From NCBI RefSeq assembly GCF_017355885.1, contig NZ_JAFEUU010000003.1:248001-312000 (forward strand): DNA of 64,000 nucleotides, written 5' to 3'. The notes under the pieces are model-generated. The model saw only the letters and a program-made list of their open reading frames with translations. It ran no database searches and was not told the DNA's origin. The translations under genes were made by a program, and so were the position numbers. The DNA is from Sabulicella rubraurantiaca (GTDB lineage Bacteria; Pseudomonadota; Alphaproteobacteria; Acetobacterales; Acetobacteraceae). Shown here in pieces: positions 1-64,000 of the stretch. Numbering within the stretch: the stretch's first letter is position 1; every line of letters starts with the position of its first letter.

Positions 1-494
1 TCGAGGACCGCATCGAAGGGCGCGAGACCGGCAATGGCGCCGCGACCGGACGGCTACAATCCGCCATCCACGCCTATCTGTCCGAGCTTCCTTCCGAATC
101 CCTGGGCGAGGAGGAGGCGCGCCGCGCGGCCGATCTGCGCCACTTCGCCCAGGTGCTGGACCACACCATGCTGGCGCTGGAGGCAGACCTGCTGAAGCCG
201 CTGGCACGGCGCCGCCGCGCCGGCGAGGCGGGGGAGGCGGTGCTGCGGGCGCTCAGGACGCAGATGCAGCTGGCGCTGACCGTCATGGTGCTGGACGACG
301 CCACGGCCGCCCGCCGCCTCGTGGAAGCGAAGGAGGAGCTGCGCGAGGCGAATGGGGGCGAGGTGGCGCGCGAATTGGCGCGCGGGCTGCGGGTGGTGAC
401 CGGCCAGCTGGCCGCCATCGCCCATCCGCTGCTGCTGCGGCGCGGCGAGCTGCTGCCGACGCGCCTCGTGGGTGGGCTCAGCTCCCCAGGCTGA
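1..494 (+). CDS. C-terminal part of a probable Na/Pi cotransporter (PhoU-like tail)
   Basis: The reading frame is open from the left edge and stops with TGA at 492-494, so only the last about 164 residues are visible. They are helical, rich in Leu, Arg and Glu, with no membrane segment, and resemble the cytoplasmic PhoU-like helical-bundle domain that follows the permease part of NptA-type Na+/phosphate cotransporters (for example the stretch DLRHFAQVLDHTMLALEADL). If so, the missing upstream part would hold the transmembrane domains. The end overlaps the 3' end of the convergent uppP gene by 17 bp. The family call rests on the tail only; another PhoU-like protein is possible. Confidence 0.5.
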   Translation, partial: EDRIEGRETGNGAATGRLQSAIHAYLSELPSESLGEEEARRAADLRHFAQVLDHTMLALEADLLKPLARRRRAGEAGEAVLRALRTQMQLALTVMVLDDATAARRLVEAKEELREANGGEVARELARGLRVVTGQLAAIAHPLLLRRGELLPTRLVGGLSSPG

Positions 495-1272
495 GCACGA
501 GCAGCATCACGAGGCCGATGGCGATCCGGTACCAGCCGAAAGGCGTGAAGCCGATCCGCGCGATGAAGGCCATGACGACGCGCACCGTCACCAGCGCCAC
601 CAGGAAGGCGGAGACGAAGCCCACGGCGATCAGCCCGAGCCCATCCGCCGACAGCTCGTTCCGCACCTTGAACAGGGAGAAGGCGGTCGCCGCCAGCATG
701 GTGGGAATGGCGAGCAGGAAGGAGAATTCCGCCGCCGCCTTGCGCTCCACCCCGCAAAGCAGGGCGGTGATGATGGTGGCGCCGGAGCGCGAGGTGCCGG
801 GGATCATCGCCAGCACCTGGCCAAAGCCGATCAGCAGCGCCGCGCCCGGCCCCATCTCCTCCAGCGTGCGGATCGTGGGCACGCGGATCTGCCGCTCGAT
901 CACGATGATGGCGATGCCACCCGCGATCAGCGCGAAGCACACCACCCAAGGGTCGAAGAGCAGCCGCGTGATCGTGCCGTGCAGCGTCGCGCCGATCACC
1001 AGGGCGGGCAGGAAGGCGAGGAGGAGGTTCACCGCCAGCGCCCGCTCATCCGTGCCCGGCACCCAGGCGCGCCGCGCCAGCGCGAAGAGACGGTCGCGGA
1101 ACAGCCAGATCACGGCCAGGATGGCGCCGAGCTGGATCGAGATCTCGAACACCTTGCCGGGCGGGCCCTGGAAGCCGATCAGCTCCCCCAGCAGGATCAG
1201 GTGGCCGGTGGAGGAGACGGGGAGGAACTCGGTAAGCCCCTCCAGCACGCCCATGAGGATTGCGTCGAGCAT
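478..1272 (-). CDS. uppP: Undecaprenyl-diphosphatase UppP (BacA)
   Basis: 264 aa, the usual length of the family. This integral membrane enzyme dephosphorylates undecaprenyl pyrophosphate to recycle the lipid carrier of peptidoglycan and other envelope glycans; overexpression gives bacitracin resistance. The N-terminal motif EGLTEFLPVSSTGHL (residues 11-25) and the second active-site motif PGTSRSGAT (about 158-166) are intact, and several hydrophobic helices follow each other. It starts 3 bp after the proB stop, so it is very likely translated from a proB-uppP transcript. Confidence 0.95.
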   Translation of the reverse strand: MLDAILMGVLEGLTEFLPVSSTGHLILLGELIGFQGPPGKVFEISIQLGAILAVIWLFRDRLFALARRAWVPGTDERALAVNLLLAFLPALVIGATLHGTITRLLFDPWVVCFALIAGGIAIIVIERQIRVPTIRTLEEMGPGAALLIGFGQVLAMIPGTSRSGATIITALLCGVERKAAAEFSFLLAIPTMLAATAFSLFKVRNELSADGLGLIAVGFVSAFLVALVTVRVVMAFIARIGFTPFGWYRIAIGLVMLLVLSLGS

Positions 1273-1275
1273 GGT

Positions 1276-2391
1276 TCAGTCCTGAGTCAGGACGAGGTCG
1301 TCCCGGTGGATGATCTCGTCCCGGCCGCGCCAGCCGAGCAGGGTCTCGATCTCGTCGCTGCGATGGCCGGCGATGCGCGCGGCATCGGCGCTGTCATAGG
1401 CGCAAAGGCCGCGCGCCAGTTCGCGCCCCTCCAGGTCCTGCACGGAGACGGCGTCGCCGCGCGCGAACTCTCCCGAAACCTGGCGCACCCCAGCGGGGAG
1501 CAGGGAGCCGCCGCGCCGCAGCGCCCCGGCCGCCCCCGCATCCACCAGCAGCGCCCCCTGCGGCTGCAGCGAGCCGCCGATCCAGCGCTTGCGGGCGGTG
1601 CGCCCCTCCGGCGCGGGCAGGAACCAGGTGCAGCGCCCGCCGCCGCGCAGCGCGGCCAGCGGGTTCATCCCCTCGCCCTTGGCGATGGCCATGGCGCAGC
1701 CCGCGGCGGTGGCGATGCGCGCCGCGATCAGCTTGGTGCGCATGCCGCCGGAGGAATAGCCGGGCGGCGGCTCGCCCCCCATGGCCATGATCTCGTCGGT
1801 GATGCGCTCCACCACCGGCAAGTGCGCAGCGCCGGGATCCTTGCGCGGGTCGGCAGTGTAGAGCCCGTCAATGTCGGAGAACAGGATCAGCGCGTCGGCG
1901 CCGATCATCTCCGCCACGCGGGCGGCGAGGCGGTCATTGTCGCCGAAGCGGATCTCCGCCGTCGCCACCGTGTCGTTCTCGTTGATGACGGGCACGCATC
2001 CGAGGTCGAGCAGGGTGCGCAGCGTGGCGCGCGCATTGAGGTAGCGGCGCCGGTCCTCGCTATCCTCCAGCGTGAGGAGAAGCTGCGCGGCGCGCAGCCC
2101 CTCGGCGGCTAGCGCCGCGTCCCAGGCGCCCGCGAGGCGGATCTGCCCCACTGCGGCGGCGGCCTGCTTCTCCTCCAGCCGCAAGGTGCGGCGGGTCAGG
2201 CCGAGGACGCGCCGGGCCAGTGCGACGGCGCCGGAGGAAACCACCACCACCTCGCGCCCCTCGCTCCGCAGCGCGGCGAGGTCGGCTGCGACGCTGCCCA
2301 GCCAGTCGGCGCGCGGCTCGGCGAGGCTCGGCTCGACCAGGAGGGCGGAGCCGATCTTCACGACGATGCGGCGGGCGGTTTCGAGGGTCAT
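1276..2391 (-). CDS. proB: Glutamate 5-kinase
   Basis: 371 aa. Phosphorylates L-glutamate to gamma-glutamyl phosphate, the first step of proline synthesis. The amino-acid kinase domain begins at [12 protein letters not shown] (about residues 6-17), contains the NENDTV substrate loop and the SSGGMRTKL stretch, and is followed by a C-terminal PUA domain (about 285-365) whose role is unclear in most bacteria. The reading frame stays open far upstream, but ATG 2391 gives the normal family N-terminus. proA is not adjacent. The downstream partner is uppP, 3 bp away. Confidence 0.95.
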
Positions 2392-2472
2392 GCGGTCCCT
2401 CCCTTGCGGCCTTCCCGCGCTTGGGACAACCCCTCGGTTCCGGGCCGGCCATCCCCATGCGATAGGGCCGCC

Positions 2473-3117
2473 ATGCGCCGCCTTGCCTGCCTCGTCCCGC
2501 TTCTTCTCGCCGGTTGCGGCACCACGCTGGACGGGACGGCCCGCGCGGTGCGGAATGGGCTGGGGCTGGGTGACGGGGAGCCGGACCGTCTCGCCATCGC
2601 GCAGGCCGAGAGCGGCGACGAGGATGAGGGAAGCACGACGCTGCGCCTCGCCCTGGGCCGGCGCCAGGCCACGGCGACGCTGATCCAGCAGCTGGGGGAG
2701 CGGCGCATGTGGCGCGCCCCGGGCGGGGTGGTGGTGCAGACGGACGGTGCGCGCGTCGTCGCCACCGCCGGTCTGCCGCAGACCGTGATGGCGACGCGCT
2801 TCGATGGTCCCGACCCGCTGGAGGATCCCCGAGCGCTGCTCGGCCGTTCCGTGGAGGCGCGACGCCTCGTGGATTTGGGCACGCCGGGGCGCGACCCGGC
2901 CACGATGCGATTCGGCGTAGCCTTCGACTGCCGGTTGCGCGGCTTCCGCACAGAGGACGAGCGCGGGATCCTCGTCGAGGAAACGTGTCGCGCCACCGGC
3001 ATGCGCCGCGCCACCAACCAGTTCTGGGCCGATGCGCGCACCAATCGCGTCGGCTTCGCCGAGCAATGGGTGGGGCCGGGCCTCGCACCCCTGGCCCTGG
3101 ATTTCGAGCCGGAGTGA
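2473..3117 (+). CDS. YjbF/GfcB-family lipoprotein
   Basis: 214 aa. An N-terminal signal of about 17 residues ends in the lipobox LLLAGC, so the mature protein is probably anchored by a lipidated cysteine. The remainder matches the YjbF family (group 4 capsule lipoprotein GfcB) in the pattern [20 protein letters not shown] followed by ATAGLPQ, and a C-terminal stretch on aromatic recognition and charge. In Enterobacteria YjbF/GfcB belong to exopolysaccharide-export operons; here no GfcC/GfcD partners lie beside it, so its job is unknown. It is divergent from proB (81 bp between start codons). An earlier ATG at 2404 is in frame but would bury the signal peptide. Confidence 0.65.
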
Positions 3118-3131
3118 CGGCCCGCGCCCCC

Positions 3132-4310
3132 TCAGCCCGGCCGGGCAGGGGGCAGCGCCGCCATCTGGGCGGGGGCGGGGGCGGGGAGGGCGCTCCGCGC
3201 CGCAGCGAGCTTCGCCTTCAGGGCCGCCATCACGTCGCCGTCGCCGTCCCGCCAATCGATCGCCGTCACGCTCTGGACCAGCTTCACCGGCAGGGCGCCC
3301 TGGGGCGTGGGGACCGGGGCTTCGGTGACGTGGTTGTGCAGGCGCGACACGCTGGCCTTGGTCTGCGAAAGGCCGATATTGCCGAGATAGATGGCGAACT
3401 CGGCATCGCCGAGGCGGCAGGCTAGGTCGCCCTGCCGAAGCTTCGAGGCCAGCCGGTCGGCGACGCCCAGCAGGACCGCATTGCCGACGCGGTGGCCATG
3501 GCGAGCGGCGATCTCCTCGAAGCCGTTGACGCGGAAGAGAGCGATGCAGGATTGGCGGCGCGGCTTGGCCCCCGGCAGAAGGAGGTCGGCGGCAATGGCC
3601 TGGAGCAGGGAGGCCTCGCCGCGCAGCCCCGTCAGCTCGTCGCGCTCGGAATCGAGGTCGTTCGCATGGACGTCCGGCTCGGCCGGACGCGCCACCAGCA
3701 CGGTGCAGGGATAGGGCCCCTCCGCCTCCACGAGGAGCGGTGCCTCGCTCAGGTCGAGCGGCAAGGACACGCCGCCCTTCCGCTGCAGGGAGACCCGCCT
3801 TTCCGTCCCTCCGGCGGCACTCGCCCGCTTGTCGCGCGTTTCGAGCAGAAGGCTCAGCTTCATCCCGCGCAGCTCCTTGGCGTGGAAGCCGCTCAGCCGG
3901 GCGCAAGCCGAATTCACATGGAGAATCACGGGTTCCGCCGTGCCGGGGGGCTGGGCGGTGACAAGGACGGCTTCACCCGTGATCTGCGCGACGGGACCGA
4001 GGGCACGCGCCACTTCCTCCGGCGTCGGGAGGTGGCGCCCGGCCCGGACAGGGGCATTCCTGCATGCAGCCCGCAGGGTGTGCAGCGCCTCCTGCGAAAG
4101 GGTGACGTCAAGGCCCTGGCTGCGCAGGGTCTCGATCCGCGCCAGGAGGCTCGCCTCGTCAAAGCGCAGCTCGTAATTCTCGACGATGTGGGTCGCGCCA
4201 TCGGCCGAGGTCTCGGTCCGAAGTTCCGGCACCCGGAGTTGCAGTGCCACAACCGTGGTTCCCGCCCGGCCGGGCCGGAGCCGGAATCCCGAAAACTGGT
4301 CGGTTTCCAT
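3132..4310 (-). CDS. PAS-domain protein with degenerate GGDEF domain
   Basis: 392 aa, no signal peptide or membrane segment, so cytosolic. After about 110 residues of unclear fold there is a PAS-like region (about 115-210) and then a diguanylate-cyclase-like domain (about 222-365) recognisable by [16 protein letters not shown] and by the hydrophobic pattern around the catalytic loop. The signature is altered: residues 301-305 read GDAEF where active cyclases have GGDEF or GGEEF, so the metal-binding Asp and second Gly are lost. The domain therefore probably binds or senses rather than makes cyclic di-GMP. ATG 4310 was chosen over GTG 4313. It stands alone between convergent and co-directional neighbours. 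Confidence 0.7.
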
Positions 4311-4569
4311 CACGATCCTGCCTCCCCCTGGCGAGGCCGCGTCCTGTCACGCACAGTTTTCCTCCGAAACGCTCAACTGCCGGTTGTGCAGCGGTATGAG
4401 CGTAAGTGAAGGCTCCGCAAGACGTTGGCAACACGCAACGCCCGGGTTTTCTGCGTGGGAGGGGCGCGGAAAAAGGGCAGCAAGGCTGGGTGCGACCAGA
4501 CCGGTGTCTTCGCATGCTTTTGGGGCGCCGAGGCCCCGCAGGACTGGCCCCAGGGACCCGGACGCTGCG

Positions 4570-4767
4570 TCAGCGCAGTAGGTGATCCGGCACGGGCTGC
4601 CCGGCCGCGCGGTATCGCTCGACCTCCCGTGCGCGTTCCGCCGGCGTCGGTGCCGGATAGCTGCGCGGAAAGGCTACGGCCTCGGGCGGACCGGGCGGGC
4701 GCGGCGGTCCGTAGCGCCCGCACCCTGCCAGGACCAGCGCGGCGAGGAGGAGCGGCATTGCCCTCAT
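4570..4767 (-). CDS. lptM: Small lipoprotein, LptM (YifL)-like
   Basis: 65 aa. Signal peptide [16 protein letters not shown] with lipobox, then the short motif [11 protein letters not shown] typical of the LptM/YifL family, and a disordered proline-rich tail. LptM assists maturation of the LptD/LptE lipopolysaccharide translocon in the outer membrane of E. coli; the alphaproteobacterial members, usually found directly after argH, are annotated by similarity. ATG 4767 overlaps the argH stop codon as ATGA, which decides the start over an upstream in-frame ATG at 4785 and implies translational coupling to argH. Confidence 0.7.
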
Positions 4768-6155
4768 GACAGCCGCGCCTTCCATTCCGCCGCCATGGCC
4801 CGCACGTTCTCCGGCGCTGTGCCGCCGAAGGAGCGGCGCGAGGCGACGGAGGCGGCGGGCGACAGCACGCCGAACACGCCGTCATGAATGCGCGGTTCTG
4901 CCTCGCGCATCTCCTCCAGGGAAAGCGCCGACAAATCCACGCCCCGCGCCTCCGCCGCCGCGACGAGCCGGCCGGTGACGTGGTGCGCGTCACGGAAGGG
5001 TAACTTCAACTCCCGCACCAGCCAGTCGGCGAGGTCGGTGGCGGTGGAGAAGCCGGCCCCCGCCGCCTCTTCCATGCGGGTGGCGTCGGGGCGCATGTCG
5101 CGCACCATGGCGGCGGTGGCGGCCAGGGAGAGGGTCAGGTTCTCCGCCGCGTCGAACACGCCTTCCTTGTCCTCTTGAAGGTCCTTCGCATAGGTCAGCG
5201 CCAGGCCCTTCACCACGGTCAGCAGCCCGACCAGCGCGCCGGTGACGCGCCCCGCCTTGCCGCGCACCAGCTCCGCCGCGTCGGGGTTGCGCTTCTGCGG
5301 CATGATGGAGGAGCCCGTGGTCAGCCCATCGCTCAGCTTCACGAAGCCGAAGGAGGGGTTGGTCCAGAGCACGATCTCCTCCGCGAGGCGGGAGAGATGC
5401 GTGGCGCAGATGGCGCAGGCAGCCAGGAACTCCATGGCGAAATCGCGCGAGCCGACGGCATCCAGGCTGTTGCGTGCCGGGCCGTCGAAGCCCAGCGCCT
5501 GGGCCGTCATGTGGCGGTCGATGGGGAAGCCGGTGCCGCAAAGCGCCGCCGCGCCCAGCGGGCAGTCCGCGTTCAGCCGGGCACGCGCATCCAGCATCCG
5601 GCCGCGGTCGCGCCACAGCATCTCGGCATAGGCCAGCATGTGGTGGCCGAAGGTGGTGGGCTGCGCGGGCTGCAGGTGGGTGTAGCCTGGCATCAGCGTG
5701 TCAGCGTGCTCCTCCGCGCGCGCGATGAAGGCGCGGATGCAATCCTCCATCTGCGCGGCCAGCCCGTCCATCGCGTCGCGCACCCAGAGGCGGAAATCGG
5801 TGGCCACCTGATCGTTGCGGGAGCGGGCCGTGTGCAGGCGCTTGCCCGCCTCGCCGATGCGCTCGGTCAGCCGCGCCTCGACGTTCATGTGGACGTCCTC
5901 CAGCGCCTCGGACCATTCGAAGCGCCCGGCCTCGATCTCCGTGGCGATGGCCTCCAGGCCGGAACGGATCGCGGCCTCGTCATCCCGCGAGATGATGCCT
6001 ACATGGGCCAGCATGGCGGCATGGGCGAGGCTGCCGCGGATATCCTGCCGCCACATGCGGCTGTCGAAGCCGATCGAGGCGTTGATGGCCTGCATGATGG
6101 CGGAGGGTCCGGCGGCGAAGCGCCCGCCCCATTGGGTGTTGGTCTGCTGATCCAA
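4764..6155 (-). CDS. argH: Argininosuccinate lyase
   Basis: 463 aa, full length. Cleaves argininosuccinate to arginine and fumarate in the last step of arginine synthesis. The fumarase/aspartase-superfamily signature [12 protein letters not shown] is intact and carries the catalytic serine loop; the N-terminal TQWGGRF and the [16 protein letters not shown] stretches match the family. The start codon is TTG at 6155: no ATG or GTG precedes the conserved N-terminus in this frame. Its start lies only 18 bp from the start of the divergent TlpA-like gene, so the two promoters must lie within each other's 5' coding region or the start codons are leaderless. Confidence 0.95.
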
Positions 6156-6173
6156 GGGAGTGATGCTTCCGTG

Positions 6174-6695
6174 ATGGTCCCGCGCCGCCTTCTGGCGGCT
6201 TCCCTGGCTCTACCCCTCGCGCCCGCGCGGGCGCAAGCCGCAACGGGCCTCGAACGGCTGCGGGAGGAGACGCGCCCCGTTCCCACGGTTTCCTTCACCG
6301 ATGCCGAAGGCAAGGAGCACGGCTTCGAGGCCTTCCGCGGCCGGGGCCTCGTGGTCAATCTCTGGGCGACCTGGTGCCCGCCCTGCGTGGCGGAGATGCC
6401 GGCGCTGGACCGGCTGGCCAGGCTGGTGGAAGGGGCAGGGATCACCGTCCTGCCGCTCTCCTCCGACCGAGGCGGCAAGGCGCAGGTGCAGGGCTTCTAC
6501 GAGCGCACGGGCATCAAGACGCTCGGCATCTGGCTGGATCAGCGCGGCGCAGCGACGCGGGCGCTGGGCGCGCGCGGCCTGCCCACCACGCTGATCCTCG
6601 ACCGCGAGGGGCAGGAGCGCGCCCGGCTGCTGGGCGAGGCGGAGTGGGACGCGGCGCCGCTGGTGGAGGCGGTGCGGCGGCTGGCCGGGGGCTAA
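6174..6695 (+). CDS. TlpA-like thiol:disulfide oxidoreductase
   Basis: 173 aa. An arginine-containing signal peptide (residues 1-21, ending ARAQA) directs it to the periplasm, where the thioredoxin-like fold with WCPPC at residues 67-71 and a cis-Pro in GLPTT places it with TlpA/ResA reductants that keep cysteines of c-type cytochromes or cytochrome oxidase reduced. ATG 6174 is preferred over the adjacent GTG 6171. It is divergent from argH, an arrangement common in alphaproteobacteria; the partner protein cannot be inferred from the neighbours. Confidence 0.85.
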
Positions 6696-6723
6696 AGGCA
6701 GCCCCCAGGCCTATCCGCCGCGC

Positions 6724-7857
6724 TCAGAAGATCATCGCCGCCTCGGCCTGGGCCTTCGACATGCCGGACAGGACGAGGCTGCCCAGGGCGCTCTGGAAGA
6801 TGCTCGTCGCCGGCGTCGTTTCCGTGGCCGCGAAGTCGTGGATGGCGGTGAAGGAGCCGAGACCGGCAATGCCGGATCCGCGCATGTCGAGGATCATCCC
6901 GGCATGCGCGCCGAATACCACGTCGTCGCCCCAGTTCGGGGCGTTGATGACGATGCGGTCGGCGCCGCCGCTGCTCACATACCAGTCATTGCCCGATCCG
7001 CCGGTCATCACCTCGGCCTGGGCGGTGCCGTAGAGGATGTCGTCCCCCGCGCCACCCGACAGGGTCGAGGCGAAGTTGGGGTTGGCGAAGAGGACCTGCG
7101 CCCCGGCGCCCGCGCTCAGCACTCGTGCGCTCTCGTTCAGCCCCGCGCGCTCCACAAATTCGGGCACGGTCCAGCCATCCACGGAAACCCAGGCGAAATC
7201 CGTGCCCTCGCCGGCCGAGGTGACAAGGAAGGTGTCGTCCCCCATGCCGCCGAATATCGTGTCGGTGCCGCCCTGGCCAGCCAGGACGTCGTCGCCCCCC
7301 TGGCCGAACAGCGTGTCGGTGACCCCGGCCTTGCCCCAGATCGTGTCGCTGCCGGACCCGCCGGCGATCGTCGCGCCTCCGGCGCCGAAATTCGCCAGGA
7401 CCTGGCCGGTCCCCATCGCGGTGAGGATGCGCGCCGGCCCGACCAGCAGGCCGAACTCGATGTTCGGCGCAAGGACCCAGGAACCATTGGTCTGGAAGAT
7501 CGCGATGTCCGTGCCGGCTCCCACCGCTTCCACCAGCGCCGCGTTCGGGTTGCTGATGGCGTAGAGATCGTCGCCCGCCCCGCCCATCAGCAGGTCGGCC
7601 CCCGCGTTGCTGGTCAGGGTATCGCTGCCGCCTTGGCCGATCAGCGTGTCGTTGCCGGCGCCGTCGAACAGGATGTCGTTGCCTCCGAGCCCGTTCAGCG
7701 TGGAGCCCAGGGTGGAATTGGCGAAGAGCACCGCGCCGCCCGCCGCGCTGGTCAACTTGGTCGCGGTGCCGAACAGGGCGCCCTGCTCGATATTCTCGGT
7801 CAGGGCGTAGTTGTCGAAGCCGTTTATTGGACGGGCGGACGGACCCGCACGAGGCAT
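6724..7857 (-). CDS. RTX (hemolysin-type) calcium-binding repeat protein
   Basis: 377 aa if started at ATG 7857. No classical signal peptide. It contains several groups of glycine/aspartate-rich nonapeptide repeats of the GGxGxDxUx type (for example GGNDILFDGAGNDTLIGQGG, GGSGNDWY), which form calcium-binding beta-rolls in proteins exported by type I secretion through a C-terminal signal. The C-terminus is hydrophobic with an acidic patch, as expected of such signals. No ABC/MFP secretion genes are nearby. The start overlaps the end of the hydroxy-acid oxidase gene by 34 bp and the first residues look unlike a normal N-terminus, so the gene may be the remainder of a longer RTX protein; a start downstream without ATG is also possible. 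Confidence 0.7.
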   Translation of the reverse strand: MPRAGPSARPINGFDNYALTENIEQGALFGTATKLTSAAGGAVLFANSTLGSTLNGLGGNDILFDGAGNDTLIGQGGSDTLTSNAGADLLMGGAGDDLYAISNPNAALVEAVGAGTDIAIFQTNGSWVLAPNIEFGLLVGPARILTAMGTGQVLANFGAGGATIAGGSGSDTIWGKAGVTDTLFGQGGDDVLAGQGGTDTIFGGMGDDTFLVTSAGEGTDFAWVSVDGWTVPEFVERAGLNESARVLSAGAGAQVLFANPNFASTLSGGAGDDILYGTAQAEVMTGGSGNDWYVSSGGADRIVINAPNWGDDVVFGAHAGMILDMRGSGIAGLGSFTAIHDFAATETTPATSIFQSALGSLVLSGMSKAQAEAAMIF

Positions 7858-8990
7858 TCCGGCGTCACCTCGTCCAGCGAGTTCACCCCCAGCAGCGCCA
7901 TGTCGCGGTCCACTTCGCCCTTCAGCAGCGCGATGGCGTGTGCCACCCCGGCCTCGCCGAACACGCCGGCCGCATGCAGCATGGGCCGGCCGACGAAGAC
8001 GAATTTCGCGCCGAGTCCCACGGCCTTCAGGATGTCCGTGCCGCGCCGCACGCCGCCATCCAGCATGACGGTGATGCCGGGGGCGGCCTTCACCACCTCC
8101 GGCAGGACGCGCAGCGGCGAGGCGGTGCCGTCCAGCTGCCTTCCACCATGGTTGGAAACGATGACGCCATCCGCGCCCTCGCCTTCCGAGCGGCGGGCAT
8201 CCTCCGGATGCATCACTCCCTTCACGATCAGGCGGCCCTTCCAGCGGCGACGGATCAGCGCCAAGTGTTCCCAATTCAGGTGGTCGCGCGCCGTGAAGTC
8301 GCGCAGCACATTGCGGGCCAGGATGGGGGCGCCGCGCTCGGCGAAGCTGTTCTCGAAATGCGGCATGCCGTGGCGCATCAGCGTGCGCGTCCAGGTGTTC
8401 AGCAGCCAGCGCGGGCGGATCGCCCCGTCCCAGGCCAGTCGGAGCGAGGGGCGCAGCGGGGTGGAGAAGCCGTTGCGGACATTGTTCTCCCGGTTCGGCA
8501 GCACAGCCGTGTCCACCGTCAGCAGCAGCGTCCCAAAGCCGGCGGCGGCGACCCGGTCCACCAGCGCCTCCACCCGGCGTGAATCGCCGGGCAGGTAGGC
8601 CTGGAACCAGGCATCCGGGTTCTCGGCGATGATCTCCTCCATGCGGATCAGGGAGGAGCCGGACATGATCATCGGGATGTCTGCCGCGCGGGCGGCGCGG
8701 GTGAGGGCGAGGTCGCCGCGCCAGGCGACCAGCGCGCTCATCCCCATGGGGGCGATGCCGAAGGGGGTGGACCATTCCCGCCCGAATAGAGTCACCGCCT
8801 GGGAGCGCTTCGAGACGTCGGTGAGGACGCGCGGCACGAAGCCCCATTCGGTGAAGGCGTCTTGGTTCTCGCGCAAGGAGGCGTTGCGCTCCGTCGCGCC
8901 GGCGACATAGCCGAAGACGGGGCGGGGCAGGTGGCGGCGGGACAGGGGCTCGAAATCGTCCAGGCAAAGGACGCGCGACAAGGCGGGCAT
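7824..8990 (-). CDS. lldD: FMN-dependent alpha-hydroxy-acid oxidase/dehydrogenase (LldD-like)
   Basis: 388 aa. TIM-barrel flavoprotein that oxidises L-lactate or a related 2-hydroxy acid to the keto acid. The active-site signature SNHGGRQLDG (catalytic His near residue 281) and the FMN-phosphate loops (DGGVRRGTD, VGRPML) are present. Members pass electrons to the quinone pool or to oxygen; the sequence alone does not settle the substrate (lactate, glycolate or mandelate). ATG 8990 was taken over the in-frame TTG 8999. Its 3' end overlaps the RTX gene. It diverges from an XRE-like regulator that could control it. Confidence 0.85.
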   Translation of the reverse strand: MPALSRVLCLDDFEPLSRRHLPRPVFGYVAGATERNASLRENQDAFTEWGFVPRVLTDVSKRSQAVTLFGREWSTPFGIAPMGMSALVAWRGDLALTRAARAADIPMIMSGSSLIRMEEIIAENPDAWFQAYLPGDSRRVEALVDRVAAAGFGTLLLTVDTAVLPNRENNVRNGFSTPLRPSLRLAWDGAIRPRWLLNTWTRTLMRHGMPHFENSFAERGAPILARNVLRDFTARDHLNWEHLALIRRRWKGRLIVKGVMHPEDARRSEGEGADGVIVSNHGGRQLDGTASPLRVLPEVVKAAPGITVMLDGGVRRGTDILKAVGLGAKFVFVGRPMLHAAGVFGEAGVAHAIALLKGEVDRDMALLGVNSLDEVTPECLVRVRPPVQ

Positions 8991-9073
8991 GAGGCGCAAC
9001 TCTACCGGAAGGGCGCGACTCCGCCAGACCGGGATCTTTTCGAATTCAACAATCCTGCAATATTCGGTTCAAC

Positions 9074-9102
9074 TTGTGTTCAGTATCGCGATCCGTCATA
9101 TC
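9074..9102 (+). promoter_or_regulatory. Putative sigma-70 promoter for the XRE-like gene
   Basis: In an unusually AT-rich 110-bp divergent region there is TTGTGT (9074-9079), 17 bp, then CATATC (9097-9102), a fair -35/-10 pair reading toward the small regulator gene. Two copies of TTCAAC lie in the same stretch. This is pattern matching only. Confidence 0.35.
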
Positions 9103-9141
9103 TCTCCTACAATGTCAAACAGGCCGGACGAGGTCATGCCC

Positions 9142-9381
9142 ATGACGGGTGCGGAGTTGAAGGCCACGCTCGGGCGAATTGGCCTCACGCAGGCGGAATT
9201 CAGCCGGCTGGTCGGCTGTCAGCCCCCGACCATGAGCCGGTATGTCCATGGTGCCTTGCCCGTGCCGCCGATCCTCGCCGCGCTGGCCGCCGTGCTGGAC
9301 CGGGTGCACGAAGCGGGCGGCGATGCCGCGGCGCTGCTGCGCGCAGCGCGCCAACCCCTCCCGGATCTTAGTGTAGCGTGA
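9142..9381 (+). CDS. Small XRE/Cro-like HTH DNA-binding protein
   Basis: 79 aa. A single helix-turn-helix domain (TQAEFSRLVGCQPPTMSRYV, about residues 16-35) occupies most of the protein, with a hydrophobic helical tail and no sensor domain. Such one-domain proteins act as dimeric repressors. ATG 9142 is preferred because GAGG stands 8 bp upstream; ATG 9136 and 9112 are also in frame. It diverges from the hydroxy-acid oxidase gene, which is a plausible but unproven target, and its last 14 bp overlap the convergent usg gene. Confidence 0.7.
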   Translation: MTGAELKATLGRIGLTQAEFSRLVGCQPPTMSRYVHGALPVPPILAALAAVLDRVHEAGGDAAALLRAARQPLPDLSVA

Positions 9382-9640
9382 AGGCGCCGTTGGCGTAGCG
9401 CAGCTCTGCCGGGCGCACCAGCGCGGAGGAGGCGACCCGCACGGAATGGAGCGGGCCATGGATCTCGCGCTGCCAGAAGGCGAGGAACCCCGACAGGCGC
9501 GGGAATTCCGGCGCCAGATCCTCCTTTTGCCAGAAGAAGCTCTGCAGGACGTGCGGATGATCGGGCAGGTGGTAGAGGATCTCCGCGGTGAGCAGCCGCC
9601 AATTCGGATGGCGGATGATGGGCGTCAGCGCGTCGAGCAT
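9368..9640 (-). CDS. usg: Usg family protein
   Basis: 90 aa, nearly the whole family length. The sequence shows the conserved Usg blocks LTAEILYHLPDHPHVLQSF, WQKEDLAPEFPRL and FLAFWQREIHGPLHSVRV. Usg is a small soluble protein found almost only in alphaproteobacteria and named for its position beside tryptophan genes in Caulobacter; its biochemical role is not established. Here it is next to groESL rather than trp genes. Confidence 0.85.
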   Translation of the reverse strand: MLDALTPIIRHPNWRLLTAEILYHLPDHPHVLQSFFWQKEDLAPEFPRLSGFLAFWQREIHGPLHSVRVASSALVRPAELRYANGAFTLH

Positions 9641-9734
9641 GGGGTCCTCGCCTCCTCTTGCCTGTCACTCCGGGAACGCCAAGCGTGGCACGGAGGCTGC
9701 ACGGGCGGCAAGAATTTCGTTTGATTTCAAAGCA

Positions 9735-9761
9735 TTGGCACTCGCGAGCAGAGAGTGCTGC
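9735..9761. promoter_or_regulatory. CIRCE operator, distal copy (HrcA binding site)
   Basis: TTGGCACTC, 9 bp, GAGTGCTGC: matches the CIRCE inverted repeat (TTAGCACTC-N9-GAGTGCTAA) at 15 of 18 arm positions. HrcA repressor binds CIRCE and releases it on heat shock. This copy lies just upstream of the -35 element of the groES promoter. Confidence 0.85.
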
Positions 9762-9769
9762 CATTTGTC

Positions 9770-9797
9770 TTGACTCATTCCGAAGCCTCTCCTAGAT
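9770..9797 (+). promoter_or_regulatory. Housekeeping promoter of groESL
   Basis: TTGACT (9770-9775), 16 bp, CTAGAT (9792-9797). It sits between the two CIRCE elements, with the proximal CIRCE covering the expected transcription start, which is the normal geometry for HrcA repression. Confidence 0.65.
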
Positions 9798-9799
9798 CG

Positions 9800-9826
9800 C
9801 TGGCACTCCTCGGCGGGGAGTGCCAA
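9800..9826. promoter_or_regulatory. CIRCE operator, proximal copy (HrcA binding site)
   Basis: CTGGCACTC, 9 bp, GAGTGCCAA. A second good CIRCE match, 65 bp downstream of the first (centre to centre), overlapping the predicted start of the groESL transcript and therefore probably present in the mRNA leader. hrcA itself is not in the window. Confidence 0.85.
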
Positions 9827-9861
9827 TACCGCCGGGGCCTGACCCAGGAGAGAGAACCGCC

Positions 9862-10176
9862 ATGAAGTTCCGTCCCCTGCACGACCGCGTCCTCGTCCGC
9901 CGCATCACGGCTGAAGAGAAGACTGCGGGCGGCATCATCATTCCCGACACCGCCAAGGAGAAGCCGCAGGAGGGCGAGGTCATCGCCGTCGGCTCCGGCA
10001 CCGTGAACGACAAGGGCGAGGTTCGCGCGCTCGACGTGAAGGCCGGCGACCGCATCCTGTTCGGCAAGTGGAGCGGCACCGAGGTCAAGATCGACGGCGA
10101 GGAGCTGCTGATCATGAAGGAGAGCGATGTCATGGGCATCGTCGAGACCTCCTCCGCGACCGCCAAGGCCGCCTGA
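9862..10176 (+). CDS. groES: Co-chaperonin GroES
   Basis: 104 aa. The heptameric lid of the GroEL folding chamber. The N-terminal [12 protein letters not shown], the mobile loop [19 protein letters not shown] and the roof loop are all conserved. ATG 9862 is preceded by AGGAGAG. It is the first gene of the groESL operon, 39 bp before groEL, behind a CIRCE-flanked promoter. Confidence 0.98.
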
Positions 10177-10212
10177 AGACCCCTTTCCCCCTTTTCCATT
10201 CCGGAGAACTGA

Positions 10213-11853
<1,641 letters not shown>

Positions 11854-11888
11854 GTTGGGGCGGCCCTTCGGGGCCGGTCCAGAAGAAG

Positions 11889-11917
11889 GGGCGGTCCGCA
11901 AGGGCCGCCCTTTTTTT
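11889..11917 (+). terminator. Rho-independent terminator of groESL
   Basis: Nine-bp stem (GGGCGGTCC / GGGCCGCCC, one G-U pair) with a GCAA tetraloop, followed by seven T residues, 35 bp after the groEL stop. Confidence 0.9.
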
Positions 11918-12039
11918 GTGCCCTCAGGCGCCGGGTGCGCGCTCCGCGCGTTTGGCCTGCGCGCCTCAGACATGGAGTGCGTGCGGAGAGGTTCCGAGCC
12001 GCGCGCCGGCCGCTTTGAAGCCGGATGCTGCGGGGAGCG

Positions 12040-15000
12040 CTATTTTCGGGGAGGGGATGCCTTCCGCCGCAGTCGCGCGAGCAACTCCTCGGCTGCCTCG
12101 GCCATGGCCTCGGGAGTCCTGCATTCGCGGCGCAGAAGTATCCGATCCTCCTTGCGTTCCAGCGGTGGCGACACCTCGGGCGCCTCGTCGGCGAAGCTGG
12201 CGGCCACGGCCTTCGGGCCCGCTTCCAGTCGCGTCGCCCCCAGGCGTCGCGCCCGCAGGCGCAGCCGGGAGCGGGTCAGTACCGCTTCCGCCGACTCGGG
12301 CAAGGGGCCGAAGCGGTCCTCCATCTCCTCCACCACCGCATCGAGCTCCATCAGGCGCTGCGCCGCGCCGATCCGCTCGTGCAGCGCGATCCGCAGCGCC
12401 TCCTCGCGCACGTAATCCTCGGGGATATGGGCGGGCAGGGGCAGGACCAGCGAGACGGGCGGTGCGTCCTCGCGCGCCTCGCCACGCGCTTCGGCCAGGG
12501 CGCGCTCCATCAGGTGTCGCGTCAGGTTCAGGCCGAGACGCCGGACATGCCCGGCCTGCTCCTCGCCCAACAGGTCGCCCGCGCCGCGCTGGTCCAGGTC
12601 GCGTGCCGCGATGCCGAATCCGGCGCCGAGATAGGATTCCTCCGCCAGGGCGCGCAGCCGCCGCGCCGCCGCTGGGGGCGGCTCGCCCTCCGTCAGCAGC
12701 CAGCACGCGCCCCGCTGCCCGCCGCGCCCCACCCGCCCCCGAAGCTGATGCAGCTGCGCCAGGCCGAAGCGCTCGGCGCCGCAGATCAGCATCGTCCCGG
12801 CACGCGGCACGTCCAGCCCGGTCTCCACGATGGCGGTGCAAAGCAGCACCTCCGCCCGCCCTTCCGCGAAGCGCAGCATGGCGTCGTCCGCATCGGCCGC
12901 CGCCATCTCGCCATGCGCCTCCGCCACGCGGAAGCGCGGCGCCACCTGCCGCAGCCGAGCTCGCATGGGTCCGAGATCCTCGATGCGCGGCACCACGACG
13001 AAGCTCTGCCCGCCGCGCCGCCGCTCCCGCCGCAGCGCCTCACCCAGCAGCGAGTCCTCGAGCGCCGCCACCGCGGTCCGCACCGGGCGGCGCCTCGCGG
13101 GCGGGGTTTGCAGCACGGACAGCGCCTGTAACCCCAGCATCGCGCCCTGGAGCGAGCGCGGAATGGGCGTGGCCGTCATGGACAGGAAGTGCGCCCCTTC
13201 CGCCAGGCTGCGCAGCACCTGCTTCTGCCGCGCCCCGAAGCGCTGCTCCTCGTCCACGATGACGAGGCCGAGCTGCGCGAAGCGCGTCGCCTTGGCCAGT
13301 ACCGCCTGCGTGCCAACCACGATGGGCAGCCGCCCCTCGGCCAGGGATTCACGGGTCTGCCGCGCCTCCCTCGCCGGGGTCAGGCGCGACAGCCCGCCCA
13401 CCGCGATTCCCAGAGGCGCGAAGCGGCGGCGGAAACTGTCCAGGTGCTGCCGCGCCAGCACCGTGGTCGGCGCCAGCACCGCCACCTGCCCGCCGGCCAG
13501 CGCCACGGCGGCGGCGGCGCGCAGCGCGATCTCCGTCTTGCCGAAGCCCACATCGCCGCAGACCAGCCGGTCCATGGGCCGCCCGGCCGCGAGGTCGCGT
13601 CCCACCTCCGCTGACGCTTCCTCCTGGTCCGGCGTCAGCTCGAAGGGGAAGCCGGCACAGAACCGGGCGTAGGGGCGGCGAGGCGGCACCCAGGCAGGGG
13701 CGCTCTGGCCCTCGCGCGCCCGCAGCGCGGCGACGAGGCCGCGCGCCGTCTCGGCCAGCGACGCCTCGGCCTCCGCCCGCCGCTTCGCCCAGGCATCGCC
13801 GCCCAGCCGGTCCAGCGACACGCCGCGCGACTCGGCGCCGTAGCGCCAGATGCGGTCCAGCTCCTCCGCCGGCACCAGCCGCGTCGCGCCGCCGTGGAAC
13901 TCCAGGCGCAGGCAGTCCATCCCCTCCACCGGCTCGATGCCCAGCAGCCGGGCCATGCCGTGCTCCTCGTGGATCACGAGGTCGCCAGGCGCGAGGGGCG
14001 CTTCCTCCACCGGCAGCCGCGCCTCGCGCGCGCCGCTGGGCGGCGGCAAGATCTCGGCCGCCGCGGCGACGAGCGTCCCATCGGCGGCGAAGGAGGAGCG
14101 CAGCGGACGCCGCAGCCAGTGCAGCGTGCCAGGCTCGGCCTCGCGCAGCGCCAGCCAGCCCTCTACCTCCGTGAGCGTCCCGAAGCGCGCGCGCAGAAGC
14201 CGGGCAAGGCGTGTGGCCCGTGCGCCCGCCCCCGCCAGGGCTACGCGCACGCCCGCGTCCAGCGCCGCGGCCACGGCATCGGCCAGCGCCGCCTCGGGAT
14301 CCTCGGCGCCCAGGAAGGAGAGGGGCTCTGCCTCCTCCTCGGGCCGCGGCAGCGGGGTGGCCCGGCCGAGCACGGATTTCCAGGCGGCGGGGTCGAGGAA
14401 GAGCGCTCCCGGCTCGCGCGGCGATTCCTCGCCCTCCTCCAGCCCGGCGGCGAGGCGCAGGCGGAACCCGTCCTCCGCCTCGCGCCAGAAATCCGCAGCC
14501 TGCTCCGCCACCTCCGGCTCCGCCAGCAGCACGGCCTCCGGCCACAGCTCGAAGGGCGAGACCAGCTCCCCGCCCGTATCCTCCCGTGCAGGCGGGAGGC
14601 ACAGGAACCCCTCCTCCGCTTCCGAGCGCTGCGTGTCCGGATGGAAGCGCCGGATGGCGACGATGCGCCCCTCCTCCAGCTCCAGCCGTTGCGGCAGGGC
14701 ATTGGGCAGGGCGGGGAACACGTCCAGCACGGCGGCGCGCAAGGCGAACTCGCCGGGGCTGTCCACCAGGTCATCGGCGGAATAGCCCAGCGCTTCCAGC
14801 GCCGCCGTCTCCACCGCATCGCCGGGGCGAAGCAGAAGGGGCGGCGGCACCTCCGCGGGCAGGCGCTGCAGCGCGGCAGCGGGGGAAAGGATCAGGAGGC
14901 GTGGCCCTGCCGCCGGGCGGCGCATCGCCTCCAGCGCTGCCATGCGCGCGCCCAGCAGGGCGGGCGAGGGCCCAAGCCGGTCATAGGGTGGCGTGTCCCA

Positions 15001-15159
15001 GCCGGGCAGGTGCAGCACCTCCACCCCCGCGCCCAGGGCGCGCGCCGCCTCGGCCAGCCGCGCTGCGCGCCCTTCCGAGCGAGCGAGGTGGATCAACCCC
15101 TCCGGGCCGGCGCGTTCGATCAACCGGGCCGCTAGCAGCCCTTCGGGGTCCAAGTCCAT
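12040..15159 (-). CDS. mfd: Transcription-repair coupling factor Mfd
   Basis: 1039 aa, about 100 residues shorter than the usual 1150. Mfd removes stalled RNA polymerase from DNA lesions and recruits UvrA. The order of parts is a UvrB-like N-terminal region, the RNA-polymerase interaction module, and a RecG-like translocase with Walker A GDVGFGKTE (about residue 536), DEEQ box VDEEQRFG (about 635) and motif VI GRVGRGGQRG, then the C-terminal regulatory domain. The shortfall appears to lie in the N-terminal half, where the spacing is compact and arginine/alanine-rich; the motor is complete. Stop codon is TAG. The gene stands alone. Confidence 0.93.
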   Translation of the reverse strand: MDLDPEGLLAARLIERAGPEGLIHLARSEGRAARLAEAARALGAGVEVLHLPGWDTPPYDRLGPSPALLGARMAALEAMRRPAAGPRLLILSPAAALQRLPAEVPPPLLLRPGDAVETAALEALGYSADDLVDSPGEFALRAAVLDVFPALPNALPQRLELEEGRIVAIRRFHPDTQRSEAEEGFLCLPPAREDTGGELVSPFELWPEAVLLAEPEVAEQAADFWREAEDGFRLRLAAGLEEGEESPREPGALFLDPAAWKSVLGRATPLPRPEEEAEPLSFLGAEDPEAALADAVAAALDAGVRVALAGAGARATRLARLLRARFGTLTEVEGWLALREAEPGTLHWLRRPLRSSFAADGTLVAAAAEILPPPSGAREARLPVEEAPLAPGDLVIHEEHGMARLLGIEPVEGMDCLRLEFHGGATRLVPAEELDRIWRYGAESRGVSLDRLGGDAWAKRRAEAEASLAETARGLVAALRAREGQSAPAWVPPRRPYARFCAGFPFELTPDQEEASAEVGRDLAAGRPMDRLVCGDVGFGKTEIALRAAAAVALAGGQVAVLAPTTVLARQHLDSFRRRFAPLGIAVGGLSRLTPAREARQTRESLAEGRLPIVVGTQAVLAKATRFAQLGLVIVDEEQRFGARQKQVLRSLAEGAHFLSMTATPIPRSLQGAMLGLQALSVLQTPPARRRPVRTAVAALEDSLLGEALRRERRRGGQSFVVVPRIEDLGPMRARLRQVAPRFRVAEAHGEMAAADADDAMLRFAEGRAEVLLCTAIVETGLDVPRAGTMLICGAERFGLAQLHQLRGRVGRGGQRGACWLLTEGEPPPAAARRLRALAEESYLGAGFGIAARDLDQRGAGDLLGEEQAGHVRRLGLNLTRHLMERALAEARGEAREDAPPVSLVLPLPAHIPEDYVREEALRIALHERIGAAQRLMELDAVVEEMEDRFGPLPESAEAVLTRSRLRLRARRLGATRLEAGPKAVAASFADEAPEVSPPLERKEDRILLRRECRTPEAMAEAAEELLARLRRKASPPRK

Positions 15160-15237
15160 GCGGGTGGCGAACGCGGCCGGGCAGGGGACGTTGAGCGGGG
15201 CGGGAAGCCGGGAGGTGGCCTCGGCCGTTCACGCTCC

Positions 15238-15549
15238 ATGAGACGCCGCATCCTCCTCCTCGCCGTCCTGGCCCCGTTGCCGGCTCTTGCCCAGTCCGGG
15301 GTGGGCGCGGCCCCGCCCATCGACCCGCCGCCGCGCCCCGGCACGGCCCCGGTGCCCGACCGCCGCTTCCCCACCAGCGCCGAGCAGGCCAACCCGCCCG
15401 AGACGCGCCTCATCCCCGCCGTGCCGGGCACGCGCAGCCCAACGCGCGGGTCGAGCTTCGCCGACCGCGATGCCAACCCGGAGCGGATGAACAACACGGA
15501 AGCGCTGCGGCCCGAGCCGGGCGTGTCCCTGACCGCGCCGCTGCGCTGA
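15238..15549 (+). CDS. Hypothetical exported proline-rich protein
   Basis: 103 aa. A clear signal peptide (MRRRILLLAVLAPLPALAQ, cleavage after AQ or ALA) is followed by about 80 residues rich in Pro, Arg and Gly with no cysteine and no recognisable fold, so the mature protein is probably disordered in the periplasm. Divergent from mfd (78 bp between starts). The function is unknown. The reading frame has the same third-position GC bias as its neighbours and the signal peptide argues that it is real. Confidence 0.55.
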   Translation: MRRRILLLAVLAPLPALAQSGVGAAPPIDPPPRPGTAPVPDRRFPTSAEQANPPETRLIPAVPGTRSPTRGSSFADRDANPERMNNTEALRPEPGVSLTAPLR

Positions 15550-15557
15550 TCCTGGCC

Positions 15558-15580
15558 GCACGAAGGCGCGGCCTTCGTGC
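15558..15580. terminator. Strong hairpin between convergent genes, possible bidirectional terminator
   Basis: Perfect 10-bp stem GCACGAAGGC / GCCTTCGTGC with a GCG loop, 8 bp after the stop of the exported-protein gene. There is no T-run on either side, so intrinsic termination is uncertain; the rest of the 147-bp gap is also rich in short GC hairpins. Confidence 0.35.
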
Positions 15581-15696
15581 CCCTCCAGTCGCCGGGCGCG
15601 CCGCATCCGCGTCGCTTGGCTTCGCCGCACTTGCGGCGGGCCGCCTTCGCGGCCTCGGCCCCTTGGGCCGCAGGCCTTGCTTTCAGGCGCGGTGCC

Positions 15697-17295
15697 TCAT
15701 CGCATCTTCTCGATGCGCACCTGGCCGTCCTGGCCACCCACCGGCCGTCGGATGGCAGTGGCGAAGCGGGCGGCGACGCGCGGATCCACCTCGAACTGCG
15801 TCTCGCGGCTGAGGATGCGGATGCGGCCGATCGCCTCACGCGTCACGTGGCCGCGCCGGCACAGGAAGGGCAGCAGCCATTTCGGATCGGCGCCGTCGTC
15901 GCGTCCCACATCCATGCGGAACCAGTTGCCGCCGCCCGTATGCTCGCGCCGCTCGCGCGGGGGCGGGGCCTGGCGTTCCGGCGCCTCGGCCAGTTCCTCC
16001 GGCGCGGGCAGGGGGGCGCGCAGCAGCTTCACGAAAGCCGAGGCCAGGGCGTCCGGGCTCGCCTCCGTGACCAGCTTCGCGGCCAGGGCGGCGTCGCCAT
16101 CCTCCCGCTCCTCGGCCAGCAGGGCCTTGGCCTGCACCAGCAGCCGCTCGGCATCGCGCGCGCGCACCGCCTCTGCGCCGGGCGCGGGCACGGTGGAGAC
16201 GCGCAGCTTGGCGCCTTGGAACAGGCGCTCGGCCAGGCGGCGGCGGTTGTGCGGCACCACCAGCCAGCTCACCCCCTTGCGTCCGGCGCGGCCGGTGCGG
16301 CCCGAACGGTGCAGCAGCGTCTCCGGGTCGCGCGGCAGCTCGGCATGCAGCACGAGGCCCAGATCCGGCAGGTCGATGCCGCGCGCCGCCACGTCGGTGG
16401 CGACGCAGATGCGCGCTCGCCCGTCGCGCAGGGATTGCAGCGCGCGGGTGCGCTCGGATTGCGACAGCTCGCCGGACAGGGCGACGGTGGGGAAGCCGCG
16501 CTCGGTGAGGTTGGCGTGCAGCCGGTTCACCGCCGCGCGCGTGGCGCAGAACACCATGGCGAGGCGAGGTTCCTCCAGCCGGAGGATGTTCACCACCGCC
16601 CGCTCCACCTCGTGCGGGGCGACGAGGCTGGCGCGGTACTCGATGTCGACGTGCTGGCGGCTTTCGCTGCCCACCTCGATCCGCAGCGCGTCGCGCTGAT
16701 ACTGCTTCGCCAGCGCCGCGATGGGCTTGGGCACGGTGGCGCTGAACAGCAGCGTGCGCCGCTCGGCCGGGGCGGCGTCCAGTATCGCCTCCAGCTCCTC
16801 GCGGAAGCCGAGGTCGAGCATCTCGTCCGCCTCGTCCAGCACCACGGCCTTCAGCGCCGTGGCGTCGAGGTTGCCGCGCTCGATGTGGTCGCGCATGCGG
16901 CCTGGCGTGCCGACCACGAGATGCGCGCCACGCTGCAGCACGCGCCGTTCGGCGATGGGGTCCATGCCGCCCACCGCCGCCGCGACGACGCCGCCGGCGC
17001 GCGCGTAGAGCCAGGTAAGTTCGGCGCGCACCTGCAAGGCCAGCTCGCGAGTGGGCGCGACGACCAGCGCGAGGGGCTGCCCCGCCCGAGGCAAGCGCGG
17101 CGCGCCGTCCAGCAGCTCGCCGGCCAGGGCGAGGCCATAGGCGACTGTCTTGCCAGAGCCGGTCTGCGCGGAGACGAGCAGGTCACGCCCGGCGGTCTCC
17201 TCCGCCAGCACGGCGGATTGGACGGGGGTGGGCTCGGCATAGCCGCGTTCGGTCAGTGCGGCGGCGAGATGTTCGGGCAGGGGCGGAAAAGGCAT
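15697..17295 (-). CDS. DEAD-box ATP-dependent RNA helicase with DbpA-type RNA-binding tail
   Basis: 532 aa. All core motifs are present: Q-motif region PTPVQSAVL, Walker A AQTGSGKT (about 42-49), PTRELA, TPGR, VLDEADEMLD, SAT, ATDVAARGID and HRSGRTGRAG. The C-terminal about 75 residues (GGGNWFRMDVGRDDGADPKW onward) form a DbpA-like RRM that in E. coli DbpA targets 23S rRNA hairpin 92, which suggests a role in ribosome assembly or cold adaptation. ATG 17295 starts at the conserved N-terminus; the frame is open further upstream. Confidence 0.9.
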   Translation of the reverse strand: MPFPPLPEHLAAALTERGYAEPTPVQSAVLAEETAGRDLLVSAQTGSGKTVAYGLALAGELLDGAPRLPRAGQPLALVVAPTRELALQVRAELTWLYARAGGVVAAAVGGMDPIAERRVLQRGAHLVVGTPGRMRDHIERGNLDATALKAVVLDEADEMLDLGFREELEAILDAAPAERRTLLFSATVPKPIAALAKQYQRDALRIEVGSESRQHVDIEYRASLVAPHEVERAVVNILRLEEPRLAMVFCATRAAVNRLHANLTERGFPTVALSGELSQSERTRALQSLRDGRARICVATDVAARGIDLPDLGLVLHAELPRDPETLLHRSGRTGRAGRKGVSWLVVPHNRRRLAERLFQGAKLRVSTVPAPGAEAVRARDAERLLVQAKALLAEEREDGDAALAAKLVTEASPDALASAFVKLLRAPLPAPEELAEAPERQAPPPRERREHTGGGNWFRMDVGRDDGADPKWLLPFLCRRGHVTREAIGRIRILSRETQFEVDPRVAARFATAIRRPVGGQDGQVRIEKMR

Positions 17296-17344
17296 GGCGC
17301 GGTTTACGCGGGTTCCCGCAGGGAGGGGAACCCGCGTCCTTCCA

Positions 17345-18514
17345 TCACGGCCGCAGGAAGACCTTGATGCAGCCGTCCTTCTTGTCTCGGAACGTGTTGT
17401 AGAGCCCCGGCGCGTCGTCCAGCGTCCCACGATGGGTAATCACGAAGGAAGGGTCGATCTCGCCGCGTTCGATACGCTCCAGCAGCAGCGGCATGTAACG
17501 CTGCACCGGGGTCTGGGCCATCTTGAAGGTGATGCCGCGGTTGATGGCGCTACCGAAGGGCACCTTGTCCAGGAAGCCACCATACACGCCGACGATGGAG
17601 ACGGTGCCGAAGTTCCGGCAGCAATGGATCGCCTGGCGCAGCACGTGCGGCTGGTCCGTCCCCATGAAGGTCGCGACCTTCACCCGGTCCACCGCCGCCA
17701 TGAGCGAGGAGGTGGGCGAGGGCTCGGTTCCCACCGCGTCGATGCAGGCATCGGCGCCCCGGCCATGGGTGCGCTGCATGATGGCGTCGTAGATGTCCAC
17801 CTCGCGGAAGTTCAGCGTCTCGGCCCCGGCCTGCTTCGCCATCTCAAGCCGCTCCGGCGTGTCGTCGATGGCGATGACGCGCTCCGCGCCCAGCAGCAGC
17901 GCCGAGCGGATGGCAAACTGGCCGACCGGGCCGCAGCCCCAGATGGCGATGGTCTCGCCGCCTTTGATGTCGCAGAAATCGGCGGCCATGTAGCCGGTCG
18001 GGAAGATGTCCGACAGGAACAGCGCCTGCTCATCCGTGATGTGGGAGGGGATCTTCAGCGGGCCGACATCGGCATAGGGGACGCGCAGATACTCCGCCTG
18101 CCCGCCCGGCACGCCGCCCAGCATGTGGGAATAGCCGAAGAGCGCGGCCGGGGAGTTGCCCCACAGCTCCCGCGCCATCTCGAAGTTGGGATTGGAGCGC
18201 TCGCAGCCCGAATAATAGCCCCGCGTGCAGAAGAAGCACTCACCGCAGGAGATGGTGAAGGGCACCACTACCCGGTCGCCCACCTTCAGGTTGCGGCATT
18301 CAGGGCCGACCTCGACCACCTCTCCCATCGTTTCGTGCCCGACCACGTCGCCGGATTTCATGGTGGGCATGATGCCGTCCATCAGATGCAGGTCGGAGCC
18401 GCAGATGGCGCAGGCCGTCACCTTGATGATGCAGTCGCGCGGCTGCTCGATCTTCGGGTCGGGCACGGACTCGCAGCGCATGTCCATCTTGCCGTGCCAG
18501 GTGATCGCCTTCAT
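17345..18514 (-). CDS. Zinc-dependent alcohol dehydrogenase (formaldehyde dehydrogenase-like)
   Basis: 389 aa. MDR-superfamily NAD(P)-dependent dehydrogenase. The catalytic-zinc cysteine is in CAICGSDLH, the [12 protein letters not shown] segment supplies the next ligand, and a structural zinc site is present as C-x2-C-x2-C-x7-C in [15 protein letters not shown]. The Rossmann motif GCGPVGQFA follows. The insertion around [24 protein letters not shown] is typical of the glutathione-independent formaldehyde dehydrogenase-like branch. Substrate not certain. It diverges from an SDR gene (85 bp between starts), so the two may share regulation. Confidence 0.85.
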
Positions 18515-18599
18515 CGCCGCCTCCGTCCACTGTGACCGGGGCAACGCTGCCAGGGAGGGGGCGTTGCGGGGGAACCACTCCCTTGCAAGGAACACTGCC

Positions 18600-19382
18600 A
18601 TGAGCGGCAAGCCTCTCGCCCTCGTCACGGGCGCGTCCAGCGGCATTGGCCTCGAACTCGCGCGCATCGCGGCCCGGGAGGGGCATGACCTGGTGATCTG
18701 CGCCGACGAGGCACGCATCGAGGAGGCAGCGGCCGAACTGCGCGGCATGGGTGCCGAGGTGACGGCGGTGGAGGCCGACCTCGCGACGGAGGACGGGGTG
18801 TTTCGCCTCCATTCCGCGTTGGGGAGCCGGCGGGTGGACGTGCTCTGCGCCAATGCCGGGCGCGGGCTGGGCCATGCCTTCCTCGACCAGGACTGGAAGC
18901 AGGTACGCCGCGTCGTGGACACCAACGTCACCGGCACCATCATGCTGATCCAGAAGGTAGGGCGGGAGATGCGGCAGGCCGGTGGCGGGCGCATCCTCAT
19001 CACCGGCTCGGTCGCCGGCTACCTGCCGGGTGCCTTCCATGCCGTGTACAACGGCACCAAGGCCTTCATCGACAGCTTCGCCGCCGCGCTGCGCAACGAG
19101 GTGCAGGAGCACGGCATCTCCGTCACCTGCCTGATGCCCGGTGCCACGGAAACCGAGTTCTTTGAGCGCGCGGGCATGGAGGACACCAAGGTCGGCGCGG
19201 GGTCGAAGGATGACGCGGCCGCGGTGGCGGAGACGGGCTGGAAGGCGATGGTGAAGGGCGAAGGCCAGGTGGTGCACGGCCTCATGAACAAGGTGCAGAC
19301 CACCCTGGCCAATGTTACCCCCGCCGCGGTGCTGGCGCAGCAGCACCGCAAGCAGGCCGAACCCGGCTCGGCGAAGGAGTGA
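18600..19382 (+). CDS. SDR-family NAD(P)-dependent oxidoreductase
   Basis: 260 aa. Classical short-chain dehydrogenase: cofactor motif TGASSGIG (residues 10-17), NAG at 85-87, catalytic Ser137 and the Tyr150-x3-Lys154 pair in YNGTK. The C-terminal tail ([27 protein letters not shown]) resembles the DltE/YqjQ-like branch of classical SDRs. Substrate unknown. The next gene, a sugar kinase, starts 10 bp after the stop, so they are co-transcribed. Confidence 0.88.
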
Positions 19383-19392
19383 GGGAGACGGA

Positions 19393-20289
19393 ATGGCGCC
19401 GCCGCGCGTGATCTGCCTGGGCAGCGCCGTCACCGACCACGTGTTCCGGGTGGATGAGGTGCCGACCGCCCCCGCCAAGGCCCGGGCCGGCGACTACCGC
19501 TCCACCATCGGCGGCATGGCGGCCAATGCCGCCATCGCCGTGGCACGGCTCGGCGGGCGGGCCGCGCTGTGGGGAAGGCTGGGCGACGACCCGAACGGCG
19601 CGGCGGCGCGCGAGGCGCTGGAGGCGGAAGGGGTGGATGTCTCCGCCCTGCGCCTCTTCCCCGGCGCCCGCTCCCCTGTCTCCGCCGTCATCGTGGACCG
19701 GTTCGGCGAGAGGGTGACGCTGGGCTGGCGCGGCGAGAACCTGCCCACCGATCCTTCGTCCCTGCCGCTGGATTCTCTGGCGGAGGCCCAGGCGCTGCAT
19801 TGCGACCCGCGCTGGCCGGAAGCCGCCGCCCAGGCGCTGGACGCGGCGGGAGAGCACGGCATCCCCTCCGTCCTCGACGGGGAGCGAGGCGAGACGCGCA
19901 TCCTGCGCGACCTGGCACCGCGCGCCACCCATGCGGTGTTCTCCGCCCCAGGCCTCGGCAACTACGCCCCCGGCTTGCGCCCGGCCGAGGCGCTGCGTCG
20001 CGCGGTGGGGGAGGGGCGGACGATCCTGGCGGCCGTGACGCGGGGCGAGAAGCCGACGCTCTGGCTGCTCCGCGGCGAGGACACGCTGCGGGAGATGCCG
20101 GTCTTTCCCGTCCAGGCCAGCAACACCACCGGGGCGGGCGACGTGTTCCACGGCGCCCTGGCCCTCGCTCTGGCCGAGGGGCAGGAGCCGGAGGCGGCGC
20201 TGCGCTTCGCCTCGGCCGCCGGGGCACTGCGGGCGCGGGACGGGGAGACGCCACATCGCCCAGCCCTGGAGGAGATGCTGTACACCTGA
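19393..20289 (+). CDS. PfkB-family carbohydrate kinase
   Basis: 298 aa. Ribokinase-like fold with the N-terminal pattern ICLGSAVTDHVFRVD, the glycine-rich IGGMAANAAIAVARLGG and the C-terminal signature NTTGAGDVFHGALALALAEG, in which the Asp is the catalytic base and GAGD the anion hole. Overall the sequence resembles YihV/sulfofructose-kinase-like members more than ribokinase, but the substrate cannot be read from the sequence. It follows the SDR gene by 10 bp; oxidation and phosphorylation of one sugar or polyol by the pair is an inference. Confidence 0.85.
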   Translation: MAPPRVICLGSAVTDHVFRVDEVPTAPAKARAGDYRSTIGGMAANAAIAVARLGGRAALWGRLGDDPNGAAAREALEAEGVDVSALRLFPGARSPVSAVIVDRFGERVTLGWRGENLPTDPSSLPLDSLAEAQALHCDPRWPEAAAQALDAAGEHGIPSVLDGERGETRILRDLAPRATHAVFSAPGLGNYAPGLRPAEALRRAVGEGRTILAAVTRGEKPTLWLLRGEDTLREMPVFPVQASNTTGAGDVFHGALALALAEGQEPEAALRFASAAGALRARDGETPHRPALEEMLYT

Positions 20290-20334
20290 CCGACGTGCGG
20301 CAAAACCTGCGCATCCCCTGGAGGTTATCCCGCC

Positions 20335-20532
20335 ATGATTCGCATCCGCGTCGAGAACATGACCTGCGACGGCTGCGCCCGCGGCGTCGCCGCCACCCTG
20401 CGCGAGGCGGCGCCGGACGCCGCGGTCGAGGTGTCGCTCGACCAGCGCGAGGCGCGGGTGGAGGCACAAGACGCCGCCCCACTCCTGGCCGCGTTGCGGG
20501 ATGACGGATGGGAAGCGAAGGAGGTCCCATGA
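20335..20532 (+). CDS. Heavy-metal-associated (HMA) domain protein
   Basis: 65 aa, a stand-alone HMA domain with MTCDGCA (Cys11, Cys14), the Cu(I)-binding loop of CopZ/Atx1-type chaperones. Its beta-alpha-beta pattern is complete. ATG 20335 follows GGAGG by a normal distance. Its stop codon overlaps the next start (ATGA), coupling it to a DUF305 lipoprotein. No copper ATPase or CueR-type regulator is in the window. Confidence 0.85.
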   Translation: MIRIRVENMTCDGCARGVAATLREAAPDAAVEVSLDQREARVEAQDAAPLLAALRDDGWEAKEVP

Positions 20533-20852
20533 TGCATCCGGTCCTGGCCCTTGCGGGAGCGCTGCTCCTGGGAGCCTGCACCCTGCCCCAGCCCGACCGC
20601 TATTACAGCTGGTCGGTGGTGGAGGAGGACGATGACGACGACGAGGTCGTCACCTCCGGCAATCCCGACGTGGACTTCCTGCGCGTGATGATCGCGCACC
20701 AACAGGAAGGGACGGCGATGGCGGCCGAGGCGGCGCGCGAGACGCAGAATCCCCAGATACGCAACCTCGCGCGGCGGCTGGAACGGCAGCAGCGGCGCGA
20801 TACGACGCGGCTGGAGACTTTGGAGCGACGTCTTGCCCCCGAGACGCCTTAG
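20529..20852 (+). CDS. DUF305-family lipoprotein
   Basis: 107 aa. Signal peptide with lipobox LLLGAC (Cys17), an acidic stretch EEDDDDDE (31-39), then the DUF305 core NPDVDFLRVMIAHQQEG followed by AMAAEAAR. DUF305 proteins are periplasmic four-helix proteins linked to copper resistance (CopM in cyanobacteria); the usual HHQ is AHQ here, so one of the metal-binding histidines is missing. Translationally coupled to the HMA protein, which supports a copper role. Confidence 0.75.
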   Translation: MMHPVLALAGALLLGACTLPQPDRYYSWSVVEEDDDDDEVVTSGNPDVDFLRVMIAHQQEGTAMAAEAARETQNPQIRNLARRLERQQRRDTTRLETLERRLAPETP

Positions 20853-20957
20853 CGGGGGGCGCGGGTCAACCTTCCCCTCCCCCTCAACCGAAACGCCCCT
20901 GGATGGTTGTCCCCGCACAGCACGCAGAATCTTCGTTCCCGACCCCAGGAGGCCAGA

Positions 20958-21725
20958 ATGAGCGACAGACCGGTTGGCGCCGAAACGCCCCGTGCGACCC
21001 TGACGGGCGCCCTCGAGGACGCGAAGCACCTCGCCCAACGCGCCAAGACCGAGGCCACCGAGACGGCGGAGCACGTGAAGGACCGCGCCCTCGGCCTCGC
21101 CCAGGAAGCGCGCGCCCAGGGTGAGGAAATCCTCGGCTCGGCGCGCGAGCAGGCCGAGGATTTCGTGGAGCAAGGCAAGGAACGCGGCGCCGGTGCGGCT
21201 TCGGCCCTCGCCCAGGCGATCCACCGCATCGGCTCCGACCTCGACCAGGGCGCGCCGGAGATCGGCCGCCACGTCCACCGCGCCGCCGACGCGGCCGAGG
21301 GCCTGGCCCAGGCGCTGCGCGACCGCTCGATGGGCGAGCTGATGGGCGACGTTTCCGCCTTCGCCCGCCGCAACCCGACGGCGTTCTTCGCCATCGCCGC
21401 CGTGGCGGGTTTCGCCCTCGCGCGCTTCCTCAAGAGCGCCCCGCCCGCCATGCCCCGCCGCGCCCAGATGGCGCCTGGCTGGGTGGACCATGACGTGCAG
21501 GAGGCGCCGCGCCCGGCCACCATGGCGGCGGCCACGCTGGGCGGCGCCGTGGCGCATCGTGCCAACCCGTCGGGCGGCCAGCCCGGCACCATGCCGCAAT
21601 CGACGACCACCTCCGGCGGCACCAGCAATGGCACGTCGTCCTCCGGCCTCAGCGCGCCGAATATCGGCTCCTCCTCCGGCAGCACCTCCCCGGTGCCGAA
21701 CCAGAACTCAGGCACGCCGCTATGA
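20958..21725 (+). CDS. Helical membrane-anchored protein, ElaB/YqjD-DUF883-like (low similarity)
   Basis: 255 aa. Residues about 20-135 form a long amphipathic Ala/Glu/Lys/Arg-rich helix with heptad-like spacing, then a single hydrophobic segment FFAIAAVAGFALARFL (about 142-157), then a Ser/Thr/Gly/Asn/Pro-rich disordered tail of about 90 residues. The organisation recalls ElaB/YqjD ribosome-associated membrane proteins of stationary phase, but the long low-complexity tail is not typical. A strong AGGAGG lies upstream of ATG 20958. The stop overlaps the next start by ATGA. First gene of a three-gene operon. Confidence 0.6.
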   Translation: MSDRPVGAETPRATLTGALEDAKHLAQRAKTEATETAEHVKDRALGLAQEARAQGEEILGSAREQAEDFVEQGKERGAGAASALAQAIHRIGSDLDQGAPEIGRHVHRAADAAEGLAQALRDRSMGELMGDVSAFARRNPTAFFAIAAVAGFALARFLKSAPPAMPRRAQMAPGWVDHDVQEAPRPATMAAATLGGAVAHRANPSGGQPGTMPQSTTTSGGTSNGTSSSGLSAPNIGSSSGSTSPVPNQNSGTPL

Positions 21726-22117
21726 GAGAGAACAGCGACCGCTCGGTCGCCGACCTGCTCGGCGACCTGGTGGACCAGACCACGACGCTGGTCCGCAAGG
21801 AGGTCCAGCTCGCCCGTGCGGAGCTGAGCGAAAAGGCGGGGCAGGTCAGCACCGCCGTCATCTCGCTCGGCGCCGGGATGGTGCTGGCGATCGGTGCGCT
21901 GATCGCCCTCACCCAGGCGGCGATCGCGGCGCTGGTGGAGTATGCGGGGCTTTCCGCGACGGTCTCCGCGCTGATCGTGGCCGCCGTGCTGGGGCTGATC
22001 GGCTTCCTCGTGGTGCGTGGCGGCCTCGCCACGCTCAAATCCTTCAACATCACCCCAGACCGCACGGCGACGCAGCTTTCGCGTGACGCCCAGGTCGTCA
22101 AGGAGCAGGTGCGATGA
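21722..22117 (+). CDS. DUF1469 / YqjE-like holin-superfamily membrane protein
   Basis: 131 aa. N-terminal amphipathic helix (SVADLLGDLVDQTTTLVRKE), then two transmembrane helices (about 42-68 and 75-100) and a charged tail. It matches the phage_holin_3_6/YqjE domain, which despite its name is found in chromosomal stress operons next to YqjD and YqjK. Overlaps both neighbours by 4 bp (ATGA), so the three proteins are made together. Confidence 0.8.
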   Translation: MRENSDRSVADLLGDLVDQTTTLVRKEVQLARAELSEKAGQVSTAVISLGAGMVLAIGALIALTQAAIAALVEYAGLSATVSALIVAAVLGLIGFLVVRGGLATLKSFNITPDRTATQLSRDAQVVKEQVR

Positions 22118-23184
22118 GCGGCAACACCGACCCCGGCGACAAGAGCCCAGCCGAGCTGGAGCGCGAGGTGGAGCAGACCCGCAACAACGTGTCCGAGACG
22201 CTGGACACGCTGCGCGAGAAGCTGCGCCCGTCGCAGATCATGGACGAGGTGATGGAGGAGGCGACGGACTGGATCCGAGGCTCCGGTGGGACGGAGTTCG
22301 TGTCCAACCTCGGCGCAACGGTGCGTGACAACCCGCTGCCCGTGGTGCTGATTGGGGTCGGCATCGCCTGGATGCTGCTGGGCGGCCGTTCCTCGCGCGA
22401 TACCGACGACTACTATGACGCGCAGCGCACGGCGCGGGTCGTGCCCGGTGCCGGGTCGCAGGGTCACACCCGCACCTATCGCATGCAGCACGAGCCGGTG
22501 CGCTCCTCCGCCGGGCCAGTGCGCCGCTTCATGAACGATGCGCGCGACGCCATCACCTCTGGCCCCTCGGCCGTGGCCCATGCGATGGGCGATGCCGCGT
22601 CGCGCGCCGCTTCCGCCGTGTCCGGGGCGGCTTCCTCGGCAGCCTCTGCCGTGTCGGGCGCCGCTTCCTCGGCGGCCTCCGCGGTCAGCGGCGCCATGCC
22701 GTCCGGTTCCTCCTCCTATGGTTCCTCGAGCTCGGGTGGCGGGATCGGCGCGCATGTGTCGCATCTGACCGGGCAGGTCAGCGACGTGGCGAGCGACGTG
22801 GCGGACCGCGCCGCGCGGCAATACCGCCAGGCCGAGCCCTTCCTGTATGGCGCGCTGGGCCTCGCCATCGGCGCGGGCATCGGCGCGCTGCTGCCGGCGA
22901 CGGAGGTGGAGAACCGCCTGCTCGGCGAGCATCGCGAGGCCGCCTTCGACGCCGCGCGCGAGAGCATCGACACGGTGCGCCACATCGCCGAGGACAAGAT
23001 CGCCGAGGCGCGCGACACCATCGTCGAGACCTATGAGGGCGCGATGGAGCAGCTGGACCGCGAGAGCTTGGCGGATGCGCCGCGCATCATCGCCGATGCG
23101 GCATCCAAGGTCGGCGAGGCGGCGCAGGACACGCTGCGCTCCGCCGCTGCCGAGGCGAAGCGAGGCCTGACCGGCCAGGGCTGA
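22114..23184 (+). CDS. DUF3618 domain protein with Ala/Ser repeats
   Basis: 356 aa. The first about 45 residues are the DUF3618 motif (SPAELEREVEQTRNNVSETL), followed by a hydrophobic helix VVLIGVGIAWMLLGG (about 75-90), a linker with an 11-residue Ala/Ser/Val/Gly repeat (about 165-195), a second hydrophobic segment ALGLAIGAGIGALLPA (about 248-263) and a long charged helix at the C-terminus. Last gene of the operon with the helical protein and the DUF1469 protein; probably a membrane-associated stress or envelope component. It is followed by a good terminator. Confidence 0.75.
   Translation: MSGNTDPGDKSPAELEREVEQTRNNVSETLDTLREKLRPSQIMDEVMEEATDWIRGSGGTEFVSNLGATVRDNPLPVVLIGVGIAWMLLGGRSSRDTDDYYDAQRTARVVPGAGSQGHTRTYRMQHEPVRSSAGPVRRFMNDARDAITSGPSAVAHAMGDAASRAASAVSGAASSAASAVSGAASSAASAVSGAMPSGSSSYGSSSSGGGIGAHVSHLTGQVSDVASDVADRAARQYRQAEPFLYGALGLAIGAGIGALLPATEVENRLLGEHREAAFDAARESIDTVRHIAEDKIAEARDTIVETYEGAMEQLDRESLADAPRIIADAASKVGEAAQDTLRSAAAEAKRGLTGQG
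22606..22695 (+). repeat. Imperfect 33-bp tandem repeat inside the DUF3618 gene
   Basis: Two full copies and one partial copy of a 33-bp unit that encodes AASAVSGAASS. Synonymous differences between copies show that the repeat is not a recent slip. In-frame length changes here would alter only the linker. Confidence 0.7.
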
Positions 23185-23202
23185 CGCCCGTCCGAAATAG
23201 CA

Positions 23203-23235
23203 AACCCCCGGGACGCGAGTCTCGGGGGTTTTTTC
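23203..23235 (+). terminator. Rho-independent terminator of the DUF3618 operon
   Basis: Twelve-bp stem (AACCCCCGGGAC / GTCTCGGGGGTT, one G-T pair) with a GCGA loop, followed by a T-run, about 18 bp after the DUF3618 stop codon. The T-rich flank reads on the plus strand; the A-rich side also gives a short U-tract for the convergent nhaA transcript. Confidence 0.85.
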
Positions 23236-23254
23236 GTCGTGCGGTGCCGGCCGG

Positions 23255-24496
23255 TCAGCGGCTCGGCGTCCCCTTCGCCGGCGCCCCGGCGCGGATCTGG
23301 GCGGGCGTCGGCACGTCGCGCGGAGCGACGCGCAGGATCGCCCAGCCGATCATCCCCGCCATCAGCGAACCGCAGAGGATGCCGACCTTCACCTCGTTCT
23401 GCAGCGCGATGTTGTCCGCGAAGGACAGCATCCCAATGAACAGGCTCATGGTGAAGCCGATGCCGCAGAGCACCGACACGCCCAGCATCTGCATCCGCCC
23501 CGCGCCCATCGGCATGTCCGCATAGCCCAGCCGGATCAGCAGCAGGACGGAGCCATAGACGCCGATCAGCTTGCCGACGAGGAGGCCGAGCGCGACGCCC
23601 AGCGTCAGGTTGTCGGCCAGCGCGTCCACCGTCATGCCTGCGAAGGACACGCCCGCATTGGCGAAGCCGAAGATCGGGATGATGGCGAAGGTCACCCAGT
23701 GCTGCAGAGCGTGCTCCAGCCGGTGCAGGGGCGAGCCGGCCATGTCGTCCGCCTGCGCGGGGCTGGGGCGGATCGGTATGGTGAAGGCCAGCACCACCCC
23801 CGCGATCGTGGCATGCACGCCCGAGCGCAGCACGAAGAACCACAGCACCGCGCCCAGCAGCATGAAAGGCCACAGGCTGCGCACTCCGGCGCGCCCCATG
23901 CCGAACAGCGCGGCCGTGACCGCGGCGGCGAGGGCGAGGTCCATCGTGGACAGGTCACTCGTGTAGAACAGGGCGATGATCACCACCGCGCCCAGATCGT
24001 CGAGGATGGCGAGGGCGGTGAGGAAGATCTTGAGCGACACCGGCACGCGGTCGCCCAGCAGCGCCAGCACGCCGAGGGCGAAGGCGATGTCGGTCGCCGC
24101 CGGGATGGCCCAGCCGCGCGAGGCCACGGGGTCGTGGTAATTGAACAGCAGGAAGATGATCGCCGGCACGGCCATGCCGCACGCCGCCGCGACGCCGGGC
24201 AGGATGCGTCGGCTCCAGGTCGAGAGCTGGCCATCGAGCACCTCGCGCTTGATCTCGAGCCCGACGAACAGGAAGAACACCGCCATCAGCGCGTCATTGA
24301 TCCAGTGCTGGACGCTGAGCGGGCCGAGATAGGCGTGGAGCGCGCTGAAATACGCCTCAGAGAGCGGCGAGTTCGCGACGACCAGCGCCAGCGCGGCGGC
24401 CGCCATGAGGGCGAGTCCGCCCGAGGCGGAATTGTCCAGGAAGGCGCGCAGCATGGAAGGCGGGCGGCGGTCGTCGGTCCTCGCGGGGGCGGCCAT
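23255..24496 (-). CDS. nhaA: Na+/H+ antiporter NhaA
   Basis: 413 aa. Electrogenic antiporter of the inner membrane that exports Na+ in exchange for 2 H+ at alkaline pH. The functional aspartates are all present: Asp136 in AATDIAFALG and the Asp166-Asp167 pair in AILDDLGAV, matching E. coli Asp133, Asp163 and Asp164. About 11-12 hydrophobic helices can be counted. The start ATG 24496 gives a normal N-terminus; longer in-frame starts run into Arg-rich sequence without family similarity. Confidence 0.95.
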   Translation of the reverse strand: MAAPARTDDRRPPSMLRAFLDNSASGGLALMAAAALALVVANSPLSEAYFSALHAYLGPLSVQHWINDALMAVFFLFVGLEIKREVLDGQLSTWSRRILPGVAAACGMAVPAIIFLLFNYHDPVASRGWAIPAATDIAFALGVLALLGDRVPVSLKIFLTALAILDDLGAVVIIALFYTSDLSTMDLALAAAVTAALFGMGRAGVRSLWPFMLLGAVLWFFVLRSGVHATIAGVVLAFTIPIRPSPAQADDMAGSPLHRLEHALQHWVTFAIIPIFGFANAGVSFAGMTVDALADNLTLGVALGLLVGKLIGVYGSVLLLIRLGYADMPMGAGRMQMLGVSVLCGIGFTMSLFIGMLSFADNIALQNEVKVGILCGSLMAGMIGWAILRVAPRDVPTPAQIRAGAPAKGTPSR

Positions 24497-24596
24497 GCGC
24501 GTGTCTCCTGCAGTGATGCGAGACAGCGCCCATAGATGGCGCGGGCAGGCATGGCAAGGAAGCTTCGGCCGCGCGGAAACGCGTTCCGCCTGCGGT

Positions 24597-26138
24597 TCAA
24601 GCCGCGGGCAAGGCCAGGGTGACGGTCGTTCCGCGTCCCGGATTCGTATCGATCGCCGCCGCGCCGCCCGCATCCTGCGCGAAGCCGAAAACCTGGGCGA
24701 GGCCGAGCCCGGTTCCCTTGCCTTCGCCCTTGGTGCTGAAGAAGGGCTCGAAGGCGCGCGAGGCGACCTCTGGCGCCATGCCGGTGCCGGTGTCGCTGAC
24801 GGCGAGGCAGACCTGGTCCCGGCCTTCCGCCGGGCGGCCGAAGGTCCGCAGGGTGAGGCGGCCGCCCTTCGGCATGGCGTCGCGCGCATTGACGACGAGG
24901 TTCAGCACCGCCGCCTCGAGCGGGCCGGGATCGGCGAAGGCGTGCGGCAGGGCAGGGTCGAGATCCAGCGCCAGTTCGATATGCGAGCCGAGCGAGCGCT
25001 CCAGCAGCGCTCCCATGGCAGCGATGCGGGCATTCAGGTCGAAGCCCTCGGGGGCCTTGGTGCCGCGCCGCGCGAAGGCGAGCAGCCTCCCGCACACATC
25101 CTGCGCTGACCGCGCCGCCTCGCTCATGCCGGACAGGACCATCTGGCGTCCCGCTTCGTCCAGCGTCTCGCGCTCCAGCAGCGACACGCCGCTCATGATG
25201 ACCTGGAGCCAGTTGACGAAGTCGTGCGCCACGCCGCCGGTCAGCTGCCCCAGCGCGGCCAGCCGTTCCGCGCGCCGCGCTTCCTCCCGCGCCTGGGCGA
25301 GTTCGGTGGCGCGGGATTCGGCCAGGGCGCGGAACCGCGCCTCACTCTGCGCCAGGGCCTCGCGCGCCGCGCGAAGCTCGGTGATGTCGAGATGGGCGCC
25401 GAGCATCCGCAGCGCCCGGCCTTCCGCATCGCGCTCGATCTCGGCACGGGCGTAGATCCAGCGCTCCTCCCCCTCCGGCGTCAGGATGCGGTATTCCTGC
25501 TCGTAGTGGCGGGTAGGGACGAAGTCGCTTACCGCCTCCAGGAAATGGCGCTCGGCGCGCTCGCGATCCTCGGGATGCAGGCGCGCCACCCAGTCACGAT
25601 GCTGCTCCGTGCGCGCGGCGGCCGGGTGGCCCTGCAGCGCCATGTATTCGGGCGAGCGGAGATTGGTCCCGGTCGCGAGGTCGATCTCGAATCCGCCGAT
25701 GCGGCCGATGCGCTGCACGCGGCGCAGCCGCGCCTCGCTCGTTGCCAGCGCCTCCTGCACCTGCCGGCGGGGGGTCACATCCAGCGCGATGCCGCGCCAG
25801 GGGGTCACGGCGGGTCCCGGCCCTTCTGCCCGGCCGACGAGGCGGATCCAGCGCGGCTCCACCCCCTCCTCGGCCCGCAGTCGGTATTCGATGTGGAATT
25901 CGGTCGCGTTCTGCAGCGCGGCGTCGAATTCGCGCTCGACCCGCTCCTTGTCCTCAGGATGCAGCAGGGCGCACCACTGGGAGCGCAGGACGAGCGGCGC
26001 CTCGGGCAGGCCGTGCAGCGCGTGCATCCTCGCATCCCAGGCAGCGGCACCGGTCACGGGGTCGATGCGCCAGGTGGCGAGGCTGCCCAGGGCGAGCGCC
26101 TCCTCCAGCACGGCGAGGCGTTGCGCCATTTCGCCCAT
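24597..26138 (-). CDS. Cytosolic sensor histidine kinase with two PAS domains
   Basis: 513 aa, no membrane segment. Two PAS/PAC units (about 1-120 and 125-245; both carry the LHPEDKER/LHPEDRER loop), a coiled linker, a HisKA domain with AALGQLTGGVAHDFVNWLQV, and an ATPase domain with N box NLVVNARDAM, G1 DTGTGM, F box FEPFFSTK and G2 GKGTGLGL. The H box has DFVNW where most HWE/HisKA relatives read DFNNLL. There is no receiver domain. The start is uncertain: ATG 26138 has GAGG 5 bp upstream, but the frame is open to 26408. It is divergent from the membrane-bound hybrid kinase at 26375, with 236 bp between. Confidence 0.82.
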   Translation of the reverse strand: MGEMAQRLAVLEEALALGSLATWRIDPVTGAAAWDARMHALHGLPEAPLVLRSQWCALLHPEDKERVEREFDAALQNATEFHIEYRLRAEEGVEPRWIRLVGRAEGPGPAVTPWRGIALDVTPRRQVQEALATSEARLRRVQRIGRIGGFEIDLATGTNLRSPEYMALQGHPAAARTEQHRDWVARLHPEDRERAERHFLEAVSDFVPTRHYEQEYRILTPEGEERWIYARAEIERDAEGRALRMLGAHLDITELRAAREALAQSEARFRALAESRATELAQAREEARRAERLAALGQLTGGVAHDFVNWLQVIMSGVSLLERETLDEAGRQMVLSGMSEAARSAQDVCGRLLAFARRGTKAPEGFDLNARIAAMGALLERSLGSHIELALDLDPALPHAFADPGPLEAAVLNLVVNARDAMPKGGRLTLRTFGRPAEGRDQVCLAVSDTGTGMAPEVASRAFEPFFSTKGEGKGTGLGLAQVFGFAQDAGGAAAIDTNPGRGTTVTLALPAA

Positions 26139-26374
26139 GCGCGCCTCGCCGGGACCGGAGGCGGGCTCGGTCACGCGGGGTGCCGCGATGCTGAGGAGGG
26201 AGGATGCACCCGGATTGGCTTTCTTTCGGGCCGCCCGGATCGGCCGCCGCGGCGGCAATATGTGGCCATGGCTCCATTTTTGAAAGGGCGGCGCGTCGCG
26301 CTTGCTTCGCCTGACGGGCTCTGCGATGGAAAGATGCGGAAGCAGTTTCCCGCCCTTCCGCCGGAGGCCGTCCC

Positions 26375-29026
26375 CTGGACCCCATCCCCGCCGACGCAGC
26401 GCAGCCACCGCGACGCGGGCTTGTCGTCTCCCTGGCCGCCCTCGCGCTTGTCGCGCTCCTGCCTCTCGCCCTCTGGGCCTGGGTCGCGCTGGAAGGGCGC
26501 ACCCGCGCCCTCGTCACCGCCGAGCAGGAGATGGAGCGCGCCACCGCCATCCTGGCGGAGCAGGCGCTGCGCCTGCTCGAAACGCAGGCCGCCATGCTCG
26601 AACTGGTGGAACAGGTGGCCGGGGAGCGCGCCTGCCCGGAGCTGCGCTTCGACCCTTCCATGCGCGCCTTCCTCGGCGCCGCCGCGCATCAGGCGGCACA
26701 GACCGAAGCGGCCTGGATCATCAACGCGGATGGGATGATCTGCCTCAGCAGCCGCGCGGACCGCATGGATGACCAGTCCCGCGCCGACCGCAGCTATTTC
26801 ATCGCTGCGCGGGACGCCCCGCCGGGTCATGTCCACATCGAGCGGGCGATGACGGGGCGGGTCACCGGAACGCCCTTCTTCAGCCTGGCGCGGCGCCGCG
26901 GCGAGGACCGGTTCGACGGCATCATCCTGGTGGCCGTGAACCTGCGTGGCCTCGTCGAATACTGGGACCGCACCGTCGCGGTCCTGCCGACCCAGCGCGT
27001 GGCGATGCTGCGCGCCGACGGCGCCTTCATCGCCCGGTCCTGGGCGCCCATCGTGCCCGAGCCCGATGCGCGGCTGGAAGCGGCGCTGGGCGCGCTGTGG
27101 GGGGACGCGCCGCAGGGCGGTGGGCTCGACTTCGTCTCGCCGGTGGATGGGCGGCAGCGCATCGCCTCCTGGCGTCGCCTGCCGGGCTGGGACGTGGTGG
27201 TGACCAGCAGCGTGACGGCGGAGGAGGCCTTGCGTCCCTGGCGCCGCTTCACCTTGCTGTCGGGCCTCGCCGCTGCCGCCGCCTCCGCCCTGCTGGCCGC
27301 CTTTCTGTGGACCGTCGCCCGCGCGCGGCTGCGTCTGGAGGAGGCGAATGCGACGCTGGAAGGCCGGGTGACGCAGCGCACCGCGCAGCTTCGCGAAAGC
27401 GAGGCGCGGTTCCGTGCCATCACCGACGCCATGCCGCAGATCGTCTGGTCCACCCGCGCCGATGGATTCCACGATTTCTACAATCGCCGCTGGTACGAAT
27501 ACACCGGCACCACGCCGGAACAGGTGCAGGGCGCGGGCTGGGCGCCGGTCTTCCATCCCGAGGACCAGCCCCGCGCCTGGGAGCGCTGGAGCCACTCTCT
27601 CGAGACCGGCGAGCCTTATGAGGTGGAATACCGGCTGCGCGCCGCCGATGGCAGCTATCGCTGGATGCTGGGCCGCGCCCTGCCGGTGCGCGACGAGAAG
27701 GGCAACATCCTGCGCTGGTTCGGCACCTGCACCGACATCGAGGAGATCGTGGAGGCGCGCGAGGTGCTGGCCCGGTCGCGCGTGGAGCTCGAGAAGCTGA
27801 TCGAGGGCCGCACCCGCGACCTGCAGGCGACTCAGGCGCGCCTCGCCCACGCGCAGCGCATGGAGGCGCTGGGCCAGCTGGCGGGCGGCATCGCCCACGA
27901 CTTCAATAACGTCCTCCAGGCCGTGCAGGGCGGGGCCGGTCTGATCGAGCGCCGGCCCGGCGAGGCGGCGTCGGTGCGTCGCTTGGCGCGCATGGTGGTG
28001 GAGGCGGCAGAGCGCGGCGCCTCGATCACGCGCCGCCTCCTCGCCTTCGCGCGTCGCGGCGACCTGCGCGCCGAGCCGGTGGAGGCCACATCGCTCCTGG
28101 CGGACATGGCGGAGATCCTGCGCCACACGCTGGGTACCGGGATCGAGCTGCGCGTCGAGGCGCCGGAGGGGTTGCCGCCGCTTCTGGCCGACAAGGGGCA
28201 GCTGGAGACCGTGCTGGTGAACCTCGCCACCAATGCGCGCGACGCGATGAACGGGCAGGGTCGGCTGACACTGTCCGCCGCGACCGACTTCCCGCGTGAG
28301 GATGGGGCGCCGGGGCGGCCGGTGACTCTCCGGGCCGGCTCCTATGTGCGGCTTTCCGTGTCCGACACCGGCATGGGCATGTCGCCCGAGATCGTCGCCC
28401 GCGCGACGGAGCCCTTCTTCACCACCAAGCCGCCGGGCCAGGGCACTGGGCTCGGCCTCGCCATCGTGCGCGGCTTCGCCGAGCAATCCGGCGGCGCCCT
28501 GGGCATCGAGAGCGCGCGAGGGCGCGGTACCACCATCCATCTCTGGCTGCCCCTCGCGGAAGCCGAGGCGCGGGAGGAAGTGCCCTTGGCCCTGGCCGAG
28601 GCGCCGGCGAACGGAGTGCGCGCCCGGCTGCTGTTGGTGGATGACGATGCGGTGGTGCGCGAGGTGACCGCGGAGCAGCTGGCCGAGGCGGGATACGCGG
28701 TGCGGCAAGCGGCGGATGGACCCTCCGCCCTGGCCCTGCTGGATGCGGGGGAGGCGGTGGATCTGCTGGTCTCCGACCTTTCCATGCCGGGGATGGACGG
28801 GGTGAGCCTGGTGCGGGCGGCGCAGCGGCGACGCCCGCGCCTGCCCGCCATCCTGCTGACCGGCTTCGCGACCCATGCGGCGGAGCTGGCGCTGGGCGGG
28901 GCGCTGAGTGGCACCTTCTCCCTGCTGCGCAAGCCGGTGACGGCGGAGCACCTAGCAGAGCGCGTGGCGGTGATGTTGGAAGGTTCGGCAACGGAGGATG
29001 CAGCCATAACTTCGCCGAAACGTTAA
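26375..29026 (+). CDS. Membrane-bound hybrid sensor histidine kinase with a probable CTG start
   Basis: 883 aa from CTG 26375. Order: transmembrane helix (about 16-40), periplasmic Cache-like sensor (about 45-290) with the DRSYF element of dCache domains, second membrane helix (about 292-315), coiled coil, PAS/PAC (about 345-460), HisKA with GGIAHDFNNVLQ (phospho-His near 507), ATPase domain (NLATNARDAM, DTGMGM, GQGTGLGL) and a receiver domain (LLLVDDDAVVRE; phospho-Asp near 800 in VSDLSMPGMDG; Lys in LLRKPVT). No ATG, GTG or TTG precedes the first membrane helix; GGAGG at 26363-26367 stands 7 bp before CTG 26375. ATG 26531 would remove the first helix and leave one membrane span. Confidence 0.85.
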   Translation: MDPIPADAAQPPRRGLVVSLAALALVALLPLALWAWVALEGRTRALVTAEQEMERATAILAEQALRLLETQAAMLELVEQVAGERACPELRFDPSMRAFLGAAAHQAAQTEAAWIINADGMICLSSRADRMDDQSRADRSYFIAARDAPPGHVHIERAMTGRVTGTPFFSLARRRGEDRFDGIILVAVNLRGLVEYWDRTVAVLPTQRVAMLRADGAFIARSWAPIVPEPDARLEAALGALWGDAPQGGGLDFVSPVDGRQRIASWRRLPGWDVVVTSSVTAEEALRPWRRFTLLSGLAAAAASALLAAFLWTVARARLRLEEANATLEGRVTQRTAQLRESEARFRAITDAMPQIVWSTRADGFHDFYNRRWYEYTGTTPEQVQGAGWAPVFHPEDQPRAWERWSHSLETGEPYEVEYRLRAADGSYRWMLGRALPVRDEKGNILRWFGTCTDIEEIVEAREVLARSRVELEKLIEGRTRDLQATQARLAHAQRMEALGQLAGGIAHDFNNVLQAVQGGAGLIERRPGEAASVRRLARMVVEAAERGASITRRLLAFARRGDLRAEPVEATSLLADMAEILRHTLGTGIELRVEAPEGLPPLLADKGQLETVLVNLATNARDAMNGQGRLTLSAATDFPREDGAPGRPVTLRAGSYVRLSVSDTGMGMSPEIVARATEPFFTTKPPGQGTGLGLAIVRGFAEQSGGALGIESARGRGTTIHLWLPLAEAEAREEVPLALAEAPANGVRARLLLVDDDAVVREVTAEQLAEAGYAVRQAADGPSALALLDAGEAVDLLVSDLSMPGMDGVSLVRAAQRRRPRLPAILLTGFATHAAELALGGALSGTFSLLRKPVTAEHLAERVAVMLEGSATEDAAITSPKR

Positions 29027-29064
29027 GGCCGCAGCGGATTTCCCCAACAGAGGAGGAAAGGCCG

Positions 29065-29250
29065 ATGCCCGGCGCGAAACGCGAGTTGATCGATACCGGT
29101 ACCGACAAGCGCTACGTGCGGCGCGACGAGAAGGGCCAGTTCAAGGAATCCGACGACGTGAGCCGCTCGCTCAGCCAGGACGCGAAGCGGCAGGCTTCGA
29201 CGGAAGCCAAGAAGGGCCAGGGCGACAAGGGCGACCGCAAGAAGGGTTGA
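29065..29250 (+). CDS. Small conserved basic protein, function unknown
   Basis: 61 aa, highly charged (Lys, Asp, Arg), no cysteine, no hydrophobic segment, likely disordered. It begins after a strong AGGAGG (29051-29056) and has the start-proximal pattern KRELIDTGTDKRYVRRDEKGQFKESDDV, which resembles short proteins widespread in Rhizobiales and Acetobacteraceae. Located 38 bp after the hybrid kinase gene; co-transcription is possible. Lysine-rich tail KKGQGDKGDRKKG suggests nucleic-acid or ribosome contact, but this is a guess. Confidence 0.65.
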   Translation: MPGAKRELIDTGTDKRYVRRDEKGQFKESDDVSRSLSQDAKRQASTEAKKGQGDKGDRKKG

Positions 29251-29284
29251 GGCGGGGACCCGCGCCGTTGCACCATTCAGCTGC

Positions 29285-29923
29285 ATGAGCGCGACCGACA
29301 GCCCCAACGCCCCCGCCTCCGACGCCGACGCCCCGGTGATCGCCGCCTTCTGGCGCGTCCTCGCCAGCCAGGGCTGGCACCGCCTGTCCATGCGCGAGGT
29401 GGCGGCGGAGGCCGGCATCACCAGCGCCGAGTTGCGGCGGCGCTTCACCACGCCCCATTCCATCCTGGTCGCCCATGCCCGCGCGGTGGATTCCGCCGTG
29501 CTGGCGGGCACGGTGGACGATCCGCATTCCACACCGCGTGACCGGTTGTTCGATGCGATCATGCGGCGCCTGGACGAATTGCAGCCGCACCGGGAGGGCG
29601 TCCTGCGCCTCCTGCGCGACCTGCCGGGCGCGCCCCTGACCGCCCTGTTCCTGGCGGCCAAAACCGACGCCTCGATGGCCTGGATGCTGGAGGCGTCTGG
29701 GATCGGAGCGTCCGGCGTGCGGGGGCTGGCGCGGATCAAGGGGCTGTGCCTCGTGTGGCTGGAGGCGCTGCGCGCTTGGTCGCGCGATGACAGCCCCGAC
29801 CTTTCGGGCACCATGGCGGCGCTGGACCGCGCCCTGGATCGCGCCGATCGCGCGGCCCGGCTGCTGGGGCTGGGCGAGGCACCGGTGCAGATGCCGGAGG
29901 AAACCCCGCCCGAACCCGTTTGA
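29285..29923 (+). CDS. TetR-family transcriptional regulator
   Basis: 212 aa. The N-terminal region (about residues 15-62) carries the TetR helix-turn-helix in MREVAAEAGITSAELRRRF, followed by an all-helical ligand/dimer domain that is not assignable to a ligand. It is only 73 bp upstream of a phasin gene on the same strand, so it may regulate polyhydroxyalkanoate granule genes; that link is inferred from position. Confidence 0.8.
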   Translation: MSATDSPNAPASDADAPVIAAFWRVLASQGWHRLSMREVAAEAGITSAELRRRFTTPHSILVAHARAVDSAVLAGTVDDPHSTPRDRLFDAIMRRLDELQPHREGVLRLLRDLPGAPLTALFLAAKTDASMAWMLEASGIGASGVRGLARIKGLCLVWLEALRAWSRDDSPDLSGTMAALDRALDRADRAARLLGLGEAPVQMPEETPPEPV

Positions 29924-29996
29924 CCTTGGGGCGTTCCCCTTCCTAGGGTGCTTATGCCTGTCTGGGCAGCAAGCTTCACCCACGAAGGAGAGCGCG

Positions 29997-30410
29997 ATGT
30001 CGGGCTTCAACATGAACGAGATGATGAAGGGCTTTGGGCAGATGCAGATGCCCGACATGCAGGCCCTGGCGGAGGCGCATCGGCGCAACCTGGAAGCTCT
30101 GGCCGCCGCGAACCGTGTCGCAATGGAAGGGGCGCAGGCCCTGGCCCGGCGCAACATGGAAATCCTGCAGCAGACCATGACGGAGATGACCGAGGCGGCA
30201 CAGCGCCTCGCCTCCGCCGAGGCATCGCCGCAGGCCAAGGCGGCGCAGCAGGCGGAGATGCTGAAATCTGCCTATGAGCGCGCCGTGTCGAACATGAAGG
30301 AGATCGCCGACCTCATCCAGAAGAGCAACGGCGAGGCGGTCGGCCTGCTCAACAGGCGCTTCACCGAGGCGATGGAAGAGGTAAAGACGCTTATGAAGCC
30401 GGGCAGCTAA
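29997..30410 (+). CDS. Phasin (PHA granule-associated protein)
   Basis: 137 aa. Alpha-helical, Ala/Met/Glu-rich protein with the phasin pattern ALAEAHRRNLEALAAANRV and MEGAQALARRNMEILQQTM, a typical amphipathic coiled-coil design that coats polyhydroxyalkanoate granules and limits their size. GGAG lies 8 bp before ATG 29997. No phaC/phaR is adjacent, but a PHA-synthase-like DUF3141 protein and a second phasin-like protein occur at 47.6-53.5 kb. Confidence 0.85.
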   Translation: MSGFNMNEMMKGFGQMQMPDMQALAEAHRRNLEALAAANRVAMEGAQALARRNMEILQQTMTEMTEAAQRLASAEASPQAKAAQQAEMLKSAYERAVSNMKEIADLIQKSNGEAVGLLNRRFTEAMEEVKTLMKPGS

Positions 30411-30559
30411 GGCACTCGGCGCTCACAGGCGCACCCGCTGACGTTCATCCGGCCGCAACGCGGCCGGCGCGCGGCTCAGAACCATCCCGGCCGCACTCCT
30501 TGTCTGAGGCGCGCAAGCCAAGGCGGCGGAGCCGCCGCCCGGCGCCTGAGGGCAGGGAA

Positions 30560-30585
30560 ATAACCTGAGCGCTTCGCGCTCAGGT
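30560..30585 (-). terminator. Hairpin at the end of rho
   Basis: Perfect 10-bp stem ACCTGAGCGC / GCGCTCAGGT with a 3-nt loop that includes the rho stop codon; on the minus strand it is followed by TTATTT. A weak intrinsic terminator for the gmhB-hemJ-protease-rho transcript. Confidence 0.5.
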
Positions 30586-31854
30586 GTTCATTGCATCGAA
30601 GAAGTCCTGGTTGGTCTTGCTGTACTTCAGCTTGTCCAGCAGGAACTCCATCGCGTCCTGCGTTCCCATTGGGTTCAGGATGCGGCGCAGCACCCACATC
30701 TTGGACAGCGTGCCGCGATCCACCAGCAGCTCCTCCTTGCGGGTGCCGCTCTTGGTGATGTCGATCGCCGGGAAGACGCGCTTGTCGGAAAGCTTGCGGT
30801 CGAGGACCAGCTCCGAGTTGCCGGTGCCCTTGAACTCCTCGAAGATCACCTCGTCCATGCGGCTGCCCGTGTCGATCAGCGCGGTGGCGATGATGGTGAG
30901 GCTGCCGCCTTCCTCGATGTTGCGCGCCGCGCCGAAGAAGCGCTTCGGGCGCTGCAGCGCATTCGCGTCCACGCCGCCCGTCAGCACCTTGCCGGAGGAG
31001 GGAACGACCGAGTTGTAGGCGCGGCCCAAGCGGGTGATGGAGTCGAGCAGGATGACGACGTCGCGCTTGTGCTCGACGAGGCGCTTCGCCTTCTCCAGCA
31101 CCATCTCCGTCACCTGGACGTGGCGCGTCGCCGGCTCGTCGAAGGTGGAGGCGACGACCTCGCCGCGCACGGTGCGCGCCATGTCGGTCACTTCCTCCGG
31201 CCGCTCGTCGATCAGCAGCACCATGAGGAAGACATCGGGGTTGTTGGCGGTGATGCTCTTCGCGATGTTCTGCAGCATCACCGTCTTGCCGGTGCGCGGC
31301 GGCGCGACGATCAGGGCGCGCTGGCCCATGCCGATGGGGGCGATCAGGTCGATGACGCGATGCGTCATGTCCTTCATCGGCCCCTTTGCCACGCTCTCCA
31401 CCTCCGGGTTCTCCATCTGGAGGCGGCGGTTCGGGTAGAGCGGGGTGAGGTTGTCGAAGTTAATGCGGTGGCGCAGCGCTTCCGGCTGCTCGAAATTCAC
31501 CGCCGTCACCTTCAGCATGGCGAAGTAGCGCTCGCCATCCTTGGGTGCGCGGATCTGACCCTCGACCGTGTCGCCGGTGCGGAGCCCGAAGCGGCGCACC
31601 TGCGCCGGGCTCACGTAGATGTCGTCAGGTCCAGGGAGGAAGTTGGCCTGCGGCGAGCGGAGATAGCCGAAGCCGTCGGAAAGGATCTCGAGAGTGCCAT
31701 CGCCGTAGATGGCCTGGTCATTGTCCGCGAGCGTCTTGAGGACGGCGAACATGATGTCCTGCTTGCGGAGGACGGAGGCGTTCTCGACACCAAGCTCCTC
31801 GGCGAAGGCGAGGAGTTCGGGCGGCGTCTTGGCCTTGAGTTCGGAAAGGTGCAT
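30580..31854 (-). CDS. rho: Transcription termination factor Rho
   Basis: 424 aa. Hexameric RNA-dependent ATPase. N-terminal helical domain, OB-fold RNA-binding domain (DGFGYLRSP, about 60-70), then a RecA-like motor with Walker [11 protein letters not shown], Walker [12 protein letters not shown] and the Q/R-loop regions. The start ATG 31854 gives the usual [20 protein letters not shown]. It lies after hemJ and a PrsW-like gene, an arrangement similar to hemE-hemH-hemJ-rho of other alphaproteobacteria. Confidence 0.98.
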
Positions 31855-31966
31855 CGGGTGTCCGGAATGGGGATGCGGGCGGCGGACACGGCAGGCCCCG
31901 CGGGGCTGTGACGCATCGGCGGCGGACGGAAGGGAGGAGCCGGCGCGGAGCGACGGCCCCCCGAAG

Positions 31967-32440
31967 CTAGGCAGGGCGCCGCCCCGCGTCAACCGGCAGT
32001 CGGCGGGAAACCAAGAGCAGGCCCATCGCCATGCCGAGCGCCGACGCCTCGGGCGGCGCATTGAGGGCGAGTTCCAGCGCGATCACGGTGGCATTGAACC
32101 CGGCATGGAGAGGGAGGGAGGCGCGCAGCACCCCGTGGCGGGCGGCGAAGCCCGCCAGGGCGGCGTGCAGCGCCACGGAGGCGATCCCCCCGGCCCAGGC
32201 GCCGCTCTGCCAGACCTTGAACCCGCCCTCCAAAAGGCCGAAGCCCAGCCCGACCGGCATCCAGGGCAGGCGGAACCATGCGACGCAAAGGCGCTTCGCT
32301 CCCTCCTCCATCACGGGCGCGACCAGCACCGCCATCAGCGGCAGGGTGGGGGCGAAGGCGGCGGCCAGCGGCAGGAGCGCCAGCTCCGCCGTGAAGGACA
32401 TGAAGAAGGCGGCGGCGGAGGCGGCAGCGGCGCGGCCCAC
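31967..32440 (-). CDS. Small PrsW-like intramembrane protease
   Basis: 157 aa, hydrophobic, with 4-5 predicted membrane helices. It contains the paired-glutamate motif APVMEEGAK, a conserved FxxLEGGFK-type segment, and later histidines in [10 protein letters not shown] and [11 protein letters not shown]: the E-E, H, H-x3-N order of PrsW-family (abortive-infection related) glutamic intramembrane proteases. Substrates unknown. GTG 32440 starts just 2 bp past the hemJ stop (TGA 32445-32443); the upstream open frame is only the shadow of hemJ. Its position between hemJ and rho is unusual. Confidence 0.65.
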
Positions 32441-32442
32441 GG

Positions 32443-32892
32443 TCAGAACGGTTTCGCGATGACCATGGTGACGATGACGATCAGCAGCAGGGTCGGCACC
32501 TCGTTCAGGAAGCGCCAGCCCCGCTCCGTCAGGGGCCGGCCCCCGGCCTCGAAAAAGCGGCGCTGCCGGGCCAGCAGCATGTGGAAGCCGGTCATCAGCA
32601 GGACGGAGGACAGCTTGGCGTGCCACCACCCGGCCCGCCAATCCACCACTCCAGGGGTGAGCACCAGCAGCAGCCCGAACACCCAGGTGGCGATCATGGC
32701 CGGATTCATGATGGCGCGCAGCAGGCGCCGTTCCATCAGCACGAAGCGCTGGTGCTCCGTCCCACTGCCTTCGACCTGGTGGTGGTAGATGAACAGGCGC
32801 GGCAGGTAGAACAGCCCCGCCATCCAGGCCACCATGGAAATGACGTGCAGCGACTTGGTCCAGGGATAGGCGGCCGCCAGGAAGTCGCTCAT
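32443..32892 (-). CDS. hemJ: Protoporphyrinogen IX oxidase HemJ
   Basis: 149 aa with four hydrophobic helices. HemJ converts protoporphyrinogen IX to protoporphyrin IX in heme synthesis in bacteria that lack HemG/HemY. The conserved N-terminal WTKSLHVISMVAWMAGLFYLPRLF with its heme-ligand His and the C-terminal NEVPTLLLIVIVTMVI are present. ATG 32892 overlaps the gmhB stop as ATGA. Confidence 0.92.
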   Translation of the reverse strand: MSDFLAAAYPWTKSLHVISMVAWMAGLFYLPRLFIYHHQVEGSGTEHQRFVLMERRLLRAIMNPAMIATWVFGLLLVLTPGVVDWRAGWWHAKLSSVLLMTGFHMLLARQRRFFEAGGRPLTERGWRFLNEVPTLLLIVIVTMVIAKPF

Positions 32893-33389
32893 CGGCCGAG
32901 GATTCCCGCCACGAACGCATCCAGGTCCCCGCCGGGAAACAGGTGGCCTGGAATTTCCGCCGCTGCGGCGGCCTGGAGGTCGGTCTCCCGGTCGCCGATC
33001 AGGAAGGAGCCCTCGCGCTGGAGGGGGAAGAAGCGCAGCAGGTCGAGAATCATTCCGGGTCCGGGCTTCCGGCGCGGCGATTCGCGCCGGTAATGGCCCA
33101 GCCCCGCCTCCGGGTGGTGCGGGCAATGGGCGAAGGCGGTGATGCGCCCCCCGGCCTCCCGCGCCAGGTCGCGCAGCCACAGGTGCATCCCTGCCACCTC
33201 CGCCTCTCCGTACAGGCCGCGCCCCACGCCGGCCTGGTTGGTGACGACGCAGATGGTCAGCCCGGCCTCGTGCAGGCGACGCAGCGCGGCGAGGGCGCCG
33301 GGGATCAGGCGCGCCTCCTCCGGGCGGTGCGGATAGCCGGTATCCTCGATCAGCACGCCGTCGCGGTCCAGGAAGGCGGCAGGTCTCAT
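32889..33389 (-). CDS. gmhB: D-glycero-D-manno-heptose 1,7-bisphosphate 7-phosphatase GmhB
   Basis: 166 aa. HAD-family phosphatase in ADP-heptose synthesis for LPS core. FLDRDGVL (nucleophile Asp), TNQAGVGRG and the C-terminal GDRETDLQAA are present. The zinc-binding loop is only partly conserved: CPHHP is there, but the later CxCRKP pair reads SPRRKP, so two of the four usual zinc cysteines are lost. It may be a zinc-free member or a histidinol-phosphate-type phosphatase, which is relevant because hisB next door is the monofunctional dehydratase. Start ATG 33389; divergent from hisB by 48 bp. Confidence 0.8.
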   Translation of the reverse strand: MRPAAFLDRDGVLIEDTGYPHRPEEARLIPGALAALRRLHEAGLTICVVTNQAGVGRGLYGEAEVAGMHLWLRDLAREAGGRITAFAHCPHHPEAGLGHYRRESPRRKPGPGMILDLLRFFPLQREGSFLIGDRETDLQAAAAAEIPGHLFPGGDLDAFVAGILGR

Positions 33390-33437
33390 CGCCCCTGTGT
33401 AGCCATCCGGCCGCGCCGGGACTAGACAACCCAGGCC

Positions 33438-34037
33438 ATGCAGCCCCGCCAAGCCACCCTCTCGCGCCGGACCGCCGAAACCGAGATTTCCGCTCGCCTG
33501 TCCCTGGACGGGACGGGCGAGGCGCGCATCGCGACGGGCATCGGATTCCTGGACCACATGCTGCACGCGCTCACGCGCCACGCCCTGCTGGACCTGGATC
33601 TGGAGGCGAAGGGCGACCTCCATATCGACTTCCACCACACGACGGAGGATTGCGGCATCGTGCTAGGGCAGGCGCTGCGCCAGGCCCTGGGCGAGAAGCG
33701 CGGCATCCGCCGCTATGGCCATTCCATCCTGCCCATGGACGAGGCGCTGGCCGAGGCGGCGCTGGACATTTCCGGCCGGCCCTTCCTGGCGTGGTCCGTG
33801 CCCTTCGCGCGCGACAAGGTGGGGGAGATGGACACGGAACTCTTCGAGGAGTTCTTCCGCGCCTTCGCCTTCAATGCTGGCATCACGCTGCACGTGACGC
33901 TGAAGGCCGGCACCAACGCGCACCACGTCGCGGAGGCCTGCTTCAAGGCGGTGGCGCGGGCGCTGCGCATGGCAGTGGAGCCAGACCCGCGCGCAGCGGA
34001 TGCCATTCCCTCCACCAAGGGCGTTCTGGAGGCCTGA
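33438..34037 (+). CDS. hisB: Imidazoleglycerol-phosphate dehydratase
   Basis: 199 aa, monofunctional form. Converts imidazole glycerol phosphate to imidazole acetol phosphate. The metal-binding His-rich motifs [24 protein letters not shown] and [13 protein letters not shown] are intact. First gene of the his operon; its TGA overlaps the next ATG (TGATG). No phosphatase domain is fused, so histidinol phosphatase must be elsewhere, perhaps the divergent HAD gene. Confidence 0.95.
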
Positions 34038-34402
34038 TGCGGAGCTGGACCCTGCACCTGCCGCCTGAGGGCGCGGCGAAGGGCCCCGTGCTGTTGCGCG
34101 AGGGCTTTTCCTGGGGCGCCTTCCTGTTCGGTCCCTTCTGGCTGTGGTGGCACCGCTGCTGGCTTGCCGGGCTGGCAGTGTTCCTGCTCCTGCTGGCGCT
34201 GAACTTCGTGCCGGGACCGGCGGGGCTCGCCCTGCTGGTGGGCGCGCAGCTTCTGGTCGGGCTGCATGGGCGCGACCTGCGCCGCTGGACACTGGAGCGG
34301 CGCGGCTGGCGCCTCGCCCATGTCGTGCTGGCGCGCGACGAGGAGGCGGCGCTGGCGCGTCTCTTCCGCAAGGCGCCCGCCGTGGCGGAGCTTTGGCGAT
34401 GA
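34037..34402 (+). CDS. DUF2628 membrane protein inside the his operon
   Basis: 121 aa. The region EGFSWGAFLFGPFWLWWHRCW is the DUF2628 signature: two short membrane segments flanked by positive residues. C-terminal half is charged. It overlaps hisB by one base and hisH by four (ATGA), so it is produced in step with histidine enzymes; this placement between hisB and hisH is common in alphaproteobacteria, but the function is unknown. Confidence 0.8.
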   Translation: MRSWTLHLPPEGAAKGPVLLREGFSWGAFLFGPFWLWWHRCWLAGLAVFLLLLALNFVPGPAGLALLVGAQLLVGLHGRDLRRWTLERRGWRLAHVVLARDEEAALARLFRKAPAVAELWR

Positions 34403-35046
34403 GGCGCGTGGTCATTATCGACCCGGGCTCCGGTAACCTGGCCTCGGTCCGGCGGGCGGTGGAGCACGCGGCGGATGCGCCGCTCCAGGTGGAGCTGGTG
34501 CGCGAGGCCGCGGCGCTGCACGGGGCGGATGCGATCATCATGCCGGGACAGGGCGCCTTCGCCGCCTGCCGGGCCGGGCTGGATGCGCTCGAAGGCATGG
34601 TCGGCGCGCTCTACGAGGCGGTGCGAGTGCGTGCGACGCCCTTCCTCGGCATCTGCGTCGGGATGCAGCTCCTGGCCGAGCGGGGGCTGGAGCACGGCGT
34701 GACGCCCGGCCTCGCCTGGCTGCAGGGCGAGGTTGCGCCCATGGACCCGCGTGGCCCGGAGGGCGAGGCGCTGCCCCTGCCGCAGATGGGCTGGAACGGG
34801 CTGGACTTCGCGCCGGGCTCGCACCCGCTCCTGGCCGGTCTGGAGCCGGGCGACCACGCGTATTTCGTCCACTCCTATGCCTGGCGCGGCGCCGCGCCAG
34901 GGCGGGTTCTGGCGACCACGGATTACGGCGGCCCAGTGACCGCCATCGTCGGTGAGGACAACATCGTCGGCACCCAGTTCCACGTCGAGAAATCCGCCGC
35001 CACCGGCCTCACCATCCTGCGGAACTTCCTCCAGTGGCGACCGTGA
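34399..35046 (+). CDS. hisH: Imidazole glycerol phosphate synthase, glutaminase subunit
   Basis: 215 aa. Class I glutamine amidotransferase that supplies ammonia to HisF. Nucleophile Cys in FLGICVGMQLLAE (about residue 84), oxyanion strand PGQGAF, and the His-Glu pair in GTQFHVEKSA complete the triad. ATG 34399 overlaps the previous stop. Confidence 0.95.
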   Translation: MRRVVIIDPGSGNLASVRRAVEHAADAPLQVELVREAAALHGADAIIMPGQGAFAACRAGLDALEGMVGALYEAVRVRATPFLGICVGMQLLAERGLEHGVTPGLAWLQGEVAPMDPRGPEGEALPLPQMGWNGLDFAPGSHPLLAGLEPGDHAYFVHSYAWRGAAPGRVLATTDYGGPVTAIVGEDNIVGTQFHVEKSAATGLTILRNFLQWRP

Positions 35047-35609
35047 CGCACCGCCTCGCGGTCGATAGAGCCGAGTCGCTTGACCCGCACGACCTCGCCG
35101 CACTGTGTGAGGCGACCAACGCCGCCATCATGGAGGGCGGTGGATTCGGTTGGGTGGAGGCGCAGAGCCGCGCCGCGCTGGAACGCCATTTCCGCGGCGC
35201 GCTGCTTGTGCCCGAGCGCGAGCTGTTCATCGCGCGGCTCGATGGCGAGGTGGTGGGCTCGGCGCAGCTGGTCCGGCCGCCGCGCAACAACGAGGCGCAG
35301 GCCTTCAGCGCCACCCTCACCCACGCCTTCATCGCCCCTTATGCGCGCGGCCACGGTCTCGCGCGGCTCCTGGTGCGGCGGCTGGAGGAACGGGCGGCGG
35401 CACAGGGCGTGCGGGTGCTGAACCTCGACGTCCGCGCCACGCAGGAATCCGCCATCACCCTGTTCGAGGGGTTGGGCTATACGCGCTGGGGCACCCATCC
35501 CGCCTATGCGCGGGTGAACGGCCAGACCGTCTCGGGCTTCTTCTACTATCGCCTGCTGGAAGCGCCGCGCGGCCGCTCCACCGAGGCGGTGCTGGGACCG
35601 ATCGAATGA
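35043..35609 (+). CDS. GNAT-family N-acetyltransferase inside the his operon
   Basis: 188 aa. GNAT fold with the acetyl-CoA loop in [19 protein letters not shown] (motif A, R-x2-G-x-[GA] form RGHGLA) and the C-terminal [19 protein letters not shown] strand. Start GTG 35043 overlaps the hisH stop (GTGA); an in-frame GTG at 35034 is possible. The substrate is unknown; being locked into the his operon between hisH and hisA, a link to amino-acid metabolism is plausible but not shown. Confidence 0.85.
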
Positions 35610-36331
35610 GCTTCACCCTGTATCCCGCCATCGACCTCAAGGGCGGGGAGGTGGTCCGGCTGCGGCGCGGCGCGATGGAGGAGGCGACGGTCTTCTCCGC
35701 CGACCCAGGCGCCCAGGCGGCGGAATTCCAGGCGCATGGCTTCCCCTGGCTGCATGTGGTGGATCTCGACGGCGCCTTCGCCGGCCGCCCTGCCAATGCG
35801 GAAGCGGTGTCCCGCATTCTGGCCGCCACGGAGGCGCCCGTGCAGCTTGGCGGCGGCATCCGCACCCTGGACACGGCCCGCGCCTGGATCGAGGCGGGGG
35901 TGGCACGGATCATCCTCGGCTCGGCCGCGGTGAAGGATCCGGGCTTCGTTCGCGCCGCGGCGCGGGAGTGGCCGGGCCGCGTCGCGGTGGGCATCGACGC
36001 GCGCGACGGCATGGTGGCGACCGAGGGTTGGGCGGAAACCAGCGACCTTTCGGCGCGCGACCTGGCGCTGCGCTTCAGCGATGCGGGCGTCGCCGCCATC
36101 ATCTTCACCGACATCGCGCGCGACGGGATGCTGGGCGGGGTGAATGTGGAGGCGACGGCGTCGCTGGCGCGCGAGGTGCCCGTGCCCGTCATCGCCTCGG
36201 GTGGCGCGGCGTCACTCGACGACATTCGCGCGTTGAAGGAAACGGGCGTGGTGGCGGGCTGCATCCTCGGCCGCGCCCTGTATGATGGGCGCATCGCTCC
36301 GCGCGAGGCTCTGGCCCTGGCCGCTGCGTGA
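35606..36331 (+). CDS. hisA: ProFAR isomerase
   Basis: 241 aa. TIM-barrel isomerase that opens the ribose of ProFAR. Catalytic Asp10 in AIDLKGG and the second Asp in FTDIARDGM are present, as are the phosphate loops QLGGGIRT and [13 protein letters not shown] 35606 overlaps the acetyltransferase stop. Confidence 0.96.
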
Positions 36332-36420
36332 AGTTCCTGACTTGACCCCGCGCGCGCGAGGTTCCATCTCGCGCGCCCCGGACGTCCCGTCTGACCTGGA
36401 CAAGCGTGGAGATCATCCCG

Positions 36421-37194
36421 ATGGCGCTGGCGCTCCGCATCATCCCCTGCCTCGACGTGAAGGACGGGCGCGTCGTGAAGGGCGTGAACTTCTTGGCGCT
36501 GCGCGACGCGGGCGACCCGGTGGAGCAGGCCGCCGCCTATGACGCGCAGGGCGCGGACGAGATCACCTTTCTCGACATCGCCGCGACGCACGAGAACCGC
36601 AACACGATGCTGGACGTCGTGTCGCGCACCGCGTCGCGCGTCTTCATCCCGCTCACCGTCGGGGGCGGCGTCCGTTCGGTAGAGGATATCCGCAAGCTCC
36701 TGCTGGCCGGCGCCGACAAGGCGAGCATCAACAGCGCCGCCATCGCCGACCCCGCCCTCGTGACCCGCGCGGCGGAGGCCTTCGGCTCGCAATGCATTGT
36801 CGTCGCGGTGGACGCGAAACAGGTGCGCCCCGGCCATTGGGAGATCTTCACCCATGGCGGCAGGCGCGAGACGGGAATCGAGGCGGTGGGCTGGGCGCGC
36901 CGCATGGCGGAGGCAGGGGCGGGGGAGATCCTGCTCACCTCCATGGACCGTGACGGCACCAAGGCCGGCTTCGACCTTGACCTGCTGCGCGCGGTGCGGG
37001 CGGCGGTGCGCGTGCCCGTCATCGCCTCGGGCGGGGTGGGAACGCTGAAGCATTTCGTGGAAGGCGCGCGCGCCGGGGCGACCGGGCTGCTGGCCGCCTC
37101 GGTTTTCCATGATGGGATTTTCCGCATCGCGGAAGCCAAGGACGCGTTGAGCCGAGAGGGATTCCCGGTTCGCCGGGCAAGGGAGGCCGCTTGA
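36421..37194 (+). CDS. hisF: Imidazole glycerol phosphate synthase, cyclase subunit
   Basis: 257 aa. TIM-barrel partner of HisH. Catalytic Asp12 in [14 protein letters not shown] and Asp of SMDRDGTK are present. ATG 36421 is preferred over GTG 36406, since it gives the standard short N-terminus. An 89-bp gap separates it from hisA, the largest gap in the operon; its stop overlaps the hisE ATG. Confidence 0.96.
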
Positions 37195-37700
37195 TGGCCA
37201 AGACCGAGAAGAAGAAGGCCGCACCGAAGAAGCCGAAGCTCCCACTGCCCGAGGGCGTGCCCACCGTAAAGGCGCATATCCCCAAGGCGGTGCGCCGGGC
37301 CGAATCCGCCCACCTCACGCCGCTGCCGCCGCGCGGCGAGGGAACTGCGGCGGTACTGCAGCGCCTGTGGGACACGGTGGAGCAGCGGCGCATCGCGGGC
37401 GATGCCGCGACCTCCCACTCCGCGCGCCTCCTGAAGCGCGGCACGCCCAAGGTGGCGCAGAAGCTGGGCGAGGAGGCGGTCGAGCTGGTGATCGAGGCCG
37501 TCGCCCGAAACCGCGAAGCCACGATCGGCGAGGCGGCGGACGTGGTCTATCACCTGCTGGTCCTGCTGGTGGATGCCGGCATCCAGCCGAGCGAGGTCTG
37601 GGGCGAGCTGGAGCGGCGCGAGGGTCTTTCGGGCATCGTGGAGAAGGCGAGCCGGCCCAAGGCCCTCCTCGCCATCGCGCAAACCACAAAGCTGCCCTGA
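37194..37700 (+). CDS. hisE: Phosphoribosyl-ATP pyrophosphatase with N-terminal extension
   Basis: 168 aa versus about 105 for a typical HisE. Residues about 55-165 are the MazG-like all-alpha domain with the metal-binding [10 protein letters not shown] and [12 protein letters not shown] helices; it hydrolyses PR-ATP to PR-AMP. The first about 50 residues are an extra Lys/Pro-rich segment ([19 protein letters not shown]) that looks disordered. GGGAGG lies 8 bp upstream of ATG 37194, so the extension is probably translated. Last gene of the his operon. Confidence 0.88.
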
Positions 37701-37755
37701 ACCCCTCCCAGCCGGCTTGCCGCGAAGCGCGAGCCGGCCTAAGAGACCCGCCGCG

Positions 37756-37846
37756 GGACAGGTGGCCGAGTGGTCGAAGGCGCGCGCCTGGAAAGTGCGT
37801 ATAGGTCAAAAGCCTATCGTGGGTTCGAATCCCACCCTGTCCGCCA
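37756..37846 (+). tRNA. tRNA-Ser (anticodon GGA)
   Basis: Complete class II cloverleaf of 91 nt: acceptor stem GGACAGG / CCTGTCC, D-arm with GTGGCCGAGTGG, anticodon loop CTGGAAA giving GGA, a long variable arm (about 18 nt), T-arm GGTTCGAATCC, discriminator G and an encoded CCA. It reads UCC and UCU codons. The DNA to its right is different in character (see findings). Confidence 0.97.
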
Positions 37847-38046
37847 GATCAATCGCTCCGCCCTGGCTTTCTTTCGGTCCCTCAGAAGGGAGCGTTGAGC
37901 ATCCCGGCTTTCGTCCCAACGCTCCCAACCACGGCCAACGTGGCTCCTTCGGACACCAGTCACGTCAGGGACGTGTTTTGTTTGGGCCGCCGTCGTCGGG
38001 CAGTTGGAAGAAAGATGGCTGAGCGTAACAGTGCGACGGGACCGGG

Positions 38047-38658
38047 ATGCGATTGCATGATGCAGCCTGGGTGGATGAGGGTATGATGGTTGATCGCCTG
38101 GACGGGCTGGACGAGGTGGTGGTGTTCGACACGGAGACCACCGGCACCTCGCGCGAGGACCGGGTCGTGTCCCTCGGCATGGTTCGCCTGTCGCCCGAGT
38201 TGGAACTGATTGACAGCCTCCATCTGGTCTTCAACCCCGGACGGCCGAGCCACCCCATGGCGCAGTCGGTCCACGGACTGAGTGATGCCTATCTGCGTCG
38301 GCAGGACCCGTTCGAGCGCCACGCCGAAGCCATCCTCGATTTCAGCCGGGGTGCCGTGCTGGTCGCTCACAACATGTCCTTCGACTGGCGGATGATGGGC
38401 CAGGAGTTCGAGCGGCTCGGGCCAGGGGGCTTCGACCCCCTGGCACCACGCTATTGCACGGTGCGGGGATGGCGGGCACGGCACCCGGGCAAGCGGGGCA
38501 AGCTCGACCTGGTGCTGGCCGAGATCGGGCTCAGCCGCGACGGGCAGACCCATGGGGCCTATGAGGATGCGGTGCTGGCGGCACAGGTGCTGCGCCACCT
38601 GCATGGCCGGGCCTGCTTCGGGCCCGTCCGCCTCATTCCGCCCAGCAACGAGCGGTAA
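38047..38658 (+). CDS. DnaQ-like DEDDh 3'-5' exonuclease
   Basis: 203 aa. Exo I VFDTETTG (Asp/Glu metal ligands), Exo II VAHNMSFDWRMM and Exo III YEDAVLAAQ with the preceding His (HGAYED) form the DEDDh set of RNase T/DnaQ-type exonucleases. It lacks the polymerase- and clamp-binding regions of replicative DnaQ, so it is a stand-alone nuclease of unknown target. ATG 38047 is used; ATG 38083/38086 with GAGG just upstream is an alternative that keeps all motifs. Confidence 0.85.
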   Translation: MRLHDAAWVDEGMMVDRLDGLDEVVVFDTETTGTSREDRVVSLGMVRLSPELELIDSLHLVFNPGRPSHPMAQSVHGLSDAYLRRQDPFERHAEAILDFSRGAVLVAHNMSFDWRMMGQEFERLGPGGFDPLAPRYCTVRGWRARHPGKRGKLDLVLAEIGLSRDGQTHGAYEDAVLAAQVLRHLHGRACFGPVRLIPPSNER

Positions 38659-39027
38659 GGGACCGAGGATTGGACGGGATTGAGCGGCGCTGAGTTGTGC
38701 TGGCCACCGATGGCCGCCTCATGATGGCGCCCCTTCAGTAAGCGTGGGCGGTAGAGCTGACTGGTAATCATGAGAGGCGCATCCAGCGGCACACCGCGCC
38801 TCGTGGAAGTCCGGCCGCTCGCTTTTGATTGGCCCGGGTTCTGCTGCGCACGAGGCTCCAGCCCATCCGCGAAGGATCAGCTTGAAGCCGTTGCGCTTCC
38901 TGCGCCGTAGCACGGCCCATTCGGGAAAACCATGCTTGCATCGTCCCAGGAGGCAGGTAGAATTGGTTACAAGCGGTAGGTAATTGCCGCGACAGCGCCG
39001 TCGCACTCCAATCGCCTGGAGGCTCAC
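38659..39027. other. Intergenic DNA without a recognisable gene
   Basis: 369 bp between the exonuclease and the substrate-binding protein. Short open frames on the minus strand lack ribosome binding sites and recognisable motifs. The last 30 bp carry the TGGAGG leader of the next gene. A decayed mobile fragment is possible but no terminal repeats were seen. Confidence 0.4.
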
Positions 39028-39972
39028 ATGCTGCTTCGCAGATTCCTCGCCCTTGCCCTCTCACTGGCTGCGCTGCCAGCAGTCGCGCAAAGCTTTCCGG
39101 ACCGGCCGATCCGGCTGATCGTCCCGGTGGGCCCTGGCGGCGGCACTGACGTCTTTGCCCGCAAGCTGATCGGCGGATCGCTTGGGCAGCCGATCATCGT
39201 GGACAACCGCGCAGGCGGCAGCGGCACCATCGGCACGCAGGCCGTGATCGATGCACGCCCTGATGGCCACACGCTCGGATTCGTCTGGAACACGCCGCTC
39301 ACGGCGGCACCGCATACGCTGGGTGCGCGCTACACACTCGACAGCTACACGCCGGTGATGCGCGTCGGCTACTCCCCCTTCGTGATCTGCGCGCAGCCCG
39401 ACTTCCCGGCAACGAATCTGCAGGAGATGATCGCCAATATCCGCGCCAATCCAGGCCGCTACACCTGGGGCAATGAGGGGATGGGCGGCGTCATGCACCT
39501 CGGCGTCGAGCGGATCTGGCGCCACCTGGGTCTCGACCTCACGGCTGTCCCGTTTCAGGGCGCCGGGCAAACCCTGCCCGCCTTTCTCGGCCGGCACATC
39601 ACCTTCTACGGCGGCTCGCTCACCGGTGCGATGCCGGCCGTTCGCGCCGACACCGCAAAGTGCCTGATGCTGACCACAGCCGAGGCCTCTCCCGCTGCAC
39701 CCGGCAGTGCCGGCCTTTCCAGCATCGGCCTGTCCGAGATGGAGGTGACCATCTGGTGGGGCCTCATCGCTCCGAGGGACATGCCGGCCGACCGGCTGGA
39801 ACGCATCCGCGATGCCTTTGTCACGGCCGCACGACAGCCCCAGTTCGCAGAGCTGATGGCAAGCCAGGCTGCGGTGATGCGCATCGATACCGGCGAGGAG
39901 TTGTCTCGTTCCATTCGTGCCGAGCACGAAGCTTTGGGCACCATCGCCCGCGAACTCAACCTGCTGAAATAG
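39028..39972 (+). CDS. TctC/Bug-family tripartite tricarboxylate transporter substrate-binding protein
   Basis: 314 aa. Signal peptide MLLRRFLALALSLAALPAVA, then the Bug fold signature FPDRPIRLIVPVGPGGGTDV and VDNRAGGSGTIGTQAV. These periplasmic receptors bind carboxylates or aromatic acids. The membrane partners TctA/TctB are not in the window, so it is an orphan receptor, as is common in the family. A GAF-domain gene follows by 8 bp. Confidence 0.9.
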   Translation: MLLRRFLALALSLAALPAVAQSFPDRPIRLIVPVGPGGGTDVFARKLIGGSLGQPIIVDNRAGGSGTIGTQAVIDARPDGHTLGFVWNTPLTAAPHTLGARYTLDSYTPVMRVGYSPFVICAQPDFPATNLQEMIANIRANPGRYTWGNEGMGGVMHLGVERIWRHLGLDLTAVPFQGAGQTLPAFLGRHITFYGGSLTGAMPAVRADTAKCLMLTTAEASPAAPGSAGLSSIGLSEMEVTIWWGLIAPRDMPADRLERIRDAFVTAARQPQFAELMASQAAVMRIDTGEELSRSIRAEHEALGTIARELNLLK

Positions 39973-39980
39973 GACGAAAG

Positions 39981-40595
39981 ATGACCGATGCCGCCGGGCT
40001 GGCGCAGGAGACTGTGCTGGCTCTTTCCCGCGTGGCTGCCGAAGGAGCCGCCGCGTCAGGGCCTGAGGAGGCCCTGTGGGCCATCACGCGGACGCTTCCG
40101 GCGATACTGGGGGACCGTGCGGCGGCGCTATCCCCCCGCGCATTTCGTGACGAGGAGCCTCCCGCAGTAACCACTGCCTGCGCTGTCTTTTTACGCATGC
40201 CCGACAACGCGCATCACCTGATTGCCGCGCCGGTGAACTTTCCTCCCGAACAGCATCACGAGCTAGTCGATATCGGCCTCGGCCATCCGGGCCATGTCGC
40301 CAATACGCGGCGACCCATGGTGCTGCATGACACCACGCTGCACGCGCAGTTCGTGAAGATCCTGCAGGCCTTCCGTGCCGGGTCCTCCATGTTCACGCCC
40401 ATGCTCTGGCAGGATGAGTCTATCGGCGTGATCATCTGCGCGAACGCCGCTCGCGGCACCTTCCGCGAGCGCGACCTGGCGATGCAGACAGCTTTCGCTG
40501 GCCTGGCCTCAGCGCTCTTCATGGCGCATGGCGGACCGGCCTGGCTGGCCGGCATCGACACCAGCCGCCTGCCGGTCCGAAGGCAGGGGAACTGA
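39981..40595 (+). CDS. GAF-domain protein
   Basis: 204 aa, no membrane segment. Residues about 55-185 form a GAF domain (SSMFTPMLWQDESIGVIICA and ERDLAMQTAFAGLASALF), preceded by a helical N-terminus. There is no fused enzymatic or DNA-binding output domain. It starts 8 bp after the Bug receptor gene, so it may sense the same ligand and act through protein contacts. Function unknown. Confidence 0.75.
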   Translation: MTDAAGLAQETVLALSRVAAEGAAASGPEEALWAITRTLPAILGDRAAALSPRAFRDEEPPAVTTACAVFLRMPDNAHHLIAAPVNFPPEQHHELVDIGLGHPGHVANTRRPMVLHDTTLHAQFVKILQAFRAGSSMFTPMLWQDESIGVIICANAARGTFRERDLAMQTAFAGLASALFMAHGGPAWLAGIDTSRLPVRRQGN

Positions 40596-40601
40596 GTTCG
40601 C

Positions 40602-41960
40602 TCAGCCAGGGGCGAGGCGCTGCCAGGGCCGCAGCGCCTCGTAGTCCTCGGCGAGGTCCAGCAGCGTCGCCTCACCGTACGGCGCCCCGATAAACTGCAG
40701 GCCGGTGGGCAGCCCGCCAACCGGACGCGAGGGGACCACCACCGCAGGCAGCCCGGCCAGGTTCACAACCGTCGAGTAGAGTGCCGCCGCGCGCGGGCCC
40801 ACGGAAACGCCATCCACCGTCTCTGGGCCCGGCTTCGAACGGTCCCAGGGCAGGACGGCAGCGGAGGGCGTCACAACCACATCCACCTCTGCGATCCAGT
40901 CCGTCAGCTCGGCGCGCAGCGCCGCGACGCGATCCAGCGCGGAGACGTAATCCGCTGCCGTCAGCCGGAGCCCGGCCTCGGCCTGTGCACGGATCGTCGG
41001 CGTCACGAGGTCCTGCCAGCCACTGTGGCGCGACACCACGCGCGCGACGCCGGCGGAGGCAAGCGTGCCGAACAGATTGCCCACTTCCTCCGTGTCCCAG
41101 GGCGCAGGCACTTGCTCGACCGAATGGCCCAGCTGCGTCAGCGCCGCCAGCGCATCATGGAAGGAGGCGCGGATGCCTGGGTCCACGGGTGCCGCGCCAC
41201 AGGCAAGGATGGCGCGGATGCGCATTCGCGCTGAAGCCGGCTTGGCTGCGCGAGGCTCAGCGATGACCTCAAGCACGTTTCGCAGGTCGCGGACGCTGCG
41301 CGCGATCGGGCCGATGACCTGGAAATCGTTGGCGAGCGGCGGGAATCCCCAGCGCCGTGGCACGCGACCAACGGTCGGCTTGATCGTCGCGACGCCAGAA
41401 TGACCGGCGGGCCGGCGCAGCGACCCGCCCGCATCCGTCGCAAGGGCGACGGGGCCCATGCCGCTGGCCACCGCCGCAACGGCGCCACCACTCGATCCGC
41501 CGGGCTGCAGGGCTGGCGCCCATGGATTTCCCGTGGAGCCGAAGAGAGGATTGTCCGTAAAGCCCGCCAGGGCGAGTTCCGGCGTGTTGGTCTTTCCGAA
41601 GATCACCGCTCCTGCCGCGCGCAGCCGCGCGACGGGAATGTCGTCGCGGGGAGCGACATGATCCGCGAAAAGCCGGCTTCCCCAGGTCGCGCGCAGCCCG
41701 CCGACGAAGAGATTATCCTTCACCGTCAAGGGCACGCCGTCCAGCGCGCTGAGCGGCGCGCCTGCCTGCCAGCGCAGTGTGCTCGCGCGCGCGGATGCGC
41801 GGGCATTCTCCGCATCGAAGGTGACGATGGCGTTCAGGGACGCGTTCAGCGCATCGGCGCGCGCAAGGCACGCCTCCAGCGCTTGGAGGGGCGTCAGCGC
41901 GCCCGTCCGGTACGCATCCGTCAGATCCGCCGCATCGAGCGCCCAGGCTTCTCCAGACAT
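40602..41960 (-). CDS. Amidase (amidase-signature family)
   Basis: 452 aa. Ser-cisSer-Lys amide hydrolase. Lys near residue 82 in PLTVKDN, cis-Ser in PGGSSGGAVAAV (about 157) and nucleophile Ser in TDAGGSLRRPA (about 180) are all present. The family is broad (amides, carbamates, barbiturate ring products); GatA is unlikely because gatB/C are absent. ATG 41960 shares one base with the stop of the cyclase gene (TGATG). Together with the cyclase it forms a small amide/ring-hydrolysis pair. Confidence 0.88.
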   Translation of the reverse strand: MSGEAWALDAADLTDAYRTGALTPLQALEACLARADALNASLNAIVTFDAENARASARASTLRWQAGAPLSALDGVPLTVKDNLFVGGLRATWGSRLFADHVAPRDDIPVARLRAAGAVIFGKTNTPELALAGFTDNPLFGSTGNPWAPALQPGGSSGGAVAAVASGMGPVALATDAGGSLRRPAGHSGVATIKPTVGRVPRRWGFPPLANDFQVIGPIARSVRDLRNVLEVIAEPRAAKPASARMRIRAILACGAAPVDPGIRASFHDALAALTQLGHSVEQVPAPWDTEEVGNLFGTLASAGVARVVSRHSGWQDLVTPTIRAQAEAGLRLTAADYVSALDRVAALRAELTDWIAEVDVVVTPSAAVLPWDRSKPGPETVDGVSVGPRAAALYSTVVNLAGLPAVVVPSRPVGGLPTGLQFIGAPYGEATLLDLAEDYEALRPWQRLAPG

Positions 41961-42649
41961 CAATCAAGCCAGGCGACGGCGCGGATCGGGCTGCCTGTGC
42001 CGCCGCGAATCTTCAACGGGAAGCCGATGAAGCGGAAGCGTCCCTTGCCGACGAGCTTGTCGAGATTCACGAGCCCCTCGACATGGGTGAAGCCCATGTC
42101 GCGGCAGACATGGTGCACCTCGAAGTTGCTGCGGCCCGGACGCCCCGGGCTGACCGCCTCCACGCCGAACATGCCAATGCCCCGATTGCCGAGCCAAGTC
42201 GCACTTTCCTTGGTCAGGCCCGGGAAGTCCGTGACGTAGCCTTCCGTGCCATAGGCGCGGCGATAGAAGTCCATGTGCAGCAGCACCATGTCCTTCGGCT
42301 TGATGGTGACGCCGGCCGCTTTCTCCGCCGCCTCGAGGTCCGCGATGGAGATGTCGCTCTTGAGCGGCTTGTGGGAGAGGTCGAGGCAGACGGCTTCGGT
42401 GAAGAAGGTTTCCAGCGGAAGCTGTTCGATCGACTTGGCGCCCGGTCGCTCGTCGAAATGAACCGGTGCATCGACATGAGTGCCCGCGTGGTCGCCCATG
42501 TGCAGCACCATCGTCGCGGAGGAGAACTCATAGCCGTCGGCCACGCGCTTATGCTCGTGGGTGCTGAAGGGGTAGACCTCGATGGAGGGATGATTCGGAA
42601 GCCGGGCCATCATGTGGTGAATCTCGCGGCTCAAGTCGATCAGTTGCAT
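41960..42649 (-). CDS. Cyclase family protein (kynurenine formamidase-like)
   Basis: 229 aa. Metal-dependent hydrolase with the signature HAGTHVDAPVHF (the HxGTHxDxPxHF zinc/manganese motif), found in kynurenine formamidases, isatin hydrolases and polyketide cyclases. GGAGG stands 5 bp before ATG 42649; an upstream GTG (42661) is in frame. It lies between a ROK regulator and the amidase on one strand, so the substrate is probably a formamide, lactam or cyclic amide. Confidence 0.85.
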   Translation of the reverse strand: MQLIDLSREIHHMMARLPNHPSIEVYPFSTHEHKRVADGYEFSSATMVLHMGDHAGTHVDAPVHFDERPGAKSIEQLPLETFFTEAVCLDLSHKPLKSDISIADLEAAEKAAGVTIKPKDMVLLHMDFYRRAYGTEGYVTDFPGLTKESATWLGNRGIGMFGVEAVSPGRPGRSNFEVHHVCRDMGFTHVEGLVNLDKLVGKGRFRFIGFPLKIRGGTGSPIRAVAWLD

Positions 42650-42706
42650 GTCACCCTCCACCTGCGCTGATATGATTAACGACGGTAAGCAAAACGATAC
42701 ACCTGT

Positions 42707-43939
42707 TCAAGCCATGGGGTCGGCGAGGGGCAGGGGCCGTCGCAACGCGAATTCCTCGATGGCCAGGAGTTCCGCGGCATGGAGGTAGTCCGTGTCGGAC
42801 AGGATGACGCCGGGGGGCGTCTCCGATGCCCGGCCGAAGCTTTCCGCCAATCCGGCTCTTAGTCCCTGGACATAGGAAGGCGCGGCTGCAAGCGGCCCTC
42901 CGATGATGACCCGACGCGCTGCTGAAGCGGCACCCAACGCGAAGAGATGCCTGCCGAGCACCCGGCCCGCTTCTGCCATGATCCAGGACGTCGCGGCATC
43001 GCCCGAGCAATCGCTCGCGATCGCGGAGCGCAGGGCTTGGGGGCGCATATCCTCCCAGCCTTGACCGGGAGCCTCGGCAGGCACGCCCTGCATCCGGCGG
43101 AGGATGCCATAGCCTCCTGCTTCGGCCATCAGGCAGCCCCTTGCACCGCAGACGCAGGTGCTACGGCCCTGCGCCACGGGGACGTGGCTGGCAACGCGTT
43201 CGTCGCCCCCGCTCCGGATGGGCACGCCTTCCAGCATCACGCTCACGCCAAGGCCGAATGCGACATGGACGAGCAAGCTGGATCCAGGCAGGGTCAGCCC
43301 TTCGTTCTGCATGACCCGATGCGTCTCCGCGAGACCCAGGGCATTGCCGACCGTCTCCACGGCAGCAGGCATATGGAGGTTCTTTTCTAGGTCTGCGCCG
43401 ACATCCCTGCCGCGCAGGACGGCGAGCGAGGAAGCGATCACCCTCCCTCTCGTCTGCTCGACCGCGCCCGCCGTAGTAGCGGCTATACCCAGGACCCGGT
43501 CGCGCGGCATGCGTGAGCGGGCGACGAGCTGCTTCGCGGCGCGGGTGACATCAGCGACGAGCGTGCCGTAATCCTGTGGGAGAGCGGAGGACAGGGCCAC
43601 CTCGCCCCGGCGTCGCCCCGAGAGATCTACCAGCGAAACCCGGCGGTCAGCGATCGTCAGGCTGATGGCCAGAAAGGCTGCGCCATTCGGGTCCGCCTCA
43701 AGCTGAACATGCCGCCTGCCACGCTGGCCTGGTTCCGCGGGTGCCTCGCGGCCTTCGCGCACGAAGCCACTCGCAATGAGGTCGCGCGTGATGCGGGAAA
43801 CCGCAGCATCGGTGAGTCCGATGCGTGCCGCGACATCGGTGCGGGATACGCCTCTGTACGAGAGGATCTGGCGCATCACCAGCGATTGGTTGTGTTCCCT
43901 CAACGCAGCAACGCCGGTGCCGGGAAGTCGAACGTCCAT
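42707..43939 (-). CDS. ROK-family transcriptional regulator
   Basis: 410 aa. N-terminal winged HTH (TDVAARIGLTDAAVSRITRDL, about residues 33-53) followed by a ROK domain with the zinc-type Cys cluster CVCGARGCL. The usual ATP-binding DxGGTK is absent (the strand reads AFLAISLTIADRRVS), so it is a sugar-responsive repressor without kinase activity. It heads the cyclase-amidase genes (57 bp) and lies 153 bp downstream of an amino-acid binding protein gene, all on the minus strand. Confidence 0.85.
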   Translation of the reverse strand: MDVRLPGTGVAALREHNQSLVMRQILSYRGVSRTDVAARIGLTDAAVSRITRDLIASGFVREGREAPAEPGQRGRRHVQLEADPNGAAFLAISLTIADRRVSLVDLSGRRRGEVALSSALPQDYGTLVADVTRAAKQLVARSRMPRDRVLGIAATTAGAVEQTRGRVIASSLAVLRGRDVGADLEKNLHMPAAVETVGNALGLAETHRVMQNEGLTLPGSSLLVHVAFGLGVSVMLEGVPIRSGGDERVASHVPVAQGRSTCVCGARGCLMAEAGGYGILRRMQGVPAEAPGQGWEDMRPQALRSAIASDCSGDAATSWIMAEAGRVLGRHLFALGAASAARRVIIGGPLAAAPSYVQGLRAGLAESFGRASETPPGVILSDTDYLHAAELLAIEEFALRRPLPLADPMA

Positions 43940-44092
43940 GCTTCACCTTAGACAAGCGGCGCGCGCCTGTCCTAGCGGCACGTCCTGGCCGGACCGCCCG
44001 GGCAGGCTGCCTAGTCCCAGAGCCGCGTTGCGCCCACGGAGCCGCGCCGGGTCCACTCAACGTGGTGCCCAGCACGCTCCCTTCAGCACTGT

Positions 44093-45115
44093 TCAGCGCA
44101 GCGGCCAAGCGTACATCAGCCCACCCCGGGTCCAGAGGTCGTTGACGCCGCGCGGAAGGCCGATGGGCGTGTTCGGGCCGATGTTCCGCTCATAGAGTTC
44201 GCCGTAATTCCCGACCGCCCGGATCGCGTCGTAGAGCCAGCTCGGCTGCAGCTTCACGGCCTGGCTGAGATCGGGCACCGCGCCCAGCAGGCGGCGGATG
44301 GCGGGATCGGAGCTGGAGGCGCGTTGCTGCTCGGCGTTCTGGCTGGTGACTCCCAGCTCCTCTGCCTCAATGAGCCCGAACAGCACCCAACGGATCACGT
44401 CGAACCATTCCTGATCGTCGCGACGCACCACAGGACCGTAAGGCTCCTTCGAGAAGCGCTGATCGAGGATCACAAAGTCCTGTGGCCGCGTGAACTGGGA
44501 CCGCAGTGCGGCAAGCTGGGTCGCATCCGTGCCGATGGCGTCGCACCGTCCGGCCTGGAGCGCAGCGGCATTGTCCTGCATGCGCTCCTGCAGCACGGGG
44601 CGGAAGGTGATGCGCTCCGCGCGGAAGGCGTCGGCGGTCACGAGCTCGTTGGTCGTACCTGGCGAGAGGCAGATGGTCATGCCATCCATGTCGCGCAGCG
44701 AGCGGATATTCGCATCACGACGGACCATGAAGCCATGCCCGTCATAGAGGTTCACCCCCACCATGCGCATGCCCAGATTGGTGTCCCGGACCATGGTCAG
44801 CGTGGTCTGACGGATGAGCACATCGATCTCGCCCGCCTGCAGGGCGGTGAAGCGCTGCACGGCCGTCAGGGGCACGAAGCGAACCTTGCTCGGGTCGCCG
44901 AGCACCGCAGCCGCCACAGCGCGGCAGAGATCGGCATCCATGCCGCGCCAGACGCCTTGACTGTCGGGCAGGGAAAACCCAGCCACGCCGACATTGACGC
45001 CGCACGCGAGGATGCCGCGTTGCCGCACACCATCCAGCGTCGGCCCTGCCGCGGCGGGGCTGGCCCAGGCCAAGCATGCCGCCAGGGTCGCGGCAATCGC
45101 GCTTCGAATCATCAT
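44093..45115 (-). CDS. Amino-acid ABC transporter substrate-binding protein (AapJ-like)
   Basis: 340 aa. Signal peptide ending SPAAAG, then the family-3 solute-binding pattern LDGVRQRGILACGVNVGVAGFSLPD, and WRGMDADLCRAVAAAVLGD. The length and GYSxWLYDAIRAVGNYGELYERNIG-like C-terminus match the general L-amino-acid receptors AapJ/BztA. aapQMP permease/ATPase genes are not adjacent. AAGGAGG precedes ATG 45115 by 8 bp. Confidence 0.88.
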   Translation of the reverse strand: MMIRSAIAATLAACLAWASPAAAGPTLDGVRQRGILACGVNVGVAGFSLPDSQGVWRGMDADLCRAVAAAVLGDPSKVRFVPLTAVQRFTALQAGEIDVLIRQTTLTMVRDTNLGMRMVGVNLYDGHGFMVRRDANIRSLRDMDGMTICLSPGTTNELVTADAFRAERITFRPVLQERMQDNAAALQAGRCDAIGTDATQLAALRSQFTRPQDFVILDQRFSKEPYGPVVRRDDQEWFDVIRWVLFGLIEAEELGVTSQNAEQQRASSSDPAIRRLLGAVPDLSQAVKLQPSWLYDAIRAVGNYGELYERNIGPNTPIGLPRGVNDLWTRGGLMYAWPLR

Positions 45116-46445
45116 GTGCTCAGCCTCCTTGATCGTGAGCCCGCAGTGGTGCCGGCGTCGCGCTTCATCTGTTCCCACTTCCCCGCCTCGCGCCGCAACC
45201 ATTAAGCCGTGGCCTCGACAGAAGTCCCGGCGCGCGGGTCCGCGCCCATCCCATGCAAGCGCTGCGAAGCGCTCCATCGGCGTCAGGCCGGCGAGAATCC
45301 CGGTGCCTGCCGGAAGTCCTCTCCGCCGAGTCCCCGTCGTGCGGCAGCAGGGTGTGGGGCAAGTTTTCAGCCCTCATCTTCGGCGCTGGCGAGGTTCAGC
45401 GCCTTCGTCGCGTGGCTGCGCCGTGTGGCCCGGGAAGCCTGTCCCGACGAGGCGCCTGAGGGCCTGCTGCCATATCGGGGAAGAACCAGTCGACAAGGGT
45501 GTAGGGATCTGCGCCTTGCGGCAAGGAGGCCGCATTGCGGTCGAAGCTTGCATGCAGGATGCGGCCGGAGACGCGGCATGGCGCGGGGCAGGTTAGAGGG
45601 ATGCAGATCGGGCCGTGCCTGCCGACCACGCGTGGTACGCCGCCGTGCTTCGAGCCGAAGCGCCGTCGTTGTGGACCAGCCAATGCCCCTATCGGAGCCG
45701 CAATAAAAGACAAATGCCCCCTTCTGGGTGGAAAGGTTTATTCCGCATGTTCGGGAGTATCATGCAGAAAAGAAGGAGCGTTTCGGTTGATTGTGGATTT
45801 CCTGCACAGGACGGAATTTTTGCAGCCGGAGTGCTTCCTGGCCAAAATTACCTGCTAAAAACGCACCGCTCATCGCGCGACACTCTATAAAAAAGAGGCC
45901 CCCGCCAGTTTGTCAAACCGAAGGCGGGGGCCCAGTGAGAGACGCTCTGCTCCAGATGGGAGCGGAAATGCATGCCGGGAGATGCATGCCGTCTGTGAGC
46001 CACAACCGCATTATGGTCTGATGGTTGCGCTACCCGTTTTGCGTGCAGTCACCTCTTGTGGCCGCTCGCGATGTTTTTGAGAACTCGAAGACATCGATGG
46101 GAGACCGCGAAGTGGCCTTATGGGCTGCCACATAGCGCTGCAATGAGCAGGCGCCTGACGAATGCCGAGCTAAAGCCCCTGTGCGCTTCATCCCGGCCCG
46201 CGACCTCAAGGCCCATCACAGCCCCCCGCACGGTCCCTGGCTCGGCGCGCGGCGCATCCGCCCACTCTCTTTCCCTTCGGTTCTGGCCTTTCCGGAGGCC
46301 AATGACCCACGGAGGTCTCGCAGCACGGCGCTCCGCTGGCTGCCAAGGCTTGCCGGGTTTGCATCGCCAGCAAGCAGAACGATGCGCTAGCCTGACCAAG
46401 ACGCCGGCCGCTTGCCCCGCGCCGCCTCAGCAGGAGCACACCGCA
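45116..46445. other. Gene-poor region with lower GC (accessory DNA)
   Basis: 1.33 kb with no convincing protein gene on either strand: the longest open frames (for example 45396-45713 minus, 46118-46399 minus) lack ribosome binding sites and family motifs. The part from about 45.7 to 46.1 kb is much richer in A/T than the rest of the window and contains a strong leftward hairpin-T-run at 45897-45932. A degraded mobile or phage segment, or a small-RNA locus, would explain it. Confidence 0.5.
45885..45932 (-). terminator. Strong leftward intrinsic terminator with no gene in front of it
   Basis: Perfect 10-bp stem GGCCCCCGCC (45897-45906) / GGCGGGGGCC (45923-45932); the 16-nt loop itself contains GTTT-GTC-AAAC. 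On the minus strand the stem is followed by TCTTTTTTAT. No minus-strand gene ends nearby on the right, so it may close an unannotated short RNA. Confidence 0.65.
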
Positions 46446-47177
46446 ATGGAAGCCCGCATCGACGAGATCGCTGACGGCATCTACCGGCTGTCGGTCTTCG
46501 TGCCAGAGGTCGCCCCACCAGCGGGCTTCACCTTCAACCACTTCCTCGTGCTCGGCGACGAGCCGCTGCTCTTCCACACGGGATTGCGGCGCATGTTCCC
46601 TCTGATACGCGAGGGGCTTGCCCGAATCATCGCACCAGAGCGGCTGCGCTGGATCGCCTTCGGCCATTATGAAGCAGACGAGTGCGGCGCGATGAACGAG
46701 TGGCTCGCGGTGGCACCGCGAGCGGAAGTCGCACACGGCCAAACCGGATGCATGGTGTCGCTCAACGATATGGCGGACCGTCCGCCGCGCATCCTGGGCG
46801 ACGGTGAGGTGATTGACCTCGGCCGTGGACGGCGCGTGCGATACCTCGACACCCCGCATATCCCGCATGGTTGGGACGCCGGCGTTCTCTATGAGGAGGC
46901 GAGCAGCACCCTGCTTTGCGGAGATCTTTTCTCTCACACCGGCAATGGGCCGGCACTGACGGACATGGACGTGGTCGGGCCGGCTATCGCCACGGAGGAT
47001 TTCTTCCGCTCCTCCAGCCTGCACCCTGGCATGGGCGCCACGATCCGGCGGCTCGCGGAACTTCAGCCGCGCACGCTGGCGTTGATGCACGGATCCTCCT
47101 TCGCCGGAGACGGGACAGCAGCCCTGCGAGCCTTGGGCGACGACTATGACCGCAGAGTCCGGGCGGCACTGGCCTGA
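46446..47177 (+). CDS. MBL-fold di-iron protein (oxygen-binding ODP-like)
   Basis: 243 aa. Metallo-beta-lactamase fold with His74-x-Glu76-x-Asp78 in FGHYEADECGAMNEW, His138 in DTPHIPHGWDAG, Asp160 in LLCGDLFSH and His215 in ALMHGSSF. The Glu in place of the second His of HxHxDH is typical of flavodiiron proteins and of the stand-alone oxygen-binding di-iron proteins (ODP) that sense O2. No flavodoxin or rubredoxin domain is attached, which favours the ODP-type. Isolated in gene-poor DNA, 0.4 kb from a phasin-like gene. Confidence 0.75.
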   Translation: MEARIDEIADGIYRLSVFVPEVAPPAGFTFNHFLVLGDEPLLFHTGLRRMFPLIREGLARIIAPERLRWIAFGHYEADECGAMNEWLAVAPRAEVAHGQTGCMVSLNDMADRPPRILGDGEVIDLGRGRRVRYLDTPHIPHGWDAGVLYEEASSTLLCGDLFSHTGNGPALTDMDVVGPAIATEDFFRSSSLHPGMGATIRRLAELQPRTLALMHGSSFAGDGTAALRALGDDYDRRVRAALA

Positions 47178-47592
47178 CAAGACGAATTCCCAAGCCGCGG
47201 ACGTCGAGCTTGTCTCGGAGAATGGTGGTGCGGGAATGAGGCACACGGAGCCCAGGGAATGAGTGACAGGAACTTGGCGACAGCGGCTCCTCACCCGGAG
47301 GAAATGCGGGCTGAGGTCGATCTCCGCTTCGGAAGCGCGGCGATCCTACTATCGACTGCGTCACTCGTCCGGGCCGCACGTCGAGCCCGCTGATTGGCCA
47401 GCGTCATATCAAGGGCCGAGTGAAGGCGGGACTGGAAGTCAGCGTTCGCGAAGATGCTGGCCCGCCCGTTACGCGAATGGACAAGCGACGAGGCTAAACC
47501 CGTGTGCGCAGCCGCAAGGCTGCGCACAGCGAGCATGCCCTTCTCCCTGAACGTGTCGCGGAAGGAATACAGGCCGGTTGGGACCGGGCGCC
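47178..47592. other. Convergent intergenic region with a stable hairpin
   Basis: 415 bp between the convergent MBL and phasin-like genes. No coding region is supported. It contains one stable hairpin (47503-47528). Confidence 0.4.
47503..47528. terminator. Perfect 11-bp hairpin with GCAA loop, possible bidirectional terminator
   Basis: TGTGCGCAGCC / GGCTGCGCACA with GCAA tetraloop in a convergent intergenic gap. No T-run on either side; could stop transcription only weakly or protect 3' ends. Confidence 0.35.
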
Positions 47593-48057
47593 TCAACCAC
47601 GCGATGGCGTCTTCGTGGCTTCCCCCGCTGGTGCGGCAAGGGTTGCCTGCAGCGAGTTGGCAAGACGTTCGTTCTGACGGCGGAAGGCTTCGCCAAACTC
47701 CCTGATGGCCTGCTCAAGTGCTTCCGCTTCGACGCGGCAGCGGTGATCGTGGTCGTTGCCAGCGCCGCGCAGCGAGGCAGTCATCGCTTCGCCCGCCGCA
47801 CCAAGCAGTCGCTGCTGCTGCTGGAGCAATGCAAGGCCAGCCTGCACCGTCGCCCAATGCGCATGCGTGAAATCCGCCCAGGAACTGATCCAGGTATCCT
47901 GGCCGTCACCTGGCAGCGGGATAGGGAAGGGTGAGGAAAGCCAGGCGAGGGCCGCGGCCGGGGAAGGCGGCGCCGCGGCTGGGCGAGGCTCTGGGTTTTG
48001 AGGAGGCAATGTCGCGCGGTCGCGTGCGGCCCGCTCCTGAATGGTATCCGTGGTCAT
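47593..48057 (-). CDS. Phasin-like coiled-coil protein
   Basis: 154 aa. N-terminal about 55 residues are Pro/Ala-rich and probably disordered; then SWADFTHAHWATVQAGLALLQQQQRLLGAAGEAM and a long amphipathic helix to residue 140, the layout of a phasin. No signal peptide or membrane segment. AGGAG lies 6 bp before ATG 48057; ATG 48081 is also in frame. It is 71 bp downstream of the Crp/Fnr gene on the same strand and in the vicinity of DUF3141, which supports a polyester-granule role, but sequence similarity is low. Confidence 0.55.
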   Translation of the reverse strand: MTTDTIQERAARDRATLPPQNPEPRPAAAPPSPAAALAWLSSPFPIPLPGDGQDTWISSWADFTHAHWATVQAGLALLQQQQRLLGAAGEAMTASLRGAGNDHDHRCRVEAEALEQAIREFGEAFRRQNERLANSLQATLAAPAGEATKTPSRG

Positions 48058-48128
48058 GAGTGGCTCCTGCAACTGTGTCATGTTGCCGTGGCGGGGAGCG
48101 CGCATGGTCCACCACATGGCCGAGCCGA

Positions 48129-48767
48129 CTATTGACCGATGTCAGCGCCAGCCCCTCCCGATCGGCATGCCCGCCGGCGCCCTTCATGCGCGGCGGCATG
48201 CAGTGCGGCAGGATCATGGATTTCAACCACCTGCCCTGAACGCGTGGCGATCATGCCTTCCCTGGCCAGATGGGCGAGGCAACGGCACAGCGTTTCCGAG
48301 CGGATGCCGAGGTGGTCCGCCACGTCCTGGCGCGAAAGCGGAAGGGTGAAGACGCTATCGGCTGCAAGCCGCTCATGCACCTCGAGCAGGAACTGCGCGA
48401 CCCGCTCAGTGGCGGAGCAGCAGGCGAGTCGCACGGCGAGGCAGGTCACGCGGTCGAGCAGCGACGTATCCGCTTCCAACTCCCCTCTTTCCTCCGCGTC
48501 CTCGACGCTTTCGATCAGGCAATCCGTGGCCGCCTCGGCCGTGAGGAGGTGGTCGTCGGCGGAGCGGCCGAAGACCTGCCCCGGAAAGCGGAAATCGAGA
48601 ACGCAGCGTCGGCCATCTTCCGTGTGGCGGACAAGGCGCACGATGCCGGCAAGCACGCGCAGCGATTCAGCATTGCCGTCGCCTTCGACGAATATGGTGG
48701 CCGCTTCGGGATGGCGGCGCGCTCTCCGACGAGACTGGGCGGAGGTGGGGCTCTCCAGGATGCGCAT
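48129..48767 (-). CDS. Crp/Fnr-family transcriptional regulator
   Basis: 212 aa. Cyclic-nucleotide-binding-like beta-roll (about 20-115), dimer helix, and a C-terminal winged HTH with LSRQDVADHLGIRSETLCRCLAHL, close to the FixK/DNR subgroup (recognition helix with SETLCR). The N-terminal Cys cluster of O2-sensing FNR is absent, so it probably responds to another signal (for example NO through heme as in DNR, or is constitutive like FixK). GGGGAG lies 7 bp before ATG 48767. An FNR-type box lies 140 bp upstream. Confidence 0.88.
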   Translation of the reverse strand: MRILESPTSAQSRRRARRHPEAATIFVEGDGNAESLRVLAGIVRLVRHTEDGRRCVLDFRFPGQVFGRSADDHLLTAEAATDCLIESVEDAEERGELEADTSLLDRVTCLAVRLACCSATERVAQFLLEVHERLAADSVFTLPLSRQDVADHLGIRSETLCRCLAHLAREGMIATRSGQVVEIHDPAALHAAAHEGRRRACRSGGAGADIGQ

Positions 48768-48906
48768 GGTCGCACTCCCCTGTGGCGGTCGATCTCCCGC
48801 ATGGATGGAACAAGCCGTTCGATGCGGGCCATGCTTCGCCACACCACGCATCACGAGCCAAATTCATGGCAGTCCGAGATTATCAAGCCCGCTCGGGGGC
48901 GGGGCA

Positions 48907-48920
48907 TTGATTCCAGTCAA
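48907..48920. promoter_or_regulatory. FNR/DNR-type binding site
   Basis: TTGATTCCAGTCAA matches TTGAT-N4-ATCAA in 9 of 10 arm positions; the TTGAT-N4-GTCAA variant is the form reported for NNR/DNR-type regulators. It stands about 140-153 bp before the start of the Crp/Fnr gene, suggesting autoregulation or control by another FNR-family member. Confidence 0.6.
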
Positions 48921-48926
48921 TGTTCG

Positions 48927-48988
48927 CCTGCTCAGGACAGGACAGGATCGCAGGTCGATCTGCAGACTTCCGATATCCTGCTCAGGAC
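48927..48988. repeat. Two 12-bp direct repeats
   Basis: CCTGCTCAGGAC occurs at 48927-48938 and again at 48977-48988, 50 bp apart (about five helical turns), between the FNR-type box and the distal part of the gap. The repeat is partly palindromic. It may be an operator pair. Confidence 0.4.
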
Positions 48989-49349
48989 TGTTCCCGCGGA
49001 GCAGATGGCGTGGCATGGCCGCCATGTCGATCTGGTTCGCTGGCCAACCTAAAGATGAAGGGCCCATGGCGGCTGTTATGGCTGCGGCGCCGTCAGCTCG
49101 GGGCGCTGTCCCATGGTGCCTTCTGAGGGAAGCTTCGGGCATCCATTCGAACGGTTTCTCTTCGGCTGGGATGGGAAGCTGGAAGGCGCTTGGGACGCGC
49201 ACAGCACCTGCCTTTGAGGGGAAGCGCGCATACCACCGCGGACTGTTGCGCCAATCTCGCGGCGGGCGATCACGCGCGATCCGCCACACCATCGGCGAGG
49301 CCGGCACCGGCCTCGCGTTGCTTCGGAACCAGCGCCTTATCGCCCCTGT

Positions 49350-49946
49350 TCAGCGGCCCATCGGCTCGACGGCGACTGCCATGGACTCCGTGTAAACGAG
49401 GTTCACGTTGTCGCCCGGCTTCAGTGTCTCCAGGAAGCGCCGCGCCTCGGGATCGCGCACGGCCACGGTGCGCGCCACGTTGGCGGGCCCGGAGAAGGTG
49501 ATCGTGTGCGCGGCACGGTCCACCGCGTCTACGCGCACCGTCGCCCGCACCTGGCTGCCGACGGTGCCGGTGGGGCTGGAGCCCGGAGGTGCGTGGCGGG
49601 CGACGCCGAGCTGTTCCGTCGCGCTGCCGCCGCCGCCCTGGCCCGGACTGGCAAGCGTCGCGGCAAGGGCCTCGACATATCGGACGACCACGCGCTCGCC
49701 GGGCCTGATGCGGTCAAAATTCTCTACGGCGGGGCCGGCCATCACCGCGAATAAATTGCCGCCCGGTCCGCGCAGAACGATCTCGCGCTTCTGAGGGTCC
49801 ACCGACTCGACCGTCGCGGCCACCTCGGTCGTGTAGGCGACGGTCGCGCCGGGGCGCTGCTGCGCCTGTGCCTGCGCGCTGGGCGTGGCGAGCAAGGTGC
49901 AGCCAGCCACAAGGAAAGCGTAGCCGGCAGACTTCATCATGGTCAT
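49350..49946 (-). CDS. Hypothetical exported protein with an internal duplication
   Basis: 198 aa. Signal peptide (residues 1-about 25, ending SAQA), then two related beta-rich units of about 75 residues: EVAATVESVDPQKREIVL...RIRPGERVVVRYVEALA and VRATVRVDAVDRAAHTITF...TLKPGDNVNLVYTESMA. Each has the form of a small OB-like barrel. No cysteine in the mature part. AGGAGG precedes ATG 49946 by 8 bp. Periplasmic; function unknown. Divergent from the DUF4239 gene. Confidence 0.7.
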   Translation of the reverse strand: MTMMKSAGYAFLVAGCTLLATPSAQAQAQQRPGATVAYTTEVAATVESVDPQKREIVLRGPGGNLFAVMAGPAVENFDRIRPGERVVVRYVEALAATLASPGQGGGGSATEQLGVARHAPPGSSPTGTVGSQVRATVRVDAVDRAAHTITFSGPANVARTVAVRDPEARRFLETLKPGDNVNLVYTESMAVAVEPMGR

Positions 49947-50291
49947 GCGTCCATCCTCCTGCGTATGTTCGGCCGCGCGGCTCGGCGCCTTGGGCGGAAC
50001 TGCGCGCAACCTGCGCCACGGGCGACCACACAGTGCCTGCGGCACCAAGGGTCACCACGCCGCGTTACCGACGCCCCGACGGTATGCTGCCTGTGCGAGC
50101 CAGGCAGCCGCTCGCGCTATCGAATTCCTCGCTGTATCCGAACGGCCCCCCCCGAACGGAGCCTGCTTTGCAAGAGCAGGGAAACTGATAGCGATCCGGC
50201 CGCAACGGGTACGATCCAAATCGCTACCGTGCGCACTCTGGATCGCGGCGAACGGCACGCCGCCACACAATCTCCGGACGGAGTATGGCTC
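49947..50291. other. Divergent promoter region
   Basis: 345 bp between the exported-protein gene (minus) and the DUF4239 gene (plus). No further gene seen. Contains a 7-bp inverted repeat TAGCGAT/ATCGCTA (50189-50195 and 50220-50226) and a short hairpin near 50162-50180. Confidence 0.4.
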
Positions 50292-51155
50292 GTGTCGCTG
50301 CTCGCTGAACTTGCCCGGCATAGCCTCCTCGCCTTCGCCGCCGTCCTGTTCCTGCTTCAGATCGGGGCGCGGGAGCTCGGCTACGCGCTGGGGCGGCGAA
50401 GCGCGAAGGCAGATGCGCCAGTCGAGGGCGTAGGCGTCGTGGTGACCAGCATGCTCGGGCTGCTCGCCTTCGTGCTTGGCCTGACCTTGGCGTACTCGAA
50501 CACGCGGTTCCAGGAGCGCCGTGACGTTACGCTGCAGGAGGCGCAGTCCATCGGCACTTCCTGGCTGCGCGCAGGGGCCGTGGGCGGCACGCAGGGGGCG
50601 GAGATCGCGCGCCTGCTCGAGACATACATCCAGCTGCGCTTGGAGTTCGTCGAGGCGCCGCGCGACGAGGGCGCAGTGGCCCAGCTGAACGCACGCACCG
50701 ACGAGCTTCAGGCCCAGATCTGGCGGCAGGTGACGGAGCTCACGAGCACGCGGGCCGATCCGGTCGTCACGTCACTGTTGGTCTCCCTCAACGAGACCTT
50801 TGATTTGGCCACCGCACAGCGGCACGCCTTCGCCTCCGGTCCCGCTGCACAGCTCGTCTTCCTCCTCCTCGCCATGGCCATGGCGAGCATGGGCGGCCTC
50901 GGCTACCAGTTCGGACTGCGGGGCAGGCCGCTCAGGATCATCTCCCTCGTCATGCTGGGAATGTGGACTGCGGTCCTGGTCATCATCATCGACCTCGGCG
51001 CGCCGCGGCTGGGGCAGATCCGCACCGACCCGGCCCGCTGCTCTGGACGCTGGAGAGCTTCAGGCCACCTGCCCAGCGCTAATGCCTTTGCACGGTCAGT
51101 TGCCGGAACGCTCCCGCGTCAGACGCCCATAGCTGTCGTAGAGTTGGTCCGATGA
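50292..51155 (+). pseudogene. DUF4239 (bestrophin-like) membrane protein, apparent frameshift near the 3' end
   Basis: About 263 aa expected. Four membrane segments, two near the N-terminus (about 5-30, 45-70) and two near the C-terminus (about 190-240), with a charged helical central part (TLQEAQSIGTSWLRAG), as in DUF4239. Start GTG 50292 has GGAG 8 bp upstream. In the annotated frame the end becomes RCSGRWRASGHL and runs to 51155, overlapping the next gene. If one base is restored near 51033-51036 the sequence continues as PLLWTLESFRPPAQR and stops at 51082, which matches the family ending and leaves the neighbouring gene free. Either a real 1-bp deletion or a sequencing error. Confidence 0.65.
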
Positions 51156-51335
51156 GGAGCGTCCGTCCCGCATCGAGCCCTCTACCCGGTCGGTTCCCCG
51201 GCTCGTCCCGCCACGCACGAAGGTGAGGCCGGAGCATCCTGCCAGGATGCCGAGCGCGAGAGAGACCAGGGCTGTCAAGTGGAGGGCACGGCGGCGCGGC
51301 GTGTATGAGGCGTGATCCGGCGTGGATATGCTCAT
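51096..51335 (-). CDS. Small hypothetical lipoprotein
   Basis: 79 aa. After a basic stretch (YTPRRRALHL) comes a hydrophobic segment and lipobox LGILAGC (about Cys35), then a short polar tail. The signal-anchor is clear, the function unknown. It starts at ATG 51335 with GGAG 12 bp upstream (a GTG at 51338 is also possible) and follows the DUF3141 gene on the same strand, 56 bp after its stop. Confidence 0.55.
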   Translation of the reverse strand: MSISTPDHASYTPRRRALHLTALVSLALGILAGCSGLTFVRGGTSRGTDRVEGSMRDGRSSSDQLYDSYGRLTRERSGN

Positions 51336-51391
51336 CACGACCCCGATCTCCTTTGAACCAACCCCGCGGCGAGCATGAGGCTTCCGCATGG

Positions 51392-53542
51392 TCAGGCGAT
51401 GGCCTCGGGCTGCTTGCCCTGGCGCAGCAGGGCCGCGACAGGCCCTTCGCGCACCTCTTCGACACTGAAACCCGCCACCCCGGCTGCCTTCCGCAGCGCG
51501 GCGACCGCCATGTCCCGATCCTTCGGGTCGGCGAAGATCGTCGCGAGGCCGTGTATCGCGGCCTCCCGGTCCACCCGCAGCAGCAGCGCCTGGCGGCGGG
51601 CGATCTCGCGCAGCTCCGGCGGTGTCGGGCGGTGCCGCGCCGGCAGCTCATCGCGCACGGCGCGCAGCGCCCGGTAGGTTCGCTCGTCCACGGCGCCCTG
51701 CTCGTTCATCAGCAGCAGCAGGATGCGCACCACCCCGTCACGCAGCGTCCCGGCGCCCGCCTGTACCCGCAAATCCTCGGCCTCACGCCGCGCCAAAGCA
51801 CGCCGCACCGGGTCGGCGCCGAGCGGTGCCGACGGTGCCGCGTCGGCAAGCCCGGCGGCGGCCCGTGCCACCGGCGTGTCGTAGATCGCCTTGAAGATCT
51901 GCTCGCTCGCCTTGTGCCGCGCCTCCGACGCGGCCTCGATCCCGCGCTCGACCGCCTTGGCGGCGTCGCGTTCCATCTCGCGGAAGGTGTTGCCCGGCGC
52001 GCAGGGCCTGCGCGCGGCCCGGACGGCGTCGGCCGCCGCGGCCAGGGGCCACATCAGCGGGTTCATGTCGGAAATCGCCCAGCGCTGCAGCCGCAGCGGG
52101 TGGAACCGCCGCATCGCCTCCGCCACCGGCTCGCTCGCCATCGCCCGCACGGCTGGCGCGAGGAGCTGTTGGTACAGTCCGGTATTCACGTCGGAGACGC
52201 GGTTCACGACCTCGAAGGGACGCTCGCCGGCACGGTCGCCGCAGAGCGCCGCGATATCGGCGAGGCCTCGCCGTTCGAAGCGGGTGACGTAGCGGTCGGG
52301 CACCAGCTCCGCCGCGCGCATCTCTGGCCGCTTGTCCTCGATCAGCATCTCGAACAGGCCAGGCGGCAGCGCCTCGATCAGGTCGAGCAGTTCGACGAAG
52401 CCGGCATGCTCCTTCCGCGCCACGGCACCGGAGACGAAGATGCCCAGGTGTCCGACCTTCGGGTGGACGCAGTAGACGATGGTTTGCCCCTGCGCGAGCA
52501 GGTCGTCATCGGAGGCGTAGAGGTCAAGGATCCAGTTCAGCGCCTGCTGCGGCGGGGTGATGTCGTCGCCCCATGAGCAGAGGACGCAAATTGGCGAACG
52601 GATGTTGCGGAGGTCCACCCGGAGTGCCCCATCGTGCGACACCACCTCGCCGCGCGCGAGCTTGTTGCCGACGAAGAGCTGGTCCACGATCGCGGTGATC
52701 TCCTCCCGGTTCATCAGGAAGAATCCGCCCCACCAGCGCTCGAACTCCAGGAAGCGCGGCGGCTCGGTGTCCGCCTTGTCCAGCAGGTTGTAGTATTTCT
52801 GCCACCAGACATTGGCCGGGTTCAGCGACTCGAAGTTCAGCACCAAGTTCGCGCCGTCGAAACGCCCATTGCCGAGATCGCTCGAAAGGTGGGCGAGCCA
52901 GCTCCCGCCCATCAGGCCGCCGGCGTAGCGCATCGGGTTCAGCCCCGGCGCGCCCGCCCAGTAGGAGAGCGGCGAGCCGGCAACGAGGATCGGCCCTGGC
53001 AGGTCCGGCCGCACGGCGGCGAGGCCCATGATGGCCCAGCCGGCCTGGCAGTTGCCGATCACGCAGGGGCCGCCAGGCGCTTCGGGATGACGTTCGCGGA
53101 CCAGCTCCAGGAAGCGTGCCTCCGCAAGCATGACATCCACGAGACGCTGGCCGGGGACCGGATCGGGAAAGAAGGTCACGAAATAGACCGGGTGGCCCAG
53201 CTTCAGGGCATTCCCGATCTCGCTATCCTCCTTGAAGCCACCGATCCCGGGTCCGTGCCCCGCGCGCGGGTCCACCACCACGAAGGGGCGCAGCGCAGGA
53301 TCGGTGGGCAGGTCGTTCTGGCCTGGAAGGATGCGCAGCAAGGCGTAATTGCAGGGGCGCTCCAGCGACCGCCCGTCCAGCAGCAGCTCATGCGCGAAAG
53401 TCAGCAGCGGCGGCTGGCCCGCGGCCACGTGGCCCAGGTAATCGTTTCCGCGCTGCCTCAGCGTGTCCCAGAAGAGCACACTGCGCTGCGCGGCATCCAC
53501 CGCGTAGTCGAACAGTTCGGCAAACACCGGCACGCCTGCCAT
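51392..53542 (-). CDS. DUF3141 protein, PHA-synthase-like alpha/beta hydrolase
   Basis: 716 aa. The N-terminal about 400 residues have the alpha/beta-hydrolase fold and a PhaC-like triad: Cys165 in the lipase box VIGNCQAGWA, Asp326/327 in CSWGDDITP and His365 in HPKVGHLGIFVSG. The remaining 300 residues are helical and not recognised. DUF3141 proteins are annotated as poly(3-hydroxyalkanoate) synthase-like and co-occur with acetate kinase and phosphate acetyltransferase genes. They lack the usual PhaC N-terminal domain, so polymerisation is not proven. It starts 3 bp after the stop of the 151-aa gene and is the penultimate gene of the leftward operon. Confidence 0.85.
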   Translation of the reverse strand: MAGVPVFAELFDYAVDAAQRSVLFWDTLRQRGNDYLGHVAAGQPPLLTFAHELLLDGRSLERPCNYALLRILPGQNDLPTDPALRPFVVVDPRAGHGPGIGGFKEDSEIGNALKLGHPVYFVTFFPDPVPGQRLVDVMLAEARFLELVRERHPEAPGGPCVIGNCQAGWAIMGLAAVRPDLPGPILVAGSPLSYWAGAPGLNPMRYAGGLMGGSWLAHLSSDLGNGRFDGANLVLNFESLNPANVWWQKYYNLLDKADTEPPRFLEFERWWGGFFLMNREEITAIVDQLFVGNKLARGEVVSHDGALRVDLRNIRSPICVLCSWGDDITPPQQALNWILDLYASDDDLLAQGQTIVYCVHPKVGHLGIFVSGAVARKEHAGFVELLDLIEALPPGLFEMLIEDKRPEMRAAELVPDRYVTRFERRGLADIAALCGDRAGERPFEVVNRVSDVNTGLYQQLLAPAVRAMASEPVAEAMRRFHPLRLQRWAISDMNPLMWPLAAAADAVRAARRPCAPGNTFREMERDAAKAVERGIEAASEARHKASEQIFKAIYDTPVARAAAGLADAAPSAPLGADPVRRALARREAEDLRVQAGAGTLRDGVVRILLLLMNEQGAVDERTYRALRAVRDELPARHRPTPPELREIARRQALLLRVDREAAIHGLATIFADPKDRDMAVAALRKAAGVAGFSVEEVREGPVAALLRQGKQPEAIA

Positions 53543-53545
53543 GGG

Positions 53546-54001
53546 TCAGATCTCCTCGGGGCTCTTCCAGGTCAGGAAGAAGCCGACATCGCCTGGCATG
53601 CCGCCTGGCCAGTCCACGATTTCGGCACGGATCTGGAAGCCGCGTGGCTCCAGCTCGCGCTTGAAAAAGTCGTGAGCGCGCTTGGCGAAGCCATCGAGCG
53701 ACGCCGACCAGTTCCTGTCGCGGTTGGTGATGGCGCGTCCCTGGTCCGGCAACCAGGAGGACGGGAAGCGCAGCACCAGGGCCTGCTTCTCCCCCATGTC
53801 CACGGTCTTGCGCACCAGCGCGGCGACCCGGTCCAGCGCGTCCGGCTGCACCTCACGCTCCAGGAAGGCCTGGTGAAGCTTGTCGAGTTCCTCCTTCTGC
53901 TGCGTCTCGAAGCTGCGCTGCTTGGCCGCATCCGCGTCCTTCTTGGACCGGAGGTAGCCGCGCACCGCGTCGGCGCTCAGCGTGCTGCCGGTGAAGCTCA
54001 T
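53546..54001 (-). CDS. Unrecognised 151-aa protein of the acyl-phosphate/DUF3141 operon
   Basis: 151 aa, soluble, mixed alpha/beta. The first 55 residues are a charged helix (SKKDADAAKQRSFETQQKEE) and the rest contains RFPSSWLPDQGRAITNRDR and a C-terminal WPGGMPGDVGFFLTWKSPEEI with many aromatic and charged residues. No known catalytic motif. GGGAGG is 7 bp before ATG 54001. Located between the FabI-like and DUF3141 genes (30 and 3 bp gaps), so its function is tied to that operon. Confidence 0.7.
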   Translation of the reverse strand: MSFTGSTLSADAVRGYLRSKKDADAAKQRSFETQQKEELDKLHQAFLEREVQPDALDRVAALVRKTVDMGEKQALVLRFPSSWLPDQGRAITNRDRNWSASLDGFAKRAHDFFKRELEPRGFQIRAEIVDWPGGMPGDVGFFLTWKSPEEI

Positions 54002-54031
54002 GCTCAGTCCTCCCATCCCACCCGACGCCGG

Positions 54032-54829
54032 CTAACCGAGGATGTGGTAGCCGCCGTCTATGAAGAGCGTCTCGCCTGTCATCGCCGCGCCGTAGTCGCT
54101 GGCGAGGAAGACGCAGGCCGCGCCGACCTCCTCGACCGTCACCAGCCGCCGCGCCGGCGCGCGGCTCAAGACCTTTTCCATCAGCTCGTCGAAGTCGCGG
54201 ATGCCGGAAGCCGCCCGCGTGGCCAGCGGGCCGGGGCTGACCGCGTGCACGCGGATGCGCTTCGGCCCCAGCTCAGTCGCCACGTAGCGCACGCAGGATT
54301 CGAGCGCCGCCTTCACCGGGCCCATGATCCCGTAATTGTCCACCACTTCGGACGCTCCGAGGTAGGACATGGTCATCATGGTCCCACCCTCCTTCATGAG
54401 CGGCTCTGCCCGGCGGGCGAGGTCGAGGAAGGACCAGCAGGAGACATCCATGGCCGTGAGGAAGCCATCACGCGGGCAGTCCACGACGCGGCCCTGCAAC
54501 GCCTCCTTGGGCGCGAAGGCGATGGAGTGGACCAGCACGTCGAGTTGCCCCCAGCTCTTCGCGAGGGCTTCGAACAGAGCATCCACCTGTGCCTCGTCGC
54601 GCACCTCCAGCGGAAGGAAGAGGGGCGCCTCCAAGGCATGCGCCAGCGGCTCGACATGTGGCTTTGCCCGCTCGTTCAGATAGGTCATGGCGATGTCGGC
54701 GCCAGCGCGGCGCATCGCCTGCGCGCAGCCCCAGGCGATGGAACGGTCATTGGCGACGCCTACCACCAGCGCCTTCTTCCCGGTCAGCACGGGCGGCATG
54801 CGCGTGGTGTCATGGGCGTGATGGGTCAC
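54032..54829 (-). CDS. fabI: FabI-like NADH-dependent enoyl-ACP reductase
   Basis: 265 aa. SDR fold with the FabI cofactor loop VGVANDRSIAWGCAQAM and the catalytic pair Tyr166-x6-Lys173 plus Tyr156 (YLGASEVVDNYGIMGPVK), in E. coli FabI spacing. It reduces enoyl-ACP or enoyl-CoA. In this operon it sits with a MaoC-type hydratase, so the two could saturate/hydrate short acyl chains; the housekeeping FabI may be elsewhere. Start GTG 54829 overlaps the acetate kinase stop (GTGA); ATG 54799 is internal. Confidence 0.85.
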   Translation of the reverse strand: MTHHAHDTTRMPPVLTGKKALVVGVANDRSIAWGCAQAMRRAGADIAMTYLNERAKPHVEPLAHALEAPLFLPLEVRDEAQVDALFEALAKSWGQLDVLVHSIAFAPKEALQGRVVDCPRDGFLTAMDVSCWSFLDLARRAEPLMKEGGTMMTMSYLGASEVVDNYGIMGPVKAALESCVRYVATELGPKRIRVHAVSPGPLATRAASGIRDFDELMEKVLSRAPARRLVTVEEVGAACVFLASDYGAAMTGETLFIDGGYHILG

Positions 54830-56019
54830 GGCAGCGCTCCCTCGGTCGCAAGCGCGGCGATTGTGTGCCGCGCGATCATCAGGTTCTCGTTGGTTGGGAT
54901 GACATGCGCCGCGACGCGGCTGGACGTCGTGGTGATGCGCGGGGCGCGCGCCGCATTGGCCGCGGGGTCGAGCTCGACGCCGAGCCAAGCGCAGGCCTCG
55001 CAGATCGAGGCCCGGATGGGCGCCGCGTTCTCGCCGACGCCGGCGGTGAAGACGATCCCGTCCAGTCCGCCAAGCGCTGCCGCAAGCGAGCCGACGCTGC
55101 GCGCGACGCGATGGACGAACACTTCCAGCGCGAAGCGCGCGCGCGGCTCCTGGCTCGCCAGCAGGTCGCGGAAGTCGGAAGACACGCCGGAAAGGCCGAG
55201 CATGCCGGAGCGGCGGTAGAGGAGAGCTTCGACCTCCTCGACGCTCATGCCCTCCTCGCGCAGGAAGTGCAGGACGACGGCGGGATCCAGCTCGCCGCAC
55301 CGTGTGCCCATCGGCAGCCCGTCGAGCGCGGAGAAGCCCATCGTGGTCGCCACGCTGCGTCCCGCTTGCATGGCGCAGAGCGAGGCGCCGTTGCCGAGAT
55401 GCGCGACGACGACACGCCCATCGGCGAGGGCCGGCGCCACTTTCGGGAGGACGGAGGCGATGTGCTCGTAGGACAGGCCGTGGAAGCCGTAGCGGCGCAC
55501 GCCCTTCTCGGCATAGGCGAAGGGGATGGCGAAGGCCTGCGACACCTCCGGCATGGTGCGGTGGAAGGCGGTGTCGAAGCAGGCCACCTGCGGCAGGTCC
55601 GGAACCACCTCCAGGGCGGCGCGGATCGGCGCGAGGTTGAAGGGCTGGTGCAGCGGTGCGAGCGGGCAGAGGCATTCCAACTCGTCCAGCAGCGCAAGCG
55701 TCACGCGCGCCGGGCGGTCATGCGCGGCCCCGCCATGGACGACGCGGTGACCGAGCGCGGCGAGCCGTCGCCTACCGAGCTGGCTGCGCAGCCATGGCAA
55801 GATCCAGGTCAGGGCATCGGCGGGGTTCGCTGGCCCGGCACCTTCCAGCGGCGGCCCCGTCAGCGCGGCACCGGAGGAGTCCTTCGCCCGGAAGCCGGGT
55901 CGCGCGCCGATGCCGTCCACCTGCCCGTCGAGCAGGCTCCGCCCATCCTCGAAGACCGAGAATTTCAGCGAGGAGGAGCCGGCATTGACCACGCCGACGA
56001 CAGTGCCGGGGTCGCTCAT
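54826..56019 (-). CDS. ackA: Acetate kinase
   Basis: 397 aa. ASKHA-fold kinase: NAGSSSLKF (12-20), GHRVVHGG, CFDTAFHRTMP, YGFHGLSYEHI and AHLGNGASL motifs are all present. It makes ATP from acetyl phosphate (or propionyl phosphate). ATG 56019 overlaps the stop of the preceding acyltransferase gene, so the Pta and Ack steps are co-expressed. Confidence 0.95.
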   Translation of the reverse strand: MSDPGTVVGVVNAGSSSLKFSVFEDGRSLLDGQVDGIGARPGFRAKDSSGAALTGPPLEGAGPANPADALTWILPWLRSQLGRRRLAALGHRVVHGGAAHDRPARVTLALLDELECLCPLAPLHQPFNLAPIRAALEVVPDLPQVACFDTAFHRTMPEVSQAFAIPFAYAEKGVRRYGFHGLSYEHIASVLPKVAPALADGRVVVAHLGNGASLCAMQAGRSVATTMGFSALDGLPMGTRCGELDPAVVLHFLREEGMSVEEVEALLYRRSGMLGLSGVSSDFRDLLASQEPRARFALEVFVHRVARSVGSLAAALGGLDGIVFTAGVGENAAPIRASICEACAWLGVELDPAANAARAPRITTTSSRVAAHVIPTNENLMIARHTIAALATEGALP

Positions 56020-57401
56020 GCGTGGCCTCCGCCCCTCTCCGCTGCGGCCGCCAGCATGCGCGCGAGGGCGATCGAGGCGAGGCGCGAGGTGACGCTGTCG
56101 GCGCGGCTGGTCAGGATGACCGGCACGCGCGCGCCCAGCACGAGGCCCGCGCTGTCCGCGCCCGCGAGGTAGCTGAGCTGCTTGGCGATCATGTTGCCGG
56201 CCTCGAGGTCCGGCGCGACCAGGATGTCGGCGTCGCCCGCGACGGGCGAGGTGATCTTCTTCACCGCCGCCGCCGCGCGGCTGATGGCGTTGTCGAAGGC
56301 GAGCGGGCCGTCGAGGATCGCCCCGGTGATCTGCCCACGGTCCGCCATCTTGCAGAGCGCCGCGGCCTCCAGCGTGCCGGGGATCTTCGGGTTCACCGTC
56401 TCGACCGCGGACAAGATCGCGACCTTTGGCGCCTTCTCGCCGAGCGCCCGCACCGTGTCCACCGCGTTCTGGACGATGTCCACCTTCGTGGCGAGGTCCG
56501 GCGCGATGTTGATCGCTGCGTCGGTGATGAAGAGCGGCTTGTGGTAGGACGCGACGTCCATGGCGAACACGTGGCTGAGCCGCCGCGTGCCCCTCAGCCC
56601 GCCCTCGCGCGAGACGACGGCGGCCATCAGCTCATCCGTGTGCAGGCTGCCCTTCATCAGCGCGGCGGCACGCCCGTCGCGGCAGAGGCGCACGGCTGCC
56701 ATGGCGGCCTCGTGCGGCGTCCCCGCCTCGACCACCTCGCACCCGTCCAGCGAGGCGCCGGCCTCGGCAGCGGCGTGCTCCATCGCAGCGCGCGGGCCGA
56801 CGAGGATCGGCAGGATCGCCCCGCCGCGGAGCGCCTGGAGCGGACCCAGAAGGCTGTCCCGGTCGCAGGGCCATGCGACGGCCACGCTCAGCGATGGCGC
56901 GGCAGCGGCGCGTTCCATGAGCGCCTCGAGGTGCCGGTGATGGTGCAGGATGATGTCCGGGCGGTCGGCCGGTGGCAGCGTCACGGGCTCGGCCGGGAGG
57001 CGCACCGTCACGGCGCCTTCGGCCACGCGGCCGCGCGGCGCCTCGACGACCAGGGCGATCACCGCGCTGTCTTCCGCTGGACGGGATGTCACCGTCCCCG
57101 TCACCCGGACCGTGTCGCCCGGTGCGGGGACCATCGAAAGGCGCAGATCCTCGGAGAGGAGCCGGCAGCCCGGGCCCGGCAGGTGCCGCGTGACGAAATC
57201 CAGCACGATGCCCTGCAGCATCAGCGCCTCGGCGGCGTCAGGCGCACCGGCGTGGTCGCGCCCCGGCACGCCGAGCATCGCCGCGGCGACGTCGAATGCC
57301 CGGTCCTGCAGCGCCCGCTCGGCGGTGGCCGTGAGCCCGATGCGCACGTCGTCCCGGGACGGTCCGGTGTGCAGCTGAAGATGGTGGGTGCCGATGCTCA
57401 C
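56016..57401 (-). CDS. Bifunctional enoyl-CoA hydratase / phosphate acyltransferase
   Basis: 461 aa. N-terminal about 135 residues are a MaoC-like hot-dog domain (recognisable by LRLSMVPAPGDTVRVTGTVTS), and the C-terminal about 320 form the phosphate acetyl/butyryltransferase fold (SVAVAWPCDRDSLLGPLQAL, LMKGSLHTDELM, FITDAAINIAPDLATK, GDADILVAPDLEAGN). It would interconvert acyl-CoA and acyl phosphate, and hydrate enoyl-CoA. This fusion is a known architecture in alphaproteobacteria. Start GTG 57401. First gene of the leftward operon; its control region faces the CoA-transferase operon. Confidence 0.9.
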   Translation of the reverse strand: MSIGTHHLQLHTGPSRDDVRIGLTATAERALQDRAFDVAAAMLGVPGRDHAGAPDAAEALMLQGIVLDFVTRHLPGPGCRLLSEDLRLSMVPAPGDTVRVTGTVTSRPAEDSAVIALVVEAPRGRVAEGAVTVRLPAEPVTLPPADRPDIILHHHRHLEALMERAAAAPSLSVAVAWPCDRDSLLGPLQALRGGAILPILVGPRAAMEHAAAEAGASLDGCEVVEAGTPHEAAMAAVRLCRDGRAAALMKGSLHTDELMAAVVSREGGLRGTRRLSHVFAMDVASYHKPLFITDAAINIAPDLATKVDIVQNAVDTVRALGEKAPKVAILSAVETVNPKIPGTLEAAALCKMADRGQITGAILDGPLAFDNAISRAAAAVKKITSPVAGDADILVAPDLEAGNMIAKQLSYLAGADSAGLVLGARVPVILTSRADSVTSRLASIALARMLAAAAERGGGHA

Positions 57402-57721
57402 GACCGTCGCCTCTCCGCCTTTCTGTCAGCCGTGCACGATCAAGGCTGCGTCGTGGCGCGCCGGCCGTCGCAGCCGCGAACCGCGCAGAGCCGTCGCCTG
57501 CGGCAGCGGCCGCAGGATCGGTTCCCCTGCCGCGGCGCAGCAAGTGGCGAGGCTGTCAAAAAACGTCCCGTTTGACCGGGTCGCACCCGCGACGAGGTGG
57601 CCAGGAATTCCGATAGCGTTCGGCGGCGACGGCAGGTGCGATGATGACTAGCGTGAGCCGCACGCGGCCCGCGCGGCGCCGGTGGCTGCACCGTCGGCGC
57701 AGGCACGCGCAGGAGACTGCG
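57402..57721. promoter_or_regulatory. Divergent control region of the acyl-phosphate and CoA-transferase operons
   Basis: 320 bp without a supported gene. It contains the inverted repeat GTCAAA-N10-TTTGAC (57555-57576) roughly midway between the two starts, a plausible operator for both directions, and TTTGACC-like half-sites. No FNR palindrome is seen. Confidence 0.45.
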
Positions 57722-58375
57722 ATGCGGATCGCCATCAACGCCGAGGAAGCAGCCAAGCTGGTGCCCGACGGCGCCAGCGTGATGGTCGCCGGCTTTCTGG
57801 GCGTGGGCACGCCGGAGAGGCTGGTCGAGGCGCTCGTCGCCCGCGGCGCGCGCGGCCTCACGGTCATCGGAAACGACACGGCGCGGCCCGGGCTCGGGAT
57901 AGGCAAGCTGATCGACGCCGGATGTGTCGCGCGCGTCGTCGCCTCGCACATCGGCACGAACCCGGTGACCCAGCGGAAGATGCTGGCTGGCGAGATTCAG
58001 GTGGACCTGGTGCCTCAGGGCACGCTGGCAGAGCGCATCCGGGCGGGCGGCGCCGGGCTGGGCGGCGTGCTGACGCCGACCGGTGTCGGCACCGCCGCAG
58101 CGGACGGCAAGCGCGTGATCGAACTCGACGGACGCGAGTTTCTGCTGGAGCCGCCGCTGCGCGCCGACGTGGCGCTGCTGCACGCGCACGAGGCGGACCA
58201 CTTCTTCAACCTCGCCTACCGGCTGACGGCGACGAACTTCAATCCGGTCATGGCGCTCGCCGCCGACTGCGTGATCGCCGAGGCCGACGAGGTCGTGCCG
58301 ATCGGCGTGATTCCGCCCGACGCGGTCCGCACCTCCGGCATTCTCGTGGATTACCTCGTGGCACGGGGGCGATGA
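57722..58375 (+). CDS. CoA transferase subunit A
   Basis: 217 aa. Class I 3-oxoacid/acetate CoA-transferase alpha subunit: EEAAKLVPDGASVMVAGFLGVGTP and ADVALLHAHEADHFFNLAYRLTATNFNPVMALAADCVI are typical of AtoD/ScoA. ATG 57722 gives the normal N-terminus. Overlaps the beta subunit (ATGA), so the two are co-translated. Confidence 0.92.
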   Translation: MRIAINAEEAAKLVPDGASVMVAGFLGVGTPERLVEALVARGARGLTVIGNDTARPGLGIGKLIDAGCVARVVASHIGTNPVTQRKMLAGEIQVDLVPQGTLAERIRAGGAGLGGVLTPTGVGTAAADGKRVIELDGREFLLEPPLRADVALLHAHEADHFFNLAYRLTATNFNPVMALAADCVIAEADEVVPIGVIPPDAVRTSGILVDYLVARGR

Positions 58376-59055
58376 GCATGGACGCGAAGGAATTGATCGC
58401 ACGGCGCGTCGCCCTTGAGCTGCACAACCGCACCCTGGTCAATCTCGGCATCGGCCTGCCGACCCTGGTTGCGCGGTACGTGCCGCCGGGCATCCGCGTG
58501 GCCTTCCAGAGCGAGAACGGCATACTGGGCTTCGACACCCGGCCGCCGGAGGGGATGGAGAACCCAGACCTGACCGATGCCGGCGGCAGTCCCATCTCCG
58601 CCCTGCCGGGCGCGTGGAGCTTCGACAGCGCGACCTCCTTCGCGCTGATCCGTGGCGGCCACCTGGACATGACGGTGCTCGGCGGCCTTCAGGTAGATGC
58701 AGCGGGACGACTGGCGAACTGGATGGTGCCGGGAAGGATGGTGGCCGGCATGGGCGGGGCGATGGACCTCGTCGTCGGTGCGCGCCGGGTGGTGGTCGCC
58801 ATGCAGCACGCCGCGAAGGGCGAGCCGAAGATCGTCCCGGAGCTGACCCTGCCGCCGACCGCTGCACGGCGCATCACGCTGGTGGTCACCGATCTGGCGG
58901 TGATCGAGCCGACGGACGAGGGGCTGCTGCTGCGCGAGCGCGCGCCAGGCGTGACCGTGGACCAGATTGTCGCGGCGACGGGCGCGCAGATGCTGATTCG
59001 GGGCACGGTGCCCGAGATGCCGATCGCGCCGGCTCCCGAGGGAGCGCCGGGGTGA
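58372..59055 (+). CDS. CoA transferase subunit B
   Basis: 227 aa. Beta subunit with the catalytic-glutamate motif QSENGILG (Glu48) and the GGHLDMTVLGGLQVD and LVVTDLAVIEPT stretches. Together with subunit A it moves CoA between acetate and acetoacetate or another short acid. Substrate not fixed by sequence. Overlaps the next gene by GTGA. Confidence 0.92.
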   Translation: MSMDAKELIARRVALELHNRTLVNLGIGLPTLVARYVPPGIRVAFQSENGILGFDTRPPEGMENPDLTDAGGSPISALPGAWSFDSATSFALIRGGHLDMTVLGGLQVDAAGRLANWMVPGRMVAGMGGAMDLVVGARRVVVAMQHAAKGEPKIVPELTLPPTAARRITLVVTDLAVIEPTDEGLLLRERAPGVTVDQIVAATGAQMLIRGTVPEMPIAPAPEGAPG

Positions 59056-60188
59056 GCGCCCCGCCGGTGAACGAGGCCCGGCGCGAAGCGGCAGGTCCGG
59101 ACCGCGTGGCCGTTGCCGGCGCGAACGGAACGGTGACGCTCATCGAGCGCGCCTTCGTCCTGCTCCTCATCGGCGGCCTGCTGCTCGGCGTCCTGGCAGT
59201 CCTGTGGCCCTTCGGCACAGCCATCCTCTTCGCGACGGTCCTGGCGATCGCCACGTGGCCACTGCGGACGGCCATGGTGCGGCGCGGCGTGTCGCGCGGG
59301 CTCGCCGCCACGTTGATGTGCCTCGCGGCCCTGCTGGTCGTCGGCCTTCCCGCCCTCGTCGCCGCACCGCGCCTGACCGCGCAGGTGTCAGGGCTGAATG
59401 CGAATGTCGCGGCAGCGTTCAACGCCCTGCCCGACTCGCCGCCCGGGTGGCTATCCGGTCTTCCGGTCGTCGGGGCCAGGGCGACCGGAGTCTGGGCGGC
59501 CGTGGCGGCGGCCGAGGGCGACCTGTACACGCTGCTCGCCCCCTACGCGGAGACGCTGCGGCGCGGCGTGGTGGCGGCCGCATCCGCCCTCGCGGAAAGC
59601 GCGCTGGAGTTCCTGCTCAGCATCATCGTCGCCGGCATGCTGTGGGCGAGGGGCGACGCCGTGCAGGAGGCCCTCCGGGACGTCGCGCTCCGCCTCGGCG
59701 GCGATGCAGCGGTCGGGGCGCTGGAAACCGCCAGCGGCGCGCTGCGCGGCGTCGCCTATGGCGTCGTCGGCACCGCGCTGATCCAGGGGCTGCTGATGGC
59801 GACAGGTGCGTGGATCGCCGGCGTGCCGGGCGCCGTCCTCCTCGGCTTCCTCGTGCTGCTTCTGGCGATCAGCCAGGTCGGCGCGATCCTGCTTCCCCTG
59901 GTGTGGGGCGGCGCCGGGTGGTGGCTCTTCCAGCGCGACGAATCGGGCTGGGGCGTGTTCATGCTCGTTTGGGGATTCCTCCTTGTCACGATGAGCGACA
60001 ACGTGCTGCGGCCCTGGCTGATCAGCCGCGGCCTGACGATGCCGATGACGCTGGTCATCCTTGGCGTGTTCGGCGGGTTCGTCTCCCTCGGCTTCCTCGG
60101 ACTCTTCGTCGGGCCGGCGCTCCTCGCGGTCGCGTTCACCTTGCTGCAGGCCTGGCGGGGCCAGCTGCCAGCAACCTTCGAGAGCTGA
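59052..60188 (+). CDS. AI-2E family transporter (PerM/TqsA-like permease)
   Basis: 378 aa with about 7-8 membrane helices and the family-typical last segments LVTMSDNVLRPWLISRGLTMPMTLVILGVFGGF and LGFLGLFVGPALLAVAFTLL. These UPF0118 proteins are poorly defined exporters (autoinducer-2, Na+/H+ or others). It starts at GTG 59052, overlapping the CoA-transferase stop, which suggests it may export a small acid made by this pathway; that is inference. Confidence 0.82.
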   Translation: MSAPPVNEARREAAGPDRVAVAGANGTVTLIERAFVLLLIGGLLLGVLAVLWPFGTAILFATVLAIATWPLRTAMVRRGVSRGLAATLMCLAALLVVGLPALVAAPRLTAQVSGLNANVAAAFNALPDSPPGWLSGLPVVGARATGVWAAVAAAEGDLYTLLAPYAETLRRGVVAAASALAESALEFLLSIIVAGMLWARGDAVQEALRDVALRLGGDAAVGALETASGALRGVAYGVVGTALIQGLLMATGAWIAGVPGAVLLGFLVLLLAISQVGAILLPLVWGGAGWWLFQRDESGWGVFMLVWGFLLVTMSDNVLRPWLISRGLTMPMTLVILGVFGGFVSLGFLGLFVGPALLAVAFTLLQAWRGQLPATFES

Positions 60189-60192
60189 GGCC

Positions 60193-61920
60193 ATGCCCGC
60201 GGACGCACCGGCGGAGGTGGCGGCGGGGCGCGCGGAACGGGCCACGCGGCGCCTCGGTCTGCCGGTTCTCTCCTGGCTGCCGGGCTACGCGCCGGCCTGG
60301 CTGCCGCAGGACGCCGTCGCCGGAGTCACGCTGGCCGCCTACGCGATCCCTGTCGCACTGGCCTACGCCGCGCTCGCCGGCCTGCCGCCGCAGCTCGGCA
60401 TCTACGGTTACCTGCTCGGGGGCCTCGGCTATGCCCTGTTCGGCTCCTCGCGCCACCTGGCCATCGGGCCGACCTCGGCGATCTCCCTGATGGTGGGCGC
60501 AGGGGCCGCAGCGATCGCCGGCGGCGATCCCGCCATGCACGCCGCCGTGGCGACGCTCACGGCCTTCGCCGTCGCGGTGATCTGCCTCGTCGCATGGGGC
60601 GCCCGGCTCAGCGCCCTGGTCAAGCTGATCAGCAACAGCGTGCTGGTCGGGTTCCGCTTCGGCGCGGGGCTGACGATCTCCATGACGCAGCTCCCTGCCC
60701 TGTTCGGCGTCCCGGGCGGCGGGCGGGACTTCATCGAGCGGGCGTGGCTCCTGCTCGGCCAGCTCGGCGAGGTGAATCCCTACGCCCTCGCCCTCGGCCT
60801 GGCGGCGCTGATTGCGCTCGTCGCGGGGGGGCACCTGCTGCCCGGCAAGCCGGTCGCGCTCGCCGTGGTCGTGCTGGCGATCGCCGCGGTGCCTGCGCTG
60901 GGCCTGGCCGGCCACATCGCGGTGACCGGCGCCATCCCGCCGGGTTTGCCCGAGATCGGCCTGCCCCAGCTCCGCCTGCGCGACGTGCCCGACCTCTTCC
61001 CCCTCGCGGCCGGCTGCGTGCTGCTGGCCTATATCGAGGGCGTCTCGGCGGCGCGCAGCTTCGCCGAGAAGCATGGCTACGCCATCAATGCGCGCCGCGA
61101 GTTCCTCGGCCTCGGCGCGGCGAACCTGCTCGCCGGGCTGGGGCACAGCTACCCGGTGGCTGGCGGGCTGTCGCAATCCGCGGTGAACGAGAAGGCGGGC
61201 GCGCGGTCGCCCCTCTCGCTGGTTTTCGCCTCGGCTACCCTCGCCCTCTGCCTCATCTTCCTGACGGGGCCGCTGGCCTACCTGCCGAAGGCGGTGCTCG
61301 CGGCCATCGTGCTGACCGCGGTCGCGGGCCTCATCGACGTGGGCGCGATGGCGCGACTGTGGCGGGTCAGTCGCCTCGACTTCGCCGCAGCTTCCTGCGC
61401 GCTGGCCGGCGTGCTGCTGCTCGGCATCCTGCAGGGTGTGCTGCTGGCGGCGCTGGCCTCGGTCCTCATGGTCCTCGCCCGCGGGACGCGGCCGCACGTC
61501 GCCGTGCTCGGGCGCATCCCCGGCACGAGGCAATTCGGCGACCGTGGACTGCACCCCGAGAACGAGCCGATCCCCGGTGTGCTGGCCGTCCGGCCGGAGG
61601 GGGCGCTCATCTACCTCGGCGCGGAGCATGTCGAGGAGGCCGTCATGGCTGCGGTCGATGCCGCGCCGGCGGGGGCGCTCCGCACCGTCGTGTGCGACCT
61701 CTCCGCCACGCCGAACATGGATTTCTCGGGGGCGCAGGCGCTGCGGCGGCTGCACGCGGCGCTCGCTGCACGCGGCATCGCGCTGCGGCTGGTCGGCGCG
61801 CATGGCCGCGTGCGCGAGGTGCTCAGGCGCGACGGCATCGCGGTCCTGGCTGGCGGCGGAGACCGCGGCGACACGCTGGAAGGCTTCGCAATGGGAGACG
61901 CGGCGGGACAGGCGCGCTGA
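60193..61920 (+). CDS. SulP-family anion transporter with STAS domain
   Basis: 575 aa. About 11-14 membrane helices with the SulP/SLC26 pattern LPQDAVAGVTLAAYAIPVALAYA, HLAIGPTSAISLM, and SYPVAGGLSQSAVNEKAGARSPLS, then a C-terminal STAS domain (from about 445; AVDAAPAGALRTVVCDLSATPNMDFSGAQALRRL) for regulation. Substrates in the family are sulfate, bicarbonate or dicarboxylates. It begins 4 bp after the AI-2E gene, so co-transcribed with CoA transferase. Confidence 0.9.
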   Translation: MPADAPAEVAAGRAERATRRLGLPVLSWLPGYAPAWLPQDAVAGVTLAAYAIPVALAYAALAGLPPQLGIYGYLLGGLGYALFGSSRHLAIGPTSAISLMVGAGAAAIAGGDPAMHAAVATLTAFAVAVICLVAWGARLSALVKLISNSVLVGFRFGAGLTISMTQLPALFGVPGGGRDFIERAWLLLGQLGEVNPYALALGLAALIALVAGGHLLPGKPVALAVVVLAIAAVPALGLAGHIAVTGAIPPGLPEIGLPQLRLRDVPDLFPLAAGCVLLAYIEGVSAARSFAEKHGYAINARREFLGLGAANLLAGLGHSYPVAGGLSQSAVNEKAGARSPLSLVFASATLALCLIFLTGPLAYLPKAVLAAIVLTAVAGLIDVGAMARLWRVSRLDFAAASCALAGVLLLGILQGVLLAALASVLMVLARGTRPHVAVLGRIPGTRQFGDRGLHPENEPIPGVLAVRPEGALIYLGAEHVEEAVMAAVDAAPAGALRTVVCDLSATPNMDFSGAQALRRLHAALAARGIALRLVGAHGRVREVLRRDGIAVLAGGGDRGDTLEGFAMGDAAGQAR

Positions 61921-61938
61921 CCGCGGCGCCGCGATTCT

Positions 61939-62958
61939 TCAGAAACTGATGCCCAGGCCGAAGGACACGCCAGTCACACCCTTGTCGGCGAAGAGGTACC
62001 GCGCGACGAGGCGGACGCGCGACAGATTGATGCCCGCCAGACCGACCTCGTGGCGGCCGACATCGAACTCGATGCCGCCGCCGAGCTTCACCGCCCATCC
62101 AAAGCCGAGCGCTTGGCGCTGGTCGCCCAGATAGGTCGTCGCCGAACCGTCCAGCACCCAGCGCACCGGCCGGCCGAAGGCCTCCCACCCGGTGGGCCAG
62201 CGGTACCGGGCCCACAGGCCCAGCGTCCTCGCAGTGGTGTTGCCGCGCGCGGCCGCCAGCGTGTCGCCGAAGGTCTCCAGCCTGATCTGCGTGTAGCGGA
62301 GCTCGACGTCGATGTCCCGCGCCGGGCGGTGATCGTAGTAGGCGAGCATCAGGGACCCGCCATAGCCGCCGACATTGGCGTGCACGGAGCGGAGCCGGGA
62401 GAACTCGACGTCGCTGCGGTTGTCCACGAAGGCTGCGAACAGGGAGGAGTCGCTGGCCGCGTAGCCGAGCGAGCCGTTCAGGATGGGCCGGAGGACCAGG
62501 TGATCGGTCAGGCGAATGTCCCACCCCACCCCGAGCGTCGCGGCAGCGTTGTTCCACCGCAGCGGAAGCTGTCGCGCGCCCGCGCCGGTGAGCAGCGTGC
62601 GCGGGTCGTAGCGGGCATAGCCGACATAGCTCTCGAGGAAGAGCGGGAACGAGTTGCTCACCGTGAAGCCGAAGCCGAACTGGCCGAGGGTCAGGGCTGG
62701 CGCGGCTTCCCGGCCGCCTGGGTTGGACGAGGCGCGGTTCACGGTGATGGCATTGGAGGATCCGTCGGGCGTGACGTTGTAGCCCATGAGCGCGAGCACG
62801 CCGCCCGGCCTTGGCCGAAGGCTGGCGATGGCCTCGCGGACCTGGTCGCGGGCAGTGCCGTCGCCCGCCTGCCCCGCTGCGGGAGGAGCCCAGGCGAGCC
62901 ACGCCAGCACCATGGCCGGTCCCGCGATGGCCCACCGACGAGGCAATGGCGGCATCAT
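61939..62958 (-). CDS. Outer-membrane beta-barrel protein
   Basis: 339 aa. Signal peptide (MMPPLPRRWAIAGPAMVLAWLAWAPPAAGQA), a short N-terminal region, and then repeated amphipathic beta-strands with aromatic girdles, ending with a C-terminal phenylalanine (SFGLGISF) as required for BAM insertion. The architecture recalls autotransporter-like or OmpA-type barrels without plug or passenger. ATG 62958 overlaps the stop of the upstream lipoprotein gene (ATGA). Function unknown. Confidence 0.7.
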   Translation of the reverse strand: MMPPLPRRWAIAGPAMVLAWLAWAPPAAGQAGDGTARDQVREAIASLRPRPGGVLALMGYNVTPDGSSNAITVNRASSNPGGREAAPALTLGQFGFGFTVSNSFPLFLESYVGYARYDPRTLLTGAGARQLPLRWNNAAATLGVGWDIRLTDHLVLRPILNGSLGYAASDSSLFAAFVDNRSDVEFSRLRSVHANVGGYGGSLMLAYYDHRPARDIDVELRYTQIRLETFGDTLAAARGNTTARTLGLWARYRWPTGWEAFGRPVRWVLDGSATTYLGDQRQALGFGWAVKLGGGIEFDVGRHEVGLAGINLSRVRLVARYLFADKGVTGVSFGLGISF

Positions 62959-63914
62959 CGCGCGTGCGGGCGGCGCTGCCGCGATGCCGGCTCGGTGGAT
63001 GGTGGCGGCGCGGGCGGCGGAGGCGGGCAGGGCGCAGCATCCGGCAGCCCGCCGGGAGTTCTCGGCAGAAAGGCGGCGAGGCGCATGAGCTGATCTCGCG
63101 TGGCCCGGACCTGCCGCGCCGTCTCCTCCTGCGGCAGGCGCGAGGCGCGTTCGTTCAGCAGCGCATGACCCTCTCCGACCTGGAGGAGCGCGCGGGCGTA
63201 GAGTGCGCGCGAGGCTTCCCGTGCGGCGAACTCGCGGTCGCGCAGGGCGGCGACGTCGCGCACCGCCTGCTGGGCCGCCGGATCGTGCGTCGCCCGCACC
63301 AACGCGGCATAGGCCTCGGCAGTCGCGGTCCGGTGCGGAGCGTCGGCCTCGTCAGGCGGCAGCACCGCGGCGAGCGCTGCAACGAGGGTTTGAACATCGC
63401 TGTCGGCCGCCTTGATCATGTCAGCGAGCTGCGGTGCCTGCGCGTTCCTGATGGTCGCTTCCCGCAGAAGGGCGCCGAGCGCCGCGACGGCGTGGCTCCC
63501 CGCTTCGCTCACGGTGGCCGCCCGCGGCACCAGGTGATAGGCGAAAGGGTTCTCGCGATAGGGCAGGGCGCCGTCATCCGCGAGGATGGTGAGCGCCCGG
63601 AGGTAGGTCGTGAGCGCCTCCTGCATGGCGCGAAGGCCGAGGCGCCGCGGATCCTCAGGCGCCCAGCTCACCTCGGCCGGCGCGCAGACGACGGCGACGA
63701 CCGGATAGTCCACGGTCGTGCTTGCGGTCCCGGCCCAATCCCGGACAGGTGTGTAGTCCGGCCAGCTGCAGGCAGCCGAGAGGAGGGTGAGTGCGATGGC
63801 GGCCACTGGCGCGATGCTTGCCCTCGGGGGCGGCGCCACGGCTTCCTTCGTCGCAGCTGCGCCGGTATGGCGCAAACGGCCTTCCGCGGTCACATCGCCT
63901 CCTCGTCCACACAT
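62955..63914 (-). CDS. Large hypothetical lipoprotein
   Basis: 319 aa. A signal region ending in LTLLSAAC (lipobox, about Cys49) follows an unusually long N-terminal stretch, so GTG 63893 may be the better start. The mature part is helical, Ala/Arg/Glu-rich, with a Pro-rich tail (PPPPPAPPPSTEP), and no recognised domain. Translational coupling to the barrel gene suggests that the two form an outer-membrane complex. Begins the pair near the right end of the window. Confidence 0.6.
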   Translation of the reverse strand: MCGRGGDVTAEGRLRHTGAAATKEAVAPPPRASIAPVAAIALTLLSAACSWPDYTPVRDWAGTASTTVDYPVVAVVCAPAEVSWAPEDPRRLGLRAMQEALTTYLRALTILADDGALPYRENPFAYHLVPRAATVSEAGSHAVAALGALLREATIRNAQAPQLADMIKAADSDVQTLVAALAAVLPPDEADAPHRTATAEAYAALVRATHDPAAQQAVRDVAALRDREFAAREASRALYARALLQVGEGHALLNERASRLPQEETARQVRATRDQLMRLAAFLPRTPGGLPDAAPCPPPPPAPPPSTEPASRQRRPHAR

Positions 63915-64000
63915 GACGCGCCGGAGGCATCCGGGTAGGGGCTGTTCCGTCCAACCGCCATTCCGGGCGCCGCTCGACGCTGAGCCGCCTCGGACCCGCG

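Follow-up and report, generated by a model that had tools for sequence, protein, structure and literature searches.

A DUF3141/pta/ackA/fabI operon in Sabulicella rubraurantiaca as a probable variant of a widespread proteobacterial module

In one part of the window (the whole 64,000-nucleotide stretch of Sabulicella rubraurantiaca DNA that was analysed), genes for acyl phosphate metabolism and for a polyester-synthase-like protein lie beside a divergent CoA transferase, a Crp/Fnr regulator, an orphan small protein and a stand-alone MBL protein. A preliminary description read all of them as one system, and the locus thus raises the question of which of these genes belong together and under what conditions they would be used.

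The operon and its proteins

Five tightly packed genes occupy the minus strand from 57401 to 51392: first a Pta with an N-terminal MaoC-like domain (56016–57401), the acetate/propionate kinase AckA (54826–56019), a FabI-type enoyl-ACP reductase (54032–54799), a 151-aa protein whose family has no name and is here called U156 (53546–54001), and DUF3141, a PHA-synthase-like alpha/beta hydrolase (51392–53542). Pta, AckA, FabI and DUF3141 are contiguous on one strand, with the 151-aa gene between the last two. Divergent from the operon, subunits A (57722–58375) and B (58378–59055) of a 3-oxoacid/acetate-type CoA transferase are encoded on the plus strand. Profile matches and open reading frames confirm that all of these genes are present. 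The description of the five as a single overlapping operon is correct as to a tight operon, but the sole overlap is that of Pta with AckA (4 bp), the other gaps being 26, 15–30 and 3 bp with the start codons chosen here.

The family assignments of the enzymes are clear: Pta matches PF01515 and PRK08190 (524.9 bits, cut-off 282), AckA matches PF00871 and exceeds the cut-off of TIGR00016, and FabI exceeds that of PRK07533 (424.6 bits, cut-off 337). Both CoA transferase subunits match PF01144, and subunit A is above the cut-off of TIGR02429 and below that of the acetate CoA-transferase model PRK09920. The active-site motif of MaoC and (R)-enoyl-CoA hydratases is GDxNPxH; it is kept in one related fusion (L116) and missing from L098 and from the window Pta, and nothing in Pfam matches the N-terminal 150 residues of the latter, even at E 10. 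We therefore reject hydratase activity for this protein, and of the proposed MaoC-Pta fusion the Pta part stands and the MaoC-like part is without the motif expected of a hydratase.

The DUF3141 protein matches PF11339 with 854 bits, its sole domain at E 0.001, and has no PhaC_N domain (PF07167). It combines an alpha/beta-hydrolase core with a Cys-Asp-His triad, as expected of PhaC, and Cys165, Asp326 and His365 are invariant among 40 sequences. By analogy with PhaC and with triads described in excerpts of PMC11878206, these residues would form a catalytic-type triad. In a fold search against the PDB, the 12 best matches were all PHA synthases; other alpha/beta hydrolases matched less well, with one PHB depolymerase among the 50 matches listed.

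The least-known member of the module is the 151-aa family. At E 0.001 neither Pfam nor NCBIfam gave a match to the protein, and a further Pfam search gave no convincing one. Its structure model is confident (pLDDT 89), and Foldseek against the PDB returned nothing at E ≤ 0.001, nor did a search of solved structures with the protein give a result. Relatives of U156 occur within pta-ackA operons; elsewhere they lie directly after arcABC, directly after phosphoketolase, and some kb from polyphosphate kinase genes; arcABC leads to carbamoyl phosphate and phosphoketolase to acetyl phosphate. An FNR/FixK box of their own (≤1 mismatch, within ∼300 bp upstream) precedes 4 of 18 U156 genes. A Pfam tally of neighbouring ORFs, using 71 of the 151 listed, found no family above 2 of 71, with PPK2 among those that reached 2. 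We tentatively suggest, as a possibility we rate low, that with the 151-aa protein a new family begins, made up of accessory proteins for low oxygen that aid ATP formation from high-energy acyl phosphates by binding these kinases or their substrates, with DUF3141 as a PhaC-like acyl sink.

Conservation and promoter boxes

Peptide patterns from the window's own DUF3141 identified 45 loci, a Bradyrhizobium-rich set whose counts ignore kinship. In 23 of these, and in 16 of the 27 that were fully flanked, Pta, AckA and FabI all lay within 6 kb of DUF3141, and this core was found across alpha-, beta- and gammaproteobacteria; because it is conserved, chance is excluded as its explanation. The CoA transferase was within 6 kb in 12 of 45 loci. 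Pta, AckA and FabI were all missing beside DUF3141 at 5 of the 27 fully flanked loci and at 6 of the 12 from the window's family. Ten of the fetched Bradyrhizobium loci have the order DUF3141-Pta-AckA-FabI. The plasmid records opened were hand-picked, mostly annotated ones from different genera.

The preliminary description associated the locus with low oxygen. Promoter boxes were counted in 61 loci, comprising the 45 and 16 of 20 further fetched (four duplicates, L099, L111, L113 and L114, were dropped; the 20 fetched family loci are a subset of 29 family loci other than the window's own). Among the 60 with sufficient upstream sequence, 13 had an FNR/FixK box (≤1 mismatch) within ∼300 bp upstream of DUF3141, and the same scan was positive for 10 of 14 CoA transferases, all from Bradyrhizobium. 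The corresponding counts were 0/35 for Pta, 0/31 for AckA and 1/38 for FabI, and 2.1% for random windows. Outside the 60-locus count, Rhodobacter CZR27 has a perfect box ∼95 bp upstream and NGR234 a box ∼100 bp upstream. In NGR234 bacteroids, AckA was up 118- and 182-fold and Pta 166- and 228-fold. The excerpts of PMC10888616 report that in a Bradyrhizobium diazoefficiens phaR mutant at 0.5% O2, blr3456, which opens the predicted operon blr3456-blr3459, was up 7.2-fold and that pta (blr3457) and ackA (blr3458) were also induced.

The low-oxygen reading is supported in relatives, by boxes and by bacteroid induction in NGR234, but the window operon itself has no FNR/FixK box with ≤1 mismatch, and none was found in the fetched loci of three relatives in which Pta comes first (L002, L006 and L007). 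By eye, the sequences ahead of pta seemed to share a promoter stretch, but alignment did not recover it. Oxygen need not be the signal, because the comparable ORF-pta-ackA-fabI operon of Sinorhizobium meliloti was reported to be PhoB-controlled and induced by phosphate starvation (Summers et al. 1999, as cited in excerpts of PMC5789663 and PMC8231600). Scanning 57402–57721 with the PHO box consensus gave a best site with 6 of 14 mismatches, random window stretches having a median of 5–6.

The left-hand genes and the rival readings

To the left of the operon lies a Crp/Fnr gene (48129–48767, minus strand), preceded at 48907–48920, away from the operon, by TTGATTCCAGTCAA, the only FNR-type site with ≤1 mismatch in the 64 kb. 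Both the regulator (HTH_Crp_2, PF13545, 66.6 bits, cut-off 27) and its box are as originally proposed. Its best NCBIfam match is FixK, far below that model's cut-off, and identity as an iron-sulphur FNR is rejected since it has no N-terminal cysteine cluster; another Crp/Fnr protein in the genome (L151) carries CX2CX7C. FNR-type boxes occur at four positions in the 5.0 Mb genome, this one among them (no matches to a reversed-pattern control), one preceding a cbb3 oxidase operon, one inside an ORF, and another with no low-oxygen-like ORF beside it among listed ORFs of at least 180 aa. The stand-alone MBL (46446–47177, plus strand) was likewise borne out as di-iron-type: PF19583 is above cut-off, HYEAD in its translation fits HxExD, the metal motif of ODP/flavodiiron-type MBL proteins, and flavodiiron proteins are among its matches, as is 6qrq, an oxygen-binding diiron protein. 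For the orphan protein between them (47593–48057, minus strand), no phasin model matched at E 10 in Pfam or NCBIfam (the sole row was DUF5819, E 0.12), and of 120 genomes in the family, only the one it comes from contains it; the phasin identity first given to it is rejected.

We consider it probable that the five-gene operon, together with the divergently encoded CoA transferase, represents one version of a substrate-level-phosphorylation module (DUF3141/pta/ackA/fabI) that is widespread in proteobacteria and used when respiration becomes limiting. Acetyl-CoA derived from pyruvate or mobilised polyhydroxybutyrate would then be converted through Pta and AckA to acetate and ATP, the CoA transferase would exchange CoA between acetate and acetoacetate/acetoacetyl-CoA, reducing power and acyl groups would be absorbed by FabI and by the PhaC-like DUF3141, and the 151-aa protein may be accessory to such ATP-forming steps. 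We infer the direction of flux, the substrates, the roles of DUF3141 and the small protein, and induction by low oxygen in S. rubraurantiaca. ATP formation from acetyl-CoA by Pta and AckA, which had been proposed at the outset, is supported by the protein families, and the proposed polyester link by the PhaC-like fold and triad of DUF3141 and by the raised pta and ackA of the phaR mutant (PMC10888616, in excerpts).

That the operon, orphan protein, Crp/Fnr regulator and di-iron MBL instead make up one oxygen-controlled granule system is very improbable. All lie within 13 kb, and FNR-type boxes precede both the Crp gene and the distant cbb3 oxidase operon; however, the co-occurrence that characterizes the core genes across proteobacteria does not extend to the Crp, MBL and phasin-like genes: none of the 27 fully flanked loci has any of the three near DUF3141, an outcome that counts against the wider unit by the refutation criterion set in the preliminary description itself. 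All relatives of the Crp/Fnr gene are distant; such a relative (31–34% identical) lay no more than 6 kb from DUF3141 at one of the 45 loci and at one of the 16 from the family, and the MBL is present in 5 of 120 family genomes, in one of them (G088) ∼0.6 Mb from DUF3141. We reject the idea that the module includes the left-hand genes.

It is doubtful, too, that the operon mainly assimilates, with AckA and Pta activating acetate and DUF3141 and FabI storing it as polyester or lipid under excess carbon or short phosphate. The phosphate-starvation induction cited for S. meliloti and the fold and triad of DUF3141 would suit such a role, and surplus acetate has been proposed to be stored in this way in a Burkholderia review (PMC8231600, in excerpts), but the boxes in several relatives and the strong bacteroid induction point to low oxygen, two ordinary PhaC_N proteins are available for storage in this genome, and the window operon lacks a good PHO box. 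Nor is DUF3141 likely to be a depolymerase or acyl-CoA thioesterase, rather than a synthase, that feeds Pta-AckA or frees acyl groups: PHA depolymerases share Cys-Asp-His triads (excerpts of PMC11878206) and many alpha/beta hydrolases match the fold, yet synthases match it best, and Burkholderia clusters have phaC in the corresponding place, though its products share only 2–24% identity with the S. meliloti ORF (PMC8231600, in excerpts). If the module does serve respiration-limited cells, DUF3141 and an unnamed small family would be tied to respiration-free ATP formation in supposed aerobes, nodule bacteria included, and the FNR/FixK boxes ahead of some DUF3141, CoA transferase and small-protein genes would serve as a regulatory signature.

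Comparison with known systems

The S. meliloti operon, as cited in those excerpts, resembles the window in its contiguous pta, ackA and fabI with one more ORF. In the Sinorhizobium medicae and S. meliloti records and NGR234, DUF3141 directly precedes pta-ackA-fabI, and the ORF of 1999 is presumably DUF3141; the window differs in having DUF3141 last, the 151-aa gene before it and a MaoC-like domain on Pta. At the DUF3141 promoters of four such records even the best candidate PHO box is poor, with 5 of 14 mismatches, so those records and the 1999 operon may represent different copies. The predicted B. diazoefficiens operon is alike in having a hypothetical gene, pta, ackA and a further gene, induced in the phaR mutant under microaerobiosis (PMC10888616, in excerpts); from gene order, blr3456 would be DUF3141 and blr3459 FabI.

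The lxa locus of Burkholderia cenocepacia, as presented in excerpts of PMC4981469 and PMC6127331, shares AckA, Pta, a PHA-polymerase gene and a metallo-beta-lactamase protein, and is induced by low oxygen with CRP-family proteins as putative regulators; a comparable locus in B. contaminans is expressed in air too (PMC4981469/PMC6127331, in excerpts). However, lxa spans about 50 genes including six universal stress proteins, whereas the three Usp matches in this genome all lie off the window's contig. The Burkholderia phaC-pta-ack-fabI clusters of groups D1 and D2 combine genes for a fused hydratase-like/Pta protein, AckA and FabI with one for a PHA synthase, with phaC where the window has DUF3141 and the hydratase motif lost from the window fusion (PMC8231600, in excerpts). 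The preliminary statement that the system is not described as a unit thus fails for the core, the S. meliloti and Burkholderia clusters having been published (excerpts of PMC8231600). Because the core is already known, the gain lies in two poorly known proteins and in regulation across lineages.

A conserved Pta-AckA-FabI core beside DUF3141

The operon lies on the minus strand of a 5.0 Mb genome assembly (99% complete) and encodes, in order, a Pta extended at its N terminus (57401-56016), AckA (56019-54826), FabI (54799-54032), a 151-aa protein (54001-53546), and a DUF3141 protein (53542-51392), with the two subunits of a CoA transferase encoded in the opposite direction from 57722. It had been described as overlapping, which holds for Pta/AckA (4 bp) but not for the remaining gaps (26, 15-30, and 3 bp with the chosen start codons). 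A TTGACA-containing stretch upstream of pta (57401-57640), common by eye to the window and two fetched loci (L002 and L007), was not recovered by alignment. Beyond the CoA transferase (59052-61920) are ORFs for an AI-2E-family and a SulP-STAS transporter, matched in 5 and 7, respectively, of 78 fetched loci carrying the module or the 151-aa family (4 duplicates among the 78).

Using DUF3141 as the query, we collected 45 loci, the nearest being from Siccirubricoccus and Roseomonas-like Acetobacteraceae. Pta was within 6 kb of DUF3141 ("near") in 28 loci, AckA in 26, and FabI in 29, with 23 loci having the full trio. When only the 27 fully flanked loci (≥6 kb of sequence to either side) are considered, these counts become 19, 16, 19, and 16. 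The 151-aa family (8 of 27) and the CoA transferase (7 of 27) were near DUF3141 less often. In 6 of 16 non-duplicate loci from the window's own family, the complete core was near DUF3141. DUF3141 stood without any core gene in 6 of the 12 family loci that are fully flanked and in 5 of the 27 loci above. DUF3141 itself matched in 44 of 120 family genomes; 37 exceeded the curated cut-off, several of these being weak partial matches, and 29 scored above 600 bits. It was absent from the one other same-genus genome in this sample, and in a phylum sample it matched in 20 of 299 genomes at E 1e-50. This ATP-forming core is real and conserved, and most of it was already known.

Left-hand genes and low-oxygen boxes

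The preliminary description joined the operon to three left-hand genes (46446-48767) in a single low-oxygen acyl-CoA/polyester unit. The core genes do recur together (16/27), but the phasin-like, Crp/Fnr, and MBL genes were each near DUF3141 in none of the fully flanked loci, and the wider unit is not supported. For the phasin-like protein, only its own genome among 120 of the family gave a match, and no phasin model matched it. The MBL was present in 5 of the 120, in one of which (G088) it lies ∼0.6 Mb from the nearest DUF3141. The Crp/Fnr protein had matches in 33 of 120, including its own genome (E 1e-15), the others being 33-47% identical; a distant relative was near DUF3141 in 1 of 45 loci and 1 of 16 family loci. 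The window's Crp/Fnr protein lacks a cysteine cluster at its N terminus; a different Crp/Fnr protein encoded by this genome (locus L151) carries CX2CX7C and an ETVSR recognition helix.

The FNR-type box at 48907 (TTGATTCCAGTCAA) is one of four such positions genome-wide; because another (L095:3518-3531) directly precedes an operon for a cbb3-type oxidase (COX1, FixO, and FixP domains), it is a credible low-oxygen site for the Crp gene, but not for the window operon. Searching with ≤1 mismatch to TTGATN4ATCAA, we found 49 sites in the 45 loci (789 kb searched) versus 8 after one mononucleotide shuffle. Within ∼300 bp upstream, boxes preceded DUF3141 in 13 of 60 loci, namely in six Bradyrhizobium, five Acetobacteraceae, one Stappia, and one alphaproteobacterial MAG. 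Over the same distance, they preceded the CoA transferase in 10 of 14 (every case Bradyrhizobium) and the gene for the 151-aa protein in 4 of 18, but Pta in 0 of 35, AckA in 0 of 31, and FabI in 1 of 38; random windows gave 2.1%. Two further strains not included in these figures, Rhodobacter CZR27 and NGR234, carry a box ∼95-100 bp upstream of DUF3141; none was as near in S. meliloti Rm41, S. meliloti RCAM1115, or S. medicae ml29. The window operon has no box within this mismatch limit, and neither do the loci fetched from three Pta-first relatives; a search for a good PHO box was likewise negative, both for the window operon and for five relatives.

The Pta extension, DUF3141, and the 151-aa family

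The proposed MaoC-Pta fusion stands as to the N-terminal extension, but the hydratase motif is missing from the window protein, as from that of L098; it is retained in L116. By eye, the extension is also present in L002, L006, L007, L012, and L034 and was not seen in the remaining alignment rows, mostly Hyphomicrobiales. In Siccirubricoccus G192, the Pta gene occupies two frames (L007:6199-7528), either a real split or a sequencing error.

In DUF3141, Cys165, Asp326, and His365 are invariant across 40 sequences. The 12 best PDB matches of its structure model (pLDDT 86) are PHA synthases, at TM-scores of just 0.29-0.35 across the full query, and the best PDB match by sequence is a PHA synthase as well, although weak (E 0.0033). 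DUF3141 contains no detectable PhaC_N domain; two PhaC_N proteins are encoded elsewhere in the genome.

Across 19 aligned members, the 151-aa family shows 13 invariant columns; it occurs in 8 of 289 alphaproteobacterial genomes. The window protein, though confidently modeled (pLDDT 89), had no PDB match at E 0.001 and no Pfam match at E 1; the best for any member (0.0057) was unconvincing. Among 11 plasmid records carrying a member, three place the gene within or next to a DUF3141 operon or gene, two directly 3' of arcABC, and one directly 3' of phosphoketolase. Two others have it close to DUF2950 and DUF3300, polyphosphate kinase 2 being ∼6 kb away; one has it close to an RND pump, polyphosphate:AMP phosphotransferase lying farther out; and in two it has no telling annotated neighbor. 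Both arcABC records have boxes upstream of arcA, and S. meliloti arcABC is reported to be under FixK control (PMC3164228). In these Sinorhizobium plasmids (L119:5494-9429 and L141:3355-7297), the member is annotated "histidine kinase", for which we found no Pfam support in the family.

Comparison with known systems

The statement that the combination was not described as a unit is not supported for the core: PMC8231600 reports phaC-pta-ack-fabI clusters in Burkholderia, with a fused hydratase/Pta gene among their members, and compares them with the co-transcribed, PhoB-controlled ORF-pta-ack-fabI operon of S. meliloti (Summers 1999), the phaC products sharing only 2-24% identity with that ORF. 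Root exudate raised the Pta, AckA, and FabI genes ∼2-fold in two rhizobia (PMC5789663). In a B. diazoefficiens phaR mutant at 0.5% oxygen, blr3456, the first gene of the predicted operon blr3456-blr3459, was up 7.2-fold (PMC10888616). In NGR234 bacteroids, the increases were 118- and 182-fold for AckA and 166- and 228-fold for Pta (PMC3732241); on pNGR234b, DUF3141 lies directly 5' of pta, ackA, and fabI matches, and from this position we infer that these pta and ackA are the induced genes. The low-oxygen lxa locus has genes for AckA, Pta, a PHA polymerase, and an MBL protein; CRP-family proteins are its putative regulators, and in B. contaminans it is expressed in air too (PMC4981469, PMC6127331). 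DUF3141 has already been grouped with PHA synthases (PMC11878206); the passages naming it in this paper and one other do not describe the window operon. The module in the window is a new arrangement of a largely known one.
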